DNA from: Burkholderia cepacia GG4
Lineage (GTDB): Bacteria; Pseudomonadota; Gammaproteobacteria; Burkholderiales; Burkholderiaceae
Reading direction: 5' to 3'
DNA: 64,000 bases
Assembly (NCBI RefSeq): GCF_000292915.1
Contig: NC_018514.1
Location: 2,604,001 to 2,668,000, forward strand
Made by a program: the position numbers and the translations under genes
Shown: positions 1-64,000 of the stretch, one piece after another
Layout of the letters: every line of letters starts with the position of its first letter
Position numbering within the stretch: position 1 is the first letter of the stretch
The notes under the pieces: model-generated
Database searches by the model: none
What the model was told of the DNA's origin: nothing
Seen by the model: only the letters and a program-made list of their open reading frames with translations

Positions 1-2
1 GC

Positions 3-536
3 GCGGGCGTGCAGGTGCGCAAGACCGTCGGCAATGCGCAACTGGCCCTTCAATCGATCCGTTACCTGATGGACGGGCAGGTGCCGAACGATCCGGAAAG
101 CCTGTTCGGCTTCGAGCAGTCGACGCTGATGCTGCTCGATTCGGTGATCCGCCGCGAGGCGAGCGAGTCGCTGACCGGCGCCGATGCGCGCAGCGCGACC
201 TTGCGGATGAATGCGGAAATCTATCTGTCGCACCACTACAGCGATCCCGATCTATCGCCGGACAAGCTGGCGAGCGCGCTGAACGTGTCGCGGCGCACGC
301 TGTACAGCGCGCTGGCCGCAACCGAGCGGACGCCACAGAGCCTGATCCAGGAATACCGGCTACAGGCGAGCCGGCGTGCGCTGGAGGATCCGGCGGATTC
401 CAACCGCACGTTGCTGGAGCTTGCGATCGCGTGCGGGTTTTCGGACATCACGCATTTCGGGCGGGCGTTCAAGGCGCGGTTCGGGTGTAGTCCTGGGGCA
501 TATCGTGTCGCACACCGAAATATGTCGGGGGAGTGA
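3..536 (+). CDS. AraC-family transcriptional regulator, C-terminal part (cut by window start)
   Basis: The reading frame is open to the window edge, so the protein begins upstream; the GTG at 9 is only the first in-frame start inside the window. The last roughly 100 residues hold two helix-turn-helix units typical of AraC/XylS regulators, with recognisable segments LSPDKLASALNVSRRTLY and LAIACGFSDITHFGRAFKARFG followed by the usual SPGAYR end. The N-terminal effector-binding part is missing, so the inducer and target cannot be told. It may resemble the FeaR-type group with an AraC-binding-like sensor, but that is a guess. The next 600 bases are transposase debris, so its natural neighbour may have been lost. 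Confidence 0.85.
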   Translation, partial: AGVQVRKTVGNAQLALQSIRYLMDGQVPNDPESLFGFEQSTLMLLDSVIRREASESLTGADARSATLRMNAEIYLSHHYSDPDLSPDKLASALNVSRRTLYSALAATERTPQSLIQEYRLQASRRALEDPADSNRTLLELAIACGFSDITHFGRAFKARFGCSPGAYRVAHRNMSGE

Positions 537-542
537 CGCGAT

Positions 543-944
543 TCATCGTGTGGTATCGCGTGGCATGAATCGGTCCGCGAACGAATCCGGCATCGCCGCC
601 TGAAGCCGAATCATGTGCCGCAGCTTCAACCGCACTGTGTAGTCGATGCACCGGTCACGACTTTCGCGCCGTGGCAACGCGCGCCACCTTCGATAACGTA
701 GCGCCGTTGACCCGAAGCATCTCCATGCGGACCCACGCCGGGATTCCCGACTGCCCATCTGCCGGTCGATGGTGCGCGCGCGAGCCGCCGCCATGCCAAT
801 GAGACAGGGCTCACGATTGGCGAAGTGCTCAAGAAAATCGCTGCGACGAAGCTGCCTGTCGAACACCTCGCCGGTGTCCGCAGCGATCCGGCGCAGTTGG
901 AAGACCCGCTTGGCGATGTCTACGCCTACGACTGTCGGTTCCAT
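543..944 (-). pseudogene. IS110-family transposase remnant (N-terminal fragment)
   Basis: From the ATG at 944 the minus strand reads [17 protein letters not shown] and then [15 protein letters not shown], which matches the start of IS110-family (DEDD) transposases, including the first catalytic Asp in GVDIAK. After about 60 residues the similarity stops and the frame reads arginine-rich nonsense, so the catalytic core and C-terminal Ser domain are missing. The fragment directly follows an IS3-type fragment on the same strand, so two unrelated insertion sequences have been eroded together. No terminal repeats were found. It should be non-functional. Confidence 0.65.
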
Positions 945-999
945 TTGCGTTCTCCTGATTGAACGACACCTCATGATGCGATGGGGAGGCGTCCATACC

Positions 1000-1116
1000 A
1001 TTTTTGCCGAGCATCCGCTGCAGCTCACGAATCTGCTTGAGCGCGTCGGCCAGTTCCGAGGCCGGAACTACTTCCTCGCCAGCCTTGGGCTGCTCCAGCC
1101 CGCACCAGCACCCCAC
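1000..1116 (-). pseudogene. IS3-family OrfA remnant
   Basis: On the minus strand the residues [20 protein letters not shown] and RELQRMLGK match the C-terminal leucine-zipper part of OrfA from IS3-family elements of the IS407 type, where the family continues with KKTME. Here the sequence diverges right after GK, and the DDE transposase OrfB is absent. The OrfA N-terminal helix-turn-helix is also missing. The fragment abuts the IS110 remnant. It is a decayed insertion and provides no intact mobile function. Confidence 0.6.
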
Positions 1117-1140
1117 TCATCCGACCCCACATAACTTCCC

Positions 1141-1176
1141 TTGACACCCTATCTTTCGATATATATCTTTAGATAT
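1141..1176 (+). promoter_or_regulatory. Promoter and palindromic operator of the PadR gene
   Basis: A perfect TTGACA -35 hexamer lies at 1141-1146. Seventeen bases later comes a TATCTT -10-like hexamer (1164-1169). The near-perfect inverted repeat ATATCT-TT-AGATAT (1163-1176) overlaps this -10. The gene start follows at 1202. A repressor bound here would block RNA polymerase, and PadR regulators often repress themselves. A further AT-rich half site (CATATAGG) follows at about 1186. Confidence 0.6.
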
Positions 1177-1201
1177 GTTTTACGACATATAGGACACGAT
1201 C

Positions 1202-1912
1202 ATGCGACACACCCCTTCCCGCGGCCATGCCCGATGCGACGGTCATGGTGCGCATGCCGGCCCTGAATGGTTCGCCGGCCTCTGGCAGGCGATCGGCCGC
1301 CATCGCCGCGGCCACGATCCGTTTGGCGGCGGCCCGTTCGGCGGCCGTGGCGGACGCGGCGGCTTTGGTGATTTCGGCGACGACGGCATGCCGCGCGGAC
1401 GCCAGTTCAGCTCCGACGATCTTCAGCTTCTGCTGCTCGCGCTCGTCGCCGAGCAGCCGAGCCACGGCTACGAACTGATCAAGGCGCTCGACACGCGCTC
1501 GAACGGCTTCTACAGCCCGAGCCCCGGCATGGTGTATCCGGCGCTCACGTATCTCGAGGAAGTCGGCTTCGTCGCGTCGCAGGCGGAAGGCAACCGCAAG
1601 CGCTATGCGCTGACCGACGCCGGCCGCGCGCATCTCGATGCGCAGCGCGAGCGCGTCGACACCTTGTTCGCGCGCCTCACGCACCTGGCGCGCAAGATGG
1701 AATTCATGCGCCGCGCATTCGCCGGAGAATCGGCTGGCAGCGAAGCTCAGGACGAAGCACAGCCCGGCTGGCTGCCGGAGTTCGTCGAGGCGCGCCTCGC
1801 ACTGAAGCGGGCGCTGCTCCACAAGAGCGCCGCCGATGCCGACGAACAACGGCGTATCGCGGCGATCATGCGCCGCGCGACTGCCGAAATCGAAGGCGGC
1901 ACCGGCGCGTAA
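1202..1912 (+). CDS. PadR-family transcriptional regulator (YqjI-like)
   Basis: A 236-residue regulator. Residues about 1-65 form an unusual extension rich in His, Gly and Arg (RHTPSRGHARCDGHGAHAG, then GGGPFGGRGGRGG). Residues 70-150 hold the PadR winged helix, with HGYELIKAL, YSPSPGMVYPALTYLEE and the wing KRYALTDAGR. A C-terminal helical dimerisation part follows. E. coli YqjI has the same architecture: a metal-binding His-rich N-terminus on a PadR core, controlling the neighbouring siderophore reductase gene yqjH. Here the next gene, 37 bases downstream, is a YqjH-type reductase, so the same pairing is seen as an operon and not as divergent genes. The metal (nickel or iron) is inferred from the family. 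Confidence 0.88.
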   Translation: MRHTPSRGHARCDGHGAHAGPEWFAGLWQAIGRHRRGHDPFGGGPFGGRGGRGGFGDFGDDGMPRGRQFSSDDLQLLLLALVAEQPSHGYELIKALDTRSNGFYSPSPGMVYPALTYLEEVGFVASQAEGNRKRYALTDAGRAHLDAQRERVDTLFARLTHLARKMEFMRRAFAGESAGSEAQDEAQPGWLPEFVEARLALKRALLHKSAADADEQRRIAAIMRRATAEIEGGTGA

Positions 1913-1949
1913 TCCGCGCCGCCCCCCAAATCTCAAGGAGAACGGATCG

Positions 1950-2771
1950 ATGCAGAATCCATCCGAACGCGCCGTCACCCGCGTGCGCCATACCCTCAAG
2001 TTCCGCCTGCTGCAGGTCCTGCGCGTGCACGCGGTGACGCCGCACTTGCTGCGCGTCACGCTCGGCGGCCCCGACCTCGCGGATTTCGAATCGTCGTCGT
2101 TCGACGATCACGTGAAGGTGTTTTTCCCGCCGCCCGGCGCGGAGCGCCCCGCGATGCCGACGCTCGGTGCGAACGGCCCCGAGTTTCCCGAAGGCGAGCC
2201 GAAGCCGGTCGCGCGCGACTTCACGCCGCGCCGCTTCGACCGCGCCGCCTGCGAACTGGATCTGGAATTCGTGCTGAACCATCCGGGCCCCGCATCGCAG
2301 TGGGCCGCGCAGGCACGCGTCGGCCAATGGCTCGGCATCGGCGGCCCGCGCGGTTCGTTCGTGGTCCCGACCGATTTCGACTGGCACCTGCTGATCGGCG
2401 ACGATACGGCACTGCCCGCAGTCGCGCGGCGTCTCGAGCAATTGCCGGCCGGCGCGCGCGCGGCGGTGGTGCTGGAAGTCGCGGATCGCACCGCGCAGAT
2501 CTCGTTCGATACGCGCGCCGACGTGCATGAAATCTGGCGCTTTCGCGCCGAAGCCGACGCAGCGGACGGCGACGTGCTGCTGAATGCCGTGCGCGAGCTG
2601 CCGCTGCCGTCGTCCGGCGACGGTTACGTGTGGGCGGCGGGTGAAGCGCAGTCGATGCGCGCGGTCCGTCTGCACCTGACCGGCGAGCGCGGGGTCGACA
2701 AGTCGCGCATCCGCGCGGCGGCATACTGGAAGCGCGGCGCGGCGGCCGTGCATGAAACGCTGGAAGACTGA
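1950..2771 (+). CDS. Siderophore-interacting protein (FAD-dependent ferric-siderophore reductase, YqjH-like)
   Basis: Predicted 273-residue cytoplasmic flavoprotein of the SIP family, which uses NAD(P)H to reduce and release iron from ferric siderophores. The N-terminal half is the FAD-binding barrel, with RDFTPRRFD as the flavin motif (usually RxYTPR). The C-terminal half is the SIP domain ending in the characteristic AAYWKRG. The ATG at 1950 was chosen because AAGGAG sits 9 bases upstream (1935-1940); the longer open frame from 1836 overlaps the PadR gene and lacks homology. It probably shares a transcript with the PadR regulator. Confidence 0.88.
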   Translation: MQNPSERAVTRVRHTLKFRLLQVLRVHAVTPHLLRVTLGGPDLADFESSSFDDHVKVFFPPPGAERPAMPTLGANGPEFPEGEPKPVARDFTPRRFDRAACELDLEFVLNHPGPASQWAAQARVGQWLGIGGPRGSFVVPTDFDWHLLIGDDTALPAVARRLEQLPAGARAAVVLEVADRTAQISFDTRADVHEIWRFRAEADAADGDVLLNAVRELPLPSSGDGYVWAAGEAQSMRAVRLHLTGERGVDKSRIRAAAYWKRGAAAVHETLED

Positions 2772-2890
2772 CCGGAACGGCCGCCCGTGCATCGGCGGGC
2801 TTGGCATCGGCCGCGCGGCTGATATATATCTATGCCTGCGACGCCGCTGTCGGGCGACAGCCGCCGCATCCTGCCCAGGAGCGCCCGGTC

Positions 2891-3115
2891 ATGACAAAAG
2901 AAAGTCCCGCCTCGCCTTTCCTTCGCAACCTGAAGATCATCGGCTACGGCGGTCTCGCCGTCGTCGTGCTCGCGCTGTTCATCGCGATGTGCGCAATCCT
3001 GAAGGAAAGCGCGCTCGAACGCGACACCGCACAGCATCCGGGCGAGACGCCCGAACTGCACGAAGCCGGCGGCGGCCCGTCCACTTCCGCCGAAGCAGCC
3101 AGGACGCCCGGTTGA
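2891..3115 (+). CDS. Small single-span membrane protein of unknown function
   Basis: A 74-residue protein with a short polar N-terminus, one hydrophobic helix at about residues 17-38 (IIGYGGLAVVVLALFIAMCA) and a charged, Pro/Gly-rich tail. No family is recognised. The open frame extends upstream to 2801, but the ATG at 2891 gives a sensible membrane protein and the extension does not. It lies 120 bases after the siderophore reductase and could be cotranscribed, although nothing in it suggests an iron role. Confidence 0.55.
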   Translation: MTKESPASPFLRNLKIIGYGGLAVVVLALFIAMCAILKESALERDTAQHPGETPELHEAGGGPSTSAEAARTPG

Positions 3116-3154
3116 CGGCGTCCGGCTCGCACTGCTCCGGCGTCGTTTTCCCGC

Positions 3155-3736
3155 TCAGTGCGTGCGTTCGCGCCCCATCATCACCGCGTGCACGACGTCG
3201 CCGATCCGCTCGAGCAATTCGACCACACGTTGCCCATACAGGTGCGCGGCCAGCGCGCCAGCCGTGCCGACCAGCACGCCACCGGCCATGTCGAACGGCC
3301 AGTGCACGCCCGCATACACGCGCCCCCATGCAATCGCCACGGCCATCGCTGCCATCACGAACCCGGTGAGCCGCGTGGTGCCGGCGAGCAGCATGCCGAC
3401 CGCGAGACTCCATGCGAACGTCATGTGATCGCTCGGAAACGAGCTGTCCGGCGCATGCGGAATCAGTTGCGTGCCGACGCCGGCCATGAACGGTCGCGGC
3501 GAGAACCAGAAATGTCCGATCACCTGCGCGAGCACCAGCGCCACGCAGGTACCGACGCCGGCCTCGATCGCCTGGCGTCGCGTCGGGCGCTCGCCGAAGA
3601 TCCAGGTCAGCAACAGCATCACGGGCAGTGCATAGACGAGCCAGTCGGCGGCAAGGATCGCGAGGCGGGCAACGCCTGGGTGCGGCGCCGCACCGGCATT
3701 GATGGCGGAAAACAAGGTGAGATTGAGGTTCTGCAT
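3155..3736 (-). CDS. PAP2-family membrane phosphatase (undecaprenyl-diphosphatase-like)
   Basis: A 193-residue protein with about five membrane helices. The three PAP2 signature motifs appear in order: FWFSPRPF (first motif, with RP), PSDH (second motif, catalytic His) and GRVYAGVHWPFD (third motif, nucleophilic His and supporting Asp). The size and motifs match BcrC/YbjG-type enzymes, which dephosphorylate undecaprenyl diphosphate on the outer face of the inner membrane to recycle the cell-wall lipid carrier. The substrate is inferred from the family. It is transcribed alone, with its upstream region shared with the iteron-bearing gap before adc. Confidence 0.85.
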   Translation of the reverse strand: MQNLNLTLFSAINAGAAPHPGVARLAILAADWLVYALPVMLLLTWIFGERPTRRQAIEAGVGTCVALVLAQVIGHFWFSPRPFMAGVGTQLIPHAPDSSFPSDHMTFAWSLAVGMLLAGTTRLTGFVMAAMAVAIAWGRVYAGVHWPFDMAGGVLVGTAGALAAHLYGQRVVELLERIGDVVHAVMMGRERTH

Positions 3737-4187
3737 GAATCCGGTTGCGTGGGGCGTGATGATTGGACCGGGCGGGCCGGTCGGATGCGAACGATGCTAG
3801 TGCTCACTCGCTTAAGCGTTGCTTAACGCGCAGGGTGACCGGTGATCAGAGTCCGTGCGCCGCGCGCGAACGCACTTAGAGGCTGCACTGCAACACAAGT
3901 TCACACAATTGTCATATTCCTGCGCGACCGTCTCCCGCAAAAGCTCACCAACGATCCCGTAAAGGCTCACGTTTTTCACATCGTGGCGTCATTGATGCGT
4001 GTGACTATCGGGCCGCCACGCGCGATCGATGCCGTTTGCATCATTCGCCTCAACATTTACATCGTAACTAATTCGAAATCGGCAACAATTAATTCCGAAT
4101 GCGGCATCGCACAACGGCAACGCACAGGCATAGGATTACGGGCTTACGAGCACTCATCCACGAAGCGATCTACAACAAGGAGTCCGC
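3737..4187. other. 451-base intergenic region carrying two iteron-like sites
   Basis: No credible gene was found here. The region separates the divergent PAP2 and adc genes. It is AT-richer than its surroundings from about 4030 to 4110, where the adc promoter probably lies. Two copies of the RepA-iteron motif sit at 3933-3949 and 3955-3971. Confidence 0.7.
3933..3971 (-). repeat. Pair of dispersed RepA-iteron-like sites
   Basis: TCCCGCAAAAGCTCACC (3933-3949) and TCCCGTAAAGGCTCACG (3955-3971) are inverted copies of the origin iteron consensus GGTGAGGCTTTTCGGGA. They are spaced 22 bases apart, two helical turns. The first two iterons of the origin array (21691 and 21713) have the same 22-base period. 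They lie about 18 kb from the array. Confidence 0.7.
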
Positions 4188-4928
4188 ATGAAACCCAGCG
4201 ATGTCCGATCGAAAGCGTTTGCGATGCCGTTGACCAGCCCGGCATTCCCGATGGGCCCGTACCGTTTCGTCGATCGTGAGTTTCTGATCATCACGTATCG
4301 CACCGATCCCGACCGTCTGCGCGAGATCGTCCCCGAGCCGCTGAAGATCACCGAGCCGCTCGTGCATTACGAATTCATTCGCATGGCCGATTCGACCGGC
4401 TTCGGCGACTACACCGAAAGCGGCCAGGTGATCCCTGTCGAGTACAACGGCCAGGCCGGCGGCTACACGCTCGCGATGTATCTCGACGATCACCCGCCGA
4501 TCGCCGGCGGCCGCGAGCTGTGGGGTTTCCCGAAGAAGCTCGCATCGCCCACGCTGAACGTGAACACCGATCACATCCTGGGCACGCTCGACTACGGCAA
4601 GGTGCGCGTCGCGACCGGCACGATGGGCTACAAGCACAAGGAACTCGACATCGACGAGCAGACGAAGCGCCTCGCCGGTCCGAACTTCCTGCTGAAGATC
4701 ATCCCGCACGTCGACGGCACCGCACGCGTGTGCGAACTGGTGCGCTACTACATGCAGGACATCAAGATGAAAGGCGCATGGACGGGCCCCGCGTCGCTCG
4801 AACTGGCGCCGCACGCGCTGGCGCCGGTGGCCGACCTGCCGGTGCTCGAGATCGTCGAAGCCCGCCACATCGTCGCAGATTTGACACTTGGCCTCGGCGA
4901 AGTCGTCTACGATTACCTGGCTCAGTAA
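4188..4928 (+). CDS. adc: Acetoacetate decarboxylase
   Basis: A 246-residue protein of the Adc family, which decarboxylates acetoacetate to acetone and CO2 through a Schiff base. The catalytic lysine pair is visible in [10 protein letters not shown] (Lys116-Lys117), matching Lys115/Lys116 of the clostridial enzyme; the substrate-side arginine lies in the GGRE segment just before. The length fits the family. AAGGAG lies at 4180-4185, close to the ATG. The 3-hydroxybutyrate dehydrogenase gene starts 52 bases downstream, so the pair would process 3-hydroxybutyrate to acetoacetate and then acetone, fitting polyhydroxybutyrate breakdown. Confidence 0.95.
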
Positions 4929-4980
4929 CACGTCCGCAGTCCTTACTCCCTGTCAATCCTTTCACCACGGGAAATTCGAA

Positions 4981-5766
4981 ATGAGCAACCTGAATGGCAA
5001 GACCGCAGTCGTCACGGGCGCCGCAAGCGGCATCGGCAAGGAAATCGCACTCGAGCTCGCCAAGGCGGGCGCGGCCGTCGCGATCGCCGACCTGAACCAG
5101 GACGGCGCGAATGCGGTTGCCGACGAGATCAACAAGGCAGGCGGCAAGGCGATCGGCGTCGCGATGGACGTGACCAACGAGGAAGCCGTGAACAGCGGCA
5201 TCGACAAGGTGGCCGAGGCGTTCGGCTCGGTCGACATCCTCGTGTCGAACGCGGGCATCCAGATCGTCAACCCGATCGAGAACTACGCGTTCTCCGACTG
5301 GAAGAAGATGCAGGCGATCCACGTCGACGGCGCGTTCCTGACGACCAAGGCCGCGCTCAAGCACATGTACAAGGACGATCGCGGCGGCGTCGTGATCTAC
5401 ATGGGTTCGGTGCACTCGCACGAAGCGTCGCCGCTGAAGTCGGCGTACGTGACGGCCAAGCACGGGCTGCTCGGCCTGGCCCGCGTGCTGGCGAAGGAAG
5501 GCGCAAAGCACAACGTGCGCTCGCACGTCGTGTGTCCGGGCTTCGTGCGCACGCCGCTGGTCGACAAGCAGATTCCGGAGCAGGCGAAGGAACTCGGCAT
5601 CAGCGAAGAAGAAGTGGTGAAGAAGGTGATGCTCGGCAATACGGTCGACGGCGTGTTCACGACGGTGCAGGACGTCGCGCAGACGGTGCTGTTCCTGTCG
5701 GCATTCCCGAGCGCCGCGCTCACCGGCCAGTCGTTCGTCGTCAGCCACGGCTGGTTCATGCAGTAA
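4981..5766 (+). CDS. bdhA: 3-hydroxybutyrate dehydrogenase (SDR family)
   Basis: A 261-residue short-chain dehydrogenase. The nucleotide loop is [12 protein letters not shown] (residues 12-23), NAG is at 90-92, and the catalytic Ser143, Tyr156 and Lys160 are all present (MGSVHSHEA, then SAYVTAKHG). The close of the protein ([15 protein letters not shown]) is typical of D-3-hydroxybutyrate dehydrogenases, which oxidise 3-hydroxybutyrate to acetoacetate with NAD. The ATG at 4981 begins [14 protein letters not shown]; the open frame upstream runs into adc. Its product is the substrate of the adc enzyme encoded just upstream, which supports the assignment. Confidence 0.93.
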
Positions 5767-5771
5767 CGCCC

Positions 5772-5793
5772 TCGCCTCCCTGACGGGAGGCGA
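5772..5793 (+). terminator. Hairpin after the 3-hydroxybutyrate dehydrogenase gene
   Basis: A 9-base perfect stem (TCGCCTCCC / GGGAGGCGA) with a TGAC loop starts 5 bases after the stop codon. Only a short T stretch follows, so it may stabilise or attenuate the transcript before the patatin gene and not stop it fully. Confidence 0.5.
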
Positions 5794-5888
5794 TTCCCGC
5801 ACCACGCCTATTCTCAAGATGGCGTGCCGTCGATCGACGACACGCCATCCGTCTCCGCCATCGATGGCGGGATTTCTCGGAGCAACTG

Positions 5889-7106
5889 ATGAAACCGCAC
5901 GCGCGTACAGAAAAGCAGGCCGTCGATGCGGCGGACCTGCATCACGAAGCCGGTGCGCCGGCCGCTGCGCGGTCGCTGCCGTACGAAACCATCGCCCTCG
6001 TCCTGCAGGGCGGCGGCGCGCTCGGCGCGTATCAGGCCGGCGTGTTCGAAGGGCTGCACGAGGCGGGCGTTCCGCTCGACTGGATCGCAGGTATCTCGAT
6101 CGGCGCGCTTAACACCGCGCTGATCGCGGGCAATGCGCCCGAACATCGGGTCGAGCGGCTGCGCCAATTCTGGGAAACGATCTGCCAGCCGGCGTTCTTT
6201 CCCGCGATGCCGGCTGCGTTCGAATTCGCGCTGTTCAACAGCATCGACCAGATCCGCACGTTCTTCACCGCATCGCAGGCCGCGAGCGCGATGATGCAGG
6301 GCCAGCAGGGTTTCTTCGCGCCGCGTTTCCCGCCGCCGCTGCCGGGTGTGTCCGATCATCCGGAAAAGATCAGCTGGTACGACACGTCGGCACTGCGCGC
6401 GACGCTGCTCAAGCTGTGCGATTTCGACCGGATCAACTCGGGCGAGACGCGCGTGTCGGTCGGCGCGGTCAACGTCGGCACCGGCAACTTCGTGTACTTC
6501 GACAACTCGCGCATCCGCCTCGAACCCGAGCACTTCATGGCGTCCGGCGCACTGCCGCCCGCGTTCCCGCCGGTCGAGATCGACGGCGAGTATTACTGGG
6601 ACGGCGGCGTCGTGTCGAACACGCCGCTGATGGAAGTGCTGCGCGCGCGTCCGCGGCGCGACACGCTCGCGTTCCAGGTCGATCTGTGGAGCGCGCGCGG
6701 GCCGCTGCCGCGCACGATGGCCGACGTCGCGGAACGCACGAAGGACGTGCAGTATTCGAGCCGCACGCGTTTCGTCACCGACACGCTGCAGCGCGAACAG
6801 CGCTACCGCAACGTACTGCGCCACGTGCTCGAGCAGGTGCCGGAAGAGCAGCGCAAGAACGACCCGTGGTGCATCGAGGCTGAAGCGATGTCGAGCGGGA
6901 AGAAATACAACATCCAGCACCTGATCTATCAGCAGAAGGCGTACGAGCACCACTACAAGGACTATCAGTTCGGTCTGTCGACGATGCGCGACCACTGGTG
7001 CGCGGGTCTCGACGACATCCGCAAGACGCTCGCGGTCAAGGACGGCCTCGCGCTGCCCATCAACGACGCGGGCTTCGTCACGCACGACATTCACCGCCGC
7101 CGGTGA
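5889..7106 (+). CDS. Patatin-like phospholipase / acylhydrolase
   Basis: A 405-residue patatin-domain protein. It shows the oxyanion-hole motif GGGALGAYQAG (residues 41-51), the nucleophile elbow GISIG (Ser70) and the catalytic DGG (in YYWDGGVVSNTP, about residue 237), so the Ser-Asp dyad is intact. Homologues in Proteobacteria with a C-terminal extension like this one (after residue 280) often sit near polyhydroxybutyrate genes. That fits its place behind adc and bdhA, from which it is separated by 122 bases and a hairpin. The substrate, whether lipid or polymer-associated, is not shown. No signal peptide is seen, so it is likely cytoplasmic. Confidence 0.9.
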   Translation: MKPHARTEKQAVDAADLHHEAGAPAAARSLPYETIALVLQGGGALGAYQAGVFEGLHEAGVPLDWIAGISIGALNTALIAGNAPEHRVERLRQFWETICQPAFFPAMPAAFEFALFNSIDQIRTFFTASQAASAMMQGQQGFFAPRFPPPLPGVSDHPEKISWYDTSALRATLLKLCDFDRINSGETRVSVGAVNVGTGNFVYFDNSRIRLEPEHFMASGALPPAFPPVEIDGEYYWDGGVVSNTPLMEVLRARPRRDTLAFQVDLWSARGPLPRTMADVAERTKDVQYSSRTRFVTDTLQREQRYRNVLRHVLEQVPEEQRKNDPWCIEAEAMSSGKKYNIQHLIYQQKAYEHHYKDYQFGLSTMRDHWCAGLDDIRKTLAVKDGLALPINDAGFVTHDIHRRR

Positions 7107-7166
7107 TGCCGTGTGCGACGGACCGGCGCGCTGCCTGCGCCGGTCCGTCCTCGTTTCCGATTCGAC

Positions 7167-7631
7167 ATGCCGATTTTCATTGCGCTATTCGCGCTCATCG
7201 CCATTGGATGGGGCGCGGTACACCTGTTTCATGTCATCGCCGCGCAGTTCGGCCAGCCAGTCGCGATCGCGGCCGCGGTGCTCGCCGCCGCGATCCTGAT
7301 CGCGCTGATCGCGTGGTGGATCAAACGCCGCCGCGACATCGCACCGAATACGAAGGAACAAGGCTGGACCCACATCGTGCATCGCGCATGGGGCGAATTG
7401 CGCGTATCCGCGACGCAGGGGCTGCTGTGGCTGTCGCATGACGGCGCGGACGGCCGCTATACGCTGTCGCAGCTCGACGCCTGCGAGGCCGCGCCGATCG
7501 ATGGCCGCTGGCATCTGGTCGTGCGCGTGCGCGACGCCGTGCGCGGCGAATGGAACCTGCCGATGATGGACAAGCGCGATGCGCAGCGCTGGGCGCGCGT
7601 GCTGATGCTCGCGAAGGACAACCGGCTGTAA
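7167..7631 (+). CDS. Membrane protein of unknown function
   Basis: A 154-residue protein with two hydrophobic helices (about residues 2-20 and 27-48) joined by a short loop, followed by KRRR and a soluble domain of about 100 residues. That domain includes WTHIVHRAWGELRVSATQG and ends ARVLMLAKDNRL. No family is recognised. The ATG at 7167 was preferred to an upstream in-frame start because the hydrophobic segment begins at once. It follows the patatin gene by 60 bases and could be cotranscribed. Confidence 0.6.
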   Translation: MPIFIALFALIAIGWGAVHLFHVIAAQFGQPVAIAAAVLAAAILIALIAWWIKRRRDIAPNTKEQGWTHIVHRAWGELRVSATQGLLWLSHDGADGRYTLSQLDACEAAPIDGRWHLVVRVRDAVRGEWNLPMMDKRDAQRWARVLMLAKDNRL

Positions 7632-7657
7632 CACAGCGGCGCCGTTCGCCAAACGCC

Positions 7658-8542
7658 CTATCGCGCGCCGAGCGCCCATAACGCGTCGAGCACGTGCTGG
7701 GTCGACCGATCGATCGGGCCGGCGCGATGCGCGATGCCCAGTTCGCGCCACAACGCCGGACGCAGCGGCCGCATGACGATCCGTGCGTCGGGCAACGGGG
7801 CGCCCGCCTCGTGCGGCAGCAGCGTCGCGCCGTAACCCGCGGCGACCAGACTCTTGATCGCATCGTTGTAGTTGAGTTCGATGCGGGGCTCGGGCCGGTG
7901 ACCGCCGAGCGCGAACCATTCCGTCGTGAGCCGCGACAGGCGGGTCGTCGCATCGTTGAGAATCAGCGGACGCGTGGCCAGATAGGCCGGCGTCACCCGC
8001 GCCGGAAGCCGCCAGTCGGCAGGCAGAAAGGCCAGCACCGGATCGCGCCGCCACGCGCGGATCGACAACCCCGCCACCGCCGGCTGCGGCAACGCCACCA
8101 GCCCGACGTCGAGCGTGCCCTGCGCAATGCGCGCCAGCGTGTCTTGCGACGTGAGCACCGCGATCTGGACATCGATGTCCGGATGCCGCTCGCGCAGCCG
8201 GACCACCGCCTGCGGCAACAGATGGGCGATCGCCCCGGTCGATGCCCCGAGCCGCACCCGCCCGGTCAGCCCCTGCACTTGCCGCTCCACGTCGTCGAGG
8301 GTCGACTCGACCTCGGCCAGCAGGCGGCGCGCCCGCTCCACCAGCACGGCACCGATGGTTGACGGCTGCACGTTGCCGCGCGTGCGGGACAGCAACGGCG
8401 CACCGATGCGGCTTTCGAGTTCGGCGACATGAAGGCTGACCGTCGGCGGCGCAAGATGAAGCAGTTGCGCCGCGGCCACGAAGGATCCCTGGTCGGCGAT
8501 TGCGACCAGTGTACGCAGCCGGTCCAGGCTGATCTCGCGCAT
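7658..8542 (-). CDS. LysR-family transcriptional regulator
   Basis: A 294-residue LysR regulator. The N-terminal winged helix ([34 protein letters not shown]) is followed by a substrate-binding domain from about residue 90. The ATG at 8542 has GAGAGGTGGGC just upstream and gives the usual LysR N-terminus; a longer open frame begins at 8590. It is transcribed away from the argC-like gene, a common arrangement in which the LysR protein controls its divergent neighbour. It could also respond to an unrelated effector. Confidence 0.88.
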
Positions 8543-8555
8543 GCCCACCTCTCGT

Positions 8556-8585
8556 TCAGGAAAACTGAATCCGGTAATCAGGAAA
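8556..8585. promoter_or_regulatory. Putative LysR operator between the LysR gene and argC
   Basis: The 118-base divergent gap holds a direct repeat TCAGGAAA at 8556-8563 and 8578-8585 (22 bases apart). It also has an inverted CTGA-N9-TCAG (8565-8581). Both patterns fit LysR binding sites, which are partly palindromic and spaced by two helical turns. Confidence 0.4.
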
Positions 8586-8660
8586 TTCAACTTTTCCTAT
8601 TCTAGGCGTTCGGTGGACGATACGGCTTTCCCGATGTCCGAAACGGGGAACGCGACCATC

Positions 8661-9617
8661 ATGAGCCTCCCCACTGTCTACATCGACGGCGACCAAGGTA
8701 CGACCGGATTGCAGATCCACGAGCGCCTGCGGGATCGCACCGACCTGCGGCTCGTCACGCTGCCGGATGCCGAGCGCAAGGACCCCGCGCGGCGCGCTGA
8801 AGCGATCAACGCATCCGATATCGCGATCCTGTGCTTGCCCGACGCCGCCGCGCGCGAAGCGGTCGGCTTCATCCGCAATCCGGCGGTACGCGTGATCGAC
8901 GCGAGTTCGGCCCATCGCACCGAACCGGAATGGGTGTACGGCTTTCCCGAGATGGTCGAAGGACACGCGCAGACCATCGCGCGCGCGCAGCGCGTCACCA
9001 ATCCGGGCTGCTATCCGACGGGCGCGATCGGCCTGCTCCGGCCGCTGCAACACGCCGGGCTGCTGCCGCGCGACTACCCGGTGAGCATCCATGCGGTGTC
9101 CGGTTACTCGGGCGGCGGGCGAACCGCCGTTGACGCATTCGAATCGAACGGCGCGGCACACGCGAAGCCGCTGCAGGTCTACGGCCTCGCGCTCGCGCAC
9201 AAGCACGTGCCCGAGATCCAGCTGCATGCCGGGCTCGCGCACCGTCCGCTGTTCGTGCCGGCTTACGGCGCCTATCGGCAGGGCATCGTGCTGACCGTGC
9301 CGATCGAGCTGCGCCTGCTCCCGGCCGGCGTGACCGGTGAGTTGTTGCACGCGTGTCTCGCGCACCATTACGCCGGTGCGCGCCACGTCGAGGTCACGCC
9401 GCTCGCGGATACGCGCGCGATCACGCATCTCGATCCGCAAGCGCTGAACGGTACGAACGACCTGCGGCTCGGCGTGTTCGTCAATGCCGATCATGGCCAG
9501 GTGCTGCTGTCCGCCGTGTTCGACAATCTCGGCAAAGGGGCATCCGGCGCGGCCGTGCAGAATCTCGACCTGATGCTCGGTGCAGAGAGCGACGCGAAAA
9601 CAGCGAAAGCAGCGTGA
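8661..9617 (+). CDS. argC: N-acetyl-gamma-glutamyl-phosphate reductase (type 2)
   Basis: A 318-residue enzyme reducing N-acetylglutamyl phosphate to the semialdehyde with NADPH, a step in arginine synthesis. The catalytic cysteine is Cys117 in [10 protein letters not shown]. The N-terminus [14 protein letters not shown] is the short type-2 nucleotide-binding loop, and the length matches the type-2 group (about 310). The ATG at 8661 was chosen by homology; earlier in-frame starts exist at 8541 and 8634. Burkholderia normally carry another argC on chromosome 1, so this may be an extra copy or one recruited to another pathway. The divergent LysR regulator suggests specific induction. Confidence 0.9.
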
Positions 9618-9749
9618 GCCGCGTGCGGGCGCCATCGTCCGCCTGCCCGGCGCATCGCGGCCAGCGACGCGCCGGTGCCCACGGCACGCTGCCGGCTCGC
9701 GATGCGGTCGCGAGCCGTAAACGGGCGTGTGCCGACGCTCCGCACATGC

Positions 9750-9766
9750 CCCCGTAAAAGCTCACC
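9750..9766 (-). repeat. Dispersed RepA-iteron-like site
   Basis: CCCCGTAAAAGCTCACC is an inverted match to the origin iteron consensus. It lies in the 160-base gap between the convergent argC and LysR genes and closely resembles the site at 3933. Confidence 0.65.
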
Positions 9767-9777
9767 TTTGACCGATT

Positions 9778-10701
9778 TCAGGTCGCATCGTCGCTCGCAG
9801 CGGCATTCAAACCGGCAAGCGCCTCCGCCAGAAAATCGACACACACGCGCACTTTCGCCGAAGCCGCGACGCGTTCCGGATACACCGCCCAGATGTTCGC
9901 CGGCTGAATCGCGTCCGGCAGCACGCGACTGAGTTCGCCGCGTTCGATCAGCGGCCCCGCTTCCCAGATCGAACGCAACACGATCCCGCGCCCGGCGAGC
10001 GCCCATTGCACGGCCACCTCGCCGTGGTTCGTCGACAGCGCGCCGCCGACCTTCACCGTTGCCGTTTCTCCGCGCAGGTTCAACCGCCAGACGCCGAACG
10101 GATGGTCGCGCTCCTTGATCGCGAGACAGTCGTGCGAAGCGAGATCCGCGAGCGTGCGCGGCGTGCCGCGCCGTGCGAGATAGTCGGGCGACGCGCACAG
10201 CACCCGATAGTTCGCGGCAAGGCGGCGCGCGATCAGGTGATCGGCGATGTCGTCGCCGATGCGCACGTCGAGGTCGTAGCCCTCGCCCGCCACGTCGACC
10301 AGCCGGTCGAACAGATCGAGCCGCACGTTTAGCTGCGGATAGCGCGCGGAGAAGTCGAGCAGCGCCGACGCGACGACATGGCGGCCGAAGCCGAAGCTGC
10401 TCGAGATGCGCAGCGTGCCGCGCGGCACCGTGCGCGTGGTCGATACGTCCTCGACGAGATGATCGACGTCGTCGAGAATCTTCTCGGCCCGCGCGAACAC
10501 GCGTTCGCCGGCCTCCGTGACCGTCACGCGACGCGTCGAGCGATGCAGCAGCCGCGTGCCGAGCTGCGCCTCGAGCAGCGCGATACGCTTGCTCACATAC
10601 GCGGGCGACACCGCGAGCTGCTCCGCAGCCGCGCTGAAGCTCGTCAGGCGGACGACCAGGCTGAAGACGCGCAGGTCGTCGAGATTCGGCGATTTATTCA
10701 C
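9778..10701 (-). CDS. LysR-family transcriptional regulator
   Basis: A 307-residue LysR regulator when read from the GTG at 10701, with the DNA-binding segment DLRVFSLVVRLTSFSAAAEQ near the N-terminus and QLAVSPAYVSKRIALLEAQLG as the recognition helix region. An ATG at 10770 would add 23 residues with no family support. The effector domain follows from about residue 95. It is divergent from the tartrate dehydrogenase gene 118 bases away, so it is likely the regulator of tartrate or malate use; this is inferred from position only. Confidence 0.87.
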   Translation of the reverse strand: MNKSPNLDDLRVFSLVVRLTSFSAAAEQLAVSPAYVSKRIALLEAQLGTRLLHRSTRRVTVTEAGERVFARAEKILDDVDHLVEDVSTTRTVPRGTLRISSSFGFGRHVVASALLDFSARYPQLNVRLDLFDRLVDVAGEGYDLDVRIGDDIADHLIARRLAANYRVLCASPDYLARRGTPRTLADLASHDCLAIKERDHPFGVWRLNLRGETATVKVGGALSTNHGEVAVQWALAGRGIVLRSIWEAGPLIERGELSRVLPDAIQPANIWAVYPERVAASAKVRVCVDFLAEALAGLNAAASDDAT

Positions 10702-10818
10702 GATTCGTGGAAAGTCGATTAACCTTTCGCACGATTTTAATCTGAATGGAAATAAATAAAATGGCGTCATGTTCCGCTGCGCACGCTGCCAGCGGCCCGA
10801 CCAGCCAAGGAGGCTCGC

Positions 10819-11904
10819 ATGAGCGACAAGACGTACAGGATTGCCGTCATCCCCGGTGACGGCATTGGCCGTGAAGTAATGCCCGAGGGCCTGCGCGCGC
10901 TCGACGCCGTGACGGCACGCTTCGGTATCCGTTTCCAGTTCGAGCAGATCGACTGGGCGAGCTGCGACTACTACGCGCAGCACGGCAAGATGATGCCGGA
11001 CGACTGGAAGGCCCAGCTGTCGGGCATGGACGCGATCCTGTTCGGTGCGGTCGGCTGGCCCGCGACGGTACCCGACCACATTTCGCTGTGGGGTTCGCTG
11101 CTGAAGTTCCGCCGCGAGTTCGACCAGTACATCAACCTGCGGCCCGCGCGCCTGTTCGACGGTGTGCCGTCGCCGCTCGCCGGCCGCAAGGCAGGCGACA
11201 TCGACTTCATGATCGTGCGCGAGAACACCGAGGGCGAATATTCGTCGGTCGGCGGCACGATGTTCGAGGGCACCGAGCGCGAAGTGGTCATGCAGCAGTC
11301 GATCTTCACGCGTCACGGTACCGAGCGCGTGCTGAAGTTCGCGTTCGAACTCGCCCAGCGCCGCGCGAAGCGCCTGACCGTCGCGACGAAGAGCAACGGC
11401 ATCGCGATCAGCATGCCGTGGTGGGACGCGCGCGCGGCCGAAATGGGCGAGCGCTATCCCGAGATCACCGTGGACAAGCAGCATATCGACATCCTGTGTG
11501 CGCGCTTCGTGCTGCAGCCGGACCGCTTCGACGTCGTCGTCGCGTCGAACCTGTTCGGCGACATCCTTTCCGACCTCGGTCCGGCCTGCACGGGCACGAT
11601 CGGCATCGCACCGTCCGCGAACCTCAACCCGGATCGCACGTTTCCGTCGCTGTTCGAACCGGTGCACGGCTCCGCGCCGGACATCGCGGGCCAGTACATC
11701 GCGAACCCGATCGCGATGATCTGGTCGGCGGCAATGATGCTCGACTTCCTCGGCAACGGCACGGGCCGCGAACGCGAAGCGCACGACGCGATCGTCGCGG
11801 CGATCGAGGACCTGCTGCGTACGGGGCCGCGCACGCGCGATCTCGGCGGTCAGGCGGGGACGCAGGAAGTGGGCGAGGCGATCGCTGCGCGGATCGCGGG
11901 CTGA
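10819..11904 (+). CDS. ttuC: Tartrate dehydrogenase/decarboxylase (D-malate dehydrogenase type)
   Basis: A 361-residue enzyme of the isocitrate/isopropylmalate dehydrogenase family. The NAD and substrate signatures are visible: VIPGDGIGREV at the N-terminus, IVRENTEGEYSS in the middle and NLFGDILSDLGPACTGTIGI near the metal site. The sequence around LRPARLFDGVPSPLAGR and its length are closer to tartrate/D-malate dehydrogenases (TtuC, DmlA) than to LeuB. It would oxidise tartrate or decarboxylate D-malate with NAD, Mg or Mn. AAGGAGG sits at 10808-10814 before the ATG. The divergent LysR gene probably controls it. Confidence 0.9.
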   Translation: MSDKTYRIAVIPGDGIGREVMPEGLRALDAVTARFGIRFQFEQIDWASCDYYAQHGKMMPDDWKAQLSGMDAILFGAVGWPATVPDHISLWGSLLKFRREFDQYINLRPARLFDGVPSPLAGRKAGDIDFMIVRENTEGEYSSVGGTMFEGTEREVVMQQSIFTRHGTERVLKFAFELAQRRAKRLTVATKSNGIAISMPWWDARAAEMGERYPEITVDKQHIDILCARFVLQPDRFDVVVASNLFGDILSDLGPACTGTIGIAPSANLNPDRTFPSLFEPVHGSAPDIAGQYIANPIAMIWSAAMMLDFLGNGTGREREAHDAIVAAIEDLLRTGPRTRDLGGQAGTQEVGEAIAARIAG

Positions 11905-12002
11905 AAGACCGATGTGAAGGGTGCGCGGTTGCCAGGCGGTCGATGGAGGTCGTGTTCAGGGGTGAGCCACACGACTGACTGCTGCGCACCTTGGTTGATT
12001 CC

Positions 12003-12030
12003 GACACGCACGTCTGGATGCGTGCGTGTC
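12003..12030 (+). terminator. Hairpin downstream of ttuC
   Basis: GACACGCACG and CGTGCGTGTC form a perfect 10-base stem with an 8-base loop, about 100 bases after the ttuC stop. No T-run follows, so termination is uncertain. Confidence 0.4.
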
Positions 12031-12352
12031 GATGTCGATTTCGAACGGTGAGCAATGCGGTTCGATGGCACGCACGGTTATGCGTCGATCCATCACCGTG
12101 TCTGGCGTCACGTTGAAGTCGAGCGGTGAGTTGCATCGCGCATCGATACACACCGCTTGAATCTCGCCACTGTGCGTGTATGGAGCAAATGCGCCACCGA
12201 TGTCGCATTCGATTCGCACGTGAGCGACCAAAGCTCGTGCACAGCAATGCATGCTGTGCTTCCGTCAGCGCAATCGCGCCGTTTCCTGCGAAGATTGATC
12301 GGTGAGATGCCGGGCGTGAAAAATCACACCGTCCGGCACAGAATGCCCCTTC

Positions 12353-12398
12353 TCCCGAAAACACTCACCTCAGCACACGCCTCCCGTATTTCCTCACC
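12353..12398 (-). repeat. Pair of dispersed RepA-iteron-like sites
   Basis: TCCCGAAAACACTCACC (12353-12369) and TCCCGTATTTCCTCACC (12382-12398) are inverted copies of the origin iteron, 29 bases apart. They sit in the intergenic region downstream of the DUF1348 gene. Confidence 0.7.
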
Positions 12399-12462
12399 GT
12401 TGGGCACGGACGACGCGCTCGATGCACGATCGAGCACGTCCCCGCATCGTCATCGTGCGGCG

Positions 12463-12942
12463 TCACAGCCCGAGATCGGACAGGCCGGGATGGTCGTCCG
12501 GACGGCGGCCGAGCGGCCAGTGGTACAGGCGATCCGCTTCGCGAATCGGCAGATCGTTGATGCTCGCGTGGCGATGCGCCATCAAGCCGTTTTCGTCGAA
12601 CTCCCAGTTTTCGTTCCCGTATGAGCGGAACCAGTTGCCGGCGTCGTCATGCCATTCGTATGCGAATCGCACCGCGATGCGATTGCCGCCGAACGCCCAC
12701 AGCTCCTTGATCAACCGGTAGTCGAGCTCGCGCGTCCATTTCCGCTGCAGCAGGCCGACGATCTCGTCGCGGCCCGTCACGAACTCCGCGCGATTGCGCC
12801 ACCGGCTCTGCGGCGTATAGGCGAGCGAGACGCGCTGCGGGTCGCGCGTGTTCCACGCATCCTCCGCGGCGCGCACTTTCTGGCGCACCGTGTCGAGCGT
12901 GAAGGGTGGAACGGGCGGACGAACTTCCGGGGAAGCGGCCAT
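12463..12942 (-). CDS. DUF1348 (nuclear transport factor 2-like) protein
   Basis: A 159-residue protein of the DUF1348 family, a SnoaL/NTF2-like fold. The recognisable run is [20 protein letters not shown], then [30 protein letters not shown] and the end [13 protein letters not shown]. No catalytic role is established for the family. It follows the TetR gene by 55 bases on the same strand, so the two probably form an operon in which the regulator controls this protein. The ATG at 12942 gives the family N-terminus. Confidence 0.85.
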
Positions 12943-12997
12943 GGGATGCTCCTGTTCAAGGTTTGGGCCGCGCACGAACGCAGCCGGTTGGGACGCG

Positions 12998-13612
12998 TTA
13001 CTTCGACGCTCGAGACACCGTATCGAGCAAGAGTTCGGCGGTTGCGCGCGCATCGCGCGCGACGCTTGCATCGCCACTGACGAGCGCCACGCCGATCGCG
13101 CCGTCGATCAGCACCAGCCATTGACGCGCGACGCGGGCCAGCCCGCGGCGCTCGATCCCGGCGGCGTCGGCGTACGCGTCGAACCGCTCGCGCACGAACG
13201 CGAGCAAGCGTGCCTTGTGCAGACGTGCGACGACGCGCACCGGATCGTCGGCATCGGCAATCTCGCCGGACGCGTTCAGGAACGCGCAGCCGTGAAAATC
13301 GGGTTGCACAAACCAGTCACGCAGCACCTCGAACATGCCGAGCAAGTGCGCACGCGGTGACTTGCCACGCGCCAGCGTTGCGTCGACGAACCAGCGCATC
13401 CAGCGTTCGTCACGGCGCTCGAGCGCGGCGACGACCAGCGCCTCCTTCGATTCGAAATGCGAATAAAAGCTCTTTCGCGCGGCACCCGACCGCTTCACGA
13501 TCGCATCGACACCCGTGGCGTGGATGCCGCCCGAGTAGATCAGCGCTTCGGCCGCGTCGAGAAGCCGGTCGCGAACGGCTGGTTCGCCGAAGAGATCATC
13601 ATGTGTGTTCAT
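12998..13612 (-). CDS. TetR/AcrR-family transcriptional regulator
   Basis: A 204-residue regulator. The N-terminal helix-turn-helix occupies residues about 12-58 ([34 protein letters not shown]). The ligand-binding helical domain follows, with a C-terminal part typical of the AcrR group. It is first in a two-gene unit with the DUF1348 gene. A perfect 14-base palindrome lies 12 bases upstream of its start, suggesting it represses its own operon. The ligand is unknown. Confidence 0.88.
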
Positions 13613-13623
13613 GGGTTTACGGT

Positions 13624-13637
13624 AGAACGATCGTTCT
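13624..13637. promoter_or_regulatory. TetR operator palindrome
   Basis: AGAACGATCGTTCT is a perfect 14-base palindrome placed directly before the TetR start codon, as is usual for self-repressing TetR regulators. Confidence 0.6.
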
Positions 13638-13803
13638 CACTCGTCAACACCCGGGCGAAAAGGCCCTGTCGGCGGGAGGGCCGAACGCCGCGTGGTTCCG
13701 ATGGCGCACGGCGCATTTCAGGCGGCGTTTACGACATTTTTTCTTGAAGCGAACGCATGGCGCTCACTACACTTCGGTCACCCTGTCTGGCCGAAAGGAC
13801 ATC

Positions 13804-14442
13804 ATGCAGCGACCGGAATCCGCACGCTCCCGGCGTGCCCATGCGGCTTATGCGAAGCGGCTCGACGGCCGCGTCGTCGTACGGCGTTTCGATCCGCGCA
13901 GCGATTCGTACGAGTCGCTGACCGCGTTGCTACATCGCGCGTATGCGCATCTCGGCGCCGCGGGTTTCAACTGTCCGGGGGTCGACCAGCCGGCGTCGGC
14001 GACGCGTGAACGCACGCTCACCAGCGAATGTTTCGTCGCGCTCGGCAGCGGGCATCTGGTCGCAACGATCACGATACAGCCGCACGATCCCGATTCGCGT
14101 TGCGATCCGTACCGCAGCCGACGCGTCGCGACGCTCGGCCAGTTGGCCGTCGATCCGGCCTGGCAGGACCGCGGCATCGGCCGTGCGCTGCTTGCGTTCG
14201 CGCAACGGCGGGCTGCCGCGCGTGGCGCGACGCACATCGCGCTCGATGCGCCGCATGCGGCTGTCCGGCTCGTCGAGTTCTATCGCCGCGAAGGGTTTCA
14301 GTTGATCGATGTGATGCGGTTTGCAGCGCATAGCTACGACAGCGCGATCCTGTGCAAAGCCGTCGGGGTGCCCGGCGAGCGGATGCCTGCATCCGACATG
14401 ACATCGATCGACGTCGCGCAGCGTGCCGACGCGGCGTCATGA
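13804..14442 (+). CDS. GNAT-family N-acetyltransferase
   Basis: A 212-residue protein. The acetyl-CoA binding motif A is visible as LGQLAVDPAWQDRGIGRALL (Q/RxxGxG/A as QDRGIG), and motif B as VEFYRREGFQLI. The N-terminal 60 residues are a poorly conserved extension. The substrate is unknown. The ATG at 13804 follows a 190-base gap after the divergent TetR gene. Its stop codon overlaps the next start (ATGA at 14439), so the two are translationally coupled. Confidence 0.85.
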   Translation: MQRPESARSRRAHAAYAKRLDGRVVVRRFDPRSDSYESLTALLHRAYAHLGAAGFNCPGVDQPASATRERTLTSECFVALGSGHLVATITIQPHDPDSRCDPYRSRRVATLGQLAVDPAWQDRGIGRALLAFAQRRAAARGATHIALDAPHAAVRLVEFYRREGFQLIDVMRFAAHSYDSAILCKAVGVPGERMPASDMTSIDVAQRADAAS

Positions 14443-14840
14443 AACACGATGCCGACGACGATCGCGCGCGGCTTGCCCTGCGGCATGTCCGCATGCGTGC
14501 GGCACTGTGGATGCGCGGTCTGTCGAAGCTGACGGTGATCACGATCGCGGTCACGCAAATACTGACGCTCGTGTTCGACGCTCTGCTCGTTTCAGTCGGC
14601 GACACGCCGGAAGCCGCGACGTTGCTGCTGTTCCGCTTCGTCACCTGCGCGCTCGTCAGCTTCTGGCTTCAGGCGGACGCATCGCGTGCGTATCGGCATG
14701 CGGCGCAACACGGGCTCGTGACGGTTTCCGGCGTGCATGGCGAGCTGATCGAGATCGCACCGCAATGCCCGAAGCGCTGGCTCGTCGTGCTGAGTCTGCA
14801 GCTCGAACCGCGATGGTTGAACGGTGAGCGAATCAAATAG
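14439..14840 (+). CDS. Hypothetical protein with hydrophobic segments, coupled to the acetyltransferase
   Basis: A 133-residue protein with a hydrophobic stretch at about residues 30-52 (LTVITIAVTQILTLVFDALL) and a weaker one at 62-77, so it may be membrane-associated. The C-terminal part is soluble (VTVSGVHGELIEIAPQCPKR). No family is recognised. It overlaps the GNAT gene by four bases. Its last codons contain a GGTGAG iteron half-site at 14823. Confidence 0.55.
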   Translation: MKHDADDDRARLALRHVRMRAALWMRGLSKLTVITIAVTQILTLVFDALLVSVGDTPEAATLLLFRFVTCALVSFWLQADASRAYRHAAQHGLVTVSGVHGELIEIAPQCPKRWLVVLSLQLEPRWLNGERIK

Positions 14841-15336
14841 CATGCGGCGCACCGGTCGATGCCGACAGGCCGGCTAACGGGTGAGTTGGCACGTCATCGA
14901 TCGCCTCACGCATCGAGGCTGCCGTGGGAACGGAGCTAGACCGTGGCAAGCGGGCGAGGCGGCACGGGCCGCGCTATTCAAGCGCGGCAAGCGAGAACGA
15001 AAGGGTAAGAAGAAAGACACGGCGCCGAGCGACGCGACAGCGGGGACAGGGGAGGAGCCTTGATAGGTGAGGTGCATGCGCAATGGCATGTCACCGATGG
15101 GTCCCGGGGGATCGCAGCGTGATCGCCCTCGCATCACTAACGAGAAACCGCGTGCAGCCGTTGAATTCTGCGCCCACGGGTGCAGCGAATGCATGATCGA
15201 GCTGCCGTTCGGCACGCAAACACAGCTCCCGAATTTCCTCACCTTAAGCGTTTGCCGAAGCCGCCGGGCCTCGACAAACGCTCATACCGACGCGAGCGGG
15301 GCAGCCGGCAAACGCGCCGAGCGGCCCCGCCGGCAC
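14841..15336. other. 496-base intergenic region with iteron half-sites
   Basis: No supported gene. GGTGAG half-sites lie on the plus strand at 14880 and 15066, and a full inverted iteron-like site lies at 15227-15243. The pattern parallels the region 11905-12462. Confidence 0.6.
15227..15243 (-). repeat. Dispersed RepA-iteron-like site
   Basis: TCCCGAATTTCCTCACC is an inverted origin-type iteron. Its flanks, CACAGC before and AAGCGT a few bases after, are shared with the site at 20046, so the similarity extends beyond the 17-mer. Confidence 0.7.
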
Positions 15337-16365
15337 TCAGACCGTCCAGTCGAGAATCACCTTGCCGCTTTCACCGGACAGCATCGCGGCGAAGCCTTTC
15401 TCGTAATCGTCGGCCGCAAAGCGATGCGTGATGATCGGCGACAGGTCGAGGCCGCTTTGCAGCATCGCGACCATCTTGTACCAGGTCTCGAACATCTCGC
15501 GACCGTAGATGCCCTTGATCTCGAGCCCCTTGAAGATCACCTGGTTCCAGTCGATCGCCGTCTGCGCGGGCGGAATGCCGAGCAGCGCGACCTTGCCGCC
15601 GTGATTCATCGCCTCGAGCATGCTCGTGAATGCGCTCGGCACGCCCGACATCTCGAGGCCGACGTCGAAGCCTTCCGTCATCCGCAGGTCGGCCATCACG
15701 TCGCGCAGCGACTCGCGTGCGACGTTGACCGCACGCGTCGCGCCCATCTTGCGCGCGAGCTCGAGCCGGTAGTCGTTGATGTCGGTGATCACGACGTTGC
15801 GCGCGCCGACATGCTTCGCGATCGCGACAGCCATGATGCCGATCGGGCCGGCACCGGTGATCAGCACGTCCTCGCCGACGAGGTTGAACGACAGCGCCGT
15901 ATGCGTCGCATTGCCGAACGGATCGAAGATCGACGCGAGATCGTCGGAGATCTCGGGCGGAATCTTGAACGCGTTGAACGCCGGAATCGCCAGATACTCG
16001 GCGAACGCGCCCTCGCGGTTCACGCCGACGCCGACGGTGTTGCGGCACAGATGCCGGCGCCCCGCACGGCAGTTGCGACAGAAACCGCACGTGATGTGGC
16101 CTTCGCCGGACACGCGATCGCCGATCGCGAAGCCGCGCACTTCCTGCCCCATCTCGACGATCTCGCCGACGTATTCGTGACCGACGTGCATCGGCACGGG
16201 AATCGTCTTCTGCGCCCAGTCGTCCCACTTCCAGATATGGATGTCGGTGCCGCAGATCGCCGTGCGGCGAATCTTGATCAGCACGTCGTTGTGTCCGACT
16301 TCGGGACGCTTCACGCGCGTGAGCGTGAGGCCCGGGCCGCGTTCGAGCTTTGCCAGTGCTTTCAT
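15337..16365 (-). CDS. tdh: L-threonine 3-dehydrogenase
   Basis: A 342-residue zinc-dependent medium-chain dehydrogenase oxidising L-threonine to 2-amino-3-ketobutyrate with NAD. The catalytic zinc ligand Cys38 ([10 protein letters not shown]) and GHEYVGEI are present. The structural zinc cysteines lie in [15 protein letters not shown], and the nucleotide loop is [12 protein letters not shown]. The length equals that of E. coli Tdh. It is 13 bases downstream of kbl on the same strand; Kbl uses its product, so the two form the usual threonine-to-glycine operon. Confidence 0.96.
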
Positions 16366-16378
16366 GATCGCGCCTCCG

Positions 16379-17578
<1,200 letters not shown>

Positions 17579-17662
17579 CGCAAAGCTCCTGACAGGGATT
17601 CGCATTCCGGCACGCGCCACTCGTGGCGGCAGCGCAACGGCCTGCTACTGTTATAGTCGGTC

Positions 17663-17716
17663 GTTCGGTTGACCGCACTTATCCGATATGCCGAACTAGA
17701 ATTCGAAATACCGAAC
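17663..17716. promoter_or_regulatory. Putative operator between kbl and its XRE regulator
   Basis: Two direct copies ATGCCGAAC (17688-17696) and ATACCGAAC (17708-17716) are 20 bases apart. An inverted GTTCGG lies at 17663-17668. All are in the 161-base divergent promoter region. The spacing puts them on one helical face, as expected for a dimeric helix-turn-helix repressor. Confidence 0.45.
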
Positions 17717-17739
17717 AACTCTAAGCGAACGGAAACCAA

Positions 17740-18351
17740 ATGGCAAGTTCCTCCGCGTCGCGGCGCACGCCAGCCGGCGCCGCATCGCAGCCGCCGGCCG
17801 TCACGCCGCCGCGGGTCGGCGAGCAAATCCAGCGCCTGCGCAACGAGCGCAAGCTGACGCTCGACGACCTGTCGCGCGCGGCCGGCGTATCGAAATCGAT
17901 GCTCTCCGAGATCGAGCGCGACAAGGCCAATCCGACGATCGCGGTCGCGTGGCGGCTCACGAATGCACTCGGCATCACGCTCGACGAACTGTTCTCGCAA
18001 CCGAAAGCGCCGGAGACGATCCGCGTGGACGGCCCGCACGACATCCCGACGCTCGCCGGCCACGACGGCCGCTACCAGCTGCGCGTGTGGGGCCCGATCG
18101 ACCTGGCCGGCAAGTTCGAGTGGTACGAGCTGACGCTGCCCGGCGGCGGCGCGCTCGTGTCGAACGCGCACGAACCCGGCACCCGCGAGCACCTCACCGT
18201 GCTGCAGGGTGCGATGGAAATCGAAGCCGCGGCGGCGAGCCGACGCCTGAAAACCGGCGACACGGCGCGCTACCCGGCCGACACACCGCATGCGATCCGC
18301 AACCCGGGCAAGGGCGAGGCCCGCGCATTACTGATCGTGATCCATCGCTGA
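17740..18351 (+). CDS. XRE-family regulator with cupin sensor domain
   Basis: A 203-residue protein. Residues 25-85 are an XRE helix-turn-helix (QIQRLRNERKLTLDDLSRAA, VSKSMLSEIERDKANPTIAV). Residues about 120-200 are a cupin barrel (HLTVLQGAMEIEA, GDTARYPADTPHAIRNPG). This architecture is typical of small-molecule-responsive regulators beside amino-acid catabolic genes. Its divergence from kbl-tdh makes it the likely controller of threonine breakdown, possibly also of itself. A low-complexity Pro/Ala/Ser tail of about 20 residues precedes the DNA-binding domain. Confidence 0.9.
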   Translation: MASSSASRRTPAGAASQPPAVTPPRVGEQIQRLRNERKLTLDDLSRAAGVSKSMLSEIERDKANPTIAVAWRLTNALGITLDELFSQPKAPETIRVDGPHDIPTLAGHDGRYQLRVWGPIDLAGKFEWYELTLPGGGALVSNAHEPGTREHLTVLQGAMEIEAAAASRRLKTGDTARYPADTPHAIRNPGKGEARALLIVIHR

Positions 18352-18389
18352 CGATGCGGATAGCTGGCCGAAAGGCCAGTTGCGGAAAA

Positions 18390-18409
18390 TACTGTATGTT
18401 TGTACAGTA
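18390..18409 (+). promoter_or_regulatory. LexA (SOS) box
   Basis: TACTGTATGTTTGTACAGTA fits the proteobacterial LexA consensus CTGT-N8-ACAG exactly. It also keeps the outer TA bases of the E. coli consensus on both sides. It lies 72 bases before the start of the small gene at 18481 and no other gene starts nearby, so that gene is predicted to be induced by DNA damage. Confidence 0.75.
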
Positions 18410-18480
18410 TACGGACATTCCGCCATGCATGGCCGGAGCCGGCGCACCGAGGCGCCCGCCCCGGTCGACAGGAGCCTGCG

Positions 18481-18858
18481 ATGACAGAAGAACAAGATTT
18501 GGCCGCGCTCAGCTTCAAGGCTGCTGCGCACGACCTCGAGCTGATCGTTCGCCATATTGCCGAGCGCTACATCCGTCAACGCGTCCCGCTGTCGTGGCGC
18601 CTGCTGCACGCCATCGAAGCCGAGGCGCTCGCCGATCTCGGCTTTGCCAGCCGGCACGAGGCCGGCATGCGTCAACTGTTCGAACGGCCATCGGACATGA
18701 CCTTTCCCGAAACGGACGATCCGATCGACTTCGGCCGGTCGAACGCGCTCCCTGCCGTCTTCTCGTTCGCGGTCCTCGCGTATGAAGCGGCGGCCAGGTC
18801 GCAGGATGCGGCGCCCCGCGAGCGCATTCACCGTCCGTCCAAAGCGTGGGGCGACTGA
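18481..18858 (+). CDS. Hypothetical protein, predicted SOS-inducible
   Basis: A 125-residue soluble, acidic protein with predicted helices (LSFKAAAHDLELIVRHIAER, SWRLLHAIEAEALADLGF). No family is recognised. The ATG at 18481 follows AGGAG (18470-18474). Its only strong context is the LexA box upstream, which makes it a candidate DNA-damage response gene, for instance a cell-division, replication or nuclease modulator; this is inference. It lies just before a recombinase-like gene and the chromosome 2 origin. Confidence 0.65.
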   Translation: MTEEQDLAALSFKAAAHDLELIVRHIAERYIRQRVPLSWRLLHAIEAEALADLGFASRHEAGMRQLFERPSDMTFPETDDPIDFGRSNALPAVFSFAVLAYEAAARSQDAAPRERIHRPSKAWGD

Positions 18859-18960
18859 CGCCATGCCTGGGCCGTCCGACACGGCGGCCCCCTCCCGCAT
18901 CCTGCTGCCCGCGACGTTGCGGAAAGGGCTACCATATACGCAACTAACGGAATAAATAAC

Positions 18961-19974
18961 ATGTCCCTTCCCACGTCCCCCGACACTCCGGCGCGCCCGG
19001 AAGAAAAGGATCTGTTCGATCGCGGCGCGTCCGACTGGATCGTCTCGCCCGAGACCGCGTTCGACGCCTGGCTTGCCATGCAGGACTACCGCCGTTCATC
19101 GGCTGATGTCTATCGCGCGCAATGGGGTGCCTTTCTCACCTGGCTGCGTGCGCATCAGAAGAACCTGGCCACGGTCGACACGGCATCGATTGCGAACTTC
19201 GTCGGCGAGCTTCCGATCCGGAAGACGCAACGAATGCGCTATTTGCGGCTGATCGAGCGCGTGCTCGACCACATCCGGCGCACCGAGTTCGCATCCACCA
19301 ACCCGGCCCGCTTCATTGCTCAGGATGGCGAAGCGAACTGGCGACAGGCACGCGACAACGAGCCGACCGGTTTCCTGACGCCAGCCGAACGCGCGAAGTT
19401 GCTGGCCTACCTGTTTTCGCCGATCAGCGTGTCCGGCTCCGCATACTGGAAAGAACGGCGCGACCGCGCGCTCGTCGCCGCGTTTCTCGGCGCGGGCGTG
19501 AAAACCGGCGAAGCACGTGCACTTACGATTAGTTGCATCAATACGAGTGGAACGTCGCTGCAGATCCCGTCAACGCATCCCGATTTCGCGCGCGAAACCC
19601 ATCTGGCGTCGTTCGCGATCGCGTTGCTCGAAGCATGGCTCGTGGAGCGCAAGCGCCAGGAGATTCCGGGCGATCTCGTGTTCCCGGCCTCGCACGCCGG
19701 GCGGCCGATGCACAAGGCGACGATGCTGCGCGCGATCGATGCGATCGTCGAATCCGCCGGGCTCACGTCGTCGCGCACCGCGCGCGCGAGTCCGCAAACG
19801 CTGCGCAACACCTATGCGGCCGAACTGTTCGAGCACGACGTGGCGCCCGAGCGGGTCGGCCAATGGCTGGGCTTCGTGCGGCCGATTTCGTCGAACCGGC
19901 TGCACCGCGCGTGGAAAAACTGGCGCGATGACCTGGCCAATGGTGCCCCGTCCGACCAGGACGAAACTCCCTGA
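18961..19974 (+). CDS. Tyrosine-recombinase-like protein with lost catalytic residues
   Basis: A 337-residue protein with the two-domain layout of phage integrases/Xer proteins: a core-binding domain at about residues 30-118 and a catalytic-type domain from about 135. In the family, Arg I sits in a G-x-R-x-x-E motif; here it is GVKTGEA with Lys181. HxLR is replaced by QTLR (Gln279, Arg282 kept). The LGH histidine is Phe305 (QWLGF). At the expected nucleophilic Tyr position the sequence reads SSNRLHRAW with no tyrosine. It therefore looks like a DNA-binding relative that cannot recombine. Its place beside the replication locus suggests a role in origin function or segregation, or simply decay. 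Confidence 0.75.
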   Translation: MSLPTSPDTPARPEEKDLFDRGASDWIVSPETAFDAWLAMQDYRRSSADVYRAQWGAFLTWLRAHQKNLATVDTASIANFVGELPIRKTQRMRYLRLIERVLDHIRRTEFASTNPARFIAQDGEANWRQARDNEPTGFLTPAERAKLLAYLFSPISVSGSAYWKERRDRALVAAFLGAGVKTGEARALTISCINTSGTSLQIPSTHPDFARETHLASFAIALLEAWLVERKRQEIPGDLVFPASHAGRPMHKATMLRAIDAIVESAGLTSSRTARASPQTLRNTYAAELFEHDVAPERVGQWLGFVRPISSNRLHRAWKNWRDDLANGAPSDQDETP

Positions 19975-20045
19975 TCCAAAGCCGGCTGCTCACGCGACAT
20001 GATCCGTGAGCAGCCTTGCTCGGCCGCGCTTCACCGTTTCACAGC

Positions 20046-20086
20046 TCCCGAAAAACCTCACCTCAAGCGTCCCGGATCACCTCACC
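20046..20086 (-). repeat. Pair of dispersed RepA-iteron-like sites
   Basis: TCCCGAAAAACCTCACC (20046-20062) and TCCCGGATCACCTCACC (20070-20086) are inverted iterons 24 bases apart. They lie in the 139-base gap between the recombinase-like gene and the convergent KfrA-like gene. Confidence 0.75.
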
Positions 20087-20113
20087 TGTGGGATTGCTGT
20101 GCCTGCCGGCCCG

Positions 20114-21295
20114 TCAGTTGCGCGCAAAGCGCGCAACTGCTTCGAATCGGGAAGGCCACGGTCCCGACGCATGTTCGCATTCGGGGCACGATACTTCGAA
20201 CCCGTCGTCGCCATGCGACAGCTCCGGTTCACCGTCGCAATGCGGGCACTGGTTCGGTACCGGAATCTCGTGATCCAGCGACGTACCGATCGCGGAAAAC
20301 GCATCCGCATCCAGTTGGCCCGCCTCGGCCAGACGCCGGATCAACGCGGAAATCTCCGGATTCATCCCGCGGCTCGCGCGCAGCGTGTTCACGTCGCGCG
20401 TCGCGCGTTCCAGTTCGTCACCCTGGCTGCGCAGCTGTTCCTCGAGCCGGTCCGCGCGGGCCTTGGCCGAACTCAGCTGCTGAAGGAAATCGAATTCCTT
20501 GCGCTGCACGTCGCGCAGGCCGCTCTGGTAGGTCGATGCCATGCTGCGCAGCGAATCCAGTTCGACCAGCATCGGTTTGACGCGACGCTCGGCTTCGGCC
20601 ACCGCATCCTTGATCTGCTGCGCATAGTGCTCGGTACGCTGCTGCAATTCGGCTTGCAGCGTATCGATGCGGTCGCGCAGCGCCGCGTTCTGCGTCTGTT
20701 CCGCATCGACGCGGCCGGCCATTGCGGCCAGTTCCTTTTCGAGTCGGGCAACTGTGGTGAGCAGCGTCGCTTCGTTTGCCGAACCGTGCGTCGATTGCGA
20801 CGCGAGTTGCACTTCGAGTTCGGTCACGCGCGCCTGCAACTGGTCGTTGCGGGTTTCACTGCGGGCGAGCGCGCCTTCGAGTGTTTCCTGGCGGACCGTG
20901 GCGTCGCGCAGCCGCTGTTCCGCGTCGGTCACGCCGGCGCGAACCTGTTCGCGGTCAACGTCGAGACTTTCCCGCGCCACTTTCAACGCCTCTTCATATA
21001 GCGCGCCGAGCAATGCACCTGCCTTTTCTTCGACCGCTTTCGGAATTGCCGCACCGTCGAGCCTGATCTTGGACGCGGAACGGATGCGTTCCCAGAAGTG
21101 ATCGATGTCCTTCGGAATATCGCTGGCACTGCCGGTCTGCGTCAGATCGCGAACGTTGGCGGCTGATGGCCGGATGCCCAGATCGAAGAACAGGCGCTTG
21201 CAAGCATGCAGCGACAGTTCCTGGCGCCGCGCACCGCTCGCGCGCAGCGATTCCAGTTCTTCTCGGATGACTTCACGCATTTCATCCAGCGTCAT
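20114..21295 (-). CDS. KfrA-like DNA-binding coiled-coil protein with C-terminal zinc ribbon
   Basis: A 393-residue protein from the ATG at 21295. The first 110 residues match the N-terminal DNA-binding domain of the KfrA plasmid protein family (EVIREELESLRASGARRQEL, LFFDLGIRPSAANVRDL). Residues about 120-330 are a long coiled coil rich in Ala, Glu, Gln and Arg. The C-terminus has a four-cysteine zinc-ribbon pattern (CPHC ... CPEC). KfrA of IncP plasmids is a self-repressing, nucleoid-like partition accessory protein. It is divergent from the iteron region and could help compact or segregate the origin. An ATG at 21313 is an alternative start. Confidence 0.8.
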   Translation of the reverse strand: MTLDEMREVIREELESLRASGARRQELSLHACKRLFFDLGIRPSAANVRDLTQTGSASDIPKDIDHFWERIRSASKIRLDGAAIPKAVEEKAGALLGALYEEALKVARESLDVDREQVRAGVTDAEQRLRDATVRQETLEGALARSETRNDQLQARVTELEVQLASQSTHGSANEATLLTTVARLEKELAAMAGRVDAEQTQNAALRDRIDTLQAELQQRTEHYAQQIKDAVAEAERRVKPMLVELDSLRSMASTYQSGLRDVQRKEFDFLQQLSSAKARADRLEEQLRSQGDELERATRDVNTLRASRGMNPEISALIRRLAEAGQLDADAFSAIGTSLDHEIPVPNQCPHCDGEPELSHGDDGFEVSCPECEHASGPWPSRFEAVARFARN

Positions 21296-21334
21296 GGCAG
21301 GACTCACAGACATTGAAATGTTGTGATCATAACG

Positions 21335-21346
21335 AAATACGTATTT
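21335..21346. promoter_or_regulatory. Palindrome upstream of the KfrA-like gene
   Basis: AAATACGTATTT is a perfect 12-base palindrome about 40 bases before the start of the KfrA-like gene. It is a candidate operator for autorepression. Confidence 0.45.
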
Positions 21347-21572
21347 TTTGATACTTGTTTCCGCTGACCGTGGTGAATTTACATCGCTGTGCACAGAAAT
21401 CGGATCTGTGAGCTGTTCTGGACGAGCCAGCGTTCCGATTCCGTGAAACAAAGCGAAGAAAGTTAGCCAAGTCCTTGTACTAACAGCGTTTTCGAGTAGG
21501 CACAGAAAAAGGGCATTTGTTTCACATGACAACGGACATCGCAGCCTGTGGGTGTTCAGGGGTTGGGGTGTC

Positions 21573-21660
21573 TGTGGAAAACTCGACGGCCGATGTCTTG
21601 AGAGTATTAGAAGTAAACACCCTTGAACCCTTAGTTAAAAACGTTAACGCCACGGCACAG
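21573..21660. other. Putative DnaA box and DNA unwinding element
   Basis: TGTGGAAAA (21573-21581) reads TTTTCCACA on the other strand, close to the DnaA consensus TTATCCACA. It is followed by an AT-rich run at 21596-21660 (TATTAGAAGTAAACA, GTTAAAAACGTTAAC) in otherwise GC-rich DNA. A DnaA box, an AT-rich element and then iterons is the usual order in Rep-type origins. Confidence 0.5.
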
Positions 21661-21690
21661 CCTTATGTAGCAAGGCTTTCCGGCTGACAA

Positions 21691-22999
21691 GGTGAAGTTT
21701 TACGGGAACCAAGGTGATCTTCTGCGGGAGCTGAAGTGATGGGGTTCAGGGAACTGCGTGAGCCGATGCGGGAAAGGTCGTGAGCGGATTCGGGATCACA
21801 GTGAAACACGAGGTTTCCCAAGGGTGAGGGTTTTCGGGTCCGCACAGCCGCGGAGCCCGCGCGGTGACTAGGCACACAGTTTTCTGCCTGTGCAGACATA
21901 GGTGAGAATTTGCGGGACCTTCTTCGCGCCCCGATTCTGCCCATCTTTTGGGCAGTTTTCATGAAAGGTGAGGTTTCACGGGACTCCGCGCGGATTTGCT
22001 GTGAGGGTTTCCGGGAAACGACTGCCATTTTGCACAGCAAAAGGGCCCTGTGGGGCCTGGGAAGCCCTAAAGGTGAGGCTTTTCGGGAGCGAAATCCGGG
22101 TTTTCCAGCCCGGATCCCGTTGAGGTGAGCTTTTTCGGGGCATAAATCACAGCGTGCCGGCGCCCTCACAGGTGAGATTTTTCAGGAGCGCTATTTGCTC
22201 GAAAATTGGTCAACGGTGAGGCTTTTCGGGACCTGTGACGGGACGAATTCGCCGAAAAGCCCGCCGGGACTGGCAGAAATCTGATTTTCACTGTGCCTCT
22301 TTTGGGCACAGGTGAGGCTTTTCAGGAGCCGACACACAGCTATCGCATCGGCTCGGATGTCAGAAAGGTGAGGCTTTTCGGGGGATGATCGTCGGACACA
22401 GCGGAGTGCCTGCGGCACATAAGTATCGGATGCCATTGACATTTTTGATACCACGCCGGTTACGGTGAGATTTTTCGGGAGGTGCTTTCGCGTCCGTTGC
22501 AGCGCCGCTTTTTTCAGTAAGGTGAGGTTTTTCGGGAGGTGAAGGCGGTCGATCCCGTGCGTGCCGGGGATTCGTCGGGGGGGGCTGGTCACAGACTTCC
22601 GAGCCTGTGAGGTGAGAATTTTCGGGACCGAACGCGTTTTGCACCCTGTACAATGCGCGCCCGGGCCTGTGAAACGGGTTCGATCGACACAGCAGGACGC
22701 CATTTCGATCGCCGTTTCCAGCTACCGAACGGGTTCGCGATCGCCCGCACAGGCGCGCCTGTACATGCATACAGGCCGCTGCGGACCGGTCGGCGTGATG
22801 CCGGGACATCCAGTGGCGACCCTGTGACGGACGTACGCCGACGCAGTCGTAAAATTACGACAAATCGAAAGGTGAGCGAATACGGGAGCAAGTTTCGCAC
22901 GTGTCGAGCACAGGCAAAAATCTGTGAATCGGCGCATCCCGCGACACGTCTGGAAGAGTCGGAAACGCCGTAATTCTGGACCGGTGAGCGTTTTCGGGA
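21691..22999 (+). repeat. RepA iteron array of about 20 direct 17-bp repeats
   Basis: Direct repeats with consensus GGTGAGGCTTTTCGGGA begin at 21691, 21713, 21757, 21779, 21823, 21901, 21967, 22000, 22072, 22124, 22171, 22215, 22311, 22367, 22464, 22521, 22611, 22871 and 22983. A weak copy lies near 21736. All point towards repA. The first copies are degenerate and 22 bases apart; the central ones are nearly identical and 33-100 bases apart. The last two stand alone, near the repA promoter, and may serve autorepression. Confidence 0.92.
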
Positions 23000-23119
23000 G
23001 GCGGTTGGGGTGAGTGCCGTTTTGCACGCGCACTTCACCGGCTATGGTGAGCATGTCGTTCTGGACGCACATCACCACAGGCGCTATCCTTCCGGAAAAC
23101 TTCTCCTCCGACCCGACGC

Positions 23120-24484
23120 ATGGCCACGAAGCGCGCCAAGAAAACCGATGTGGATGTGGTGAGTGCCAGTTCAGCCGAATTGCGTAAGGCCGTCGAGGCG
23201 ATCGCAATTCAGCCGAAGAGCGGCAAGATCACGCTCCTCACCCGCAAGCTGTTCAATGTCCTGCTCGCCGTCGCGCAGCAGGCCGACGACTCGGGCGATA
23301 CCTATCGCGCGTTGTTGTCGGACATCGTTGCCAACTCCGCTTTCGATTCGAACGACACCGCACTGGTGAAGGAACACCTGCGCCGCATGGTGTCGGTGCA
23401 GGTCGAATGGAGCACGGGCACGTCGAGCCAGAAGCCGGGCCGCAAGTGGGGGATCTCGACGCTGATCGCCGATGCGGAAATTCTCGAGGATCCGGCTACC
23501 CGCCGCGTGTGGGTCGAATTCTCGTTCGCACCGAAGATCAAGAAGAAGCTGCTCGACCCGGTCCAGTACGCACGCCTGAGCCTGCAGTTCCAGAGCCAGT
23601 TGCGCAGCAGCGCCGGCCTCGCGCTCTACGAAATCTGCGTGCGCTACCTGACGAACCCGAGTCACCTGACGATGCGCGAACCGTGGGAATGGTGGCGGCC
23701 GATCCTGTCGGGCACGCCGGACACGGAAGCCGGCGACGAGGCGAAGCGCGAGTACAAGTACTTCAAGCGCGACTACCTGCGTCCGGCGATCGCCGAGGTC
23801 AACGCGGTCACCAACATCTTCGTCGAACTGATCGAGCATCGTGAAGGTCGGCGGGTCGCGGAGATCCAGTTCCGCGTGACCGAACGCAAGCAGCCGATGC
23901 TGGCGCTCGACGAGCATCCGAACGTGTTCGACAGCACGCTGGTCGACCGGATGGTGAAGCTCGGGATTCCGCTCAAGGAAGCGCAGACGCTCTATGCGGA
24001 CAGCGAGGAAAACCGGATTCGCGCGGCGTTGCAGATGACCGAGCAACGGATGCGCAGCACGACGCTACCGCCGGTGCGCAGCGCGCCCGCGTTGTTCAAG
24101 GATGCGCTGAAGAAGGGTTATGCGCCGCCGGTCGAGTCCGTCGACGCGCTGCCCGCCGGCACGCCGTCAGCGAAGGTCGTCGCGGCACAGCCGGACGATC
24201 TGAAGGCGCGTCTGTTGAGCGAATTCGCGGCGTTCCGCCGCAAGGAAGCGAAGGTGCTGTACGAGGAGCAAGGCGACGCGGAGCGCGAAGTGGCGCGCGA
24301 GTCGTTCGAGTCGGAAGTGCTGCCGACGATGGGCTCGCACCTGCGTGACGACTGGCGCAAGCGCGGCCTCGATTCGAAGCTGGCCGAGACGGCGTTTTTC
24401 GACTGGCTGGCCCAGAAGACCTGGGGCGAGCCGACCGACGGCGACCTGCTGTCGTTCACCCTGAATCAATCCCGGGCCGCCTGA
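23120..24484 (+). CDS. repA: Replication initiator protein of Rep_3 family
   Basis: A 454-residue initiator with two winged-helix domains typical of Rep_3 (RepE/Pi/TrfA-like) proteins. The first domain covers about residues 35-160 (TLLTRKLFNVLLAVAQQ, VEFSFAPKIKKKLLDP), including the family segment YARLSLQFQSQL and RSSAGLALYEICVRYL. The second covers about 190-270 (EYKYFKRDYLRPAIAEVNAV, IEHREGRRVAEIQF). A C-terminal extension of 180 residues is charged. It should bind the upstream iterons, open the origin and repress its own promoter. The ATG at 23120 follows the array by 120 bases. It is convergent with parB. Confidence 0.93.
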   Translation: MATKRAKKTDVDVVSASSAELRKAVEAIAIQPKSGKITLLTRKLFNVLLAVAQQADDSGDTYRALLSDIVANSAFDSNDTALVKEHLRRMVSVQVEWSTGTSSQKPGRKWGISTLIADAEILEDPATRRVWVEFSFAPKIKKKLLDPVQYARLSLQFQSQLRSSAGLALYEICVRYLTNPSHLTMREPWEWWRPILSGTPDTEAGDEAKREYKYFKRDYLRPAIAEVNAVTNIFVELIEHREGRRVAEIQFRVTERKQPMLALDEHPNVFDSTLVDRMVKLGIPLKEAQTLYADSEENRIRAALQMTEQRMRSTTLPPVRSAPALFKDALKKGYAPPVESVDALPAGTPSAKVVAAQPDDLKARLLSEFAAFRRKEAKVLYEEQGDAEREVARESFESEVLPTMGSHLRDDWRKRGLDSKLAETAFFDWLAQKTWGEPTDGDLLSFTLNQSRAA

Positions 24485-24494
24485 GGCCCGTTCA

Positions 24495-24510
24495 GGCCCG
24501 CTGACGGGCC
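24495..24510. terminator. Hairpin between convergent repA and parB
   Basis: GGCCCG-CTGA-CGGGCC forms a 6-base GC stem 10 bases after the repA stop. It has no T-run, so it is only a weak terminator candidate. Confidence 0.3.
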
Positions 24511-24574
24511 GCCGCCGGCCGCCCGCCCGCACCGGCGGGCCCGGCGCCTCGCCAGGCCCTGCCGGCCGCTTTCC

Positions 24575-25636
24575 TCAGTCCGACAACAGCATCCGCTCGA
24601 GCTGCTCGAGGATCGCGTCGCGCTTGTCCTTCGGGAGGCCGCGCAGGCGCAGTTCGATGCGGTCTTCGCCATACGACTTCAGATCGCCGACCGACTTGCC
24701 GCCGAGCTTGATCTCGAGACGCTGCGCATAGCGCTGACGGCCGGCCGGCTTCGGCGTTTCCTGCGCCGCGACGCGGCCCTTGACGATGTCCGACACCTGG
24801 CGCGTGCTGAGATCGTCGGACACGATCTTGTTGATCAGCCGCAGCGTCGCGTCGGTGCCGCGCGCATTGTGATAACGGCCGACCTGATACGCCATGTTCG
24901 ACCCGAAGCGATCGGGGCGCGCGACCATCTCCTGCATCACCGTTTCCGGCAGCTTGCCGATCGACAGCGCAACGGCGACCGTCGATTCGTCGAGGCCGAG
25001 ATGTTCGGACAGTTCCTTCTGACTCTGGAAGTGCTTGTCGTCGAGGAAGCGACGCCATACGACGGCGTTGTCGAACACCGTCTGCGAATCGCGCTGCACG
25101 TTCAGGTCGTAGCCGAGCTTGTAGCTCTGGATCCCGATCGGCACGTCGATCACGATCGCCTTCACCGATTCCTTGTTAGCCTCCTTCAGCGCGCGCACGC
25201 GACGGCCGCCGTCGCTGACGAAATACGAGCCCGGATTGTCGTAGTCCGGAATCACGTGGATCGCCTGCTGTTGCCCCTGCTTCGCGAGGTTGACCGCGAG
25301 TTCGGCAATCGACGACTTCAGATAGAAGTGGCGCGGGTTGAACGGGCTATGCTTGATCGCCTTCAGCGACAGCTCGATCACCTGGCCGGGCGCGTAGCGG
25401 TTCTCCAGACGCCATGCGCGATATTGCGGCGATTCGTCGGTCGACGGATCGAGCAGGACTTCCGGAGCCGGCGGCGGCGTGATGTCTTTCTTGGCGGACT
25501 TCGTCGGGGTCGGCGTGGCCGTCTCGGACTTGACGATGCCGTCGATGGCATTCAGTCGATCAAGCGCCGTGCGCTTCTCGCTCGTCGTGATGTCCGGGCG
25601 CGCTTGGAATCCTTTTGCAAATTGGGAGGGCTTCAT
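24575..25636 (-). CDS. parB: Chromosome partitioning protein ParB
   Basis: A 353-residue ParB. The N-terminal 85 residues are a linker with a Lys/Thr/Pro-rich stretch (TPTPTKSAKKDITPPPAPEV). The ParB/Srx CTP-binding domain follows with SPFNPRHFY, the GG of SDGGRRVRALKEA and AIVIDVPIG. The helix-turn-helix lies at about residues 205-230 (SQKELSEHLGLDESTVAVAL). The C-terminus holds a dimerisation part. It should load on the parS sites at 25644-27142 and slide as a clamp. It is 23 bases downstream of parA, with one parS in the gap. Confidence 0.95.
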   Translation of the reverse strand: MKPSQFAKGFQARPDITTSEKRTALDRLNAIDGIVKSETATPTPTKSAKKDITPPPAPEVLLDPSTDESPQYRAWRLENRYAPGQVIELSLKAIKHSPFNPRHFYLKSSIAELAVNLAKQGQQQAIHVIPDYDNPGSYFVSDGGRRVRALKEANKESVKAIVIDVPIGIQSYKLGYDLNVQRDSQTVFDNAVVWRRFLDDKHFQSQKELSEHLGLDESTVAVALSIGKLPETVMQEMVARPDRFGSNMAYQVGRYHNARGTDATLRLINKIVSDDLSTRQVSDIVKGRVAAQETPKPAGRQRYAQRLEIKLGGKSVGDLKSYGEDRIELRLRGLPKDKRDAILEQLERMLLSD

Positions 25637-25643
25637 GTGACTC

Positions 25644-25659
25644 CTTTATGCGCATAAAG
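25644..25659. promoter_or_regulatory. parS site in the parA-parB gap
   Basis: CTTTATGCGCATAAAG is a 16-base palindrome matching the consensus GTTTATGCGCATAAAC except for the outer base pair. It fills the gap between the parA stop and the parB start, so ParB binding there could also tune parB translation or transcription. Confidence 0.8.
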
Positions 25660-26322
25660 TCAGGGCAGCATGGCGACGATTTCGTCGGCACATGCGCGGA
25701 TTTCCGCAGCGGCCAGCTTGGCGCCGCGATCGTTCATCTGCAGCACGGTCTGACCGAGCGCCATCGCCTGCTTGTACGCTTCCCGGGTCGGGATTTGCGT
25801 CTTCAACAGCGGGAAGCCGAGTTCCTCGAGCGCGCGCTTGAGTTCGCGCGTCAGCATGCGCTTCTCTTCGGTCTTGTTCAGCAGGAAGACGGCACGGAGG
25901 TCTTCGTTCATCACCTGCGCCTGCTGGATCAGCTTGACCAGCCCGACGCTCGACCAGTAATCGGCCGGCGACGACGAGGTCGGGATCACGGCAATCGATG
26001 CGGCGAGCAGCACGACGCCGGACACCTTCTCGGTAATCGACGGCGGGCAGTCGACAACGATGATGTCGTAGTCGTTGATGAACTTCTTGATCTCGCGATG
26101 GATCTGGCCGCCGGCTTCGGCGAGGTTGACGACCGGGAAAGGAATACCGGCGTCGCTGTCACCGGATGCGCTCGACCAGTGAATCAGTGTGTTTTGACCG
26201 TCTGCGTCGACGACGAGGACGCGCTTTCCTTTCTCATGGAATGCCGCGCCGAGGTGCATGGCAATTGTGCTCTTGCCGACGCCACCTTTTTGTTGAGTGA
26301 CTGCAATGATTTCCGCGGCCAA
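25660..26322 (-). CDS. parA: Chromosome partitioning ATPase ParA
   Basis: A 220-residue ParA/MinD-type ATPase of the short class without an N-terminal helix-turn-helix. The deviant Walker A KGGVGKST lies at residues 11-18, Walker A' at VLVVDADGQ and Walker B at IIVVDCPPS. It binds non-specific DNA in the ATP form and is stimulated by ParB bound at parS, moving the origin. As a short ParA it may not itself repress the operon; ParB or the parS sites could do so. The parAB operon runs opposite to repA. Confidence 0.95.
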   Translation of the reverse strand: MAAEIIAVTQQKGGVGKSTIAMHLGAAFHEKGKRVLVVDADGQNTLIHWSSASGDSDAGIPFPVVNLAEAGGQIHREIKKFINDYDIIVVDCPPSITEKVSGVVLLAASIAVIPTSSSPADYWSSVGLVKLIQQAQVMNEDLRAVFLLNKTEEKRMLTRELKRALEELGFPLLKTQIPTREAYKQAMALGQTVLQMNDRGAKLAAAEIRACADEIVAMLP

Positions 26323-26422
26323 TTTTCACTCCTGTTTTTGGTCGTTGGAATTCTACAGGACGATATTTATATTTCAATGAAATTGTCGTTCGCCAACTAC
26401 GCGTTAGCCATTCGGGCTATCG

Positions 26423-26438
26423 GTTTATGCGCATAAAC
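26423..26438. promoter_or_regulatory. parS site (perfect)
   Basis: GTTTATGCGCATAAAC is a perfect 16-base palindrome, 100 bases upstream of parA. Confidence 0.88.
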
Positions 26439-26616
26439 GAATGGAGGATGCTGGGTGGCTGGAACAGTGGAGTCGAGGTTGTCGCGCGTGGATGATGCGA
26501 GACTGGAGAGTCGCGCTGTCAGACGTCTCGTGATCACGTTCGGGAAGCCGGCCGCTGCGATGTGTCAGCACCTGCCCTTCCGCTCGTTGAGAGGGCGCAG
26601 CCTCGGTGACGGGTGA

Positions 26617-26632
26617 GTTTGTGCGCATAAAC
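26617..26632. promoter_or_regulatory. parS site (one mismatch)
   Basis: GTTTGTGCGCATAAAC differs from the palindrome at one base. The iteron half GGTGAG overlaps its first base. Confidence 0.8.
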
Positions 26633-26771
26633 TTTCGGGTTCTGGTGAGGACCGGCGAGACCAAACCGTCGATTGCACTCACGCACGAATGGGGAGCCAA
26701 CTCTGCTCCGGCCGACGAGATGCGCGCAAAGCGCGCCGTGTGCGTCGCCGAAGCGCAGTCCGCCCTGCGGT

Positions 26772-26787
26772 GTTTATGCGCATAAAC
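26772..26787. promoter_or_regulatory. parS site (perfect)
   Basis: GTTTATGCGCATAAAC is a perfect 16-base palindrome. Confidence 0.88.
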
Positions 26788-26985
26788 CATCGAGCGGATC
26801 GACGACTACCGTCGGTCGCACACTGGCAGTTGCGTATAAGGTTGAACTGCGACGATGCCCCGGACGCCATCACATATCGAGCCACTCAGGGCATCGAAGC
26901 GCGAGCGCTCAACGAGGGCTCCTTCTTGCCGATGCGCTCTGAAACGCGCGATATGAACGGGCATCCCCAACCCGGTAAGGGTGAG

Positions 26986-27001
26986 CTTTATGCGCATAAA
27001 C
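26986..27001. promoter_or_regulatory. parS site (one mismatch)
   Basis: CTTTATGCGCATAAAC differs at the first base. It is directly preceded by GGTGAG (26980-26985). Confidence 0.82.
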
Positions 27002-27126
27002 CCAACGACGGATAAGCCATACGGCGGCTTTCGCGCTGCCCCTGCATCACGTCATAGCGATGCGTCGTCACTCACCTGCGCTCTTCGCTCTTGCAGACGG
27101 CCTCCGGTGATCGTCCACGCAACACA

Positions 27127-27142
27127 CTTTATGCGCATAAAC
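27127..27142. promoter_or_regulatory. parS site (one mismatch)
   Basis: CTTTATGCGCATAAAC differs at the first base. It is the outermost of the six sites seen. Confidence 0.82.
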
Positions 27143-27196
27143 GCATCAAGCGCGTTTCGCACTCGCTGGCGCGCCCTACGTCACACCGAGTCTTCA

Positions 27197-27236
27197 TTCC
27201 CCTCTTCCCCTCTTCCCCTCTTCCCCTCTTCCCCTC
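27197..27236 (+). repeat. Five tandem copies of an 8-base repeat
   Basis: TTCCCCTC is repeated five times without variation, 76 bases upstream of the ArsC-like gene. Such perfect octamer tracts can change copy number by slippage and could vary between strains. Confidence 0.9.
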
Positions 27237-27311
27237 GCACGTCGATACCCCGCCGAAACGCCCCCAACCAGACTGGCTACAATACCGACCTCTACCATCC
27301 AGGCCTGAACG

Positions 27312-27668
27312 ATGATCACGATCTATCACAATCCCCGCTGCTCGAAGTCCCGCGAGACGCTCGCGCTGGTCGAGACGCTGAACACCACCGGCGCGCCGGT
27401 GAATGTCGTCGAGTATCTGAAGACGCCGCCGACGGTCGAGGAACTGGAAGCGCTGCATCGTCAACTTGGGCGCCCGGTGCGCGACATGCTTCGCGACGGA
27501 GAGGAGCCGTACAAGACGCTGGCTCTGGCCCGCGCGAATCTGACCGATGCGGAGGCATACGAAGCGATTGCCGCGCATCCGATCCTGCTGCAACGTCCGA
27601 TCGTCGTGTATCGAGGCAAGGCAGCCATCGGGCGGCCGCCCGAGTCGGTACGTGCGTTGTTCGAATAA
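27312..27668 (+). CDS. ArsC-family (arsenate reductase/YfgD-like) protein
   Basis: A 118-residue thioredoxin-fold protein of the glutaredoxin-linked ArsC family. The active-site Cys10 lies in YHNPRCSKSRETL, and the second signature LLQRPIVVYRG carries the conserved Arg. The family includes plasmid arsenate reductases and YfgD-type proteins of unclear role. There are no other arsenic genes here, so YfgD-like is as likely as true arsenate reduction. The start is the ATG at 27312. Confidence 0.88.
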   Translation: MITIYHNPRCSKSRETLALVETLNTTGAPVNVVEYLKTPPTVEELEALHRQLGRPVRDMLRDGEEPYKTLALARANLTDAEAYEAIAAHPILLQRPIVVYRGKAAIGRPPESVRALFE

Positions 27669-27990
27669 TTATTGCCTGGCGTATTTTTCTTATCGCGTCA
27701 CCCCGGCGCGAGTGCGCCGGATCGATCGACTGAAGTCGCGTACCGCAAACGACCTCCGTGGCCGTGACGCCGGCAGCACCGTACGCGACGCTCACCAGCC
27801 GCTGGTAGCCGCAATCCAATCACAAGGAGCGCGGCACGCCGGATCGATCGACTGACATCGCATACCGCCGACGATCTCCGACGTCGCGCGCGGGCAGCAC
27901 CCTCCACAGTGACCGCGAGCCGCCTCCAACGGGCAACCCGACAACCTCATCCGTCGCCCTACCCCGCACTCCCCGAACGACACCGGCAAC
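27669..27990. other. 322-base intergenic region with an imperfect direct repeat
   Basis: No gene is recognised. Two related segments of about 65 bases occupy 27716-27780 and 27838-27901 (see the repeat entry). Open frames here are short and lack homology. Confidence 0.6.
27716..27901 (+). repeat. Imperfect 65-base direct repeat, 122-base period
   Basis: Both copies begin GCCGGATCGATCGACTGA and end GGGCAGCACC or CGGCAGCACC. Most positions between agree, with scattered substitutions. The first copy starts at 27716 and the second at 27838. The function is unknown. Confidence 0.7.
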
Positions 27991-28227
27991 TCAGTCCTGG
28001 CCGTCGCCCGACGATTCATCCGCCTTCCCGGCCGCCCCATCCCTCGCACCCCGCCCCGCCGCCGCTTGCGCGGCCGTCCGCAGCAGCGCGATCTGGCCGC
28101 GATAGGCCCGGCAACCGCTGCAGACCGGCAGATGCACGCGCACCTGCACGCGCTCGTGCAGCGTCAAAGACCGGTCGAGTGCATCCGACAGCAGTCGCGT
28201 CACGTTCCTACATTTCCCCGGCAGCAT
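27991..28227 (-). CDS. Zinc-finger anti-sigma factor (zf-HC2)
   Basis: A 78-residue protein with the anti-sigma zinc-finger pattern: an N-terminal Cys (Cys6 in GKCRNVTRLLSDALDRSL) and then VHLPVCSGCRAYR with His and two Cys. No membrane helix is present, so it is a soluble, zinc-binding type that could respond to redox or heavy metals. The tail is Ala/Gly-rich and disordered. It overlaps the end of the ECF sigma gene by 20 bases, which couples their translation and fixes the pair as sigma and anti-sigma. Confidence 0.8.
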   Translation of the reverse strand: MLPGKCRNVTRLLSDALDRSLTLHERVQVRVHLPVCSGCRAYRGQIALLRTAAQAAAGRGARDGAAGKADESSGDGQD

Positions 28228-28804
28228 CTTCGGTCGTCAGTCCTTTTTCGCTGAGGCAGGTGCGCAGGCGCGTGCGCGCCCGATATAGCAGCACGCTGCA
28301 ATGATTCGTCGTCAACGTCAGTTCGCTGCAGATGTCGTTGATTTCGACATCGAGGAATTCGCGCATCATGAACACGCGCCCGATTTGTTCCGGCAGATGG
28401 TCGAGGCAGACCTGGAACAGCGTCCAGAACTGTTGTTGCTGCAGCAGCGTTTCGGGGCGCGGCCACGGTCGCGGCTTCGTATGCGCGGCCCAGTGCCCGT
28501 TTTCCTTGAACAACTCGCGATCGAGCACGGATTCGCCGTCGAGCTCCGCATCGAGCGCGGACAGGCTCACCGTCCGCTGCCGCGCGCGCAAGATGTCGAT
28601 CAGCTTGTTGCGCAGGATGCCGAACACCCAGGTCTTGTGGGCGGACCGTCCGGCGAACTCGCCCGCGTGCGACCACGCGGCGGTCAGCGCTTCCTGCACC
28701 GCATCTTCGGCCGCATCGGCATCGCGGAGCTGAAGTCGCGCGAAACGCAGCAGGTCGTGCCGCAGTTGCGAGAGGTAGGCGGGATCGTCGTACGCGGACG
28801 GCAT
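28208..28804 (-). CDS. ECF RNA polymerase sigma factor
   Basis: A 198-residue sigma-70 factor of the extracytoplasmic function group. Region 2 is at residues 12-80 (LLRFARLQLRDADAAEDAVQ, FAGRSAHKTWVFGILRNKLI). Region 4 is at about 125-180 (VFMMREFLDVEINDICSEL, LTTNHCSVLLYRARTRLR). The 45-residue linker contains HTKPRPWPRPE, a feature shared by several proteobacterial ECF factors beside small zinc-finger anti-sigmas. The ATG at 28804 begins the frame. The regulon is not evident from the window. Confidence 0.92.
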   Translation of the reverse strand: MPSAYDDPAYLSQLRHDLLRFARLQLRDADAAEDAVQEALTAAWSHAGEFAGRSAHKTWVFGILRNKLIDILRARQRTVSLSALDAELDGESVLDRELFKENGHWAAHTKPRPWPRPETLLQQQQFWTLFQVCLDHLPEQIGRVFMMREFLDVEINDICSELTLTTNHCSVLLYRARTRLRTCLSEKGLTTEDAAGEM

Positions 28805-29171
28805 GGCGGGTCGGGAGTCTCAAGGAGCGATCGCGCGCATGCCACCGGGCGGGCTTGTCGCGGTCCGAGCAGCTTACTGGGCGCGACGCCGACCCGCAAT
28901 GCATGTTCCGTCACGAATTCACGAATCCTGCCGGCGCGCTGCGCTATGCTTGCCGGAGCCCTACGTCGCGCGCCGCGAAATCGCGATGCAGGCGGTCTGT
29001 AACATCAGACCATAACGATCAAGTTATCCACAATTTCTGTGGAAAACCTTGTGGAAAGTCGGCCGCTCGGCCCCGTGGGACGGCTCGCGGGCTGGCTTGC
29101 CTATAAACAGACCTTTGTCGTCTGTTCAGAATCAATCGATCCGATTCCTTACTCACCGGAAGGAGAAAACC
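28805..29171. other. 367-base divergent promoter region with DnaA-box cluster
   Basis: No gene lies here. It separates the divergent sigma factor and FMN reductase genes. A cluster of three DnaA-box-like motifs occupies 29024-29059. Confidence 0.6.
29024..29059. promoter_or_regulatory. Cluster of DnaA boxes
   Basis: TTATCCACA (29024-29032) equals the strict DnaA consensus. TGTGGAAAA (29039-29047) and TGTGGAAAG (29051-29059) read TTTTCCACA and CTTTCCACA on the other strand, each close to it. Three boxes in 36 bases is unlikely by chance in GC-rich DNA. Confidence 0.6.
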
Positions 29172-29726
29172 ATGTCCTATCGTGTTGCGGTCGTCGTCGG
29201 CAGTCTGCGTCGCGGTTCCTGGAACCGTGCGCTCGCGCATGCCGTGATCTCGCTCGCCCCCGCCGATTTCTCGTTCGAATTCGTCGAGATCGGCGAACTG
29301 CCGCTGTACAGCCAGGATTACGACGCGGATTTTCCGGAAGTCGCGCAGCGCTTCAAGAAGTCGATCGAAGCGGCCGACGCGCTGCTGTTCGTCACGCCCG
29401 AGTACAACCGGTCGATCCCGGGCGTGCTGAAGAACGCGCTCGACTGGGGCTCGCGCCCGTGGGGTCACAACTCGTGGTCCGGCAAGCCGGGCGCGGTGCT
29501 CGGCACGTCGCCGGGCGCGGTCGGTACCGCGCTCGCGCAGCAACACCTGCGCAACGTGCTCGCGTATCTCGACGTGAAGATGCTCGGCCAGCCCGAGATG
29601 TTCATCAAGCACGACCCGGCGCGCATCGACGACCAAGGCCAGATCGTCAGCGAGGATACCCGCAAGTTCCTGCAGGGCTTCGTCGATCGCTACGTCGACT
29701 GGGTGCGCGTGCTGAAGGCGGCCTGA
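29172..29726 (+). CDS. NADPH-dependent FMN reductase (chromate/quinone reductase-like)
   Basis: A 184-residue flavodoxin-fold protein. The FMN-phosphate loop is VVGSLRRGSWNRALA, and the family signature TPEYNRSIPGVLKNALDWGSRP is complete. Such enzymes (ChrR, ArsH-like, YieF) reduce FMN, quinones or chromate with NAD(P)H in the cytoplasm. The ATG at 29172 has GGAAGGAG upstream (29158-29165). Its upstream region carries the DnaA-box cluster, so its expression could follow DnaA activity. Confidence 0.92.
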   Translation: MSYRVAVVVGSLRRGSWNRALAHAVISLAPADFSFEFVEIGELPLYSQDYDADFPEVAQRFKKSIEAADALLFVTPEYNRSIPGVLKNALDWGSRPWGHNSWSGKPGAVLGTSPGAVGTALAQQHLRNVLAYLDVKMLGQPEMFIKHDPARIDDQGQIVSEDTRKFLQGFVDRYVDWVRVLKAA

Positions 29727-29772
29727 TCGCCCTCCCCTTCCCGCTGTCGGCGCCGGGCCCGCGTGCCGTGGG

Positions 29773-32019
29773 TCAGGTGCCGGTGTGCCGCGCATCGCGC
29801 GCTTCGCGGATCCCGAGCAGGATCTCGTCGAGCAGCGCGATGTCGAACGGCTTCGACAACACGCGCACGTTGACGGTGCGCGTGCGATCGAGTTCCTCCG
29901 CGTAACCCGTGACCAGAATCACGGGCAGCTTCCCCGGCCGCCTGGCGATGGCTTCGGCGAGATCGATGCCGTTCAGGCTGCCCGGCATGTGGATATCCGA
30001 AATCACCAGGTCGAACGTGTCGTTCGCGGCCGCGCCTTCGACCAGGCGCAACGCGTCGTCGGCGGTGGGCGCATAGGTCACGCGGTGCCCGAGCAGCGTG
30101 ATCAGCGCTTCGGTGCCGGCCGCGACTTCGCTGTTGTCTTCCACCAGCAGCACGTGCAGGCCCGCGAGCGCGCTCGTGTCGTGTGCGACGGCGGTGTGCG
30201 GCCGCGCGACGATGTCCTCGACGCGCGCGCGCGGCAGGTAGAGGCGCACCGAGGTGCCGGCGCCGACCGCGCTGTCGATCGTCGCGAGGCCACCCGAGCG
30301 CTCGCAGAACGCGAACACCTGCGGTAGCCCGAGGCCCGTTCCCATCCCCTGCGCCTTCGTCGTGAACAGCGGCTCGAACGCGCGCGCGAGCACGTCGGGC
30401 GCCATGCCCGAACCCGTATCGTCGAGCGAGATCTGCACGAAATCGCCGGTCAGCGGAAAGCCGTCCTCGCGGCGCAGCGTCACGTTGCGCGCGCCGACCG
30501 TGAAGCGGCCGCCGGTCGTCATCGCGTCGCGCGCGTTGACCGCGAGGTTGATCACCGCGAGCTCGAGCTCCGCGACATCGATCCGGATCGGCCACACGCC
30601 GGGTTCGATCGCGACGACCAGCAACGACTTCGAACCGAGCGATGTCTTCAGCAGTTCGCGACACGTGTCGAGCCATTGGCCGATGTCGATCGTCTCGTTG
30701 TGCAGCGGCTGCTTGCGTGCGACGCCGAGCAGCTGGCGCGTGAGCGACTGGCCGTTCTTCAGCGCGCGTTCGATCGCGTCGAGTTCCTTGTCGAGTTGCT
30801 GGACCCCGCGTCGCCGCACGATCTGCACGTTGCTCGAGATGATCATCAGCAGGTTGTTGAAATCGTGCGCGACGCTGCCGACCAGGTTGCCGAGCGCCTG
30901 CATCTTGCGCGACTGCCGGTACGCCGATTCGATCGAGCGCCGCATCGACGCCTCCGCCTGCCAGCGGTCCCACGCCTCCTCTTCCGCCTTCAGCCGCTTC
31001 AGCGACAGCCAGATCACCGACCACAGCGCGACCGACGGCGCGAACATCGAGATGAACAGCACGCTCAGGTGTTCGTACCATTCGCGCCAGATTGCCGAGG
31101 TCCGGTACGCGCAGGTCACGTATACGGGGTAGCTGCCGACCTGGCGGTACGCGACGATCTCGCTGCCGGCGCCGTCATGGCGCACGCGCACGATGCCCAT
31201 GCGCGGATCGTTGCTGGCGTTGCCGAAGGTGGCGATGCGATCGGTGTGCGCAAGCGACGGCGGCGGCGGGTACGACGCGATCACCGCGCCGTCGGAGCGT
31301 GCGAGCGCCATCGTCATCGGCGTGGCCGCGCCGCCGAGCAGGTCGCGGTAGAACGCGTTGAAATACGACGACTTGAGCGCGATCGACACCATCCCGGCGA
31401 ACGAACCGTCGCTATGGCGTCGCGCGACGCCCGTGTTGAACACGGGGATGTTCTCGAGCTTGAGCGGCCCCATCATCAGCCGCGAGATATGTTCGATGAC
31501 CTTGCCGTCGCGAATGCCCACGAAGTCGTCGCGGTTCGCGATCGACGCATAGGGCGCCGGATAGTAGAGGCTGTTCGCGAGCAGCATCCCGCTCGCGCCG
31601 AAGATAGACACCGCAGCCACCTGCGGATAGCCGCCGCCGATGGTGTTCAGCGCTTCGTGGATGTCGGACTCCTGGCGGCGCACGGTGGCGTCGTCCATGT
31701 CCTGCACGAGGTCGACGATGCGCGCATCGAGCGTTTCGCTCAGGTCGAACACCTTGAGCGCATGCTCCTCGGCGACGCGCACGGTGCGCATCGTCACGTC
31801 GCTTGCCGCGGCTTCGCGCGTCCTCAGGTCGTTGTACGCCATCACCGACACGTAGATGCACGGCAGCACGATCGCCGCGACGAGCAGCACGATCAGCGTG
31901 ACGCGACGCACCGCGAAATCGTGCTCGGGCGCGCCGGCCGCATAGCTGCCGTCGTCCTGCCAGTCGTCAGCGGGTGTGGAGGCGTGAGTGCGGGAGTCGG
32001 CGGGCCGTTCGGACGTCAT
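29773..32019 (-). CDS. Hybrid sensor histidine kinase with receiver domain
   Basis: A 748-residue inner-membrane kinase. A helix at about residues 42-62 starts a large periplasmic sensor domain (about 65-310, Cache-like, with VSIFGASGMLLANSLYYPAP). A second helix follows near residue 325. The phosphoacceptor is in GSVAHDFNNLLMIISSN, the ATP-binding domain has NLAVNARDAM and DTGSGM, and the C-terminal receiver carries the phospho-Asp in DLVISDIHMPG. A partner regulator is not adjacent. The ATG at 32019 was chosen; an in-frame start at 32088 would add 23 residues. Confidence 0.92.
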   Translation of the reverse strand: MTSERPADSRTHASTPADDWQDDGSYAAGAPEHDFAVRRVTLIVLLVAAIVLPCIYVSVMAYNDLRTREAAASDVTMRTVRVAEEHALKVFDLSETLDARIVDLVQDMDDATVRRQESDIHEALNTIGGGYPQVAAVSIFGASGMLLANSLYYPAPYASIANRDDFVGIRDGKVIEHISRLMMGPLKLENIPVFNTGVARRHSDGSFAGMVSIALKSSYFNAFYRDLLGGAATPMTMALARSDGAVIASYPPPPSLAHTDRIATFGNASNDPRMGIVRVRHDGAGSEIVAYRQVGSYPVYVTCAYRTSAIWREWYEHLSVLFISMFAPSVALWSVIWLSLKRLKAEEEAWDRWQAEASMRRSIESAYRQSRKMQALGNLVGSVAHDFNNLLMIISSNVQIVRRRGVQQLDKELDAIERALKNGQSLTRQLLGVARKQPLHNETIDIGQWLDTCRELLKTSLGSKSLLVVAIEPGVWPIRIDVAELELAVINLAVNARDAMTTGGRFTVGARNVTLRREDGFPLTGDFVQISLDDTGSGMAPDVLARAFEPLFTTKAQGMGTGLGLPQVFAFCERSGGLATIDSAVGAGTSVRLYLPRARVEDIVARPHTAVAHDTSALAGLHVLLVEDNSEVAAGTEALITLLGHRVTYAPTADDALRLVEGAAANDTFDLVISDIHMPGSLNGIDLAEAIARRPGKLPVILVTGYAEELDRTRTVNVRVLSKPFDIALLDEILLGIREARDARHTGT

Positions 32020-32487
32020 CAAGGAAAGCGGGTGAAGCGGAGGTGTTCCATCATAAACGAGTTGCGCATGCCCGCCGCGCCGCCGCACGTGCGCGCTACC
32101 TGTCAGGTCCGACAGGGGAACACTGAAAGATTGAAAACGCTATGAATCCGGCAGCGCAAACGTACACAAGGAAAAATTTTGCGTGCTTATCCCGGAAATG
32201 GTCGCGGCTGTTTTCGGAATGCCGGGCGATCGGATCGATTCTGTTTGAAATAGTGAAAATGGCGAGTTGCACCGCCTCCGGTTTACTCAGAGAATCGCGC
32301 CTTGCTTTCCCTATGACAGATATATGCGCCCGCCGGCGTTTGCCGCGCGGTGCGTCGCGTGCATCGTACCGCGGCGCCCGCGCACGGCCGCACGGCGGTT
32401 GCCCGCGCTTGATTGCATGGCGGCTCAAGAAATGCGCCGAGCGGTCGTTAACGCGAGAGAGACCATTCCGTATACCGCTTCGCCGCC
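32020..32487. other. 468-base divergent region without a gene
   Basis: This gap between the hybrid kinase and the CheY-like gene is less GC-rich than its neighbours, especially 32140-32330. The frames in it show no homology. It must contain the promoters of both transcription units, but I cannot place them with confidence. Confidence 0.5.
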
Positions 32488-32856
32488 ATGCCTTTGCCGA
32501 TTGTGATTGCCGACGATTCCTTGCTCGCTCGCAAACTTCTCACAAAGGCGCTGCCGGGAGACTGGGACGTCGATGTCGCGTATGCAGCGAATGGTCGCGA
32601 GGCCTTGGCGCTCTATCGTGACGGCAAAGCTTCCGTGATGTTTCTGGACCTGACGATGCCCGACATGAACGGCTATCAGGTGCTGGAGACACTGCGCCAC
32701 GAAGATCTGAACACGTTCGTGATCGTGGTATCCGCCGATATCCAGCCGCAGGCGCAAGCCCGCGTGCGCGAGATGGGCGCGATCGCATTCGTTGCCAAGC
32801 CCGTGACGCCGGAGGCGTTGCTGCCCATTCTCAAGGAGTATGGGTTGTATGCCTGA
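32488..32856 (+). CDS. CheY-like single-domain response regulator
   Basis: A 122-residue receiver domain with no output domain. The acidic pair is in IVIADDSLLARK, the phospho-Asp in MFLDLTMPDMNG and the conserved Lys in FVAKPVTPE, so phosphorylation chemistry is intact. It is the first gene of a three-gene overlapping operon with a CheC-like phosphatase and a diguanylate cyclase. It may relay a signal from a kinase encoded elsewhere, or from the divergent hybrid kinase. Confidence 0.92.
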   Translation: MPLPIVIADDSLLARKLLTKALPGDWDVDVAYAANGREALALYRDGKASVMFLDLTMPDMNGYQVLETLRHEDLNTFVIVVSADIQPQAQARVREMGAIAFVAKPVTPEALLPILKEYGLYA

Positions 32857-33475
32857 ATCGGTGTTCACGGCGGAGCAACGCGACGCGTTGCAGGAAATCG
32901 CCAACCTCGCGATGGGCCGCGCCGCTGCGCGGCTCGCGCTGCTGCTCGGGCACTTCATCGAGCTGTCGGTACCGCGCGTGCGCATCGTGAAGGCCGCCGA
33001 TGCGGGCGACGCGTTGCGCGAGATGACCGGCATCCACGAGAACGTGACGGCCGTGCGCCAGGGCTTCCGCTCAGACATCAAGGGCGAGGCGATCGTGCTG
33101 TGCCGCAGCGCGGGCGTCGCGCGGCTCATGTCGCTGATGGAGCGCACGTTCGGCGACGGCGCGTACGCCGGCATGGCGACGCAGGACGAACTCGTGTTCG
33201 ACGTCGCCAACGTGCTGATGAGCGCCTGCGTCGCGTCGATCCTCGACGAGTTCGGCCGCAAGCCCGTGTTCTTCCCGCCGGGGCTGCTCGGCGCGAACGT
33301 GTCGTTCGACGACGTGTTCCAGGCCAACGCGCTCGCGTGGAGCGTCGCGCTGCTGCTCGAGGTGAACTTCGGGCTCGAGGATCACGCGTTCCGCGCACAT
33401 TTCGTGATGCTGATGGCCGAGGATTCGATCCGCTTGATGGGCGACGCGCTCGACGCGTTGCTGTCCGCGCTATGA
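32849..33475 (+). CDS. CheC-like phosphatase
   Basis: A 208-residue protein of the CheC/CheX/FliY group. The phosphatase signature E-x2-N-x22-P is exact in its first copy (Glu16, Asn19 in LQEIANLAMGRAAARL, with Pro 23 residues after the Asn). A second, similar motif is in ELVFDVANVLMSACVASILDEF. Such proteins dephosphorylate CheY-type regulators. It overlaps the end of the CheY-like gene by 8 bases, so the pair are almost certainly partners. The ATG at 32849 is preferred to one 9 bases upstream. Confidence 0.88.
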   Translation: MPESVFTAEQRDALQEIANLAMGRAAARLALLLGHFIELSVPRVRIVKAADAGDALREMTGIHENVTAVRQGFRSDIKGEAIVLCRSAGVARLMSLMERTFGDGAYAGMATQDELVFDVANVLMSACVASILDEFGRKPVFFPPGLLGANVSFDDVFQANALAWSVALLLEVNFGLEDHAFRAHFVMLMAEDSIRLMGDALDALLSAL

Positions 33476-34416
33476 ACGCCGCTACCGGAACCGCGTCGCT
33501 GAGCGACCTCGTGATCGAACGGGTGGGCTTCGGCCTGTTCGTGCTCGACCGCACGATGACCGTGCTGATGTGGAACCGCTTCATGCAGGACCACAGCGGT
33601 ATCCCGGCCGCCGACGTGATCGGCCGCGACCTGTTCGACTGCTTTCCGGAACTGCCGCGCGCGTGGCTCGAACGCAAGCTCGAGAGCGTGTTCCAGCTCG
33701 GCAGCTTCGCGTTCAGCTCGTGGGAGCAGCGACCCTACCTGTTTCGTTTCGAGCACGACCGGCCGATCACGGGCGGCGTCGACTACATGCAGCAGGACTG
33801 CACGTTCATGCCGCTCACGCGCGGCCGCGACGTCGAGGCCGTGTGCGTGACGATCTCGGACGTTACGCACGTGAGCGTGATGCAGCGTGAGCGCGAGGAG
33901 GCGGTCGCGAAGCTGCGCGAACATGCGAATCGCGACGGCCTCACCGGCATCGCGAACCGGCGTTTCTTCGAGACGCAGCTCGGCAACGAGTTCGCGCGCT
34001 GGCAGCGCTACGGCGGCGACCTGTCGGTGCTGCTGTTCGACCTCGACCACTTCAAGACGATCAACGACCGGTTCGGGCACGCGGCCGGCGATGCTGTATT
34101 GCGCGAGACGGCGCGCCGCGTCGCGTCGATCGTGCGCGCGCAGGACACGTTCGGCCGTTTCGGCGGCGAGGAATTCGCGCTGCTGCTGCCGTGCACGAAT
34201 CTCGACGAGGCGATGCTCGTGGCCGACAAGGTGCGCGATGCGATCGGCCGCACGCCGGTCGATGCGGAGGGCGTCAGCGTGCCGGTGACGGCGAGCGTCG
34301 GCGGCGCGTGCGCGAAGGCGGGCGCGCCGGCGTGCGAGGTGCTCGTCAACGAGGCCGACACCGCGCTCTATCGCGCGAAGCGGCTCGGGCGCGATCGGTC
34401 GATCGCCTACGCGTAA
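33472..34416 (+). CDS. PAS-domain diguanylate cyclase
   Basis: A 314-residue soluble protein. A PAS domain occupies residues 10-130 (VGFGLFVLDRTMTVLMWNRF, GRDLFDCFPELP) and the GGDEF domain residues 150-310, with the active site RFGGEEF and the D-x-D-x-F segment LLFDLDHFKTIND. The N-terminal DGLTGIANRR start of the catalytic domain is complete, so it should make cyclic di-GMP. The ATG at 33472 overlaps the CheC-like stop (ATGA), giving a tight RR-phosphatase-cyclase operon. Confidence 0.93.
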   Translation: MNAATGTASLSDLVIERVGFGLFVLDRTMTVLMWNRFMQDHSGIPAADVIGRDLFDCFPELPRAWLERKLESVFQLGSFAFSSWEQRPYLFRFEHDRPITGGVDYMQQDCTFMPLTRGRDVEAVCVTISDVTHVSVMQREREEAVAKLREHANRDGLTGIANRRFFETQLGNEFARWQRYGGDLSVLLFDLDHFKTINDRFGHAAGDAVLRETARRVASIVRAQDTFGRFGGEEFALLLPCTNLDEAMLVADKVRDAIGRTPVDAEGVSVPVTASVGGACAKAGAPACEVLVNEADTALYRAKRLGRDRSIAYA

Positions 34417-34446
34417 CCGCTGCGCCGCGCGTCCGACGCGCGTGGT

Positions 34447-35331
34447 TCAGCTTTTCGCGATGTCCGCCAGCACGCCGGCCAGCACGGCCGGCTGCGACAT
34501 GAACGGCGAATGGCTGCTGTCGAGCTGGTGCACGTGCGTCGGGTTGTCGGGCGCGAACACGTCGGCTTCGTCGATGAAGCGCTGCTGCAGCGCGGGCAGG
34601 ATCACGCGATCCTGCAGGCACTTGATGTAGTGCCGGTCGATCGCGCCCCAGCGCGAGACGGTCGTCGGGATCGCGGTGGCGAACGGCGCGGCCGGCACGT
34701 CGCAGGTCATCAGGTTCGCCACCGCTTCGAAGTCGGCCTGCGACACGTCGTCGTACAGCGCGCGCTTCGCCATCTCGCGATACGCGGCGTCGCCGCTGCG
34801 CGGATCGATTCGCAGCGAGCCCGCGACGCGCGGGCTCGCGAGCATCAGCGGGCCCAGCATCTCGCCGGTGTTCTCGGGCGCACGCACGTAGTCGAGGCCC
34901 GGCACGCCCGACGCGGGCATGAATGCAGCGAGGTAGACGATCTTCGCGATCTTCTCCGGCGCGCGTTCCGCTGCTGCCGTGACCGCCAGGCCACCCATGC
35001 TGTGCCCGACGAGGACGACCTTGCCGCGGCCGAGCGCGTAAGCGTCGTCGACGGCCTGCATTACCTGCGACGCGTAATCGTCGAGCGTCGTGTTCGCGAC
35101 CGGCGACGGCTCGGCGCCGAACGCGTCCCGGTCGAGCGGCCGGGCGAGATACGACGCGGGGAAGCGTGCGTTGATGCCGTGTGCGGGCAGGTCGCGCGCG
35201 ATCGACAGGTAGCCGCGCGCGGCCAGCGCGGTCGCGACGTGCGCATAGCACCACGCACCGTGCCACGCGCCGTGCACGAGCACGAAAACGGGATGGTCGG
35301 CGTGCGGGGTGGCGGTTACGTTCGTCTCCAT
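34447..35331 (-). CDS. Alpha/beta hydrolase
   Basis: A 294-residue hydrolase. The HG oxyanion motif VHGAWHGAWCY, the nucleophile elbow GHSMGG (Ser about 112) and the C-terminal catalytic His in LDSSHSPFMSQP are present. This layout matches the esterase/hydroxynitrile-lyase-like group (AHL6/PF12697) often annotated as salicylate esterase-like. The substrate is unknown. No signal peptide is seen. It is transcribed alone, convergent with the diguanylate cyclase. Confidence 0.88.
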   Translation of the reverse strand: METNVTATPHADHPVFVLVHGAWHGAWCYAHVATALAARGYLSIARDLPAHGINARFPASYLARPLDRDAFGAEPSPVANTTLDDYASQVMQAVDDAYALGRGKVVLVGHSMGGLAVTAAAERAPEKIAKIVYLAAFMPASGVPGLDYVRAPENTGEMLGPLMLASPRVAGSLRIDPRSGDAAYREMAKRALYDDVSQADFEAVANLMTCDVPAAPFATAIPTTVSRWGAIDRHYIKCLQDRVILPALQQRFIDEADVFAPDNPTHVHQLDSSHSPFMSQPAVLAGVLADIAKS

Positions 35332-35536
35332 GGTGTCCGTGTATTTTTGAGAAAGATGTCCATCTTAGACGAAGCCGCGCGCGTCCAAGCATGAAGCCGC
35401 AGCCCGACCGTGTGCGCGCTCGCGCCGGGTGTCGCGATTGCGCCCTTTTGTCTCGTACAGGCCACATTTTGTCCGGATCTGATTTGAATTTGCGCCGAAG
35501 CGCGCTAATTTGACGCTTTGCTCCCGTTTCCGCCAC

Positions 35537-35869
35537 ATGAACGTCGACTACCTCTTCTATCGGAAGCCGGACAAGCCTGGCCCCTATTCGCTCGACGACC
35601 TGGGCGACATCGCGCCGCCGATCGGCCCGAGCGACGCGGTACGCGCGGGAATCGCGCGCGTGTTCGAGCAGATCGACTGGCGGGAGTCGCCCGACGTGCC
35701 GGGCGCATGGTTCGGCACCGGCGGCCCGTCGTTCCAGTTCACGGTGGAGCCCGACGGGTGGGTGACGAGCTTCATGGGCTCGCGGCTCGAGCGCCGCTCG
35801 ATGCTGCAACTGACCCGCGAAATGGGGCTCATTGCGCTCGACCTGCAGCGCGACATCGTCTACGGCTGA
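35537..35869 (+). CDS. Hypothetical protein
   Basis: A 110-residue soluble protein beginning MNVDYLFYRKPDKPG, with central AWFGTGGPSFQFTVEPDGWV and the C-terminal helix MLQLTREMGLIALDLQRDIV. No family is recognised. The length and mixed acidic character would suit a small regulatory or immunity-type protein, but no partner gene is adjacent. An ATG at 35510 would add nine residues. Confidence 0.6.
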   Translation: MNVDYLFYRKPDKPGPYSLDDLGDIAPPIGPSDAVRAGIARVFEQIDWRESPDVPGAWFGTGGPSFQFTVEPDGWVTSFMGSRLERRSMLQLTREMGLIALDLQRDIVYG

Positions 35870-35973
35870 CGGGCGGCACGGCGTCGCTCCCCGCCCGGGC
35901 GGGCCGCGCCGGCCCGTCACTGCCTCGGGCGCCCCGCCGGCGCGGTGCGTGTCCGCCATCGAACTTCAAAGAT

Positions 35974-35982
35974 TGCTATACT
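35974..35982 (+). promoter_or_regulatory. Extended -10 promoter element before the hopanoid operon
   Basis: TGCTATACT has the TGn extension and a TATACT hexamer (35977-35982), about 120 bases before hpnD. No strong -35 is seen, which an extended -10 tolerates. Confidence 0.45.
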
Positions 35983-36103
35983 TTCGGCCAATTCCGGCTT
36001 CCGGCCGGTAATTTGTGCCTGTCTGCGTCGATCGTTCGCATATCTCGCACGCATTTGACGCCCTGACCAACCCAGCCGGGCATGGCTTCTTCAATCGCCC
36101 CGC

Positions 36104-36976
36104 GTGGGTGTCTCCGTGGAGCTCGTCTTGGCCGTTTCCAATCTCGTCGTGGACGAACAAGAAACCGACGCCGCTGCCGTCACATCGGGCAGTTCTTTCT
36201 ATTTGGCGATGCGCATCCTGCCGGCGGTGCAGCGCGACGCGATGTTCCAGGTCTACGCGTTCTGCCGCGCGGTCGACGACATCGCCGACAGCGACCTGCC
36301 GCGCGCCGAGCGCAACGCGGGCCTCGATCGCTGGCGCGCGGACATCGACGCGTGCTTCGCCGGCCAGCCGCCGCGCCACCTGGTGGCGCTCGAGCGCGAG
36401 ATTCGCGCGTTCAACCTGCAGCGCGACGACTTCCACGCGATGATCGACGGGATGGCGATGGACGCTGCCGAGGACATCTGCGCGCCCGACGAACCGACGC
36501 TCGACCTGTTTTGCGATCGCGTGGCGAGCGCGGCCGGCCGTCTGTCGGTGAGGATTTTCGGGATCCCGGAAGCGGAAGGCATCAAGCTGTCGCACCACCT
36601 CGGCCGCGCGTTGCAACTGACGAACATCCTGCGCGACATCGACGACGACGCTGCGATCAACCGCTGCTACCTGCCGCGCGAGCTGCTCGCGCGCGAAGGC
36701 ATCGCGATCACCGATCCGGCGACGATCGTGCGTGACCCGGCGCTGCCGCGGGTCTGCGCGACGCTCGTCGAACGTGCGCTCGACCACTTCCGCGAAGCGG
36801 ACGCCGTGATGGACACCTGCACGCGTGCGCAGGTGAAGGCACCGCGCATCATGTCGGGCGCGTATCGCTGCATTCTCGAGGCCGCGATCGCGCGCGGCTT
36901 TGCCGCCCCGCGTGCGCCGCTGCGCAAGCCGAAGGCGCGCATGCTGATGATCGCCGCGCGCTACGCGCTGTTCTGA
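36104..36976 (+). CDS. hpnD: Presqualene diphosphate synthase HpnD
   Basis: A 290-residue trans-isoprenyl synthase joining two farnesyl diphosphates into presqualene diphosphate. The two Asp-rich motifs are present: AVDDIAD near residue 57 and DIDDD in LRDIDDDAAINRCYLPRELL. The HpnD start segment SSFYLAMRILP is also present. It is the first gene of hpnD-hpnE-shc-hpnG. In the usual three-step route HpnC acts after HpnD, but no hpnC is seen in this window. The start codon is a GTG at 36104; a GTG at 36116 is also possible. Confidence 0.93.
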   Translation: MGVSVELVLAVSNLVVDEQETDAAAVTSGSSFYLAMRILPAVQRDAMFQVYAFCRAVDDIADSDLPRAERNAGLDRWRADIDACFAGQPPRHLVALEREIRAFNLQRDDFHAMIDGMAMDAAEDICAPDEPTLDLFCDRVASAAGRLSVRIFGIPEAEGIKLSHHLGRALQLTNILRDIDDDAAINRCYLPRELLAREGIAITDPATIVRDPALPRVCATLVERALDHFREADAVMDTCTRAQVKAPRIMSGAYRCILEAAIARGFAAPRAPLRKPKARMLMIAARYALF

Positions 36977-36980
36977 GCCG

Positions 36981-38234
36981 ATGCCCAGAACCGTCCACGT
37001 GATCGGTGCAGGACTCGCGGGCCTGTCGGCCGCCGTCGAGCTGCAACGCCGCGGGCGGCGCATCGTGCTGCACGACGCGCATGCGCACGCGGGCGGCCGC
37101 TGCCGCTCGTGGTTCGACGGGACGCTCAACACGACGCTCGACAGCGGGCTGCATCAGGTTTTCGCGGGGCAGCCGGCGACGCAGCGCTACCTGCGCGCGA
37201 TCGGCGCGGCCGATCAGCTCGCGGGGCCCGCGCTGCCTGAATGTCCGGTGGTCGACGTCGCATCGCAGCAGCGCTGGACCCTGCGCTTCGGCAACGGACG
37301 CTGGCCGTCGTGGCTGTTCGACGCCGCGTCGCGCGCGCCGGGCACGACGCCGCTCGACTACCTTGCGCTCGCGCCGCTCGCGTTCGCGCGCGCGGGCCGC
37401 TCACTCGCACAGACGATGCGATGCGACGGCGTGCTGTGGGATCGTTGGCTGCGGCCGTTTTTCCTCGGCGTGCTGAACGTCGAGCCGCGCCACGCAAGCG
37501 CCGAGCTCGCGCGAGCGGCGCTGGGCGGCGCGTTCGCCGCGGGCGGCCCCGCTTGTCGTCCGCTCGTCGCGCGCCACGGGCTCGGCAGCGCATTCGTCGA
37601 ACCGGCGCTGCGGATGCTGCAGCACGGCGGCGCGCAGATCCGGTTGAACTCGCGGCTCGACGCGTTCGAATTCGGCGCGCACGGCAATGCGGTCGACGCG
37701 GTCACGATCGGCGGCGAGCGCGTCGATCTCGCGCCGGGCGACGCGGTCGTGCTGGCCGTGCCGCCCGAAGTCGCGCAGCCGCTCGTCCCGGATCTCACCG
37801 CGCCCGACACGTTCGGCGCGGTCGTGACCGCGTATTTCGCGGTCGATACGCCGGCCGGCAGCCCGCTGCAGACGACCGTCGTCAACGGGGTCGTCGACGC
37901 GGTGCGCACCGGCGGCGGTCCGCTCGCGGCGACGATTCGCGACGCGGGCCGCTGGCTCGACCTGCCGCGCGACGTGCTCGCGCGGCGCATCTGGGACGAC
38001 GTCGCGCGCGTGACGGGCGCGAACCCGGAAACCGTCCCCGCGTGGCAGCTCGTCGTCGAGCCGCGCGCGGGTTTTGCGGCGGTGCCGTCGCAGGAAATGA
38101 AACGTCCGGCCGTGCGTACGCGCTGGACCAATCTTGTGCTGGCGGGTGACTGGATTGCCACCGGCTTGCCCGCCACGATCGAGGGCGCGATCCGTTCCGG
38201 CCAGCTGGCCGCGGACGTGCTCCAGACACAATAA
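36981..38234 (+). CDS. hpnE: Squalene synthesis flavoenzyme HpnE
   Basis: A 417-residue FAD-dependent amine-oxidase-like protein. The N-terminal dinucleotide motif HVIGAGLAGLSAAVELQRRG is intact, and the C-terminal FAD segment NLVLAGDWIATGLPATIEGA is typical of this family and of carotene desaturases. HpnE reduces hydroxysqualene to squalene. It starts 4 bases after hpnD and ends 11 bases before shc, so cotranscription is certain. It probably acts at the inner membrane surface. Confidence 0.94.
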   Translation: MPRTVHVIGAGLAGLSAAVELQRRGRRIVLHDAHAHAGGRCRSWFDGTLNTTLDSGLHQVFAGQPATQRYLRAIGAADQLAGPALPECPVVDVASQQRWTLRFGNGRWPSWLFDAASRAPGTTPLDYLALAPLAFARAGRSLAQTMRCDGVLWDRWLRPFFLGVLNVEPRHASAELARAALGGAFAAGGPACRPLVARHGLGSAFVEPALRMLQHGGAQIRLNSRLDAFEFGAHGNAVDAVTIGGERVDLAPGDAVVLAVPPEVAQPLVPDLTAPDTFGAVVTAYFAVDTPAGSPLQTTVVNGVVDAVRTGGGPLAATIRDAGRWLDLPRDVLARRIWDDVARVTGANPETVPAWQLVVEPRAGFAAVPSQEMKRPAVRTRWTNLVLAGDWIATGLPATIEGAIRSGQLAADVLQTQ

Positions 38235-38245
38235 GAGAGGGACCG

Positions 38246-40219
38246 ATGAACGATCTCACCGATATGGCTACCCTGTCCGCCGGCACCGCGCCGGCCGGGC
38301 TCGACGCGGCCGTCGCCAGCGCGACCGACGCGCTGCTGGCCGCGCAGAACGCGGACGGACACTGGGTCTACGAACTCGAGGCCGATTCGACGATTCCCGC
38401 CGAATACGTGCTGCTCGTCCACTATCTCGGCGAGACGCCGAACCTCGAGCTCGAACAGAAGATCGGCCGCTATCTGCGCCGCATCCAGCAGGCGGACGGC
38501 GGCTGGCCGCTGTTCACCGACGGCGCGCCGAACATCAGCGCGAGCGTGAAGGCGTATTTCGCGCTGAAGGTGATCGGCGACGACGAGAACGCCGAGCACA
38601 TGCAGCGCGCGCGCCGCGCGATCCACGCGATGGGCGGCGCCGAGATGTCGAACGTGTTCACGCGGATCCAGCTCGCGCTGTACGGCGCGATTCCGTGGCG
38701 TGCGGTGCCGATGATGCCGGTCGAGATCATGCTGCTGCCGCAGTGGTTCCCGTTCCACCTGTCGAAGGTCTCGTACTGGGCGCGTACCGTGATCGTGCCG
38801 CTGCTGGTGCTGAACGCGAAGCGCCCGCTCGCGAAGAACCCGCGCGGCGTGCGCATCGACGAGCTGTTCATCGACCCGCCCGTCAACGCTGGCCTGCTGC
38901 CCCGCCAGGGCCACCAGAGCGCCGGCTGGTTCGCGTTCTTCCGGGTGGTCGACCATGCGCTGCGCGCGGTCGACGGGCTGTTCCCGAGCTACACGCGCGA
39001 ACGCGCGATCCGCCAGGCCGTGTCGTTCGTCGACGAGCGCCTGAACGGCGAGGACGGCCTCGGCGCGATCTATCCGGCGATGGCCAACGCGGTGATGATG
39101 TACGACGTGCTCGGCTATGCGGAAGACCATCCGAACCGCGCGATCGCGCGCAAGGCGGTCGAGAAACTGCTCGTCGTCCATGAGGACGAAGCGTATTGCC
39201 AGCCGTGCCTGTCGCCGGTGTGGGACACGTCGCTCGCCGCGCACGCGCTGCTCGAAACCGGCGATGTACGCGCCGAGGAAGCCGTGCTGCGCGGCCTCGA
39301 CTGGCTGCTCCCGCTGCAGATCCTCGACGTGCGCGGCGACTGGATCTCGCGCCGCCCGAACGTGCGTCCCGGCGGCTGGGCATTCCAGTATGCGAACGCG
39401 CACTATCCGGACGTCGACGACACGGCCGTCGTCGTGATGGCGATGGACCGCGCGCAGAAGCTCAAGCAGACGGACACGTATCGCGAATCGATGGCGCGCG
39501 CGCGCGAATGGGTCGTCGGCATGCAGAGTAGCGACGGCGGCTGGGGCGCGTTCGAACCGGAAAACACGCAGTACTACCTGAACAACATCCCGTTCTCGGA
39601 TCACGGCGCGCTGCTCGACCCGCCGACTTCCGACGTGTCGGGCCGCTGCCTGTCGATGCTGTCGCAGCTTGGCGAGAGTGCGTTGACCAGCGAGCCGGCC
39701 CGTCGCGCGCTCGACTATATGCTGAAGGAACAGGAACCGGACGGCAGCTGGTACGGCCGCTGGGGGATGAACTACGTGTACGGCACGTGGACCGCACTAT
39801 GCTCGCTGAACGCTGCCGGCCTGACGCCGGACGATCCGCGCATGAAGCGCGGCGCGCAGTGGCTGCTGTCGATCCAGAACAAGGACGGCGGCTGGGGCGA
39901 GGACGGCGACAGCTACAAGCTCAACTACCGCGGCTTCGAGCAGGCGCCGAGCACGGCGTCGCAGACGGCCTGGGCGCTGCTCGGCCTGATGGCGGCCGGC
40001 GAGGTGAACAACCCGGCCGTGGCACGCGGCGTCGACTACCTGATCGCCCGGCAGAACGAAGAAGGCCTGTGGGACGAGACGCGCTTCACGGCGACCGGCT
40101 TCCCGCGCGTGTTCTACCTGCGCTATCACGGCTATCGCAAGTTCTTCCCGCTGTGGGCGCTCGCGCGCTATCGCAACCTGAAGCGCGCCAACGCGACGCG
40201 CGTGACGGTCGGGATGTAA
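38246..40219 (+). CDS. shc: Squalene-hopene cyclase
   Basis: A 657-residue class II triterpene cyclase converting squalene to hopene and hopanol. The catalytic Asp motif is DVDDT in YPDVDDTAVVVMAM (about residue 390). Several QW repeats are visible, such as QNADGHWVYELE, QQADGGWPLF, QSSDGGWGAFEP, EQEPDGSWYGRWG and QNKDGGWGED. It is a monotopic membrane enzyme; hopanoids stiffen the outer membrane and give polymyxin and acid tolerance in Burkholderia. The length fits the family. It is the third gene of the hopanoid operon. Confidence 0.97.
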   Translation: MNDLTDMATLSAGTAPAGLDAAVASATDALLAAQNADGHWVYELEADSTIPAEYVLLVHYLGETPNLELEQKIGRYLRRIQQADGGWPLFTDGAPNISASVKAYFALKVIGDDENAEHMQRARRAIHAMGGAEMSNVFTRIQLALYGAIPWRAVPMMPVEIMLLPQWFPFHLSKVSYWARTVIVPLLVLNAKRPLAKNPRGVRIDELFIDPPVNAGLLPRQGHQSAGWFAFFRVVDHALRAVDGLFPSYTRERAIRQAVSFVDERLNGEDGLGAIYPAMANAVMMYDVLGYAEDHPNRAIARKAVEKLLVVHEDEAYCQPCLSPVWDTSLAAHALLETGDVRAEEAVLRGLDWLLPLQILDVRGDWISRRPNVRPGGWAFQYANAHYPDVDDTAVVVMAMDRAQKLKQTDTYRESMARAREWVVGMQSSDGGWGAFEPENTQYYLNNIPFSDHGALLDPPTSDVSGRCLSMLSQLGESALTSEPARRALDYMLKEQEPDGSWYGRWGMNYVYGTWTALCSLNAAGLTPDDPRMKRGAQWLLSIQNKDGGWGEDGDSYKLNYRGFEQAPSTASQTAWALLGLMAAGEVNNPAVARGVDYLIARQNEEGLWDETRFTATGFPRVFYLRYHGYRKFFPLWALARYRNLKRANATRVTVGM

Positions 40220-40222
40220 CGC

Positions 40223-40930
40223 GTGGCCGCGACGCAGCATAACGGCACGTTGCCCGTCATCGCCGTCACGGGGATGGCGTTCGAGGCGCGCATCGCGCGC
40301 GGTCAAGGCGTCGAGGCCGTGTTCGCGGCGCGGGCCGACCGGCTCGAGCGCGCGCTGGCCGAGGCGACCGCGCGTGGTTGCGCGGGCATCGTGAGCTTCG
40401 GAACGGCGGGCGGGCTCGCCCCCGACCTGGCGCCCGGCGCGCTCGTGATCGCGGATGCGATCGACGGCCCGTTCGGCCGCGTGCAGACCGACCCGGCCTG
40501 GAGCGCGCGTCTCGTCGCCGCGCTGCACGACACGCCGGTGTGGGCGCGCGTCGCGCGCGGCACGATGGCGGCGGTCGGCGCGCCGGTGGTCAGCGAGCAG
40601 GAAAAGACATCGCTGCATCGCACGAAGGGCGCGCTCGCCGTCGACATGGAATCGCATATCGCGGCGGCCTTCGCGGCATCACGCGGCGTGCCGTTCGCGG
40701 TGTGCCGCGCGATCGTCGATCCGGCGTGGCGCACGCTGCCGCGCGCGGCGACGGCCGGCCTGCGCGACGACGGCAGCACGGCCATCCTGCCGATCCTGCG
40801 CGAACTGCTGAAGCAGCCGTCGCAGCTCGGCCCGCTGCTGCAGGTCGCGGGCGACGCACGCGCGGCGCGCACGACGCTGATCCAGGCGCGGCACGCATTC
40901 GAGCGTGCGGGCGCGATGCGGATCGTCTGA
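40223..40930 (+). CDS. hpnG: Hopanoid-associated phosphorylase HpnG
   Basis: A 235-residue member of the nucleoside phosphorylase/MTA-SAH nucleosidase superfamily. The nucleoside-binding elements are SFGTAGGLAPDLAPGALVIA and VDMESHIAAAFAASRGVPF with the conserved ME. HpnG removes adenine from adenosylhopane on the way to extended hopanoids. The GTG start at 40223 is 3 bases after the shc stop. No hpnH (adenosylhopane synthase) is visible here, so it must lie elsewhere. Confidence 0.88.
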   Translation: MAATQHNGTLPVIAVTGMAFEARIARGQGVEAVFAARADRLERALAEATARGCAGIVSFGTAGGLAPDLAPGALVIADAIDGPFGRVQTDPAWSARLVAALHDTPVWARVARGTMAAVGAPVVSEQEKTSLHRTKGALAVDMESHIAAAFAASRGVPFAVCRAIVDPAWRTLPRAATAGLRDDGSTAILPILRELLKQPSQLGPLLQVAGDARAARTTLIQARHAFERAGAMRIV

Positions 40931-40987
40931 GCGGCGTTCGCCGCTGCTTGCTTCTCCTCCCCTTCCCCTTTTCAAACGCGTACGCGC

Positions 40988-41019
40988 AAAAAAAGAGCGC
41001 TGCATGATGCAGCGCTCTT
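40988..41019 (-). terminator. Rho-independent terminator after mlaA
   Basis: AAGAGCGCTGCAT (40993-41005) pairs fully with ATGCAGCGCTCTT (41007-41019). On the minus strand a run of seven T follows the stem, 28 bases after the mlaA stop. It may also slow transcripts arriving from hpnG. Confidence 0.85.
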
Positions 41020-41046
41020 CGTCTTTCCGGCGGATGCAGTCCCGCG

Positions 41047-42087
41047 TTACTGCGCGGCCGGACTGCTCGCGGGCATGGCCGGCATCGCGGGCGCGATCGG
41101 CGCGCCGTTGGCGGCCGGCGCCGTGGTAGCCCCGGCCGACGCAGCGACCGGCGCCGCGGCCGAGGCAGCCGCCGGTGCCGCGGCAGGCGCGCTCGCAGGC
41201 ATCGCGCTGTCCGCACCCGGATCGTCGTACTGCGGCAACCCCGGCGTGGCCGGCGCGTTGTTCGGCGCGGTGCCCGATGCGCCACCCGACTCGCCCGGAT
41301 CCTCGTAGTTCGGCAGACCCGGCACAGACGGCGCGATAGCCGGCGCCGCACCTGGCACCGCTCCCGATTCGCCCGGCTCGGTGTAGTTCGGCGGCGCGGC
41401 CGACGCCGACTCGCCGTGATACGTGAGCGACTTGCGCTGCTGCAGGTACGCATCGCGGACGAACGAATACGGATCGAGCGCCGCCTGCTTCAACAGGTCG
41501 GTCGCGCCGAGCAGGTCCGACCGCGCGCTGATGAATTGCGCGATGTACATCGGATTGCGCGCGGCCGGCTCGATGTAGTTGAGCAGGTTGAAGCGGACGT
41601 CCACCGCGCGGCCGACGCCGTCGCGGACCGTGCTCGGCCCGAACACCGGCAGCACGACGTACGGGCCGGACGGCATGCCCCAGCGCGCCATCGTCAGGCC
41701 GAAATCCTGGTGATGCTTCGGCAGCCCGGCCGGCGTCGCGATGTCGATCAGACCGCCGACGCCGAACACCGAGTTCATCGCCACGCGCATCAGATCCTGC
41801 GTCGCATCGGTGATACGGAGCTGCAACAGGTTGTTCGCCAGGTTGCCGAGATCGCCGAGGTTCGAGAAGAAGTTGCTGATCGCGGTACGCACGGGCGTCG
41901 GCGTGACCTTCTGGTAACCCTTCGCGATCGGCACGGCGATGTTCGTGTCGACCGTGTCGTTGAACTTGTACACCGCCCGGTTCATCGGCTCGAGCGGGTC
42001 GTCGGGGTTGCGGTTCGGGCCCGTCGCACAGCCACTCAGCACTGCGCTGGCAGCGACGGTCGCCGCAATGATTCGCACCTTATTCAT
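41047..42087 (-). CDS. mlaA: MlaA (VacJ) outer-membrane lipoprotein with repeat tail
   Basis: A 346-residue lipoprotein. The signal peptide ends in the lipobox LSGC (Cys20). The MlaA core spans residues 30-220 ([60 protein letters not shown]). MlaA removes mislocalised phospholipid from the outer leaflet of the outer membrane. The tail is unusual: three 26-residue repeats starting at residues 233, 259 and 285 ([29 protein letters not shown]), then a Pro/Ala tract. It overlaps hpnN by 8 bases, linking phospholipid and hopanoid traffic. Confidence 0.93.
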
Positions 42088-44713
42088 TGTTTCCTTGCGA
42101 TTGGTTCTTGGCGCGTTTGACGCGCGGTTTGCCCATCAGGACGGGCTGAAACACCACGGCGCCGATCAGGGTGCAGGTCAACGCCAGCGCGAGCAGCTTG
42201 CCCATGCTCGACGTGCCTGGATGATGCGACAGCCACAAGCTGCCGAAGGCGGTTGCCGTCGTCGCGGCGCTGAACAGCACCGCGTGCGTGAGGCTCGAAT
42301 GCAGCAGGCCGGTTTGCCCCCCGCGCCACGCCATCACGAAGTACACCTTGAACGCGACGCCGACGCCGAGCATCAGCGGCAGCGCGATGATGTTCGCGAA
42401 GTTGAGCGACATGCCGAGCACGACGCACATCTCGAGCGTGACGAGGCCGGACACGAGCAGCGGCACCAGCGTGCGCAGCACGTCGCCGAAACGGCGCAGC
42501 GTGATCCACAGCAGGATCGTGATCGAGATGATCGACCACAGTGCCGCGTGCAGGAACGCGTTGATGATCGTGTCGGCCGAATGCAGGATCGAGATCGGCC
42601 CGCCGGTCGCGCCCGGTTCCGCGGCCTTCACGGTCTTCGCGAAACGGCGCAGCATCGTGTCGTCGTTCGGGTCGACGCCCTTCGGCACCTTCGGCGAGAT
42701 CTGCACGAGTGCGTGGCCGTCCGGCGCGACCCAGTCGCGCACGAGTTGCGGCGGCAGCGATGCGCGCGTGATGTCCTGCGGTTGCAGCAGCGTCGCGAGC
42801 TGATTCAGCGCGATGTGCAGCGTGTCGGAGAACGCACGCTCGGCGCGGTCGCGCGTCGCGCTGTCAGCGGCAGCGAGCTTCGCGAGCGACGCGGACAGGT
42901 GCTGCGCGGCGGCCGCGCCCGGGCCCGGGTGATCTTCGGCCGCGTAGCTCAGCAGGTCCGACACGCGCTTGAGCGCGGCGAGGCGCTGTGCGTCGGTCGC
43001 GGGCGGCGCGGCCGGCTGCGTCAGCGCGGGCAGCAGGTCGCTCGCGGCCGCGGCGATCGCCGCGCGCTTGGCCGGCTGGTCGGCGGGGATGAAGGTCGAC
43101 AGCGTGGTCGTGCGGCCGACTTCCGGCAGCGCGTCGAGGCGCTTCGCGGCCGCGTCGCCATCGGCGAGCGACGGCGCGAGCAGCGTGACGTCGTTGACGG
43201 CTGCCTCCGGCGAATCCTTCAGTGCGAGCAGCGTTGCCATCGATTCGCTGTGCGGATCCTTCAGGTTCAGCGGGTTGAAGTCGAAGCGCAGGAACGCGAG
43301 CAGCGGCAGCGCGCCGATCACGACCACGAGCGTGCCGATCAGGATCGGCTTGCGATGGCGATCGAGGTAATCGTCGACCGGGGCGAGCCACGGGAAGCCC
43401 GGCGTCTTCGATTCGCCCGGCGGCGCGAACAGGCGCAGCAGCGCGGGCAGCAGCGTGAGCGTGGTCAGCAGCGCGACGAACATGCCGACGCCCGCGATCA
43501 GGCCGAGCTCGGAGACGCCGCGATAGGCCGTGGGGATGAACGAGAAGAAGCTCGCGGCGACGGCCGCGGTGGCGAGTGCGAGCGGCATGCCCATCGAGTG
43601 CGCGGCGCCGATCAGCGCGTGATCGATGCGTGGATCGCGGAACCGCTCCTCGCGGTATTTCACGCCGTACTGGATCGAGAAGTCGACGCCGAGGCCGACG
43701 AACAGCACCATGAACGCGACCGAGATCATGTTCAGCGAGCCGACCATCGCTAGGCCGAGCGCCGCGGTCACCACGAGGCCGACGAACAGCGTGAAGAGCA
43801 CCGAGCCGATCATCCGCTTCGAGCGCAGCGCAAGCCACAGGATGACGAGTACGGCGAGCAGCGTGAGCACGCCGTTGAGTGCCGCGCCGTCTTCCACCGA
43901 CGCGAATTCGTCGTCGGCGAGCGGTTGTTCGCCGGTCAGGCGCACGACCGCGCCGTAGCGTTGCTCGAGGCCGAGCGCTTTCGCCGTGTCGCGGATCACC
44001 TGGGTCGTTTCGGCACCGGCCTTCAGCGCGCCGTAGTTCACGACCGGCTGCACCGTGACGAACGCGCGTGCGGGCTGGCGCGCGGCATCGCTGTCGACCA
44101 GCGCGCGCCACGAGAACGCGGCCGGCTTGCCGGCAAGCACATCGTCGACCGTCGCGGCGCTGCGGGCGAGCAGCTTGGCCATCGCGGGCAGCTTCACCTG
44201 GCCGCTCAGGAGCGGCTGGCCGAGCGTGGTGGACAGCGTGGTCGCGAGCCCGGTCAGGCTCGGGTTCTTCGCGAGTTCGTTGACGAGCGGGCGTGCGCTC
44301 GCGAGCTGCGACGTCGTATCCGAGACTTCCTGCGGCGACAGGAACAGCAGCCCGTTGTGTTCGAAGAACGGCCCGCCGCCGGGTTCGGCGACCTGGCCGA
44401 TATGGCCGGCCTCGGCCTGTTTCTGCAGTGCTTCGGTCAGCGTGTGCGCGGCGGCGGTCGCGAATTCGGGCGCGGGCGCCTCGACCACCGCGAGGATCGT
44501 GCCGTTGCGTTGCGGGAAGGCCGTGTCGACGGCCTGGCCGAGCGCGGCCCATTGCGGCTCCGCGTCGACGAGCTTGCTGATGTCCGTGTTGATCTTGAAG
44601 TGCTGCGCGACATAGACACCGCTGAAGGCGGCAATGACGAGCGACAGCACGACGACCCAGACGGGGCGTCGTACCGACCATGCAACGAGTCGGACGATGA
44701 GAGATGTCACCAT
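42080..44713 (-). CDS. hpnN: Hopanoid-associated RND transporter HpnN
   Basis: An 877-residue RND/MMPL protein with about twelve membrane helices in two sets, each followed by a large periplasmic loop. The first helix is at about residues 17-37. Helices 2-6 lie at about 270-400 with [20 protein letters not shown], the family motif. The second set occupies residues 700-870. HpnN is known to move hopanoids to the outer membrane. The ATG at 44713 was chosen; a TTG 30 bases upstream is in frame. It is the first gene of an hpnN-mlaA operon, divergent from an MlaC-like gene. Confidence 0.92.
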
Positions 44714-45044
44714 GTGGCGGCGGTAATGGGCTGGCCAGAACAAAGAAGCGAGTATACCGGCGCAACGTGGCGTCAGTCGCTACGTTGGAGCGTTAAGGGG
44801 CGGGAAGGATATTTGCGCTGCCGCGAAGGAATCGGCGCGAATGGTCGGACGATTGGTAAGGGGATATTTACATAATCGGCGCCGGTCGCGCTGCGGCCGG
44901 GGTCCGGTGACAAAAGGGGCTCAAAGGTAACAGTCGGTCACCGTACGGCAGGCCGGCGTCCGGGCCGCTATACTTCGACCCACCGGCCGATGCAATCGAT
45001 GCAATTGGCCGGCCGTTTTTTTTCCATCGAGTGCGAATATCCGT
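44714..45044. other. 331-base divergent promoter region hpnN / mlaC-like
   Basis: No gene is present. It separates hpnN from the MlaC-like gene. A TATACT hexamer at 44969-44974 could be the -10 of the rightward gene. Nothing else stands out. Confidence 0.45.
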
Positions 45045-45641
45045 ATGAAACGTCATCTGTTTGCTTTCGTCGCGGCGGCTGCCGTGTCGGTTTCCGCTTT
45101 CGCGCAGAGCGCGCCGGTCGATATCGTCCGCAATGCCGTCGAAGGCACCGTCAACGCGATGAAGGCCGATCCGGTCGCGCGTGGCGGCGACATGGCGAAG
45201 GTCACGCAAGTCGTCGAGCAGCGCTTCCTGCCCGCGACGAACTTCGAGCGCACGACCCGCATCGCGGTCGGCGACGCCTGGAAGCAGGCAACCCCGCAAC
45301 AGCAGCAGGAGCTGTACAAGCAGTTCAAGCTGCTGATGACGCGCACCTATGCCGCGTCGCTTGCACAGCTCGGCAGCCAGGACGCGAAGTTCTCGTTCAA
45401 GGCGGGTGGCGCGTCGGGCGCCGATGCGCTGGTGCAGTCGACGGTGACGACGCCGGGCGACAGCCAGTCGGTCGGCTACCGGCTCGGCAAGGTCGGCAAC
45501 GACTGGAAGATCTACGACATCGACATGTCGGGCGCGTGGCTGATCCAGGTCTACCAGGGCCAGTTCAAGGGCCAGCTCGCGTCGGGCGGGATCGACGGGC
45601 TGATCGCGTATCTGCAGAAGCACAACTCGCGGACGAACTGA
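45045..45641 (+). CDS. MlaC/Ttg2D-family periplasmic phospholipid-binding protein (HpnM-like)
   Basis: A 198-residue exported protein. The signal peptide is residues 1-21 (MKRHLFAFVAAAAVSVSAFA, cleaved near AFA-QS). The MlaC fold follows (VIRNAVEGTVNAMKAD type start, then EQRFLPATNFERTTRIAVGD and FKLLMTRTYAASLAQ). In hopanoid clusters this family is called HpnM. It would ferry lipid between MlaA or HpnN and the inner membrane. It is divergent from hpnN-mlaA and ends in a strong terminator, so it is a single-gene unit. Confidence 0.9.
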   Translation: MKRHLFAFVAAAAVSVSAFAQSAPVDIVRNAVEGTVNAMKADPVARGGDMAKVTQVVEQRFLPATNFERTTRIAVGDAWKQATPQQQQELYKQFKLLMTRTYAASLAQLGSQDAKFSFKAGGASGADALVQSTVTTPGDSQSVGYRLGKVGNDWKIYDIDMSGAWLIQVYQGQFKGQLASGGIDGLIAYLQKHNSRTN

Positions 45642-45673
45642 TCGCGACGGGCGGTCCGCGGTCCGGATCCATG

Positions 45674-45698
45674 AAGGGCGCCCTCGGGCGCCCTTTTT
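45674..45698 (+). terminator. Rho-independent terminator after the MlaC-like gene
   Basis: AAGGGCGCCC pairs with GGGCGCCCTT, and a run of five T ends at 45698. It lies 33 bases after the stop codon. Confidence 0.88.
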
Positions 45699-45733
45699 GT
45701 TGCGGGTTCGCGGCGCGTTCGCCGTGCCGCGCG

Positions 45734-46003
45734 TTATCCGTCGATGCCGAGCATCCGCAGGCAGTCCGCGACGACGACTTCGACGAACGTCGCTCGATCG
45801 GTGTCCGGCGCCGCGATGACGTGATCGGTTGCACCGTGCACGCCCGCGTAGATCAGCAGCGCGGTGACCGTCGGCTGCGCGAGCCGCCATGCGCCGGCCC
45901 GCGCGCCGCCTTCGAGAATCGCGCGGAGCTGCCGGGCGCCTATCGGAACGCAATGTCGTATGGGGTTCTCGACCGAAATCGGGTGTTCCGGAATCCTCAG
46001 CAC
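45734..46003 (-). pseudogene. TetR-family regulator remnant, C-terminal part only
   Basis: The minus strand encodes an 89-residue piece resembling a TetR C-terminal domain (RAILEGGARAGAWRLAQPTV, TALLIYAGVHGATDHVIA, VEVVVADCLRMLGIDG). No helix-turn-helix precedes it; upstream DNA in all frames lacks one. It is therefore a decayed regulator and not a working protein. It occupies much of the 437-base gap between the MlaC-like gene and the NarL-type regulator. Confidence 0.5.
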
Positions 46004-46078
46004 TGCGGTTGCGGTGATGTTGGTGCTGTGGCGTGAAATGCGGGAACCGCCGGCAGTCGAGCCGGTGACGGGCGTGCC

Positions 46079-46723
46079 CTACCGCCGCCGATGCTCGACT
46101 GCGAACTTGATCAGCTCCGCCTGCCCTTCTATCTCGAGCTTGCGTTTCAGGTTGAGCCGATGGGTTTCCACCGTGCGTACCGACAGCCCCGTCTGCTGCG
46201 CGATCTGCTTGCTCGACAGCCCCTCGGCCAGCGCATCGAGGATGTCGCGTTCGCGCGGCGTCAACCGGTCGAGCGGCGACGTGGTCGCGCGCGCCTGGAT
46301 CATCCGCGCGGCAAGCCCTTCGCTGAAGAACGTCTGCCCGGCCAGCACCGTGCCGATTGCGCGCACGATCTCGCTGGCGGGCGAATCCTTCAGCAGGTAG
46401 CCGCTCGCGCCGGCGCGCACGGCCTGCGTCACGTATTCGACGTTGTCGTGCATCGACAGCATCAGCACGCGAATTCCCGGAAAGCGCTCGTGGAACACGC
46501 CGGCCAGCGTGATGCCGTTCATCCCGTTCATGCCGACGTCCATCAGCGCGAGATCGGGTTCGAGCGACGCAGCGAGCGCGAGCGCCTCGTCGGCGTTGCC
46601 GGCCTCGCCGACCACGGACAGGTCGGCGGCTTCGAGGCGCATCCGCAGGCCGTCGCGCACCAGCGGGTGATCGTCGACGAGCAGCAGTCGGGCGGCGGGC
46701 CGGGCGGTGTCGGGGGCGCTCAT
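46079..46723 (-). CDS. NarL/FixJ-family response regulator
   Basis: A 214-residue regulator. The receiver domain spans residues 12-125 (LLLVDDHPLVRDG, phospho-Asp in LALMDVGMNGMNG, Lys in YLLKDSPASE). A LuxR helix-turn-helix spans 148-208 (LTPRERDILDALAEGLSSKQ, TGLSVRTVETHRLNLKRKL). The ATG at 46723 lies 31 bases after the sensor-kinase stop, so the two form a two-component operon. The targets are unknown. Confidence 0.93.
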   Translation of the reverse strand: MSAPDTARPAARLLLVDDHPLVRDGLRMRLEAADLSVVGEAGNADEALALAASLEPDLALMDVGMNGMNGITLAGVFHERFPGIRVLMLSMHDNVEYVTQAVRAGASGYLLKDSPASEIVRAIGTVLAGQTFFSEGLAARMIQARATTSPLDRLTPRERDILDALAEGLSSKQIAQQTGLSVRTVETHRLNLKRKLEIEGQAELIKFAVEHRRR

Positions 46724-46754
46724 GGGCAAAGGTCTCCGGTTATGGGGCGCGTCG

Positions 46755-48137
46755 TCAGGCGGCGGCGCGCAGCGGCACGCGCGCGGCCACGACCGTGTGG
46801 CCGACGTGCGACGTGATCGTCAGCATGCCGCCGAGCGCGTCGAGGCGCTCCCGCATGTTGCGCAGGCCGATGCCGCGGCGCGCATCGGTCTGCGAACGCT
46901 CGGCATCGAAGCCGCAGCCGTTGTCGGCGATGGTCAGCGTGACGGAATGCGCGCCGACGTCGAGCGTGACGGCCGCGCGTGACGCCTGCGCATGATGCAC
47001 GATGTTGCTGAGCGCTTCCTGTGCGATCCGGAACAGCGCCGTATTGACCGGCGCGGGCAGCGGCCGCGCGCCGCTGTGCGCGACCTGCGTATAGCCGATG
47101 TCGATGCCGCTTTCCGTGCCGAATTCGCGCACGAGCTGCTCGAGCGCCGCCGCGAGGCCGAGATCGTCGAGCATCGCCGGGCGCAGCGCATGCGAGATGC
47201 GCCGCACTTCGCGCAGCGTGTCGCCGAGCCGCCCGACGCCCGACGCGAGCGCCTGCTCGGCCTCGGGCATGCGCGTCGCGCCGCGCTCGAAGCGCGCGAG
47301 CGCGGATTCGAGCATCAGCTTGGCAGACACCATCATCTGGCTGATCCCGTCATGCAGTTCGCGCGACAGCCGCTCGCGCTCCTGTTCCTGCGATTCGACG
47401 ACGCGCTGCGCGAGCTGCTTGAGCTTCGCATCGGCACTGCGCGACTCGCTGACGTTCAGCACCAGCGCACAGACGGCGATCGCCGCCGCGCCGGTCAGCG
47501 CGATCGCGGTGAGCCAGCTCATCGTGCGCTCGATGTTGGCGGACGCGCGCGCGTCGATGCGCTGCAGCGCAGTGTCGACGTCGTCGAGATAGATGCCGGT
47601 GCCGACCATCCAGCCCCAGCGTTCGAGCGCGACGACGTAGCCGAGCTTCGGCGCGACCTTGCCCGTCGACGGTCGCTGCCACGCGTAGCGCACGTAGCCG
47701 CCGCCGTGCGATGCGGCGCCGATCAGCTGCTGGATCGTCAGCGCACCCTGCGGGTCGCGCATCGACCAGTAATTGTGGCCGACGCGCTCGGGCTCGCGCG
47801 GATGCATCAGCGAATTGCCGTGCAGGTCGTACACGAAGAAATAGCCGTCGGGACCGAAATCCATCTTCTGCAACATCGCGAGCGCCTGCGTGCGCAGCAT
47901 CCCGTCGTCGCGCGCGTTGCGGCCGCTCGCGTCGTAGAGCGGCATGATCGCGCTCGTCGCGAGTTCGACGTAGTGCTTGAGCTCGACTTCCTTGCTAGAC
48001 AGGTACGCGGCCTGGATCGTCGCGTGCTGCGTGTGGGCGAGCGACGTCGCCTGCTGGCGCACGCCGAAGCCGATGCCGGCGATGGCGAGCAGGAACGGCA
48101 CGATGGCCAGGAGGAAAATCTTTGCCTTGAGTCTCAT
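46755..48137 (-). CDS. Cache-domain sensor histidine kinase (NarX/HPK7 type)
   Basis: A 460-residue membrane kinase. The first helix is at residues 7-27 and the second at about 210-230. Between them lies a single Cache domain (DFGPDGYFFVYDLHGNSLMH, MVGTGIYLDDVD), a fold that senses small organic acids. The HisKA_3 phosphoacceptor is in QERERLSRELHDGISQMMVS, and the ATP-binding domain ends with GIGLRNMRERLDALGG. It is upstream of, and cotranscribed with, the NarL-type regulator. Confidence 0.92.
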   Translation of the reverse strand: MRLKAKIFLLAIVPFLLAIAGIGFGVRQQATSLAHTQHATIQAAYLSSKEVELKHYVELATSAIMPLYDASGRNARDDGMLRTQALAMLQKMDFGPDGYFFVYDLHGNSLMHPREPERVGHNYWSMRDPQGALTIQQLIGAASHGGGYVRYAWQRPSTGKVAPKLGYVVALERWGWMVGTGIYLDDVDTALQRIDARASANIERTMSWLTAIALTGAAAIAVCALVLNVSESRSADAKLKQLAQRVVESQEQERERLSRELHDGISQMMVSAKLMLESALARFERGATRMPEAEQALASGVGRLGDTLREVRRISHALRPAMLDDLGLAAALEQLVREFGTESGIDIGYTQVAHSGARPLPAPVNTALFRIAQEALSNIVHHAQASRAAVTLDVGAHSVTLTIADNGCGFDAERSQTDARRGIGLRNMRERLDALGGMLTITSHVGHTVVAARVPLRAAA

Positions 48138-48247
48138 GGTGGTGCGAAGCGGGCGCGCTTACCGCGCGGCGGCGCGGCGAGCCGACATTGTCGGCGATTT
48201 TGGCCCGCGGGCGGCGCCGGCGCGGCGGCCGCCCTGCACGCCGGCGC

Positions 48248-49810
48248 TCAGGCCCGGCGCGGTTCGCGGTCGGCGACCGTGGACGGCTGCACGACGACCC
48301 GGTTGCGTCCGCGCTCCTTGGCGCGATACAGCGCGTCGTCGGCGAGCTTCAACGCGGCCTGGATGCTGTCGTCGTGTTCCGGATAGCAGGTCGTCACGCC
48401 GATGCTCGCGGTCAGGCACCCGGATGCGCCCGTATCGTGCCGGATACCGAGATCGAGGATGCCGGTGCGGATCGCCTCCGCGATCGTCACGGCGCCGGTC
48501 GTGTCGACGTCGGGCAGCACCACGACGAACTCCTCGCCGCCATAGCGCGCTGCGTAGTCGGCCGGCCGGCGCAGGCATCCGGCGATGCAGCGGCCGACCG
48601 CGGCGAGCGCATCGTCGCCGGCCTGGTGGCCTTGTGTGTCGTTGTAGTGCTTGAAGTGATCGACGTCGACGAACAGCAGCGACAGCGCATGCTGCGAGCG
48701 CGCGGCGCGGCGCCATTCGCGCGCGAGCGTGACGTCGAGCATCCGGCGGTTGTCGAGGCCCGTGAGGCCGTCGGTGCGCGCGAGCGCCTGCAGTTCGGTT
48801 TCCGCGCGGTGGCGCTTGCGCAACTGCACGTCGAGCAGCAGCGACAGGCCGACGAAGCCGAGTGCGAGCAGGGCCATCGCGGAGCCGATCGGGATCGCGC
48901 GGTCGTACCACGCGGCGTAGGTGTCCGCTTCGGAGCGCGCGACCATGATGATCAGCGGCAGGTTGTCGAGGTGCCGGAACACGTACAGGCGCCGCACGCC
49001 GTCGATCGACGCGGTATCGGCGAAGCTGCCTTCGTTGGCGGTCATGAACTGCCGGAACGTGCTGGCGCGGCTGATGTTGCGGCCGACGATCGCCGGATCG
49101 TACGGTTGGCGCGCGAGCATCAGGCCCTTCGTGTTGATCAGCGCCATCGACCCGCGATCGCCGAGCGTGAGGCGCGAGAACAGGTTCTGGAAATATTCAA
49201 GCCGGATCGACATCACGGCGACGCCGCCGAACGATCCGTCGGGCCGCGTGATGCGCCGGCTGAGCGCGATGCTCGGGGAGCCGTCGCGCAGCCGCGAATG
49301 GTACGGATCGCTGACGTACAGGCCGACGTCCGGGTGGTCGCGGTGCACCGTGAAGTACGGTTCGTTGCCGAAATTCGCCTTGCGCGGCACGTCGCTCTTG
49401 CCGTCGACCGCAATGTCGCCGTTCGCGTCGAGCACGTAGATGCCGCCGAGGTATTTGGCGGTCGTCGCGCGGTCGAACAGCACCTGACGGCGCAGCGGCA
49501 TCGGCAGCGCGACGACCGCGGGATCGTTCTCGCCTTCGACGACCGCCTGCAGCGACAGCGAATAGATCTCGATGTTGCGCTCGATGTCCCACGAAGCCAT
49601 CAGCGCGATGTTGTGCTGCGTGATGCGGGCACGGTCGCGCGCGTCGATGCGGCCTTCGTACAGCAGGATGGTGCACAGCAGCAACAGCAGCAGCGCGATC
49701 AGCAGCCCGGAATAGAAGATCAGGTGCGGCAACAGGACCCGACGCAATTGAGCGACGACACGGCCCGTCAGGCCGGATTCGCTGGGCAGTGCGTAGTCGG
49801 TTTCTGCCAT
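48248..49810 (-). CDS. Membrane-bound diguanylate cyclase with Cache sensor
   Basis: A 520-residue protein from the ATG at 49810. A helix at about residues 28-52 precedes a periplasmic double-Cache domain (about 55-290, with YVLDANGDIAVDG and FGGVAVMSIRLEYFQNLF). A second helix follows at about 300-320. The GGDEF domain occupies residues 345-505, with DGLTGLDNRRMLD, FVDVDHFKHYND and the active site RYGGEEF. It should make cyclic di-GMP in response to an external ligand. It lies 110 bases beyond the two-component kinase start on the same strand. A perfect FNR-type box is 290 bases upstream. Confidence 0.92.
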   Translation of the reverse strand: MAETDYALPSESGLTGRVVAQLRRVLLPHLIFYSGLLIALLLLLLCTILLYEGRIDARDRARITQHNIALMASWDIERNIEIYSLSLQAVVEGENDPAVVALPMPLRRQVLFDRATTAKYLGGIYVLDANGDIAVDGKSDVPRKANFGNEPYFTVHRDHPDVGLYVSDPYHSRLRDGSPSIALSRRITRPDGSFGGVAVMSIRLEYFQNLFSRLTLGDRGSMALINTKGLMLARQPYDPAIVGRNISRASTFRQFMTANEGSFADTASIDGVRRLYVFRHLDNLPLIIMVARSEADTYAAWYDRAIPIGSAMALLALGFVGLSLLLDVQLRKRHRAETELQALARTDGLTGLDNRRMLDVTLAREWRRAARSQHALSLLFVDVDHFKHYNDTQGHQAGDDALAAVGRCIAGCLRRPADYAARYGGEEFVVVLPDVDTTGAVTIAEAIRTGILDLGIRHDTGASGCLTASIGVTTCYPEHDDSIQAALKLADDALYRAKERGRNRVVVQPSTVADREPRRA

Positions 49811-50095
49811 GGTCCGTGGATCGATGGGCACCGTCGCCGGGCGGCGGGTCGATGCGATTGTTCGTATGACGTGCTGGCGGCGATCCGGTACGCGGCCCGT
49901 TCGGCGCCTGATCCCCCGATCGACGGCGAACGTTGCCGCGCATTATCGGATTTGGCGGCCGGGTACCGGGTAAACCGTTAAATCTCCTGTTCACCGCCGA
50001 CATCTGCCGCGATTCGACGATCCGACGAATCGGGCGGCGCGGATTGGTCCGAGTATAGCGTGCGCATTCGTCTGCGCGGAAAATGTTGCGCGCTG

Positions 50096-50109
50096 TTGAT
50101 CCGGATCAA
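50096..50109. promoter_or_regulatory. FNR/Anr binding site
   Basis: TTGATCCGGATCAA is a perfect palindrome equal to the FNR consensus TTGAT-N4-ATCAA. On the minus strand a TATACT -10 hexamer lies about 45 bases downstream of its centre, placing the box near -58 for transcription towards the diguanylate cyclase. Anaerobic or low-oxygen control is predicted. Confidence 0.65.
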
Positions 50110-50297
50110 ATTATCGAAGTGGCCGATACTTGCCAATCGCGCGCCGAGCGTTGTGGCGCAAGGCTTCGCGTCGTCGCGTGAGCGGCGCGCATTGAGCGTC
50201 CGCCGATTTTCGTGATTTAGCGACCGGCGCGTATGGAAAGCCGTCGGACGATATGCGCCGATTATCCGTTTCAGCGGTTGCGTAAATCCCGAATATG

Positions 50298-50327
50298 AAA
50301 ACGGGCGGCCGTGATGGCCGCCCGTTT
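50298..50327 (-). terminator. Rho-independent terminator after glcB
   Basis: AAACGGGCGGCC (50299-50310) pairs with GGCCGCCCGTTT (50316-50327) around a 5-base loop. On the minus strand a T4 follows, 54 bases after the glcB stop. Confidence 0.8.
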
Positions 50328-50380
50328 CGTGAAACCGGCGTACGGGTTTCCGGCATGCGGGAAGACCCGCATGCGCGGAT

Positions 50381-52555
50381 TCAACCGCCGTGCTGTTGCG
50401 CCTTGAACGCGAGCCGGAACTGATGCAGCAGCGGCTCGGTATAGCCGCTCGGCTGCGACGTGCCCTGCAGCGCGAGTGCGCACGCGGCCTTGAACGCGGT
50501 CGACTGGTCGTAGCCGGGCGCCATCGGACGATAGTTCGGGTCGCCCGCGTTCTGCTGGTCGACGACGCGCGCCATCCGCTTGAACACGTCGAGCACGAAC
50601 GCCTCGGTGATCACGCCGTGGCGCAGCCAGTTCGCGATGTGCTGGCTCGAGATGCGCAGCGTCGCGCGGTCTTCCATCAGGCCGACGTCGTGGATGTCGG
50701 GCACCTTCGAGCAGCCGACGCCCTGTTCGACCCAGCGCACGACGTAGCCGAGGATGCCTTGTGCGTTGTTCTCGACCTCGCTCAGGATCTCGCTCTCGCT
50801 CCAGGCGGCGCGCTCGACGACCGGCACGGTCAGCAGCCCTTCGAGCAGCGCGTCGCGTTCGCTCGCGTACGGCGTCTTCTCGAGCTCCTGCTGGACGGCC
50901 TGCACGTCGACGAGGTGGTAGTGCAGCGCGTGCAGCGTCGCGGCGGTCGGCGACGGCACCCATGCGGTGTTCGCGCCGGCGCGCGGATGCGCGATCTTCT
51001 GCTCGAGCATCGCGTGCATCAGGTCCGGCATCGCCCACATGCCCTTGCCGATCTGCGCGCGGCCGCGCAGGCCGGCCGACAGGCCCGCGAGCACGTTGTT
51101 GCGCTCGTACGACTGGATCCACGCCGACGACTTCATGTCGCCCTTGCGGATCATCGGGCCCGCTTCCATCGCGGTGTGCATCTCGTCGCCGGTGCGGTCG
51201 AGGAAGCCGGTGTTGATGAACGCGACGCGCGTGGCGGCGGCTGCGATGCACGCGGCGAGGTTCACGCTGGTGCGGCGCTCCTCGTCCATGATGCCCATCT
51301 TCAGCGTGTTGCGCGGCAGGTTGTACAGGTCCTCGATGCGCGCGAACAGCGTGTCGGCGAACGCGACTTCGACCGGGCCGTGCATCTTCGGCTTCACAAT
51401 GTAGATCGAGCCGGTGCGCGAGTTGCGCTTGGCCTGCAGGTCGTGCAGCGAGCACAGCGTCGTGACGACGCCGTCGAGGATCCCTTCCGGAATCTCGTTG
51501 CCGTCGCGGTCGAGCACCGCGCCGTTGGTCATCAGGTGGCCGACGTTGCGCACGAACAGCAGCGAGCGGCCGTGCAGCGACAGCGTGCCGCCGGCCGGCG
51601 TCGTGTACTCGCGATCGGCGTTCAGGCGGCGCGTGAAGGTCTTGCCGCCCTTCGCGACTTCCTCGACCAGCGTGCCCTGCATCAGGCCGAGCCAGTTGCG
51701 GTAGAGCTGGACCTTGTCATCGGCGTCGACCGCCGCGACCGAATCCTCGCAGTCGATGATCGTGCTGACCGCGGCTTCGAGCACGACGTCCTTCACGTTC
51801 GCGAGATCGGCGCGACCGATGGGGGTCGACGCGTCGATCTGGATCTCGAGGTGCAGGCCGTTGTGCTGCAGCAGGATCGCGGACGGCGCGTCGGCCGCGC
51901 CCTGATAGCCGACGAATTGCGCCGGCTGCGCGAGGTGCGTGACGCCCTTGCCGGTTTCGACGGCGAGCTGGCCGTCCTGTACGCGGTAGCGCAGCGCGTC
52001 GCGGTGCGAGCCGCTCGCGAGCGGCGCCGCGTTGTCGAGCACGTTGCGCGCGTAGTCGATCACGCGCTGGCCGCGCGTCGGGTTGTAGGCCGACGTGCGT
52101 TCGGCGCCGCCGTCCTCGGGCAGTGCGTCGGTGCCGTACAGCGCATCGTACAGGCTGCCCCAGCGCGCGTTCGCGGCGTTCAGCGCATAGCGCGCGTTCG
52201 ACAGCGGCACGACGAGCTGCGGGCCGGCTTGCGTCGCGATCTCGCTGTCGACGTTCGCGGTGGCTGCCGCGACGTTCGACGGGACCGGCACGAGGTAGCC
52301 GATCTGTTCGAGGAATGCGCGATACGCGGCGTGGTCGCGCACCGGGCCGGGGTGCGCGCGATGCCACCCGTCGAGTTCCTGCTGCAGGCGGTCGCGTTCC
52401 GCGAGCAACGCGCGGTTGCGCGGCGCGAGGTCGTGCACCAGGGCCGAGAAACCGCTCCAGAACGCGGCTGTGTCGATGCCGGTGCCCGGCAGTGCTTCGT
52501 TTTCAATGAACTGGCTCAGCGCTGGTGCGACTTGCAGTCCTGCTTGGTCGATCAT
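50381..52555 (-). CDS. glcB: Malate synthase G
   Basis: A 724-residue single-chain malate synthase condensing glyoxylate with acetyl-CoA. Family segments are visible throughout: the start [54 protein letters not shown], and [13 protein letters not shown] with the catalytic Asp region. The length matches isoform G (723 in E. coli). It ends the glc operon and consumes the glyoxylate made by glycolate oxidase. It starts 38 bases after glcG. Confidence 0.97.
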
Positions 52556-52593
52556 CGTGATTCCTCCCGGGGAAAAATGCGCGCGCGGCTGGC

Positions 52594-52998
52594 TTAGGCC
52601 ACGACGCTTTGTGCGCCGGCGCGGGCGATCTGCGCATCCTGTTCGGACTTTACGCCAGACACACCGATCGCGCCCGCCATGCGGCCGTCCACCGTGACCG
52701 GCACGCCGCCTTCGAGCAAGCCCGTCAGCGGCACGCTCAGAAACGCGGTGCGGCCACCGTTGATCATATCCTCATACGCCTTCGTCTCGCGACGGCCGAG
52801 CGCCGCCGCGCGCGCCTTGTCCTGCGCGATGTAGGTGCTGGCGGCCGACGCGCCGTCGAGGCGCGCGAACGCGAGCAGGTGGCCGCCGTCGTCGACGATG
52901 GCGATCGACACGGCCCAGCCGTGGCGCTCGGCTTCCGCGCGGGCGGCGGCGAGCATGCGCTCGACGTCGGCGAGTTCGAGTTCGGGTTTCGTCTTCAT
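52594..52998 (-). CDS. glcG: GlcG/HbpS-family heme-binding-like protein
   Basis: A 134-residue GlcG-family protein ([56 protein letters not shown]). Members form octamers; HbpS binds heme, while the role of GlcG in glycolate use is unclear. Position between glcF and glcB, as in E. coli, fixes the name. No signal peptide is present. Confidence 0.92.
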
Positions 52999-53020
52999 GA
53001 AGGTTCTCCGGAGTCAGCGG

Positions 53021-54241
53021 TCAGTTGGCGAATCGGTTGTCGACGAGCTCGATCCAGTGGCGCACGGGCGTGCGGCCCGCGCCGTTCAGGTGAGTCTGGC
53101 AGCCGATGTTGGCCGTGACAATCAGGTCCGGCCGTGCGGCTTCGAGCGCATCGAGCTTGTTGTCGCGCAGTTTCGTCGCGAGTTCGGGCTGCGTCAGCGC
53201 ATAGGTGCCGGCCGACCCGCAGCACAGGTGGCCGTCGGCGACATTCGTCAGATCGAAGCCGAGCCGAGTCAGGATGCTTTCCACCGCGCCGCCGAGCCGC
53301 TGCGCATGCTGCAGCGTGCACGGGCAGTGGACCGCGACGCGGCGCTGCGTCGTATCGGCCAGCACGTCGAGCGGTTCGGCCGCGATGACTTCCGCGAGGT
53401 CGCGCGCGAGCGCGCTGACGCGCCGTGCCTTGTCCGCGTAGACGGGGTCGGAGTGCAGCAGGTCGCCGTATTCCTTCACGAACGCGCCGCAACCGCTCGC
53501 CGTCAGCACGATCGCTTCCGCGCCGGCCTCGATCGCCGGCCACCATGCATCGATGTTGCGGCGCGCGCGAGAGAGACCGGCATCCTGCGCGTTCAGGTGG
53601 TATTCGGTCGCACCGCAGCAGCCCGCCTCGCGCGCTGGCGTGACGCTGATGCCGAGCCGGTCGAGCACGCGTGCCGCGGCCGCGTTGGTGTTCGGCGACA
53701 GCGACGGCTGCACGCAGCCTTCCAGCATCAGCACGCGTCGTGCGTGGCGCACCGGCGGGCGCGGCGTGGCGGCGGGCACGGCGGCCGGAATCTTGTCCTG
53801 CAGCGTGCCGGGCAGCAGCGGACGCAGCGCGCGGCCGGCCTTCAGCAGCGCGGCGAACGTCGCCGGCCGCGGCACGACGTGACGCAGGCCCGCGCGCAAC
53901 AGGCGCTCGCGCGCCGGGCGCCGCGCGCGCTTCTCGGCTACCGCGCGGCCGATGTCGAGCAGCGTGTGATAGCGCACGCCGGACGGGCAGGTCGTCTCGC
54001 AGTTGCGGCAGGTCAGGCAACGGTCGAGATGCTGCTGCGTGCGCTCGCCGCACGGCTCGCCTTCGAGCATCTGCTTGATCAGGTAGATGCGCCCGCGTGG
54101 CCCGTCGAGCTCGTTGCCGAGCACCTGGTAGGTCGGGCAGGTCGCATTGCAGAAGCCACAGTGCACGCACGCGCGCAGGATCGCTTCCGCTTCGTCGGCC
54201 CGGTCAAGGGCTTTGCTGGCTTCGCTGAGATTGGTTTGCAT
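53021..54241 (-). CDS. glcF: Glycolate oxidase iron-sulfur subunit
   Basis: A 406-residue protein with two N-terminal 4Fe-4S motifs (CVHCGFCNATCP and CLTCRNCETTCP) and two CCG-type domains in the C-terminal half (EAGCCGATEYH, GHLCCGSAGTYA). It passes electrons from GlcD to the quinone pool. It is 24 bases after glcE and 22 bases before glcG. Confidence 0.96.
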   Translation of the reverse strand: MQTNLSEASKALDRADEAEAILRACVHCGFCNATCPTYQVLGNELDGPRGRIYLIKQMLEGEPCGERTQQHLDRCLTCRNCETTCPSGVRYHTLLDIGRAVAEKRARRPARERLLRAGLRHVVPRPATFAALLKAGRALRPLLPGTLQDKIPAAVPAATPRPPVRHARRVLMLEGCVQPSLSPNTNAAAARVLDRLGISVTPAREAGCCGATEYHLNAQDAGLSRARRNIDAWWPAIEAGAEAIVLTASGCGAFVKEYGDLLHSDPVYADKARRVSALARDLAEVIAAEPLDVLADTTQRRVAVHCPCTLQHAQRLGGAVESILTRLGFDLTNVADGHLCCGSAGTYALTQPELATKLRDNKLDALEAARPDLIVTANIGCQTHLNGAGRTPVRHWIELVDNRFAN

Positions 54242-54265
54242 CGGCGGTTCGAAGTCGGGTTGGCG

Positions 54266-55348
54266 TCAGACGTCCGCGTACAGGCGGCCGGGATTGAAAA
54301 TCGCATGCGGATCGAGTTGCGCCTTCAACTGCCGATGCACGCGCAGCAGCGCGGGTGGCAGCGGCTGGAACGGCTCGGGTGTCGTGCCGGGCGTGAAGCA
54401 GGTCGCGTGCCCGCCCCACTGCGCGGCGAACCGCTGCACGTCGGCCGGTGCCACGTCGCTCTTCAGCCAGCGCTGCGCGCCGCCCCAGTCGACCAGCTGC
54501 ACGCCGGACAGCGCATCGAGCGGTGCGGCGGCCGGCACCGACACGCGCCACAGCGGGCGCGGATCGTCGAAGAACGGCAGCGACAGGTCACGCAGCCGCG
54601 CCCAGAATCCGTCGTCGCGATCGTCCATCTGCTCGCCGCCGATCGTGTCGCGCGCGGCCTTCACCGAGCCCTCGCCGCCTTCGATCCGCACATGCAGCAC
54701 GCCGTCCGCGTAGCACGCGCCCGCGAGCGGCAGCCCCGCGCGGCGCCATGCGGCGACGCGTTGCACGGCTTCGCCCGCGTCGAGCAGCAACGCGAGATCG
54801 CCGGTGGAGCGCGGCTTCGGCAGCACCTTCAGCGATACCTCGGTCACGACGCCGAGGCAGCCGAAACTGCCCGCGAGCAGCCGCGACACGTCGTAGCCCG
54901 CGACGTTCTTCATCACCTCGCCGCCGAAGCGCAGGTGTTTCGCGTGGCCGGTGATCACGCGGCAGCCGAGCACGAAATCGCGCACCGCGCCGGCCCACGG
55001 GCGGCGCGGTCCCGACAGCGCGGCCGCGAACATCCCGCCGACCGTCGCCGCGCCGCCGAACGCGGGCGGCTCGCACGGCAGCATCTGGCCGGCCGCGTCG
55101 AGCATCGCTTCGAGTTCGGCGAGCGGCGTGCCCGCGCGTGCGGTGATGACGAGTTCGGTCGGGTCGTACGCGACGACGCCGCGGTGCGTGCGCACGTCGA
55201 GCGTGCGGCCTTCGACGGCGCGGCCGACGAAGGCCTTCGTGCCGGCGCCGCGGATATGCAGCGGCTGGCGAGCGTGGATCGCGGCGTCGACCTGCGCGAC
55301 GAGCGCGGCGCTGTCGTCGATCGATTCGGGTTCGTGTTCGCGTCGCAT
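54266..55348 (-). CDS. glcE: Glycolate oxidase FAD-binding subunit GlcE
   Basis: A 360-residue FAD-binding protein of the FAD_binding_4 family. The FAD segments HIRGAGTKAFVG and GTPLAELEAMLDAAGQMLPC, then GGAATVGGMFAAALSG, are typical. The later loop GGEVMKNVAGYDVSRLLAGS is the GlcE signature. Its ATG overlaps the glcD stop codon, so the two subunits are translationally coupled. Confidence 0.95.
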   Translation of the reverse strand: MRREHEPESIDDSAALVAQVDAAIHARQPLHIRGAGTKAFVGRAVEGRTLDVRTHRGVVAYDPTELVITARAGTPLAELEAMLDAAGQMLPCEPPAFGGAATVGGMFAAALSGPRRPWAGAVRDFVLGCRVITGHAKHLRFGGEVMKNVAGYDVSRLLAGSFGCLGVVTEVSLKVLPKPRSTGDLALLLDAGEAVQRVAAWRRAGLPLAGACYADGVLHVRIEGGEGSVKAARDTIGGEQMDDRDDGFWARLRDLSLPFFDDPRPLWRVSVPAAAPLDALSGVQLVDWGGAQRWLKSDVAPADVQRFAAQWGGHATCFTPGTTPEPFQPLPPALLRVHRQLKAQLDPHAIFNPGRLYADV

Positions 55349-56847
55349 CAGAAGCGCTCCAGTTCGGGAAACGGCAGCTTGCCGTGATGGACGTGCATCG
55401 CACCGAATTCGGCACAGCGGTGCAGCGTCGGGATGTTCTTGCCCGGATTGAGCAGGCGCTGCGGATCGAACGCAGTCTTCACCGCGTGGAAGAACGTGAT
55501 TTCATCGGCGTTGAACTGCACGCACATCTGGTTGATCTTCTCGCGCCCGACGCCGTGTTCGCCGGTGATGCTGCCGCCCACCGCGACGCACAGTTCGAGG
55601 ATCTTGCCGCCGAGCGCTTCCGCGCGATCGAGCTCGCCGGGACGGTTCGCGTCGAACAGGATCAGCGGATGCATGTTGCCGTCGCCCGCGTGGAACACGT
55701 TCGCGACCGGCAGCGCGTATTCGGCGGACAGCGCGGCGATCCCTTCGAGCACACGCGGCAGCTCGCGGCGCGGGATCGTGCCGTCCATGCAGTAGTAGTC
55801 GGGCGACATGCGGCCGACCGCCGGGAACGCATTCTTGCGGCCGGCCCAGAAGCGCTGGCGCTCCGCTTCGTCGCGTGCGACGCGGATCTCCGACGCGCCG
55901 GCGTCGCGCAGCAGCGCGGCGACACGGTCGGCGTCTTCCTCGACGTCGCTGGCCGCGCCGTCGAGTTCGCACAGCAGGATCGCCTGCGCGTCGACCGGAT
56001 AGCCCGCGTGGATGAAGTCCTCGGCCGCGCGGATCGCGAGGTTGTCCATCATTTCCAGCCCGCCGGGAATCACGCCTGCGCCGATGATCCGCGCGACCGC
56101 GGTGCCGGCTTCGGCGACGTCGTCGAAGCTCGCCATCAGCACCTTGACGCTCGGCGGTTTCGGCAGCAGCTTCACGGTCACTTCGGTGATGATGCCGAGC
56201 ATCCCCTCGGAGCCGGTGAACAGTGCGAGCAGGTCGAAGCCGGGGGCGTCGAGCGCGTCGGCGCCGAGCGTGAGCGTGTCGCCGTCGATCGTCACGATCT
56301 CGACCTTCAGGATGTTGTGCACCGTCAGGCCGTATTTCAGGCAGTGCACGCCGCCCGCGTTTTCGGCGACGTTGCCGCCGATCGAGCAGGCGATCTGCGA
56401 CGACGGATCGGGCGCGTAGTAGAGGCCGTATGGCGCGGCCGCCTGCGAGATCGCGAGGTTGCGCACGCCGGGCTGCACGCGCGCGATGCCGGCGTCGGCG
56501 TTGATTTCCAGGATCCGGTTGAACTTCGCCATCACGAGCAGGATGCCCTTTTCGAGCGGCATCGCGCCGCCCGACAGCCCGGTGCCCGCGCCGCGCGCGA
56601 CGACCGGTACGCCGTGCGCGGCCGCGACGCGCAGCACCGCGCGCACCTGCTCGACCGTGTCGGGCAGCACCACCGCGAGCGGCACCGTGCGATACGCGGC
56701 GAGACCGTCGCATTCGAACGGCTTCAGCGCCTCGCGTTCGTGCAGCACGTCGAGGCCGGGCGCCGCCGCGTTGAGCGCGGCGACGAGCGTGTCGCGGTCG
56801 ACGGTTGCCAGCGGGCCGTCGATCCGTTCGTCGTAGATGAAACTCAT
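55348..56847 (-). CDS. glcD: Glycolate oxidase catalytic subunit GlcD
   Basis: A 499-residue FAD-dependent 2-hydroxyacid dehydrogenase that oxidises glycolate to glyoxylate. FAD-binding segments are PVVARGAGTGLSGGAMPLEK and CSIGGNVAENAGGVHCLKYG; the C-terminus has NVFHAGDGNMHPLI and GSITGEHGVGREK with the catalytic and metal-binding His. The ATG at 56847 was chosen; a 37-residue extension from 56958 has no homology. It is first in glcDEFG-glcB and is preceded by a TGGT-CAT-ACCA operator. Confidence 0.96.
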   Translation of the reverse strand: MSFIYDERIDGPLATVDRDTLVAALNAAAPGLDVLHEREALKPFECDGLAAYRTVPLAVVLPDTVEQVRAVLRVAAAHGVPVVARGAGTGLSGGAMPLEKGILLVMAKFNRILEINADAGIARVQPGVRNLAISQAAAPYGLYYAPDPSSQIACSIGGNVAENAGGVHCLKYGLTVHNILKVEIVTIDGDTLTLGADALDAPGFDLLALFTGSEGMLGIITEVTVKLLPKPPSVKVLMASFDDVAEAGTAVARIIGAGVIPGGLEMMDNLAIRAAEDFIHAGYPVDAQAILLCELDGAASDVEEDADRVAALLRDAGASEIRVARDEAERQRFWAGRKNAFPAVGRMSPDYYCMDGTIPRRELPRVLEGIAALSAEYALPVANVFHAGDGNMHPLILFDANRPGELDRAEALGGKILELCVAVGGSITGEHGVGREKINQMCVQFNADEITFFHAVKTAFDPQRLLNPGKNIPTLHRCAEFGAMHVHHGKLPFPELERF

Positions 56848-56951
56848 CGTGTGTCTCCGTCTCCACCCTGCAGTCGGCCGCGGGAGGCGCGGCGTGCCGG
56901 ATGGACGGCATTCTTGGCGGGCGGCGGGGGCGTGTCCAGACGTCTCGGGTG

Positions 56952-56962
56952 TGGTCATACCA
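56952..56962. promoter_or_regulatory. GlcC operator, glcD side
   Basis: TGGTCATACCA is a TGGT/ACCA inverted repeat of the kind bound by FadR-subfamily GntR regulators. It lies 105 bases before glcD. Confidence 0.65.
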
Positions 56963-57028
56963 GTTTTTCGAGGGAGGCCTGTGACGTAGGGTTTGATGTG
57001 ACGGAAAACCCAATCAACACAAGGGTTT

Positions 57029-57841
57029 GTGAGAAAATCGGTGGTCTTCGTCCAAAGTGGTCATACCAGTATGGGAATGCAGGATCGACAAGCGCCGGCG
57101 CGCAACGTCGCCGATGTCGTCGCCGAGCGGATCGAGCAACTGATCGTCGACGGCGTGCTGAAGGCCGGGCAAGCGCTGCCGTCCGAGCGGCGGCTGACCG
57201 AGAAGCTCGGCGTGTCGCGCACGGCCGTGCGTGAAGGAATGAAGCTGCTGCGCGCGCGCGGAATCATCGAGACGACGCACGGCAAGGGTTCGTTCGTCGC
57301 GAGCCTGACCCCGCAACGCGAAGTCTCGCCGATGATGCATCTGCTCGGCTCGCAGCCGCGCACGCTGTACGACCTGTTCGAGGTGCGCGGGATGCTTGAG
57401 ACCGAAGCCGCGCGGCTCGCCGCGCTGCGCGGGACGCCCGCCGACTTCATCCTGATCAAGCGCCGCTACGAGGAAATGACGGCGGCCGACGCGCTGGATC
57501 TCGACCCGGCCGCGCGCGCGAAGCTCGACCATGCGTTCCATCTCGCGATCTGCGAGGCGTCGCACAATCCGGTGCTCGTCAATACGCTGCGGTCGCTGAC
57601 CGATCTGCTGCTCAGTTCCGTGTTCGCGTCGGTGAACAACCTCTATCACCGTGAGCCGTTGAAGAAGCAGATCGACCGCCAGCACGCGCGGCTCTACAAC
57701 GCGGTGACCGGGCGGCTGCCCGACCAGGCGCGCAAGGCCGCGAGCGAACATATCCGGCAGTGCGTCGACTATCTGCGGGAGATCGAACAGGAGGAACAGC
57801 GGCTCGTGCGCTCGACGCTGCGCCTCGAAGGGTGGACCTGA
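57029..57841 (+). CDS. glcC: GlcC-type GntR-family regulator of glycolate use
   Basis: A GntR regulator of the FadR subfamily. The winged helix (ADVVAERIEQLIVDGVLKAG, LPSERRLTEKLGVSRTAVRE) is followed by an all-helical FCD effector domain (residues 110-250). It is divergent from glcDEFG-B, so it is the glycolate-responsive regulator. The start is uncertain: the GTG at 57029 has AAGGG three bases before it and gives 270 residues. The ATG at 57071 gives 256 residues, a better family N-terminus, but has no clear ribosome site because the second operator adjoins it. Confidence 0.9.
   Translation: MRKSVVFVQSGHTSMGMQDRQAPARNVADVVAERIEQLIVDGVLKAGQALPSERRLTEKLGVSRTAVREGMKLLRARGIIETTHGKGSFVASLTPQREVSPMMHLLGSQPRTLYDLFEVRGMLETEAARLAALRGTPADFILIKRRYEEMTAADALDLDPAARAKLDHAFHLAICEASHNPVLVNTLRSLTDLLLSSVFASVNNLYHREPLKKQIDRQHARLYNAVTGRLPDQARKAASEHIRQCVDYLREIEQEEQRLVRSTLRLEGWT
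57058..57068. promoter_or_regulatory. GlcC operator, glcC side
   Basis: A second exact TGGTCATACCA, 106 bases from the first. It ends just before the ATG at 57071, so bound regulator could block glcC transcription or leader elongation. Confidence 0.65.
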
Positions 57842-58037
57842 GCCGAGTGAAGCGGAATGGCCGGTGCCGCCATGACGTGTATCAAGCATGTCGTGACGGC
57901 GGCGCGGCCTGATGGTCGAATATGTCACAATGTGATCTATTCGATGCGTGACCCGGCACGATCCATTTCGCCGGTGCGCGACCTGCGCGCTGGCCGTTGA
58001 CCGTGACGCGCCGCCGATCCTGAAAGGAGGACGCTGC

Positions 58038-59519
58038 ATGTCGATTCCGACGCGTGGCGACGGGCCGGAGGCCCGCGCCGTCCAGATCCTGCATCGCCCT
58101 GTCTGCGACTTGCTCGGCTGTACATGGCCGATCGTGCTCGCGGGCATGGGTGGCGTTGCGCGGGCCGAGCTCGCGGGCGCGGTAAGCGCCGCCGGTGGGT
58201 TCGGCTTTCTCGGGATGGTGCGCGAGCCGGTCGCGTTGATCCGGCGCGAAGTCGAGCAAGTGCGCGCGGCCACCGAGCGGCCGTTTGGTGTGAACCTGAT
58301 TCCCGCGTCGACGCCCGCTGAACTGCTCGATGCGCAGCTCGATACGTGTATCGAGTTGCGTGTGCCGGTTGTAGCGTTGTTCTGGGATGTGCAGCCGGCC
58401 GTCGTGCGGCGTCTGCGCGATGCGGGCGTGCGGGTGGTTCATCAGGTCGGCTCGCTCGACGATGCGCGTGCGGCCGAGGCGGCGGGTGCGCAGGCGCTGA
58501 TCGTTCAGGGGCATGAGGCCGGCGGCCATGTGCGCGGTGATCGGCCGCTGGCCGAGTTGTTGCCCGACGTGGTTCACGCGACGCGGCTGCCGGTGCTCGC
58601 GGCGGGCGGGATCGTCGACGGCGCGGACGTGGCCGCCGCGATGGCGCGTGGTGCGCAGGGCGCGGTGATGGGCACGGCTTTTATCGCGACGCACGAGTCG
58701 TTCGCACATGCGTATCACCAGCAGCGGATCGTCGATGCGCGTGAAGGCGACACGCTGTTGACCGATATCTTCCACATCAACTGGCCGCGGGGCGCACGGG
58801 TGCGTGTGCTGCCGTCGAGTGTGACGCGCGGTGAGCGTGGTGATCCGTTCGGCGACGAGCGCGTTGTGATCGGTGACGAAGAGGGGCGGCCGATTTACCT
58901 GTTCAGCACGGATTCGCCGCTGCGTACGATGACCGGCGATTTCGAAGCGATGGCGCTGTATGCGGGCACCGGGGCAGGGCGGATCGGTGCGATCGAATCG
59001 GCTGGTGATGTGCTGCGCCGGATCGTGCTCGATGCGGCGGCGATGGTCGAGCAAGGGGCGGGGGCTTCATCGGCGGGTGGTACGGATGAGCGTCGCACGG
59101 CCTTGCTGGCGGCGCTCGATGAACTGCTTGAGGCGGAGCGCGCGGGCGCACGCGTCGCGTCGGAGACAGCGCTCGAAGTCGGCGACGATCCCGAGTTGCA
59201 TCGGCTGATCGCGCATATTCGCCAGGACGAAGCGCACTGGTGCAGCGTGCTGGTCGACGCAATCCGCACGCTCGGCGCGACACCGACGCACGCGACCGGC
59301 TCGTTCCATGAAAAGGCGATGGCGATCGACGATCTGGCTGAGCGGATGGCGTTTCTGAACCGCGGCCAGCGCTGGGTCGTGCGCAGGCTGCAGGCATTGC
59401 TGCCGGCGCTCACGGAACCGGATATTCATCACGCGCTGTCGTTGATGCTGGTCGCGCACGAGAAGAATATCGGGGCAGTGGATGTGCGGTTGAGGGAGCA
59501 GGGGACGGGGAGCGTGTAA
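58038..59519 (+). CDS. Nitronate monooxygenase fused to a ferritin-like domain
   Basis: A 493-residue two-domain protein. Residues 15-330 are an FMN-dependent nitronate monooxygenase/2-nitropropane dioxygenase barrel (PIVLAGMGGVARAELAGAVS, QALIVQGHEAGGHVRG with the active His, VLAAGGIVDGADVAAAMARG, GAVMGTAFIATHES). Residues about 355-490 are a helical, ferritin-like domain (LLEAERAGARV, IRQDEAHWCSVL, LMLVAHEKNIGAV) with Glu and His spaced as in di-iron proteins. The ATG at 58038 has AAAGGAGG upstream. The fusion suggests an electron or oxygen link between domains; the substrate is unknown. Confidence 0.87.
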   Translation: MSIPTRGDGPEARAVQILHRPVCDLLGCTWPIVLAGMGGVARAELAGAVSAAGGFGFLGMVREPVALIRREVEQVRAATERPFGVNLIPASTPAELLDAQLDTCIELRVPVVALFWDVQPAVVRRLRDAGVRVVHQVGSLDDARAAEAAGAQALIVQGHEAGGHVRGDRPLAELLPDVVHATRLPVLAAGGIVDGADVAAAMARGAQGAVMGTAFIATHESFAHAYHQQRIVDAREGDTLLTDIFHINWPRGARVRVLPSSVTRGERGDPFGDERVVIGDEEGRPIYLFSTDSPLRTMTGDFEAMALYAGTGAGRIGAIESAGDVLRRIVLDAAAMVEQGAGASSAGGTDERRTALLAALDELLEAERAGARVASETALEVGDDPELHRLIAHIRQDEAHWCSVLVDAIRTLGATPTHATGSFHEKAMAIDDLAERMAFLNRGQRWVVRRLQALLPALTEPDIHHALSLMLVAHEKNIGAVDVRLREQGTGSV

Positions 59520-59680
59520 CGGGTACGGGCTATGAGTGGCCTGCGCTGTTCCGACTATCGCTCGTACCGGTAATCGACAGCAGCGTAAACGACGTTTTTC
59601 CCTCGTTTCAGGCTGAATGACGCTATTCGAGGGTTCCCGGTAAAATGCGCCTTTCGGGAATGCTCGGTAACTGCTTCGTC

Positions 59681-60628
59681 ATGCATCGAATTGGATTCTT
59701 CGTTTGCCGTGGCTACGATGTGCTTGATCTTGGCGGGCCGCTGTCGGCCTTTAATCAGGTGGTCACAGCCGCCGGCCATACGCCATATGACCTTCATGTC
59801 GTCTCGCAATCCGGCGGCCCGGTTCTGGGCAATACGGGCCTTTCGATCGAGACGAAGCCGATCGGAAGGCGCACGTTCGACACCGTCATTTTCGTGGGCG
59901 GCGAGATCGAGCCGATGCAGACGTCGGAGAATATCGCCGCCGCCAGAAAATTGGCCGCCAAAGCCTCGCGGGTGGCAAGCGTGTGTACGGGAGCGTTTCT
60001 GCTTGCGGAAACCGGCTTGCTGGACGGCTTGAGAGCCGCGACCCACTGGCGATACGCTGCGCTGTTGCAGTCGCGCTTCCCGCGCACGCGAGTCGACGGC
60101 GACAGTATCTATATCGTGGATGGCCGCGTCTGGACCTCCGCCGGCATCGCCTCCGGAATCGACCTGGCGCTCGGCATCATTGAAAGGGATATGGGCGCAG
60201 AGACTGCGCGCGCCGTCTCCCGGCTTCTGGTGGTGCCGTATCGTCGACCAGGAGGGCAGTCCCAATTCTCCGCCATGTCGCAGATGGAACCGGAATCGGA
60301 TCGCATCCGCATCGCCCTGAATTTTGCCCGGGAACATCTGGCTGAAGCATTGCCTGTCGAACGACTCGCCGATGCCGCAAGATTGAGCTTGCGGCAGTTC
60401 GGCCGAGCCTTTCGCCGCGAAACCGGTGAAACACCAGCCAAGGCGGTCGAGCGCTTGCGAGTCGAAGCTGCGCGGCTGCGCCTGCAGGGTGGCAGCGAAC
60501 CAATCGAACAGATTGCCCTGGCGGTGGGATTCACAGATCCGGAACGGATGCGCAGGGCCTTCATCAAGCTGCATGGGCACCCGCCGCAAGCAATTCGACG
60601 CGAGAGCAGATCGAACGGCGCGCGCTGA
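59681..60628 (+). CDS. AraC-family regulator with DJ-1/PfpI N-terminal domain (GATase1-like)
   Basis: A 315-residue protein. Residues 1-175 are a DJ-1/PfpI domain (RIGFFVCRGYDVLDLGGPLS, ASRVASVCTGAFLLAETGLL). Residues 205-310 are an AraC double helix-turn-helix (ERLADAARLSLRQFGRAFRR, IEQIALAVGFTDPERMRRAF). FtrA-like regulators have this form. An exported DJ-1 protein is encoded 1 kb away, so the regulator and exported protein may share a ligand class. The start is ambiguous between 59645 and 59681; the latter begins the domain directly. Confidence 0.9.
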   Translation: MHRIGFFVCRGYDVLDLGGPLSAFNQVVTAAGHTPYDLHVVSQSGGPVLGNTGLSIETKPIGRRTFDTVIFVGGEIEPMQTSENIAAARKLAAKASRVASVCTGAFLLAETGLLDGLRAATHWRYAALLQSRFPRTRVDGDSIYIVDGRVWTSAGIASGIDLALGIIERDMGAETARAVSRLLVVPYRRPGGQSQFSAMSQMEPESDRIRIALNFAREHLAEALPVERLADAARLSLRQFGRAFRRETGETPAKAVERLRVEAARLRLQGGSEPIEQIALAVGFTDPERMRRAFIKLHGHPPQAIRRESRSNGAR

Positions 60629-60720
60629 TCGACCGCCGGCCGATCAGCACGCTGCGTGGTCAACGTCCCGCTGACGGGCTATTGGCGCTTGGTTACTTCA
60701 CGCTCCATTTCGCCGGACGC

Positions 60721-61203
60721 TCACTGGTCGGCGGTTTTGACGGGAGCGTAGTCATTCCACATGTCGCGATGCAGCTTCCACACGCCGGCCTGTTTCACAA
60801 AGACGAGAATCTGCTTGGCGCGGATCTGGAGCTTGCCATCGTGGTCGCGGACCTCCGCATCCGAAACCTCCGTCACGAACCGGTCATTACCGTAGAACTC
60901 GTCATGGCTGAACGATACGGTGCCGGGTTTTGATCCGGCATACCCCTTGGTGAAGTACGCGGCGATCGCGCGGCTCCCGGTGACTTTGTCGCCTCCGGGC
61001 GGCAAGAGTGTGCCGTCGTCGGTATAGAGGCGGCCTATCGCCTCATAGTCGCCTCGCGCAAAGGCATCCGCCCATCGCGCGTTTTCGGCCTTGATGGCCG
61101 CTTCGGGCGGACGTTGCGAACCGCCGGCGGTGGCCGGCGCGGTGAAGGCGAAAAAGGAGACGCAGGCTGCAAGCGCAACAGTACAAAGACGGATCTGTGG
61201 CAT
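60721..61203 (-). CDS. Exported SnoaL/NTF2-like protein
   Basis: A 160-residue protein with a signal peptide (residues 1-26, LCTVALAACVSFFAFTAPAT, cleavage near ATA-GG). A SnoaL-like domain follows (ENARWADAFARGDYEAIGRL, YTDDGTLLPPGGDKVTGS, GVWKLHRDMWNDY), close to DUF4440/ketosteroid-isomerase-like proteins. The ATG at 61203 was picked because the signal peptide starts there. It is in a same-strand group with the Tat-exported DJ-1 protein, suggesting a shared periplasmic task. Confidence 0.85.
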   Translation of the reverse strand: MPQIRLCTVALAACVSFFAFTAPATAGGSQRPPEAAIKAENARWADAFARGDYEAIGRLYTDDGTLLPPGGDKVTGSRAIAAYFTKGYAGSKPGTVSFSHDEFYGNDRFVTEVSDAEVRDHDGKLQIRAKQILVFVKQAGVWKLHRDMWNDYAPVKTADQ

Positions 61204-61327
61204 CGAGTGATTTCCGAACTGGCTTGAATTGAACGGGTGGTGCCAAATGGGCCGGTGGAGCGGGCAATGTCGGCCGCGGCCTGCATCGAGGCCGGCGGCG
61301 GCCATGCGCACCTTGCCCGCAAGCGTT

Positions 61328-62200
61328 TCAGCGAACGCCGGGGATGCGTGCGAGCCCCCGGGATGCGCCGGGCAGTTTTTTGTCGACCATCGCGATGACA
61401 TCCGGCCGTGCGTCCCTGGGATGACCAGAGTGGAACGGCGGAGCGGGATCGTATTCGATCGCGAGCTGCGTGAATTCGGCGGCCTGTTGACCGCGCAGTT
61501 TCGCTGCCACGCGAAGTGCGAAGTCGATGCCCGCCGTCACGCCGCCGCCGCTCATGAACCGGCCGTTGTCGTCTTCCACGAAGCGATCGGGAACGGGAAT
61601 GGCGCCATATTCCGACAGCTTGTTGACGAAGGCCCAATGGCAGGCGCTTCGCTTGCCCTTGAGAACGCCTGTTGCGGCGAGCACGAGCGATCCGTTGCAA
61701 ACCGACGTAACGTATTTGGCGCTTTCTGCCAGACGCCGGATCTGAGCCTGATACGCCGGCTGCATCGGCGCCGTCAAATCGGACCCGCCGGGGACCAGGA
61801 TCAAGTCGGTCTTCTCGATATCGGCCAGTCGTTCGGTCTTGCCATACACGACGCCAAATTCGAGCGTCACGTTGCCTCCATCGAGGCTCGCGTAGCGCAC
61901 GTTCGTATTGGGTAGCCGGTGGAAAATCTCGCTGGGGCCGGCGAAGTCGAGAAGCGTACCGCCATCGAAATTGACGATCAGAATATCGAGGGGGTCATTC
62001 GGCGCAAGTACCCCCTTGCTGCCTGCCTGTGCAAGAGCAGGCGTGGCGTGCCCAAGCAACGCGCCACCACCCAGGACGGCGCCGAGGGTGGCGGCGCTGC
62101 CGAGCTTGAGAACATCGCGGCGCGAACGACCTGCTCGGTTGAGTTGCTTTGCGGAAGCATTGTTATCGCTACTGTCGGTCAAGATGACTTCTCCTTGCAC
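61328..62200 (-). CDS. Tat-exported DJ-1/PfpI-family protein (isonitrile hydratase-like)
   Basis: A 290-residue protein. The N-terminus has a twin-arginine motif SRRDVLK (residues 26-32), a hydrophobic run (AATLGAVLGGGALLG) and an Ala-x-Ala site near residue 57. The DJ-1 domain follows (ILIVNFDGGTLLDFAGPSEI, DLILVPGGSDL, the Cys in VTSVCNGSLVLAATGVL, and FMSGGGVTAGIDFALRVAAK). Most isonitrile hydratases are cytoplasmic; Tat export suggests a folded periplasmic enzyme. The substrate is unknown. It is followed by the SnoaL-like gene. Confidence 0.88.
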   Translation of the reverse strand: MQGEVILTDSSDNNASAKQLNRAGRSRRDVLKLGSAATLGAVLGGGALLGHATPALAQAGSKGVLAPNDPLDILIVNFDGGTLLDFAGPSEIFHRLPNTNVRYASLDGGNVTLEFGVVYGKTERLADIEKTDLILVPGGSDLTAPMQPAYQAQIRRLAESAKYVTSVCNGSLVLAATGVLKGKRSACHWAFVNKLSEYGAIPVPDRFVEDDNGRFMSGGGVTAGIDFALRVAAKLRGQQAAEFTQLAIEYDPAPPFHSGHPRDARPDVIAMVDKKLPGASRGLARIPGVR

Positions 62201-62246
62201 TTCGGCCCCTTCTGCGAGCGCAACCAGGCCGGGCCGGATTGAATAA

Positions 62247-62270
62247 CCGCCACGACGTAAAGCGTGGCGG
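62247..62270 (-). terminator. Hairpin downstream of the SDR gene
   Basis: CCGCCACG pairs with CGTGGCGG around an 8-base loop, about 65 bases after the SDR stop. On the minus strand TTATTC follows, giving a modest terminator. Confidence 0.45.
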
Positions 62271-62335
62271 ACGCGAGATCAGGATGTGGATGAGCCGGGA
62301 TGACGTGTCGGGCTCCGGAATCGTGAACTGCAGGC

Positions 62336-63082
62336 TTAAAGCTGCGAGGCACCGCCGTCGACGACCAGTTCGGTGCCGACGACGTAGGAGGACTCGTCGC
62401 TGGCGAGATACAGCGCCGCGTAGGCGATGTCCTCGGCCTTGCCCAGGCGGCCCACCGGAATCGCTGCGGCGAACTCGGCCCGACGGTCGCGAACCCATTC
62501 GTCGGGCATGCCCCACTTGGTGATCAGGGGCGTGTTGATCGCGCCGGGCGCGATCGCGTTGAAGCGGATCTTCCGGTCGAGAAACTCATAGGACCAGCTG
62601 CGGGCAAGCGATCGAACGGCGGCCTTTGCTGCTGCAGTCAACGAGATGCCATGCTTGCCGGTCCGCGCGACAAACGATGTATTGAGGATGACTGAGGAAC
62701 CTTCGCGCAAGTGCGGCAACATCGCTTGAAGCGTGAACACCACACCCTTGACGTTGACGTCCATGATCTCGTCATAGAGCGCGTCGTCGATGTCGTCGAC
62801 GGCGGACGGGAAAGCCCAGCCGGCGTTGGCGAACACGACATCCAGGCCGCCGAACTGCGCTGTTACCTCAGCGGCAATCGCCCGCATGTCCTTGATCGAA
62901 CGCACGTCGCCCTTGAGAATGATCGCGTTCTCGCCAAGCTCGGCCTTCACACGCTCAAACACGGCATCATCGCGACCCGTAACCGCGACTCGGGCACCTT
63001 CTGCAATGAACAGCTTCGCGGTTGCAAGACCGATGCCACTGGTTCCACCGGTGATCAAAGCCGATTTGTTCTTGAGCCTCAT
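62336..63082 (-). CDS. SDR-family protein lacking the catalytic tyrosine
   Basis: A 248-residue short-chain dehydrogenase. The NAD(P) loop GGTSGIGLATAK, the motif ANAG (85-88) and the C-terminal VVDGGASQL are normal. Ser136 is present. At the YxxxK site the sequence is LTAAAKAAV, so Thr149 replaces the catalytic Tyr while Lys153 is kept. It may be inactive, may use altered chemistry or may bind a ligand. It starts the minus-strand group with the DJ-1 and SnoaL-like genes. Confidence 0.88.
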   Translation of the reverse strand: MRLKNKSALITGGTSGIGLATAKLFIAEGARVAVTGRDDAVFERVKAELGENAIILKGDVRSIKDMRAIAAEVTAQFGGLDVVFANAGWAFPSAVDDIDDALYDEIMDVNVKGVVFTLQAMLPHLREGSSVILNTSFVARTGKHGISLTAAAKAAVRSLARSWSYEFLDRKIRFNAIAPGAINTPLITKWGMPDEWVRDRRAEFAAAIPVGRLGKAEDIAYAALYLASDESSYVVGTELVVDGGASQL

Positions 63083-63586
63083 TTTCCATTCCTTTCCATG
63101 TTGTGTGATTGATCAGGCCGAAAGCGCACGACGCAATCGCGCTTGTGCGCTTTGCTCAGCTTGATCGTCCGTGGGAAGTATGGAATGTGAGGCGAGTGGC
63201 GCAAAGGTCTTATAACCCTCAAAAAGCGCCACTCAATCCGAACGAATGAAAAACGTGTCTCGGCGTTCGGTGACGCCGTGCGTGGCGGTGGATTTCCGCG
63301 AGGCGGGGCGGATCGCGGCGCGGTACCTGCTCGAACGCGGGCACGAGGCGATCGGCGTGATCGTCGACGGCTCGGCGAGCGGCGTGCAGGCGGGGCGCGC
63401 TACGACGGCTTCGTCGACGTGATGCGCAAAGGGGGGGCTCGACGGGGGCGGCGCCGGGTCGGCACACGGCTGCATAGGCGTGGCGGGCGCATCGGTTGCG
63501 CTCGCGTAGCGCGCGGTTGACGAAGCCGGTCAAGGCGCCGGACGCGCGGCGGCGGGCGGAAACGCGTGAGACCGGGCCCGCCCGCC
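63083..63586. other. 504-base region with a regulator fragment
   Basis: Between the SDR gene and the GntR gene no intact gene is seen. It contains the LacI-type fragment at 63273-63440 and otherwise has no recognisable coding. Confidence 0.55.
63273..63440 (+). pseudogene. LacI-family regulator remnant with a frameshift
   Basis: The plus strand reads VAVDFREAGRIAARYLLERG and HEAIGVIVDGSASGVQAGR in one frame. From about 63398 the next frame gives RYDGFVDVMRKGG. Joined across a one-base shift, this matches the sugar-binding domain of LacI/GalR regulators. Both ends, including the DNA-binding domain, are missing. It is a relic. Confidence 0.6.
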
Positions 63587-64000
63587 TCACTCGCCTTCGA
63601 CGAGCCGCATCACGATGCGTCGGGCTGAATCGAGATGCGCGACCGTCATCGCGCGTGCGCCGCGAGCATTGCGCGCGCGGCACGCTTGCAGGATGCCGTC
63701 GTGCTCGACCTGGAACGACGGCGTATCCGCGAGCAAGGTAGTCTGCAGGCGCTCGTACCGCTCGACCTGGCTGCGCAACTCCGCGATCGCCTTCAACTGC
63801 CGCTCGTTGCCGCAGCACGAATACAGCAGCGCATGGAATTCACGGTTCAGCTCGCCCTGCCGGCGCGGCACGCTCGATTCGCCGAGCAGCCGGTGCACGA
63901 GTTCGGCGCGCGCGAGCGTTTCGTCGTCGAGCCGCTTCACGCTGCGGTAGATCGCGTCGCCTTCGAGCAGTGCGCGCATGTCGTAGATTTCCTGCACGTC
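63587..64000 (-). CDS. GntR-family (FadR subfamily) regulator, FCD domain, cut by window end
   Basis: The frame runs to the window edge, so the N-terminal winged helix lies beyond. The visible 138 residues are an FCD ligand-binding domain: EIYDMRALLEGDAIYRSVK, REFHALLYSCCGNERQLKAI, the metal-binding His of EHDGILQACRARNARGARAM, and TVAHLDSARRIVMRL with the last His. The GTG at 63997 is merely the first in-frame codon in the window. The ligand, usually a small carboxylate, is unknown. Confidence 0.85.
   Translation of the reverse strand, partial: DVQEIYDMRALLEGDAIYRSVKRLDDETLARAELVHRLLGESSVPRRQGELNREFHALLYSCCGNERQLKAIAELRSQVERYERLQTTLLADTPSFQVEHDGILQACRARNARGARAMTVAHLDSARRIVMRLVEGE

Follow-up and report, generated by a model that had tools for sequence, protein, structure and literature searches.

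To our knowledge, little is known outside Vibrio and Agrobacterium of how secondary chromosomes derived from plasmids acquired their once-per-cell-cycle replication. In plasmid P1, the initiator is limited by incA, a single array of extra iterons that lies outside the origin and adjoins repA. In Escherichia coli, the datA locus is a binding site for DnaA (with IHF) that stimulates the hydrolysis of ATP. On chromosome II of Vibrio cholerae, extra RctB sites near the origin, themselves devoid of origin activity, were shown to inhibit by titrating RctB, and the deletion of one outlying RctB site is reported to give no growth phenotype (Baek and Chattoraj 2014, PMC3937223). Vibrio also possesses crtS, a chromosome 1 site outside the origin that is described as activating through the initiator of the secondary chromosome (PMC11711613, PMC13342612), and a 2026 survey regards the replication timers of further systems as still to be identified (PMC13342612). 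For chromosome 2 of Burkholderia cenocepacia J2315, the iteron consensus ctCCCGAAAAacCTCACCTtt has been given, and a single sentence of a table legend mentions that a second c2 iteron cluster exists 140 kb away from the one at the origin (Du et al. 2016, PMC4948915).

The DNA considered here, hereafter the window, is a stretch of 64,000 nucleotides from chromosome 2 (C2) of Burkholderia cepacia GG4 that holds the origin oriC2 and the initiator gene repA (Table 1). The iterons follow the form TCCCGNAAANNCTCACC, the 12 core bases being taken from TCCCGNANNNNCTCACC; with up to three mismatches allowed, the window contains 37 matches to TCCCGNAAANNCTCACC against 4.19 expected, a count reached by none of 100 shuffles. 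Far from being equally dense on both contigs, perfect sites number 30 in the whole-contig scan of C2, with 28 of these in the span from -19 to +149 kb relative to repA, as opposed to 0 in the scan of chromosome 1 (C1), which returned nine iterons with one mismatch and a best PWM score of 18.1. Two isolated C2 matches outside the origin region, at 752224 and 959690, were treated as chance occurrences rather than members of the system, about 0.7 being expected there; the latter apparently lies within a prophage-like gene, as read from its translation. An Rfam search of the window returned 0 matches.

Table 1. Iterons and associated features around the chromosome 2 origin (window coordinates; the prefix C2 marks positions on the same contig to the right of the window)
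Feature	Position	Strand	Remarks
Outlying iteron	3933..3949	+	PWM 25.2; PAP2 / acetoacetate decarboxylase gap (divergent); recurs in relatives
Outlying iteron	3955..3971	+	PWM 22.0; same gap, 22 bp after 3933; recurs in relatives
Outlying iteron	9750..9766	+	PWM 22.4; semialdehyde dehydrogenase / LysR regulator gap (convergent); best-conserved window in gap
Outlying iteron	12353..12369	+	PWM 23.2; isocitrate/isopropylmalate dehydrogenase / DUF1348 gap (convergent)
Outlying iteron	12382..12398	+	PWM 19.1; same gap, 29 bp after 12353
Outlying iteron	15227..15243	+	PWM 20.9; acetyltransferase / alcohol dehydrogenase gap (convergent); recurs in relatives
Outlying iteron	20046..20062	+	PWM 28.4; tyrosine recombinase / kfrA-like gap (convergent)
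Outlying iteron	20070..20086	+	PWM 18.9; same gap, 24 bp after 20046
Site-bearing gap, divergent	3737-4187		
Site-bearing gaps, convergent	9618-9777, 11905-12462, 14443-15336, 19975-20113		
A+T-rich stretch, probable unwinding region	21301..21690		GC 0.47; lowest 60-bp GC 0.30
oriC2 iteron array	21691..22999	-	19 same-strand sites, irregular spacing, upstream of repA
Inverted half-iteron repeat TCACC-N6-GGTGA, probable repA operator	23035..23050		Only 2 in whole window
repA, Rep3-type initiator	23120..24484	+	WH1 + WH2 domains (Pfam PF01051, PF21205)
Outlying iteron in hpnD-like gene (36104-36976, +)	36547..36563	-	Perfect site; PWM 26.7
Lone site	C2:2744098		
Three hns-linked sites	C2:2772080, 2772381, 2772403		Behind hns gene, right of origin
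Tandem array	C2:2775317-2775587		12 iterons; 23-bp period

The core of this region has the organization of Rep3-type iteron replicons, with an initiator gene beside the origin, direct iterons upstream of rep and an inverted half-iteron repeat; against the PDB, RepA finds a weak match to the R6K pi protein (E 0.0072). In each of 80 loci an inverted repeat of this kind stands ahead of repA, a placement that fits an autoregulated iteron initiator. Although 20 iterons had previously been ascribed to the origin array, 19 are counted here, and in 78 relatives the array comprises 12-19 sites (median 16). Site orientation switches at the A+T-rich stretch, and the cumulative GC skew, taken in 1-kb bins, reaches its minimum near 20.0 kb.

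The earlier note drew attention to eight 17-mers to the left of this array, all intergenic and all inverted relative to it. These observations hold good: each lies where it was placed, on the strand opposite to the array and with 0-2 mismatches to TCCCGNAAANNCTCACC, and they are spread over five gaps, intergenic status being judged by open reading frames with Pfam support together with third-position GC. The 12 core bases are perfect in six of the eight, with one mismatch each in 3955 and 9750; by a base-composition estimate, 0.004 perfect-core matches would be expected in these 16.2 kb. A weak ninth match at 4528 (PWM 15.2), within the acetoacetate decarboxylase gene, was not counted. The absence of iterons from the intergenic DNA right of the origin, also asserted previously, is correct within the window, but a perfect site does lie to the right inside the hpnD-like gene, and more sites occur beyond the window. 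As this near right-hand site also points at the origin, "inverted" is better rendered as "pointing at the origin". The eight left sites are only a part of a larger set around the chromosome 2 origin, comprising 25 outlying sites spread over about 170 kb.

Far from being lost in close relatives, the left sites recur at corresponding places in all 20 examined, and their cores show identities of 0.95-0.99 as against 0.34-0.75 in the remainder of the gaps (20, 16, 21, 12 and 21 of 21 sequences aligned in the five gaps, relatives with unanchored flanks being dropped). The 12353 and 12382 sites jointly form the best-conserved window of their gap. Two gaps carry an excess of half-iteron words, but conservation of these is confined to one. 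At least one plus-strand site is found between -2.9 and -3.8 kb relative to repA in all 78 loci with enough upstream DNA, and two such sites in 45 of the 78. Sites at about -3 kb are present in Paraburkholderia as well. The site in the hpnD-like gene is present in 19 of 20 relatives and retained in three of three genomes from other genera; its arginine codon is AGG or AGA in 20 of 21 genes, whereas of the 654 arginine codons at other places in those genes only one is of this type. The core identities and the hpnD site together show that the sites are under selection at the level of DNA. The sites might instead be neutral debris from former origin copies or plasmid insertions, given that recombination can copy iteron arrays and that the inner sites of the distal array match the motif less well than those at its ends. 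This is contradicted by the core conservation and the hpnD codon choice, as also by the use of the same gaps throughout the genus and, for some, beyond it; in view of the first two and the 0.004 expected matches, chance and neutral debris were rejected as having next to no probability.

A further clue comes from genera with a diverged RepA, including lineages with 38-41% RepA, where the outlying sites follow the changed iteron. This bears on a very improbable alternative, that another protein, for instance a KfrA-like one, binds the sites and has this DNA sequence as a target in common with RepA. The 20046 pair and the origin do have a kfrA-like gene lying between them; the outlying sites, however, share the 12-base core with the oriC2 iterons, and they shift in step with the iteron in lineages with a diverged RepA.

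The richest part of the set lies 145-149 kb right of the origin, where the hns-linked sites are accompanied by the 12-iteron array. This locus is orthologous in 20 of 20 relatives and stands 106-185 kb from the origin in 12 genomes. The dense array, of about 8-13 iterons in most Burkholderia, is present in 53 of 65 genus genomes and missing from 12; site positions in some relatives come from the matches listed, and counts from complete tables. The array gap (GC 0.66) contains no DnaA box within one mismatch, and a second origin was rejected on this GC and DnaA-box check, a weak test because oriC2 itself shows only one such box. The remote cluster, found at about 95-270 kb on either arm, stays near the origin even after a change of arm: in G016, G020 and G063 its ortholog occupies the left arm. 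The coupling of origin firing to replication of the left arm, which the earlier note had also raised, is therefore unsupported: conserved sites occupy both arms, the arm of the cluster varies among genomes, and proximity to the origin, rather than a left-arm-specific device, is the trait that is kept.

The gene neighborhoods raise the question of whether the sites are operators through which RepA controls adjacent genes, a reading suggested by the divergent gap at 3737-4187 and by two of the three hns-linked sites lying some 250 bp upstream of an acetyltransferase gene. It is improbable and, as a general role, was rejected because most site-bearing gaps, namely four of the five on the left and that of the distal array, are convergent; moreover, one site is deep within hpnD, and the set is tied to the origin region and not to a class of genes.

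The remaining part of the earlier proposal, a distributed locus controlling RepA, is best supported, since the perfect motif is confined to C2, the sites are under selection as DNA and they change together with the iteron of a diverged RepA. Thus, with a probability of about 0.72, the eight sites can be seen as outlying iterons, predicted to bind RepA, in a distributed and conserved system for the negative control of chromosome 2 that also includes the hpnD site and the remote cluster. The outlying sites would probably restrain the initiator and prevent over-replication of the chromosome: RepA would bind them and so be kept away from oriC2, whether through titration, through handcuffing with origin-bound RepA or through both. 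Being near the origin, they would be copied by the forks soon after initiation, and the duplicated sites would enlarge the RepA sink when re-initiation must be blocked. The support is of the sequence level: the sites exist and are conserved, their DNA is under selection, they change along with the iteron, they lie close to the origin and their orientation is biased. Counted against this reading are the genomes without the dense array (12/65), which manage with fewer outlying sites, genome G070, with only two perfect sites, and the V. cholerae deletion mentioned above, in which loss of one outlying RctB site left growth unaffected (PMC3937223).

Orientation is also counted against it, in that pure titration gives no reason for near sites to point at the origin. 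Among the matches listed for 12 genomes, 84 of 87 perfect sites within 50 kb of the origin point toward it and 3 away, as against 53 toward and 37 away at 50-300 kb, and 5 and 15 beyond 300 kb (origin-array sites, other contigs, G041, G052 and G063 were left out). The far sites do not share this tendency, which is therefore not due to a strand bias of the chromosome as a whole. An alternative that we hold to be unlikely, though deserving attention, is that sites up to about 50 kb away on either arm exert a replication-polar control in cis: bound RepA might loop onto the origin array in one fixed geometry or sense the passage of the outgoing fork, or the sites might be so placed that this fork meets bound RepA from its permissive side, with the distal array as a separate sink. 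Against this, many sites are orthologous and hence represent few independent events (P about 0.02 for the genome itself), the hns-linked sites point away from the origin, and the outlying sites of G078 are of mixed orientation, which is likewise counted against the distributed negative-control reading. We know of no directional initiator titration system. Were the polar reading true, control of the initiator would depend on which way, and how far, replication had run over its first tens of kilobases, with the hns-linked sites and tandem array constituting a later stage.

Among known systems, P1 incA likewise places extra iterons outside the origin, but here they are spread over about 170 kb. 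E. coli datA offers a parallel as an initiator sink that lies close to the origin and is copied early after initiation (PMC6090056, PMC3937223), a resemblance of logic only, as no DnaA box within one mismatch occurs at the distal locus and no role in ATP hydrolysis is implied for RepA. Unlike the crtS arrangement, the C1 scanned here carries no perfect iteron, and C1 iterons were rejected as its equivalent, though a site of the crtS kind need not look like an iteron. The second c2 cluster of J2315 is probably the same locus as the distal hns/array locus; the accessible portions of that paper hold no analysis of its conservation or function, nor of the left or hpnD sites (Du et al. 2016, PMC4948915). 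Two features stand out in Burkholderia, namely a site held by selection within a coding gene and a locus that stays near the origin despite a change of arm, and conserved DNA sites with exact coordinates make chromosome 2 control directly testable via site removal. As with the RctB sites of V. cholerae chromosome II, described as spanning 74 kb at about 40 kb from the origin, extra initiator-type sites lie near the origin of a secondary chromosome; those accounts give six sites including a 39-mer, as against 25 outlying sites with no 39-mer-like class seen on the C2 considered here, which differs further in its 12-site tandem array, coding-gene site, orientation bias and a Rep3-type initiator in place of RctB (PMC3937223). 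The system is best read as resembling the RctB sites of Vibrio chromosome II, yet larger and partly polar.

Burkholderia cepacia GG4 has two contigs, C1 (3.46 Mb) and C2 (3.00 Mb), with the window lying on C2, and its RepA shares 100% identity with the proteins of several named Burkholderia, e.g., B. anthina LMG 20980. The eight iteron-like motifs that an earlier note had placed to the left of the replication origin, oriC2, are all present and score 18.9–28.4 against a position weight matrix (PWM) derived from the 19 iterons of oriC2, which themselves score 15.6–28.4. A genome-wide scan, covering both contigs, found the perfect 12-base core of TCCCGNANNNNCTCACC on C2 alone (30 vs 0 on C1; chance expectation from base composition ~1.5 per genome), with 28 of the 30 falling within −19 to +149 kb of repA. 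One-mismatch matches occur at nine places on C1, with a top PWM score of 18.1, and are not above the level suggested by a reversed control (14 genome-wide at ≤1 mismatch). Thus, the eight are real but do not make up the full set: 17 more outlying sites, i.e., iteron-like matches outside the oriC2 array, lie on C2, one of them inside a gene, giving 25 (8 + 1 + 1 + 3 + 12) vs 19 in oriC2.

Iterons and outlying sites on C2 (plain coordinates count from the window start)
Feature	Position	Strand	Setting
Eight left sites	3933, 3955, 9750, 12353, 12382, 15227, 20046, 20070	+	left of oriC2
oriC2 array, 19 iterons	21691-22999	-	
repA	23120-24484	+	
Outlying site, perfect	36547-36563	-	inside hpnD-like gene
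Lone outlying site	C2:2744098	-	
Three outlying sites	C2:2772080, 2772381, 2772403	+	behind hns gene
Distal dense array, twelve sites, 23-24 bp apart	C2:2775317-2775587 (= L031:11317-11587, fetched locus)	-	convergent gap

The left sites do all lie between genes, in five gaps defined by their flanking genes (from ORFs, Pfam and third-position GC), four of them convergent. They recur in related Burkholderia, as the conservation check suggested in the earlier note shows: at PWM ≥17, the region −22 to −2 kb of repA in 20 relatives contains 147 (+) sites vs 1 (−), mostly at matching positions. Wherever a locus extended far enough upstream (78 loci, among them named Paraburkholderia, Caballeronia and Trinickia), one or more (+) sites lie at −2.9 to −3.8 kb; two are present in 45, and 13 have an additional (−) site there; beyond −2.9 kb and within 10 kb upstream, these loci together hold 173 (+) and 20 (−) sites. 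Across five gap alignments, identity of the 12 core bases is 0.95–0.99 vs 0.34–0.75 for the remaining gap DNA. The sites at 9750, 12353, 12382 and 20046 rank above all other windows of their respective gaps; those at 3933, 3955, 15227 and 20070 are not top of their gaps, with 98, 74, 44 and 12 windows as good. Half-iteron words, GGTGAG, are also seen: the convergent gap 11905–12462 has four on the + strand (opposite sense) beside two full iterons, with 1–5 copies in each of the 21 genomes checked, and the gap 14443–15336 has three, with 0–2 in 11 relatives checked. Next to oriC2, at 18961–21532, are genes for a tyrosine recombinase (Phage_integrase domain) and a KfrA-like protein.

The hpnD site is present in 19 of 20 Burkholderia relatives and in all three genomes from other genera, in one of which the motif is intact despite an isoleucine-to-valine change. 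Of the 21 genes, 20 use AGG or AGA for the arginine of this site; the other arginine codons of these genes are CGN in 653 of 654. The sole relative without the site (locus L192 of genome G013) encodes the identical peptide as CGG ATC TTC GGC. Averaged over the six codons, synonymous identity is ordinary, with 66 of 280 windows equally high, and the hpnD evidence therefore rests on codon choice.

The outlying set has a directional feature. Among perfect sites of 12 mapped genomes, leaving out the origin array, 84 within 50 kb of repA point at the origin and 3 away (nine Burkholderia genomes contribute 58 of the former and none of the latter; three from other genera contribute 26 and 3), although, many sites being orthologous, these represent few independent orientation events. 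The ratio is 53 to 37 at 50–300 kb and 5 to 15 beyond 300 kb; in the GG4 genome itself the bias has a P of about 0.02. A general strand bias was rejected as its cause, since such a bias would not end at 50 kb. Close to the strand switch lie an A+T-rich stretch (21.3–21.7 kb) and, near 20 kb, the minimum of cumulative GC skew. Sites linked to hns point away from the origin, whichever arm they occupy.

These hns-linked sites and the dense array form a distal locus orthologous in the 20 genomes examined, with a common order: hns, three sites (the first 1–2 bases past the hns stop; usual spacing 0/301/323 bp), a CoA-ligase/acetyltransferase gene, a dense array in 14 genomes but one or two sites in the other 6, and the same 190-residue gene. 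A double-iteron pattern (23-bp period, ≤2 mismatches) was found in 53 of 65 genus genomes, each time on a single strand (reversed control 0); the 12 without it are 11 with RepA ≤93% identical and G012, a 170-contig draft. At ≤1 mismatch it is present in 51 Burkholderia genomes out of 61 and, as a single copy each, in 15 of the 337 genomes from the rest of the family. Where repA and the array share one linear stretch (12 genomes), the array lies 106–185 kb downstream of repA on the opposite strand; in others the distal locus is 94–273 kb from the origin. It occupies the other arm in G016 (~260 kb), G020 (~250 kb) and, among the matches listed, G063 (~101 kb); on G016:C3 and G020:C2 the distance from the origin is similar, as if by inversion across it. 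Two sites also lie behind an hns homologue (59–62% identical), 113–266 kb from repA, in three other-genus genomes (1.5 kb behind it in G106), and for this reason the dense array may postdate the hns-linked part; orthology there is less certain. The acetyltransferase gene was found in the vicinity in one of these three genomes, the 190-residue gene in none of them. End sites of the dense arrays outscore inner ones (26.5 vs 19.3, averaged over 15 arrays; same trend in GG4), with the P value overstating the difference because array rows are related; strong ends perhaps nucleate filling. One legend in Du et al. 2016 (PMC4948915) mentions a second c2 iteron cluster of B. cenocepacia J2315, 140 kb from the origin cluster; we found no work that analyses it functionally or comparatively in literature mostly outside subscription journals.

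The outlying sites probably belong to RepA, their co-change with it being the best sequence evidence. In G078, with RepA 34% identical, the iteron reads AGGTGAACNNNNRTGGT, and the whole genome has 11 perfect copies (control 0), of which six are at the origin, four are outlying and lie within ~20 kb of repA in mixed orientation, and one is distant. G070, of similar RepA identity, has only two perfect copies, one of them outlying (−3 kb). In genomes with 38–41% identical RepA, the iteron ends in CAGGGA, with outlying copies near the origin; an inverted copy immediately past the array is perfect in G099 and has one mismatch in G079 and G080 (controls for this iteron type 0, 1 and 2).

The Rep3 winged-helix domains of RepA (Pfam) and a half-iteron inverted repeat upstream of repA in 80 of 80 loci make an autoregulated iteron initiator a fair premise. 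RepA would bind the outlying iterons, which, by analogy, may keep it from the origin via titration or handcuffing; given their nearness to the origin, they would be duplicated shortly after firing. The observation of the left sites is thus confirmed and extended, and of the distributed locus suggested in the earlier note, RepA control is supported in outline, whereas coupling to the left arm is unsupported. According to PMC13342612, large secondary replicons mostly end replication together with the chromosome, with further replication timers still to be identified. In Vibrio chromosome II, RctB sites ~40 kb from the origin are reported in PMC3937223 and PMC6090056 to hold back the initiator, with deletion of one such site giving no growth phenotype (PMC3937223). 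The Burkholderia arrangement resembles this in having outlying initiator sites near the origin, in this case predicted RepA iterons.
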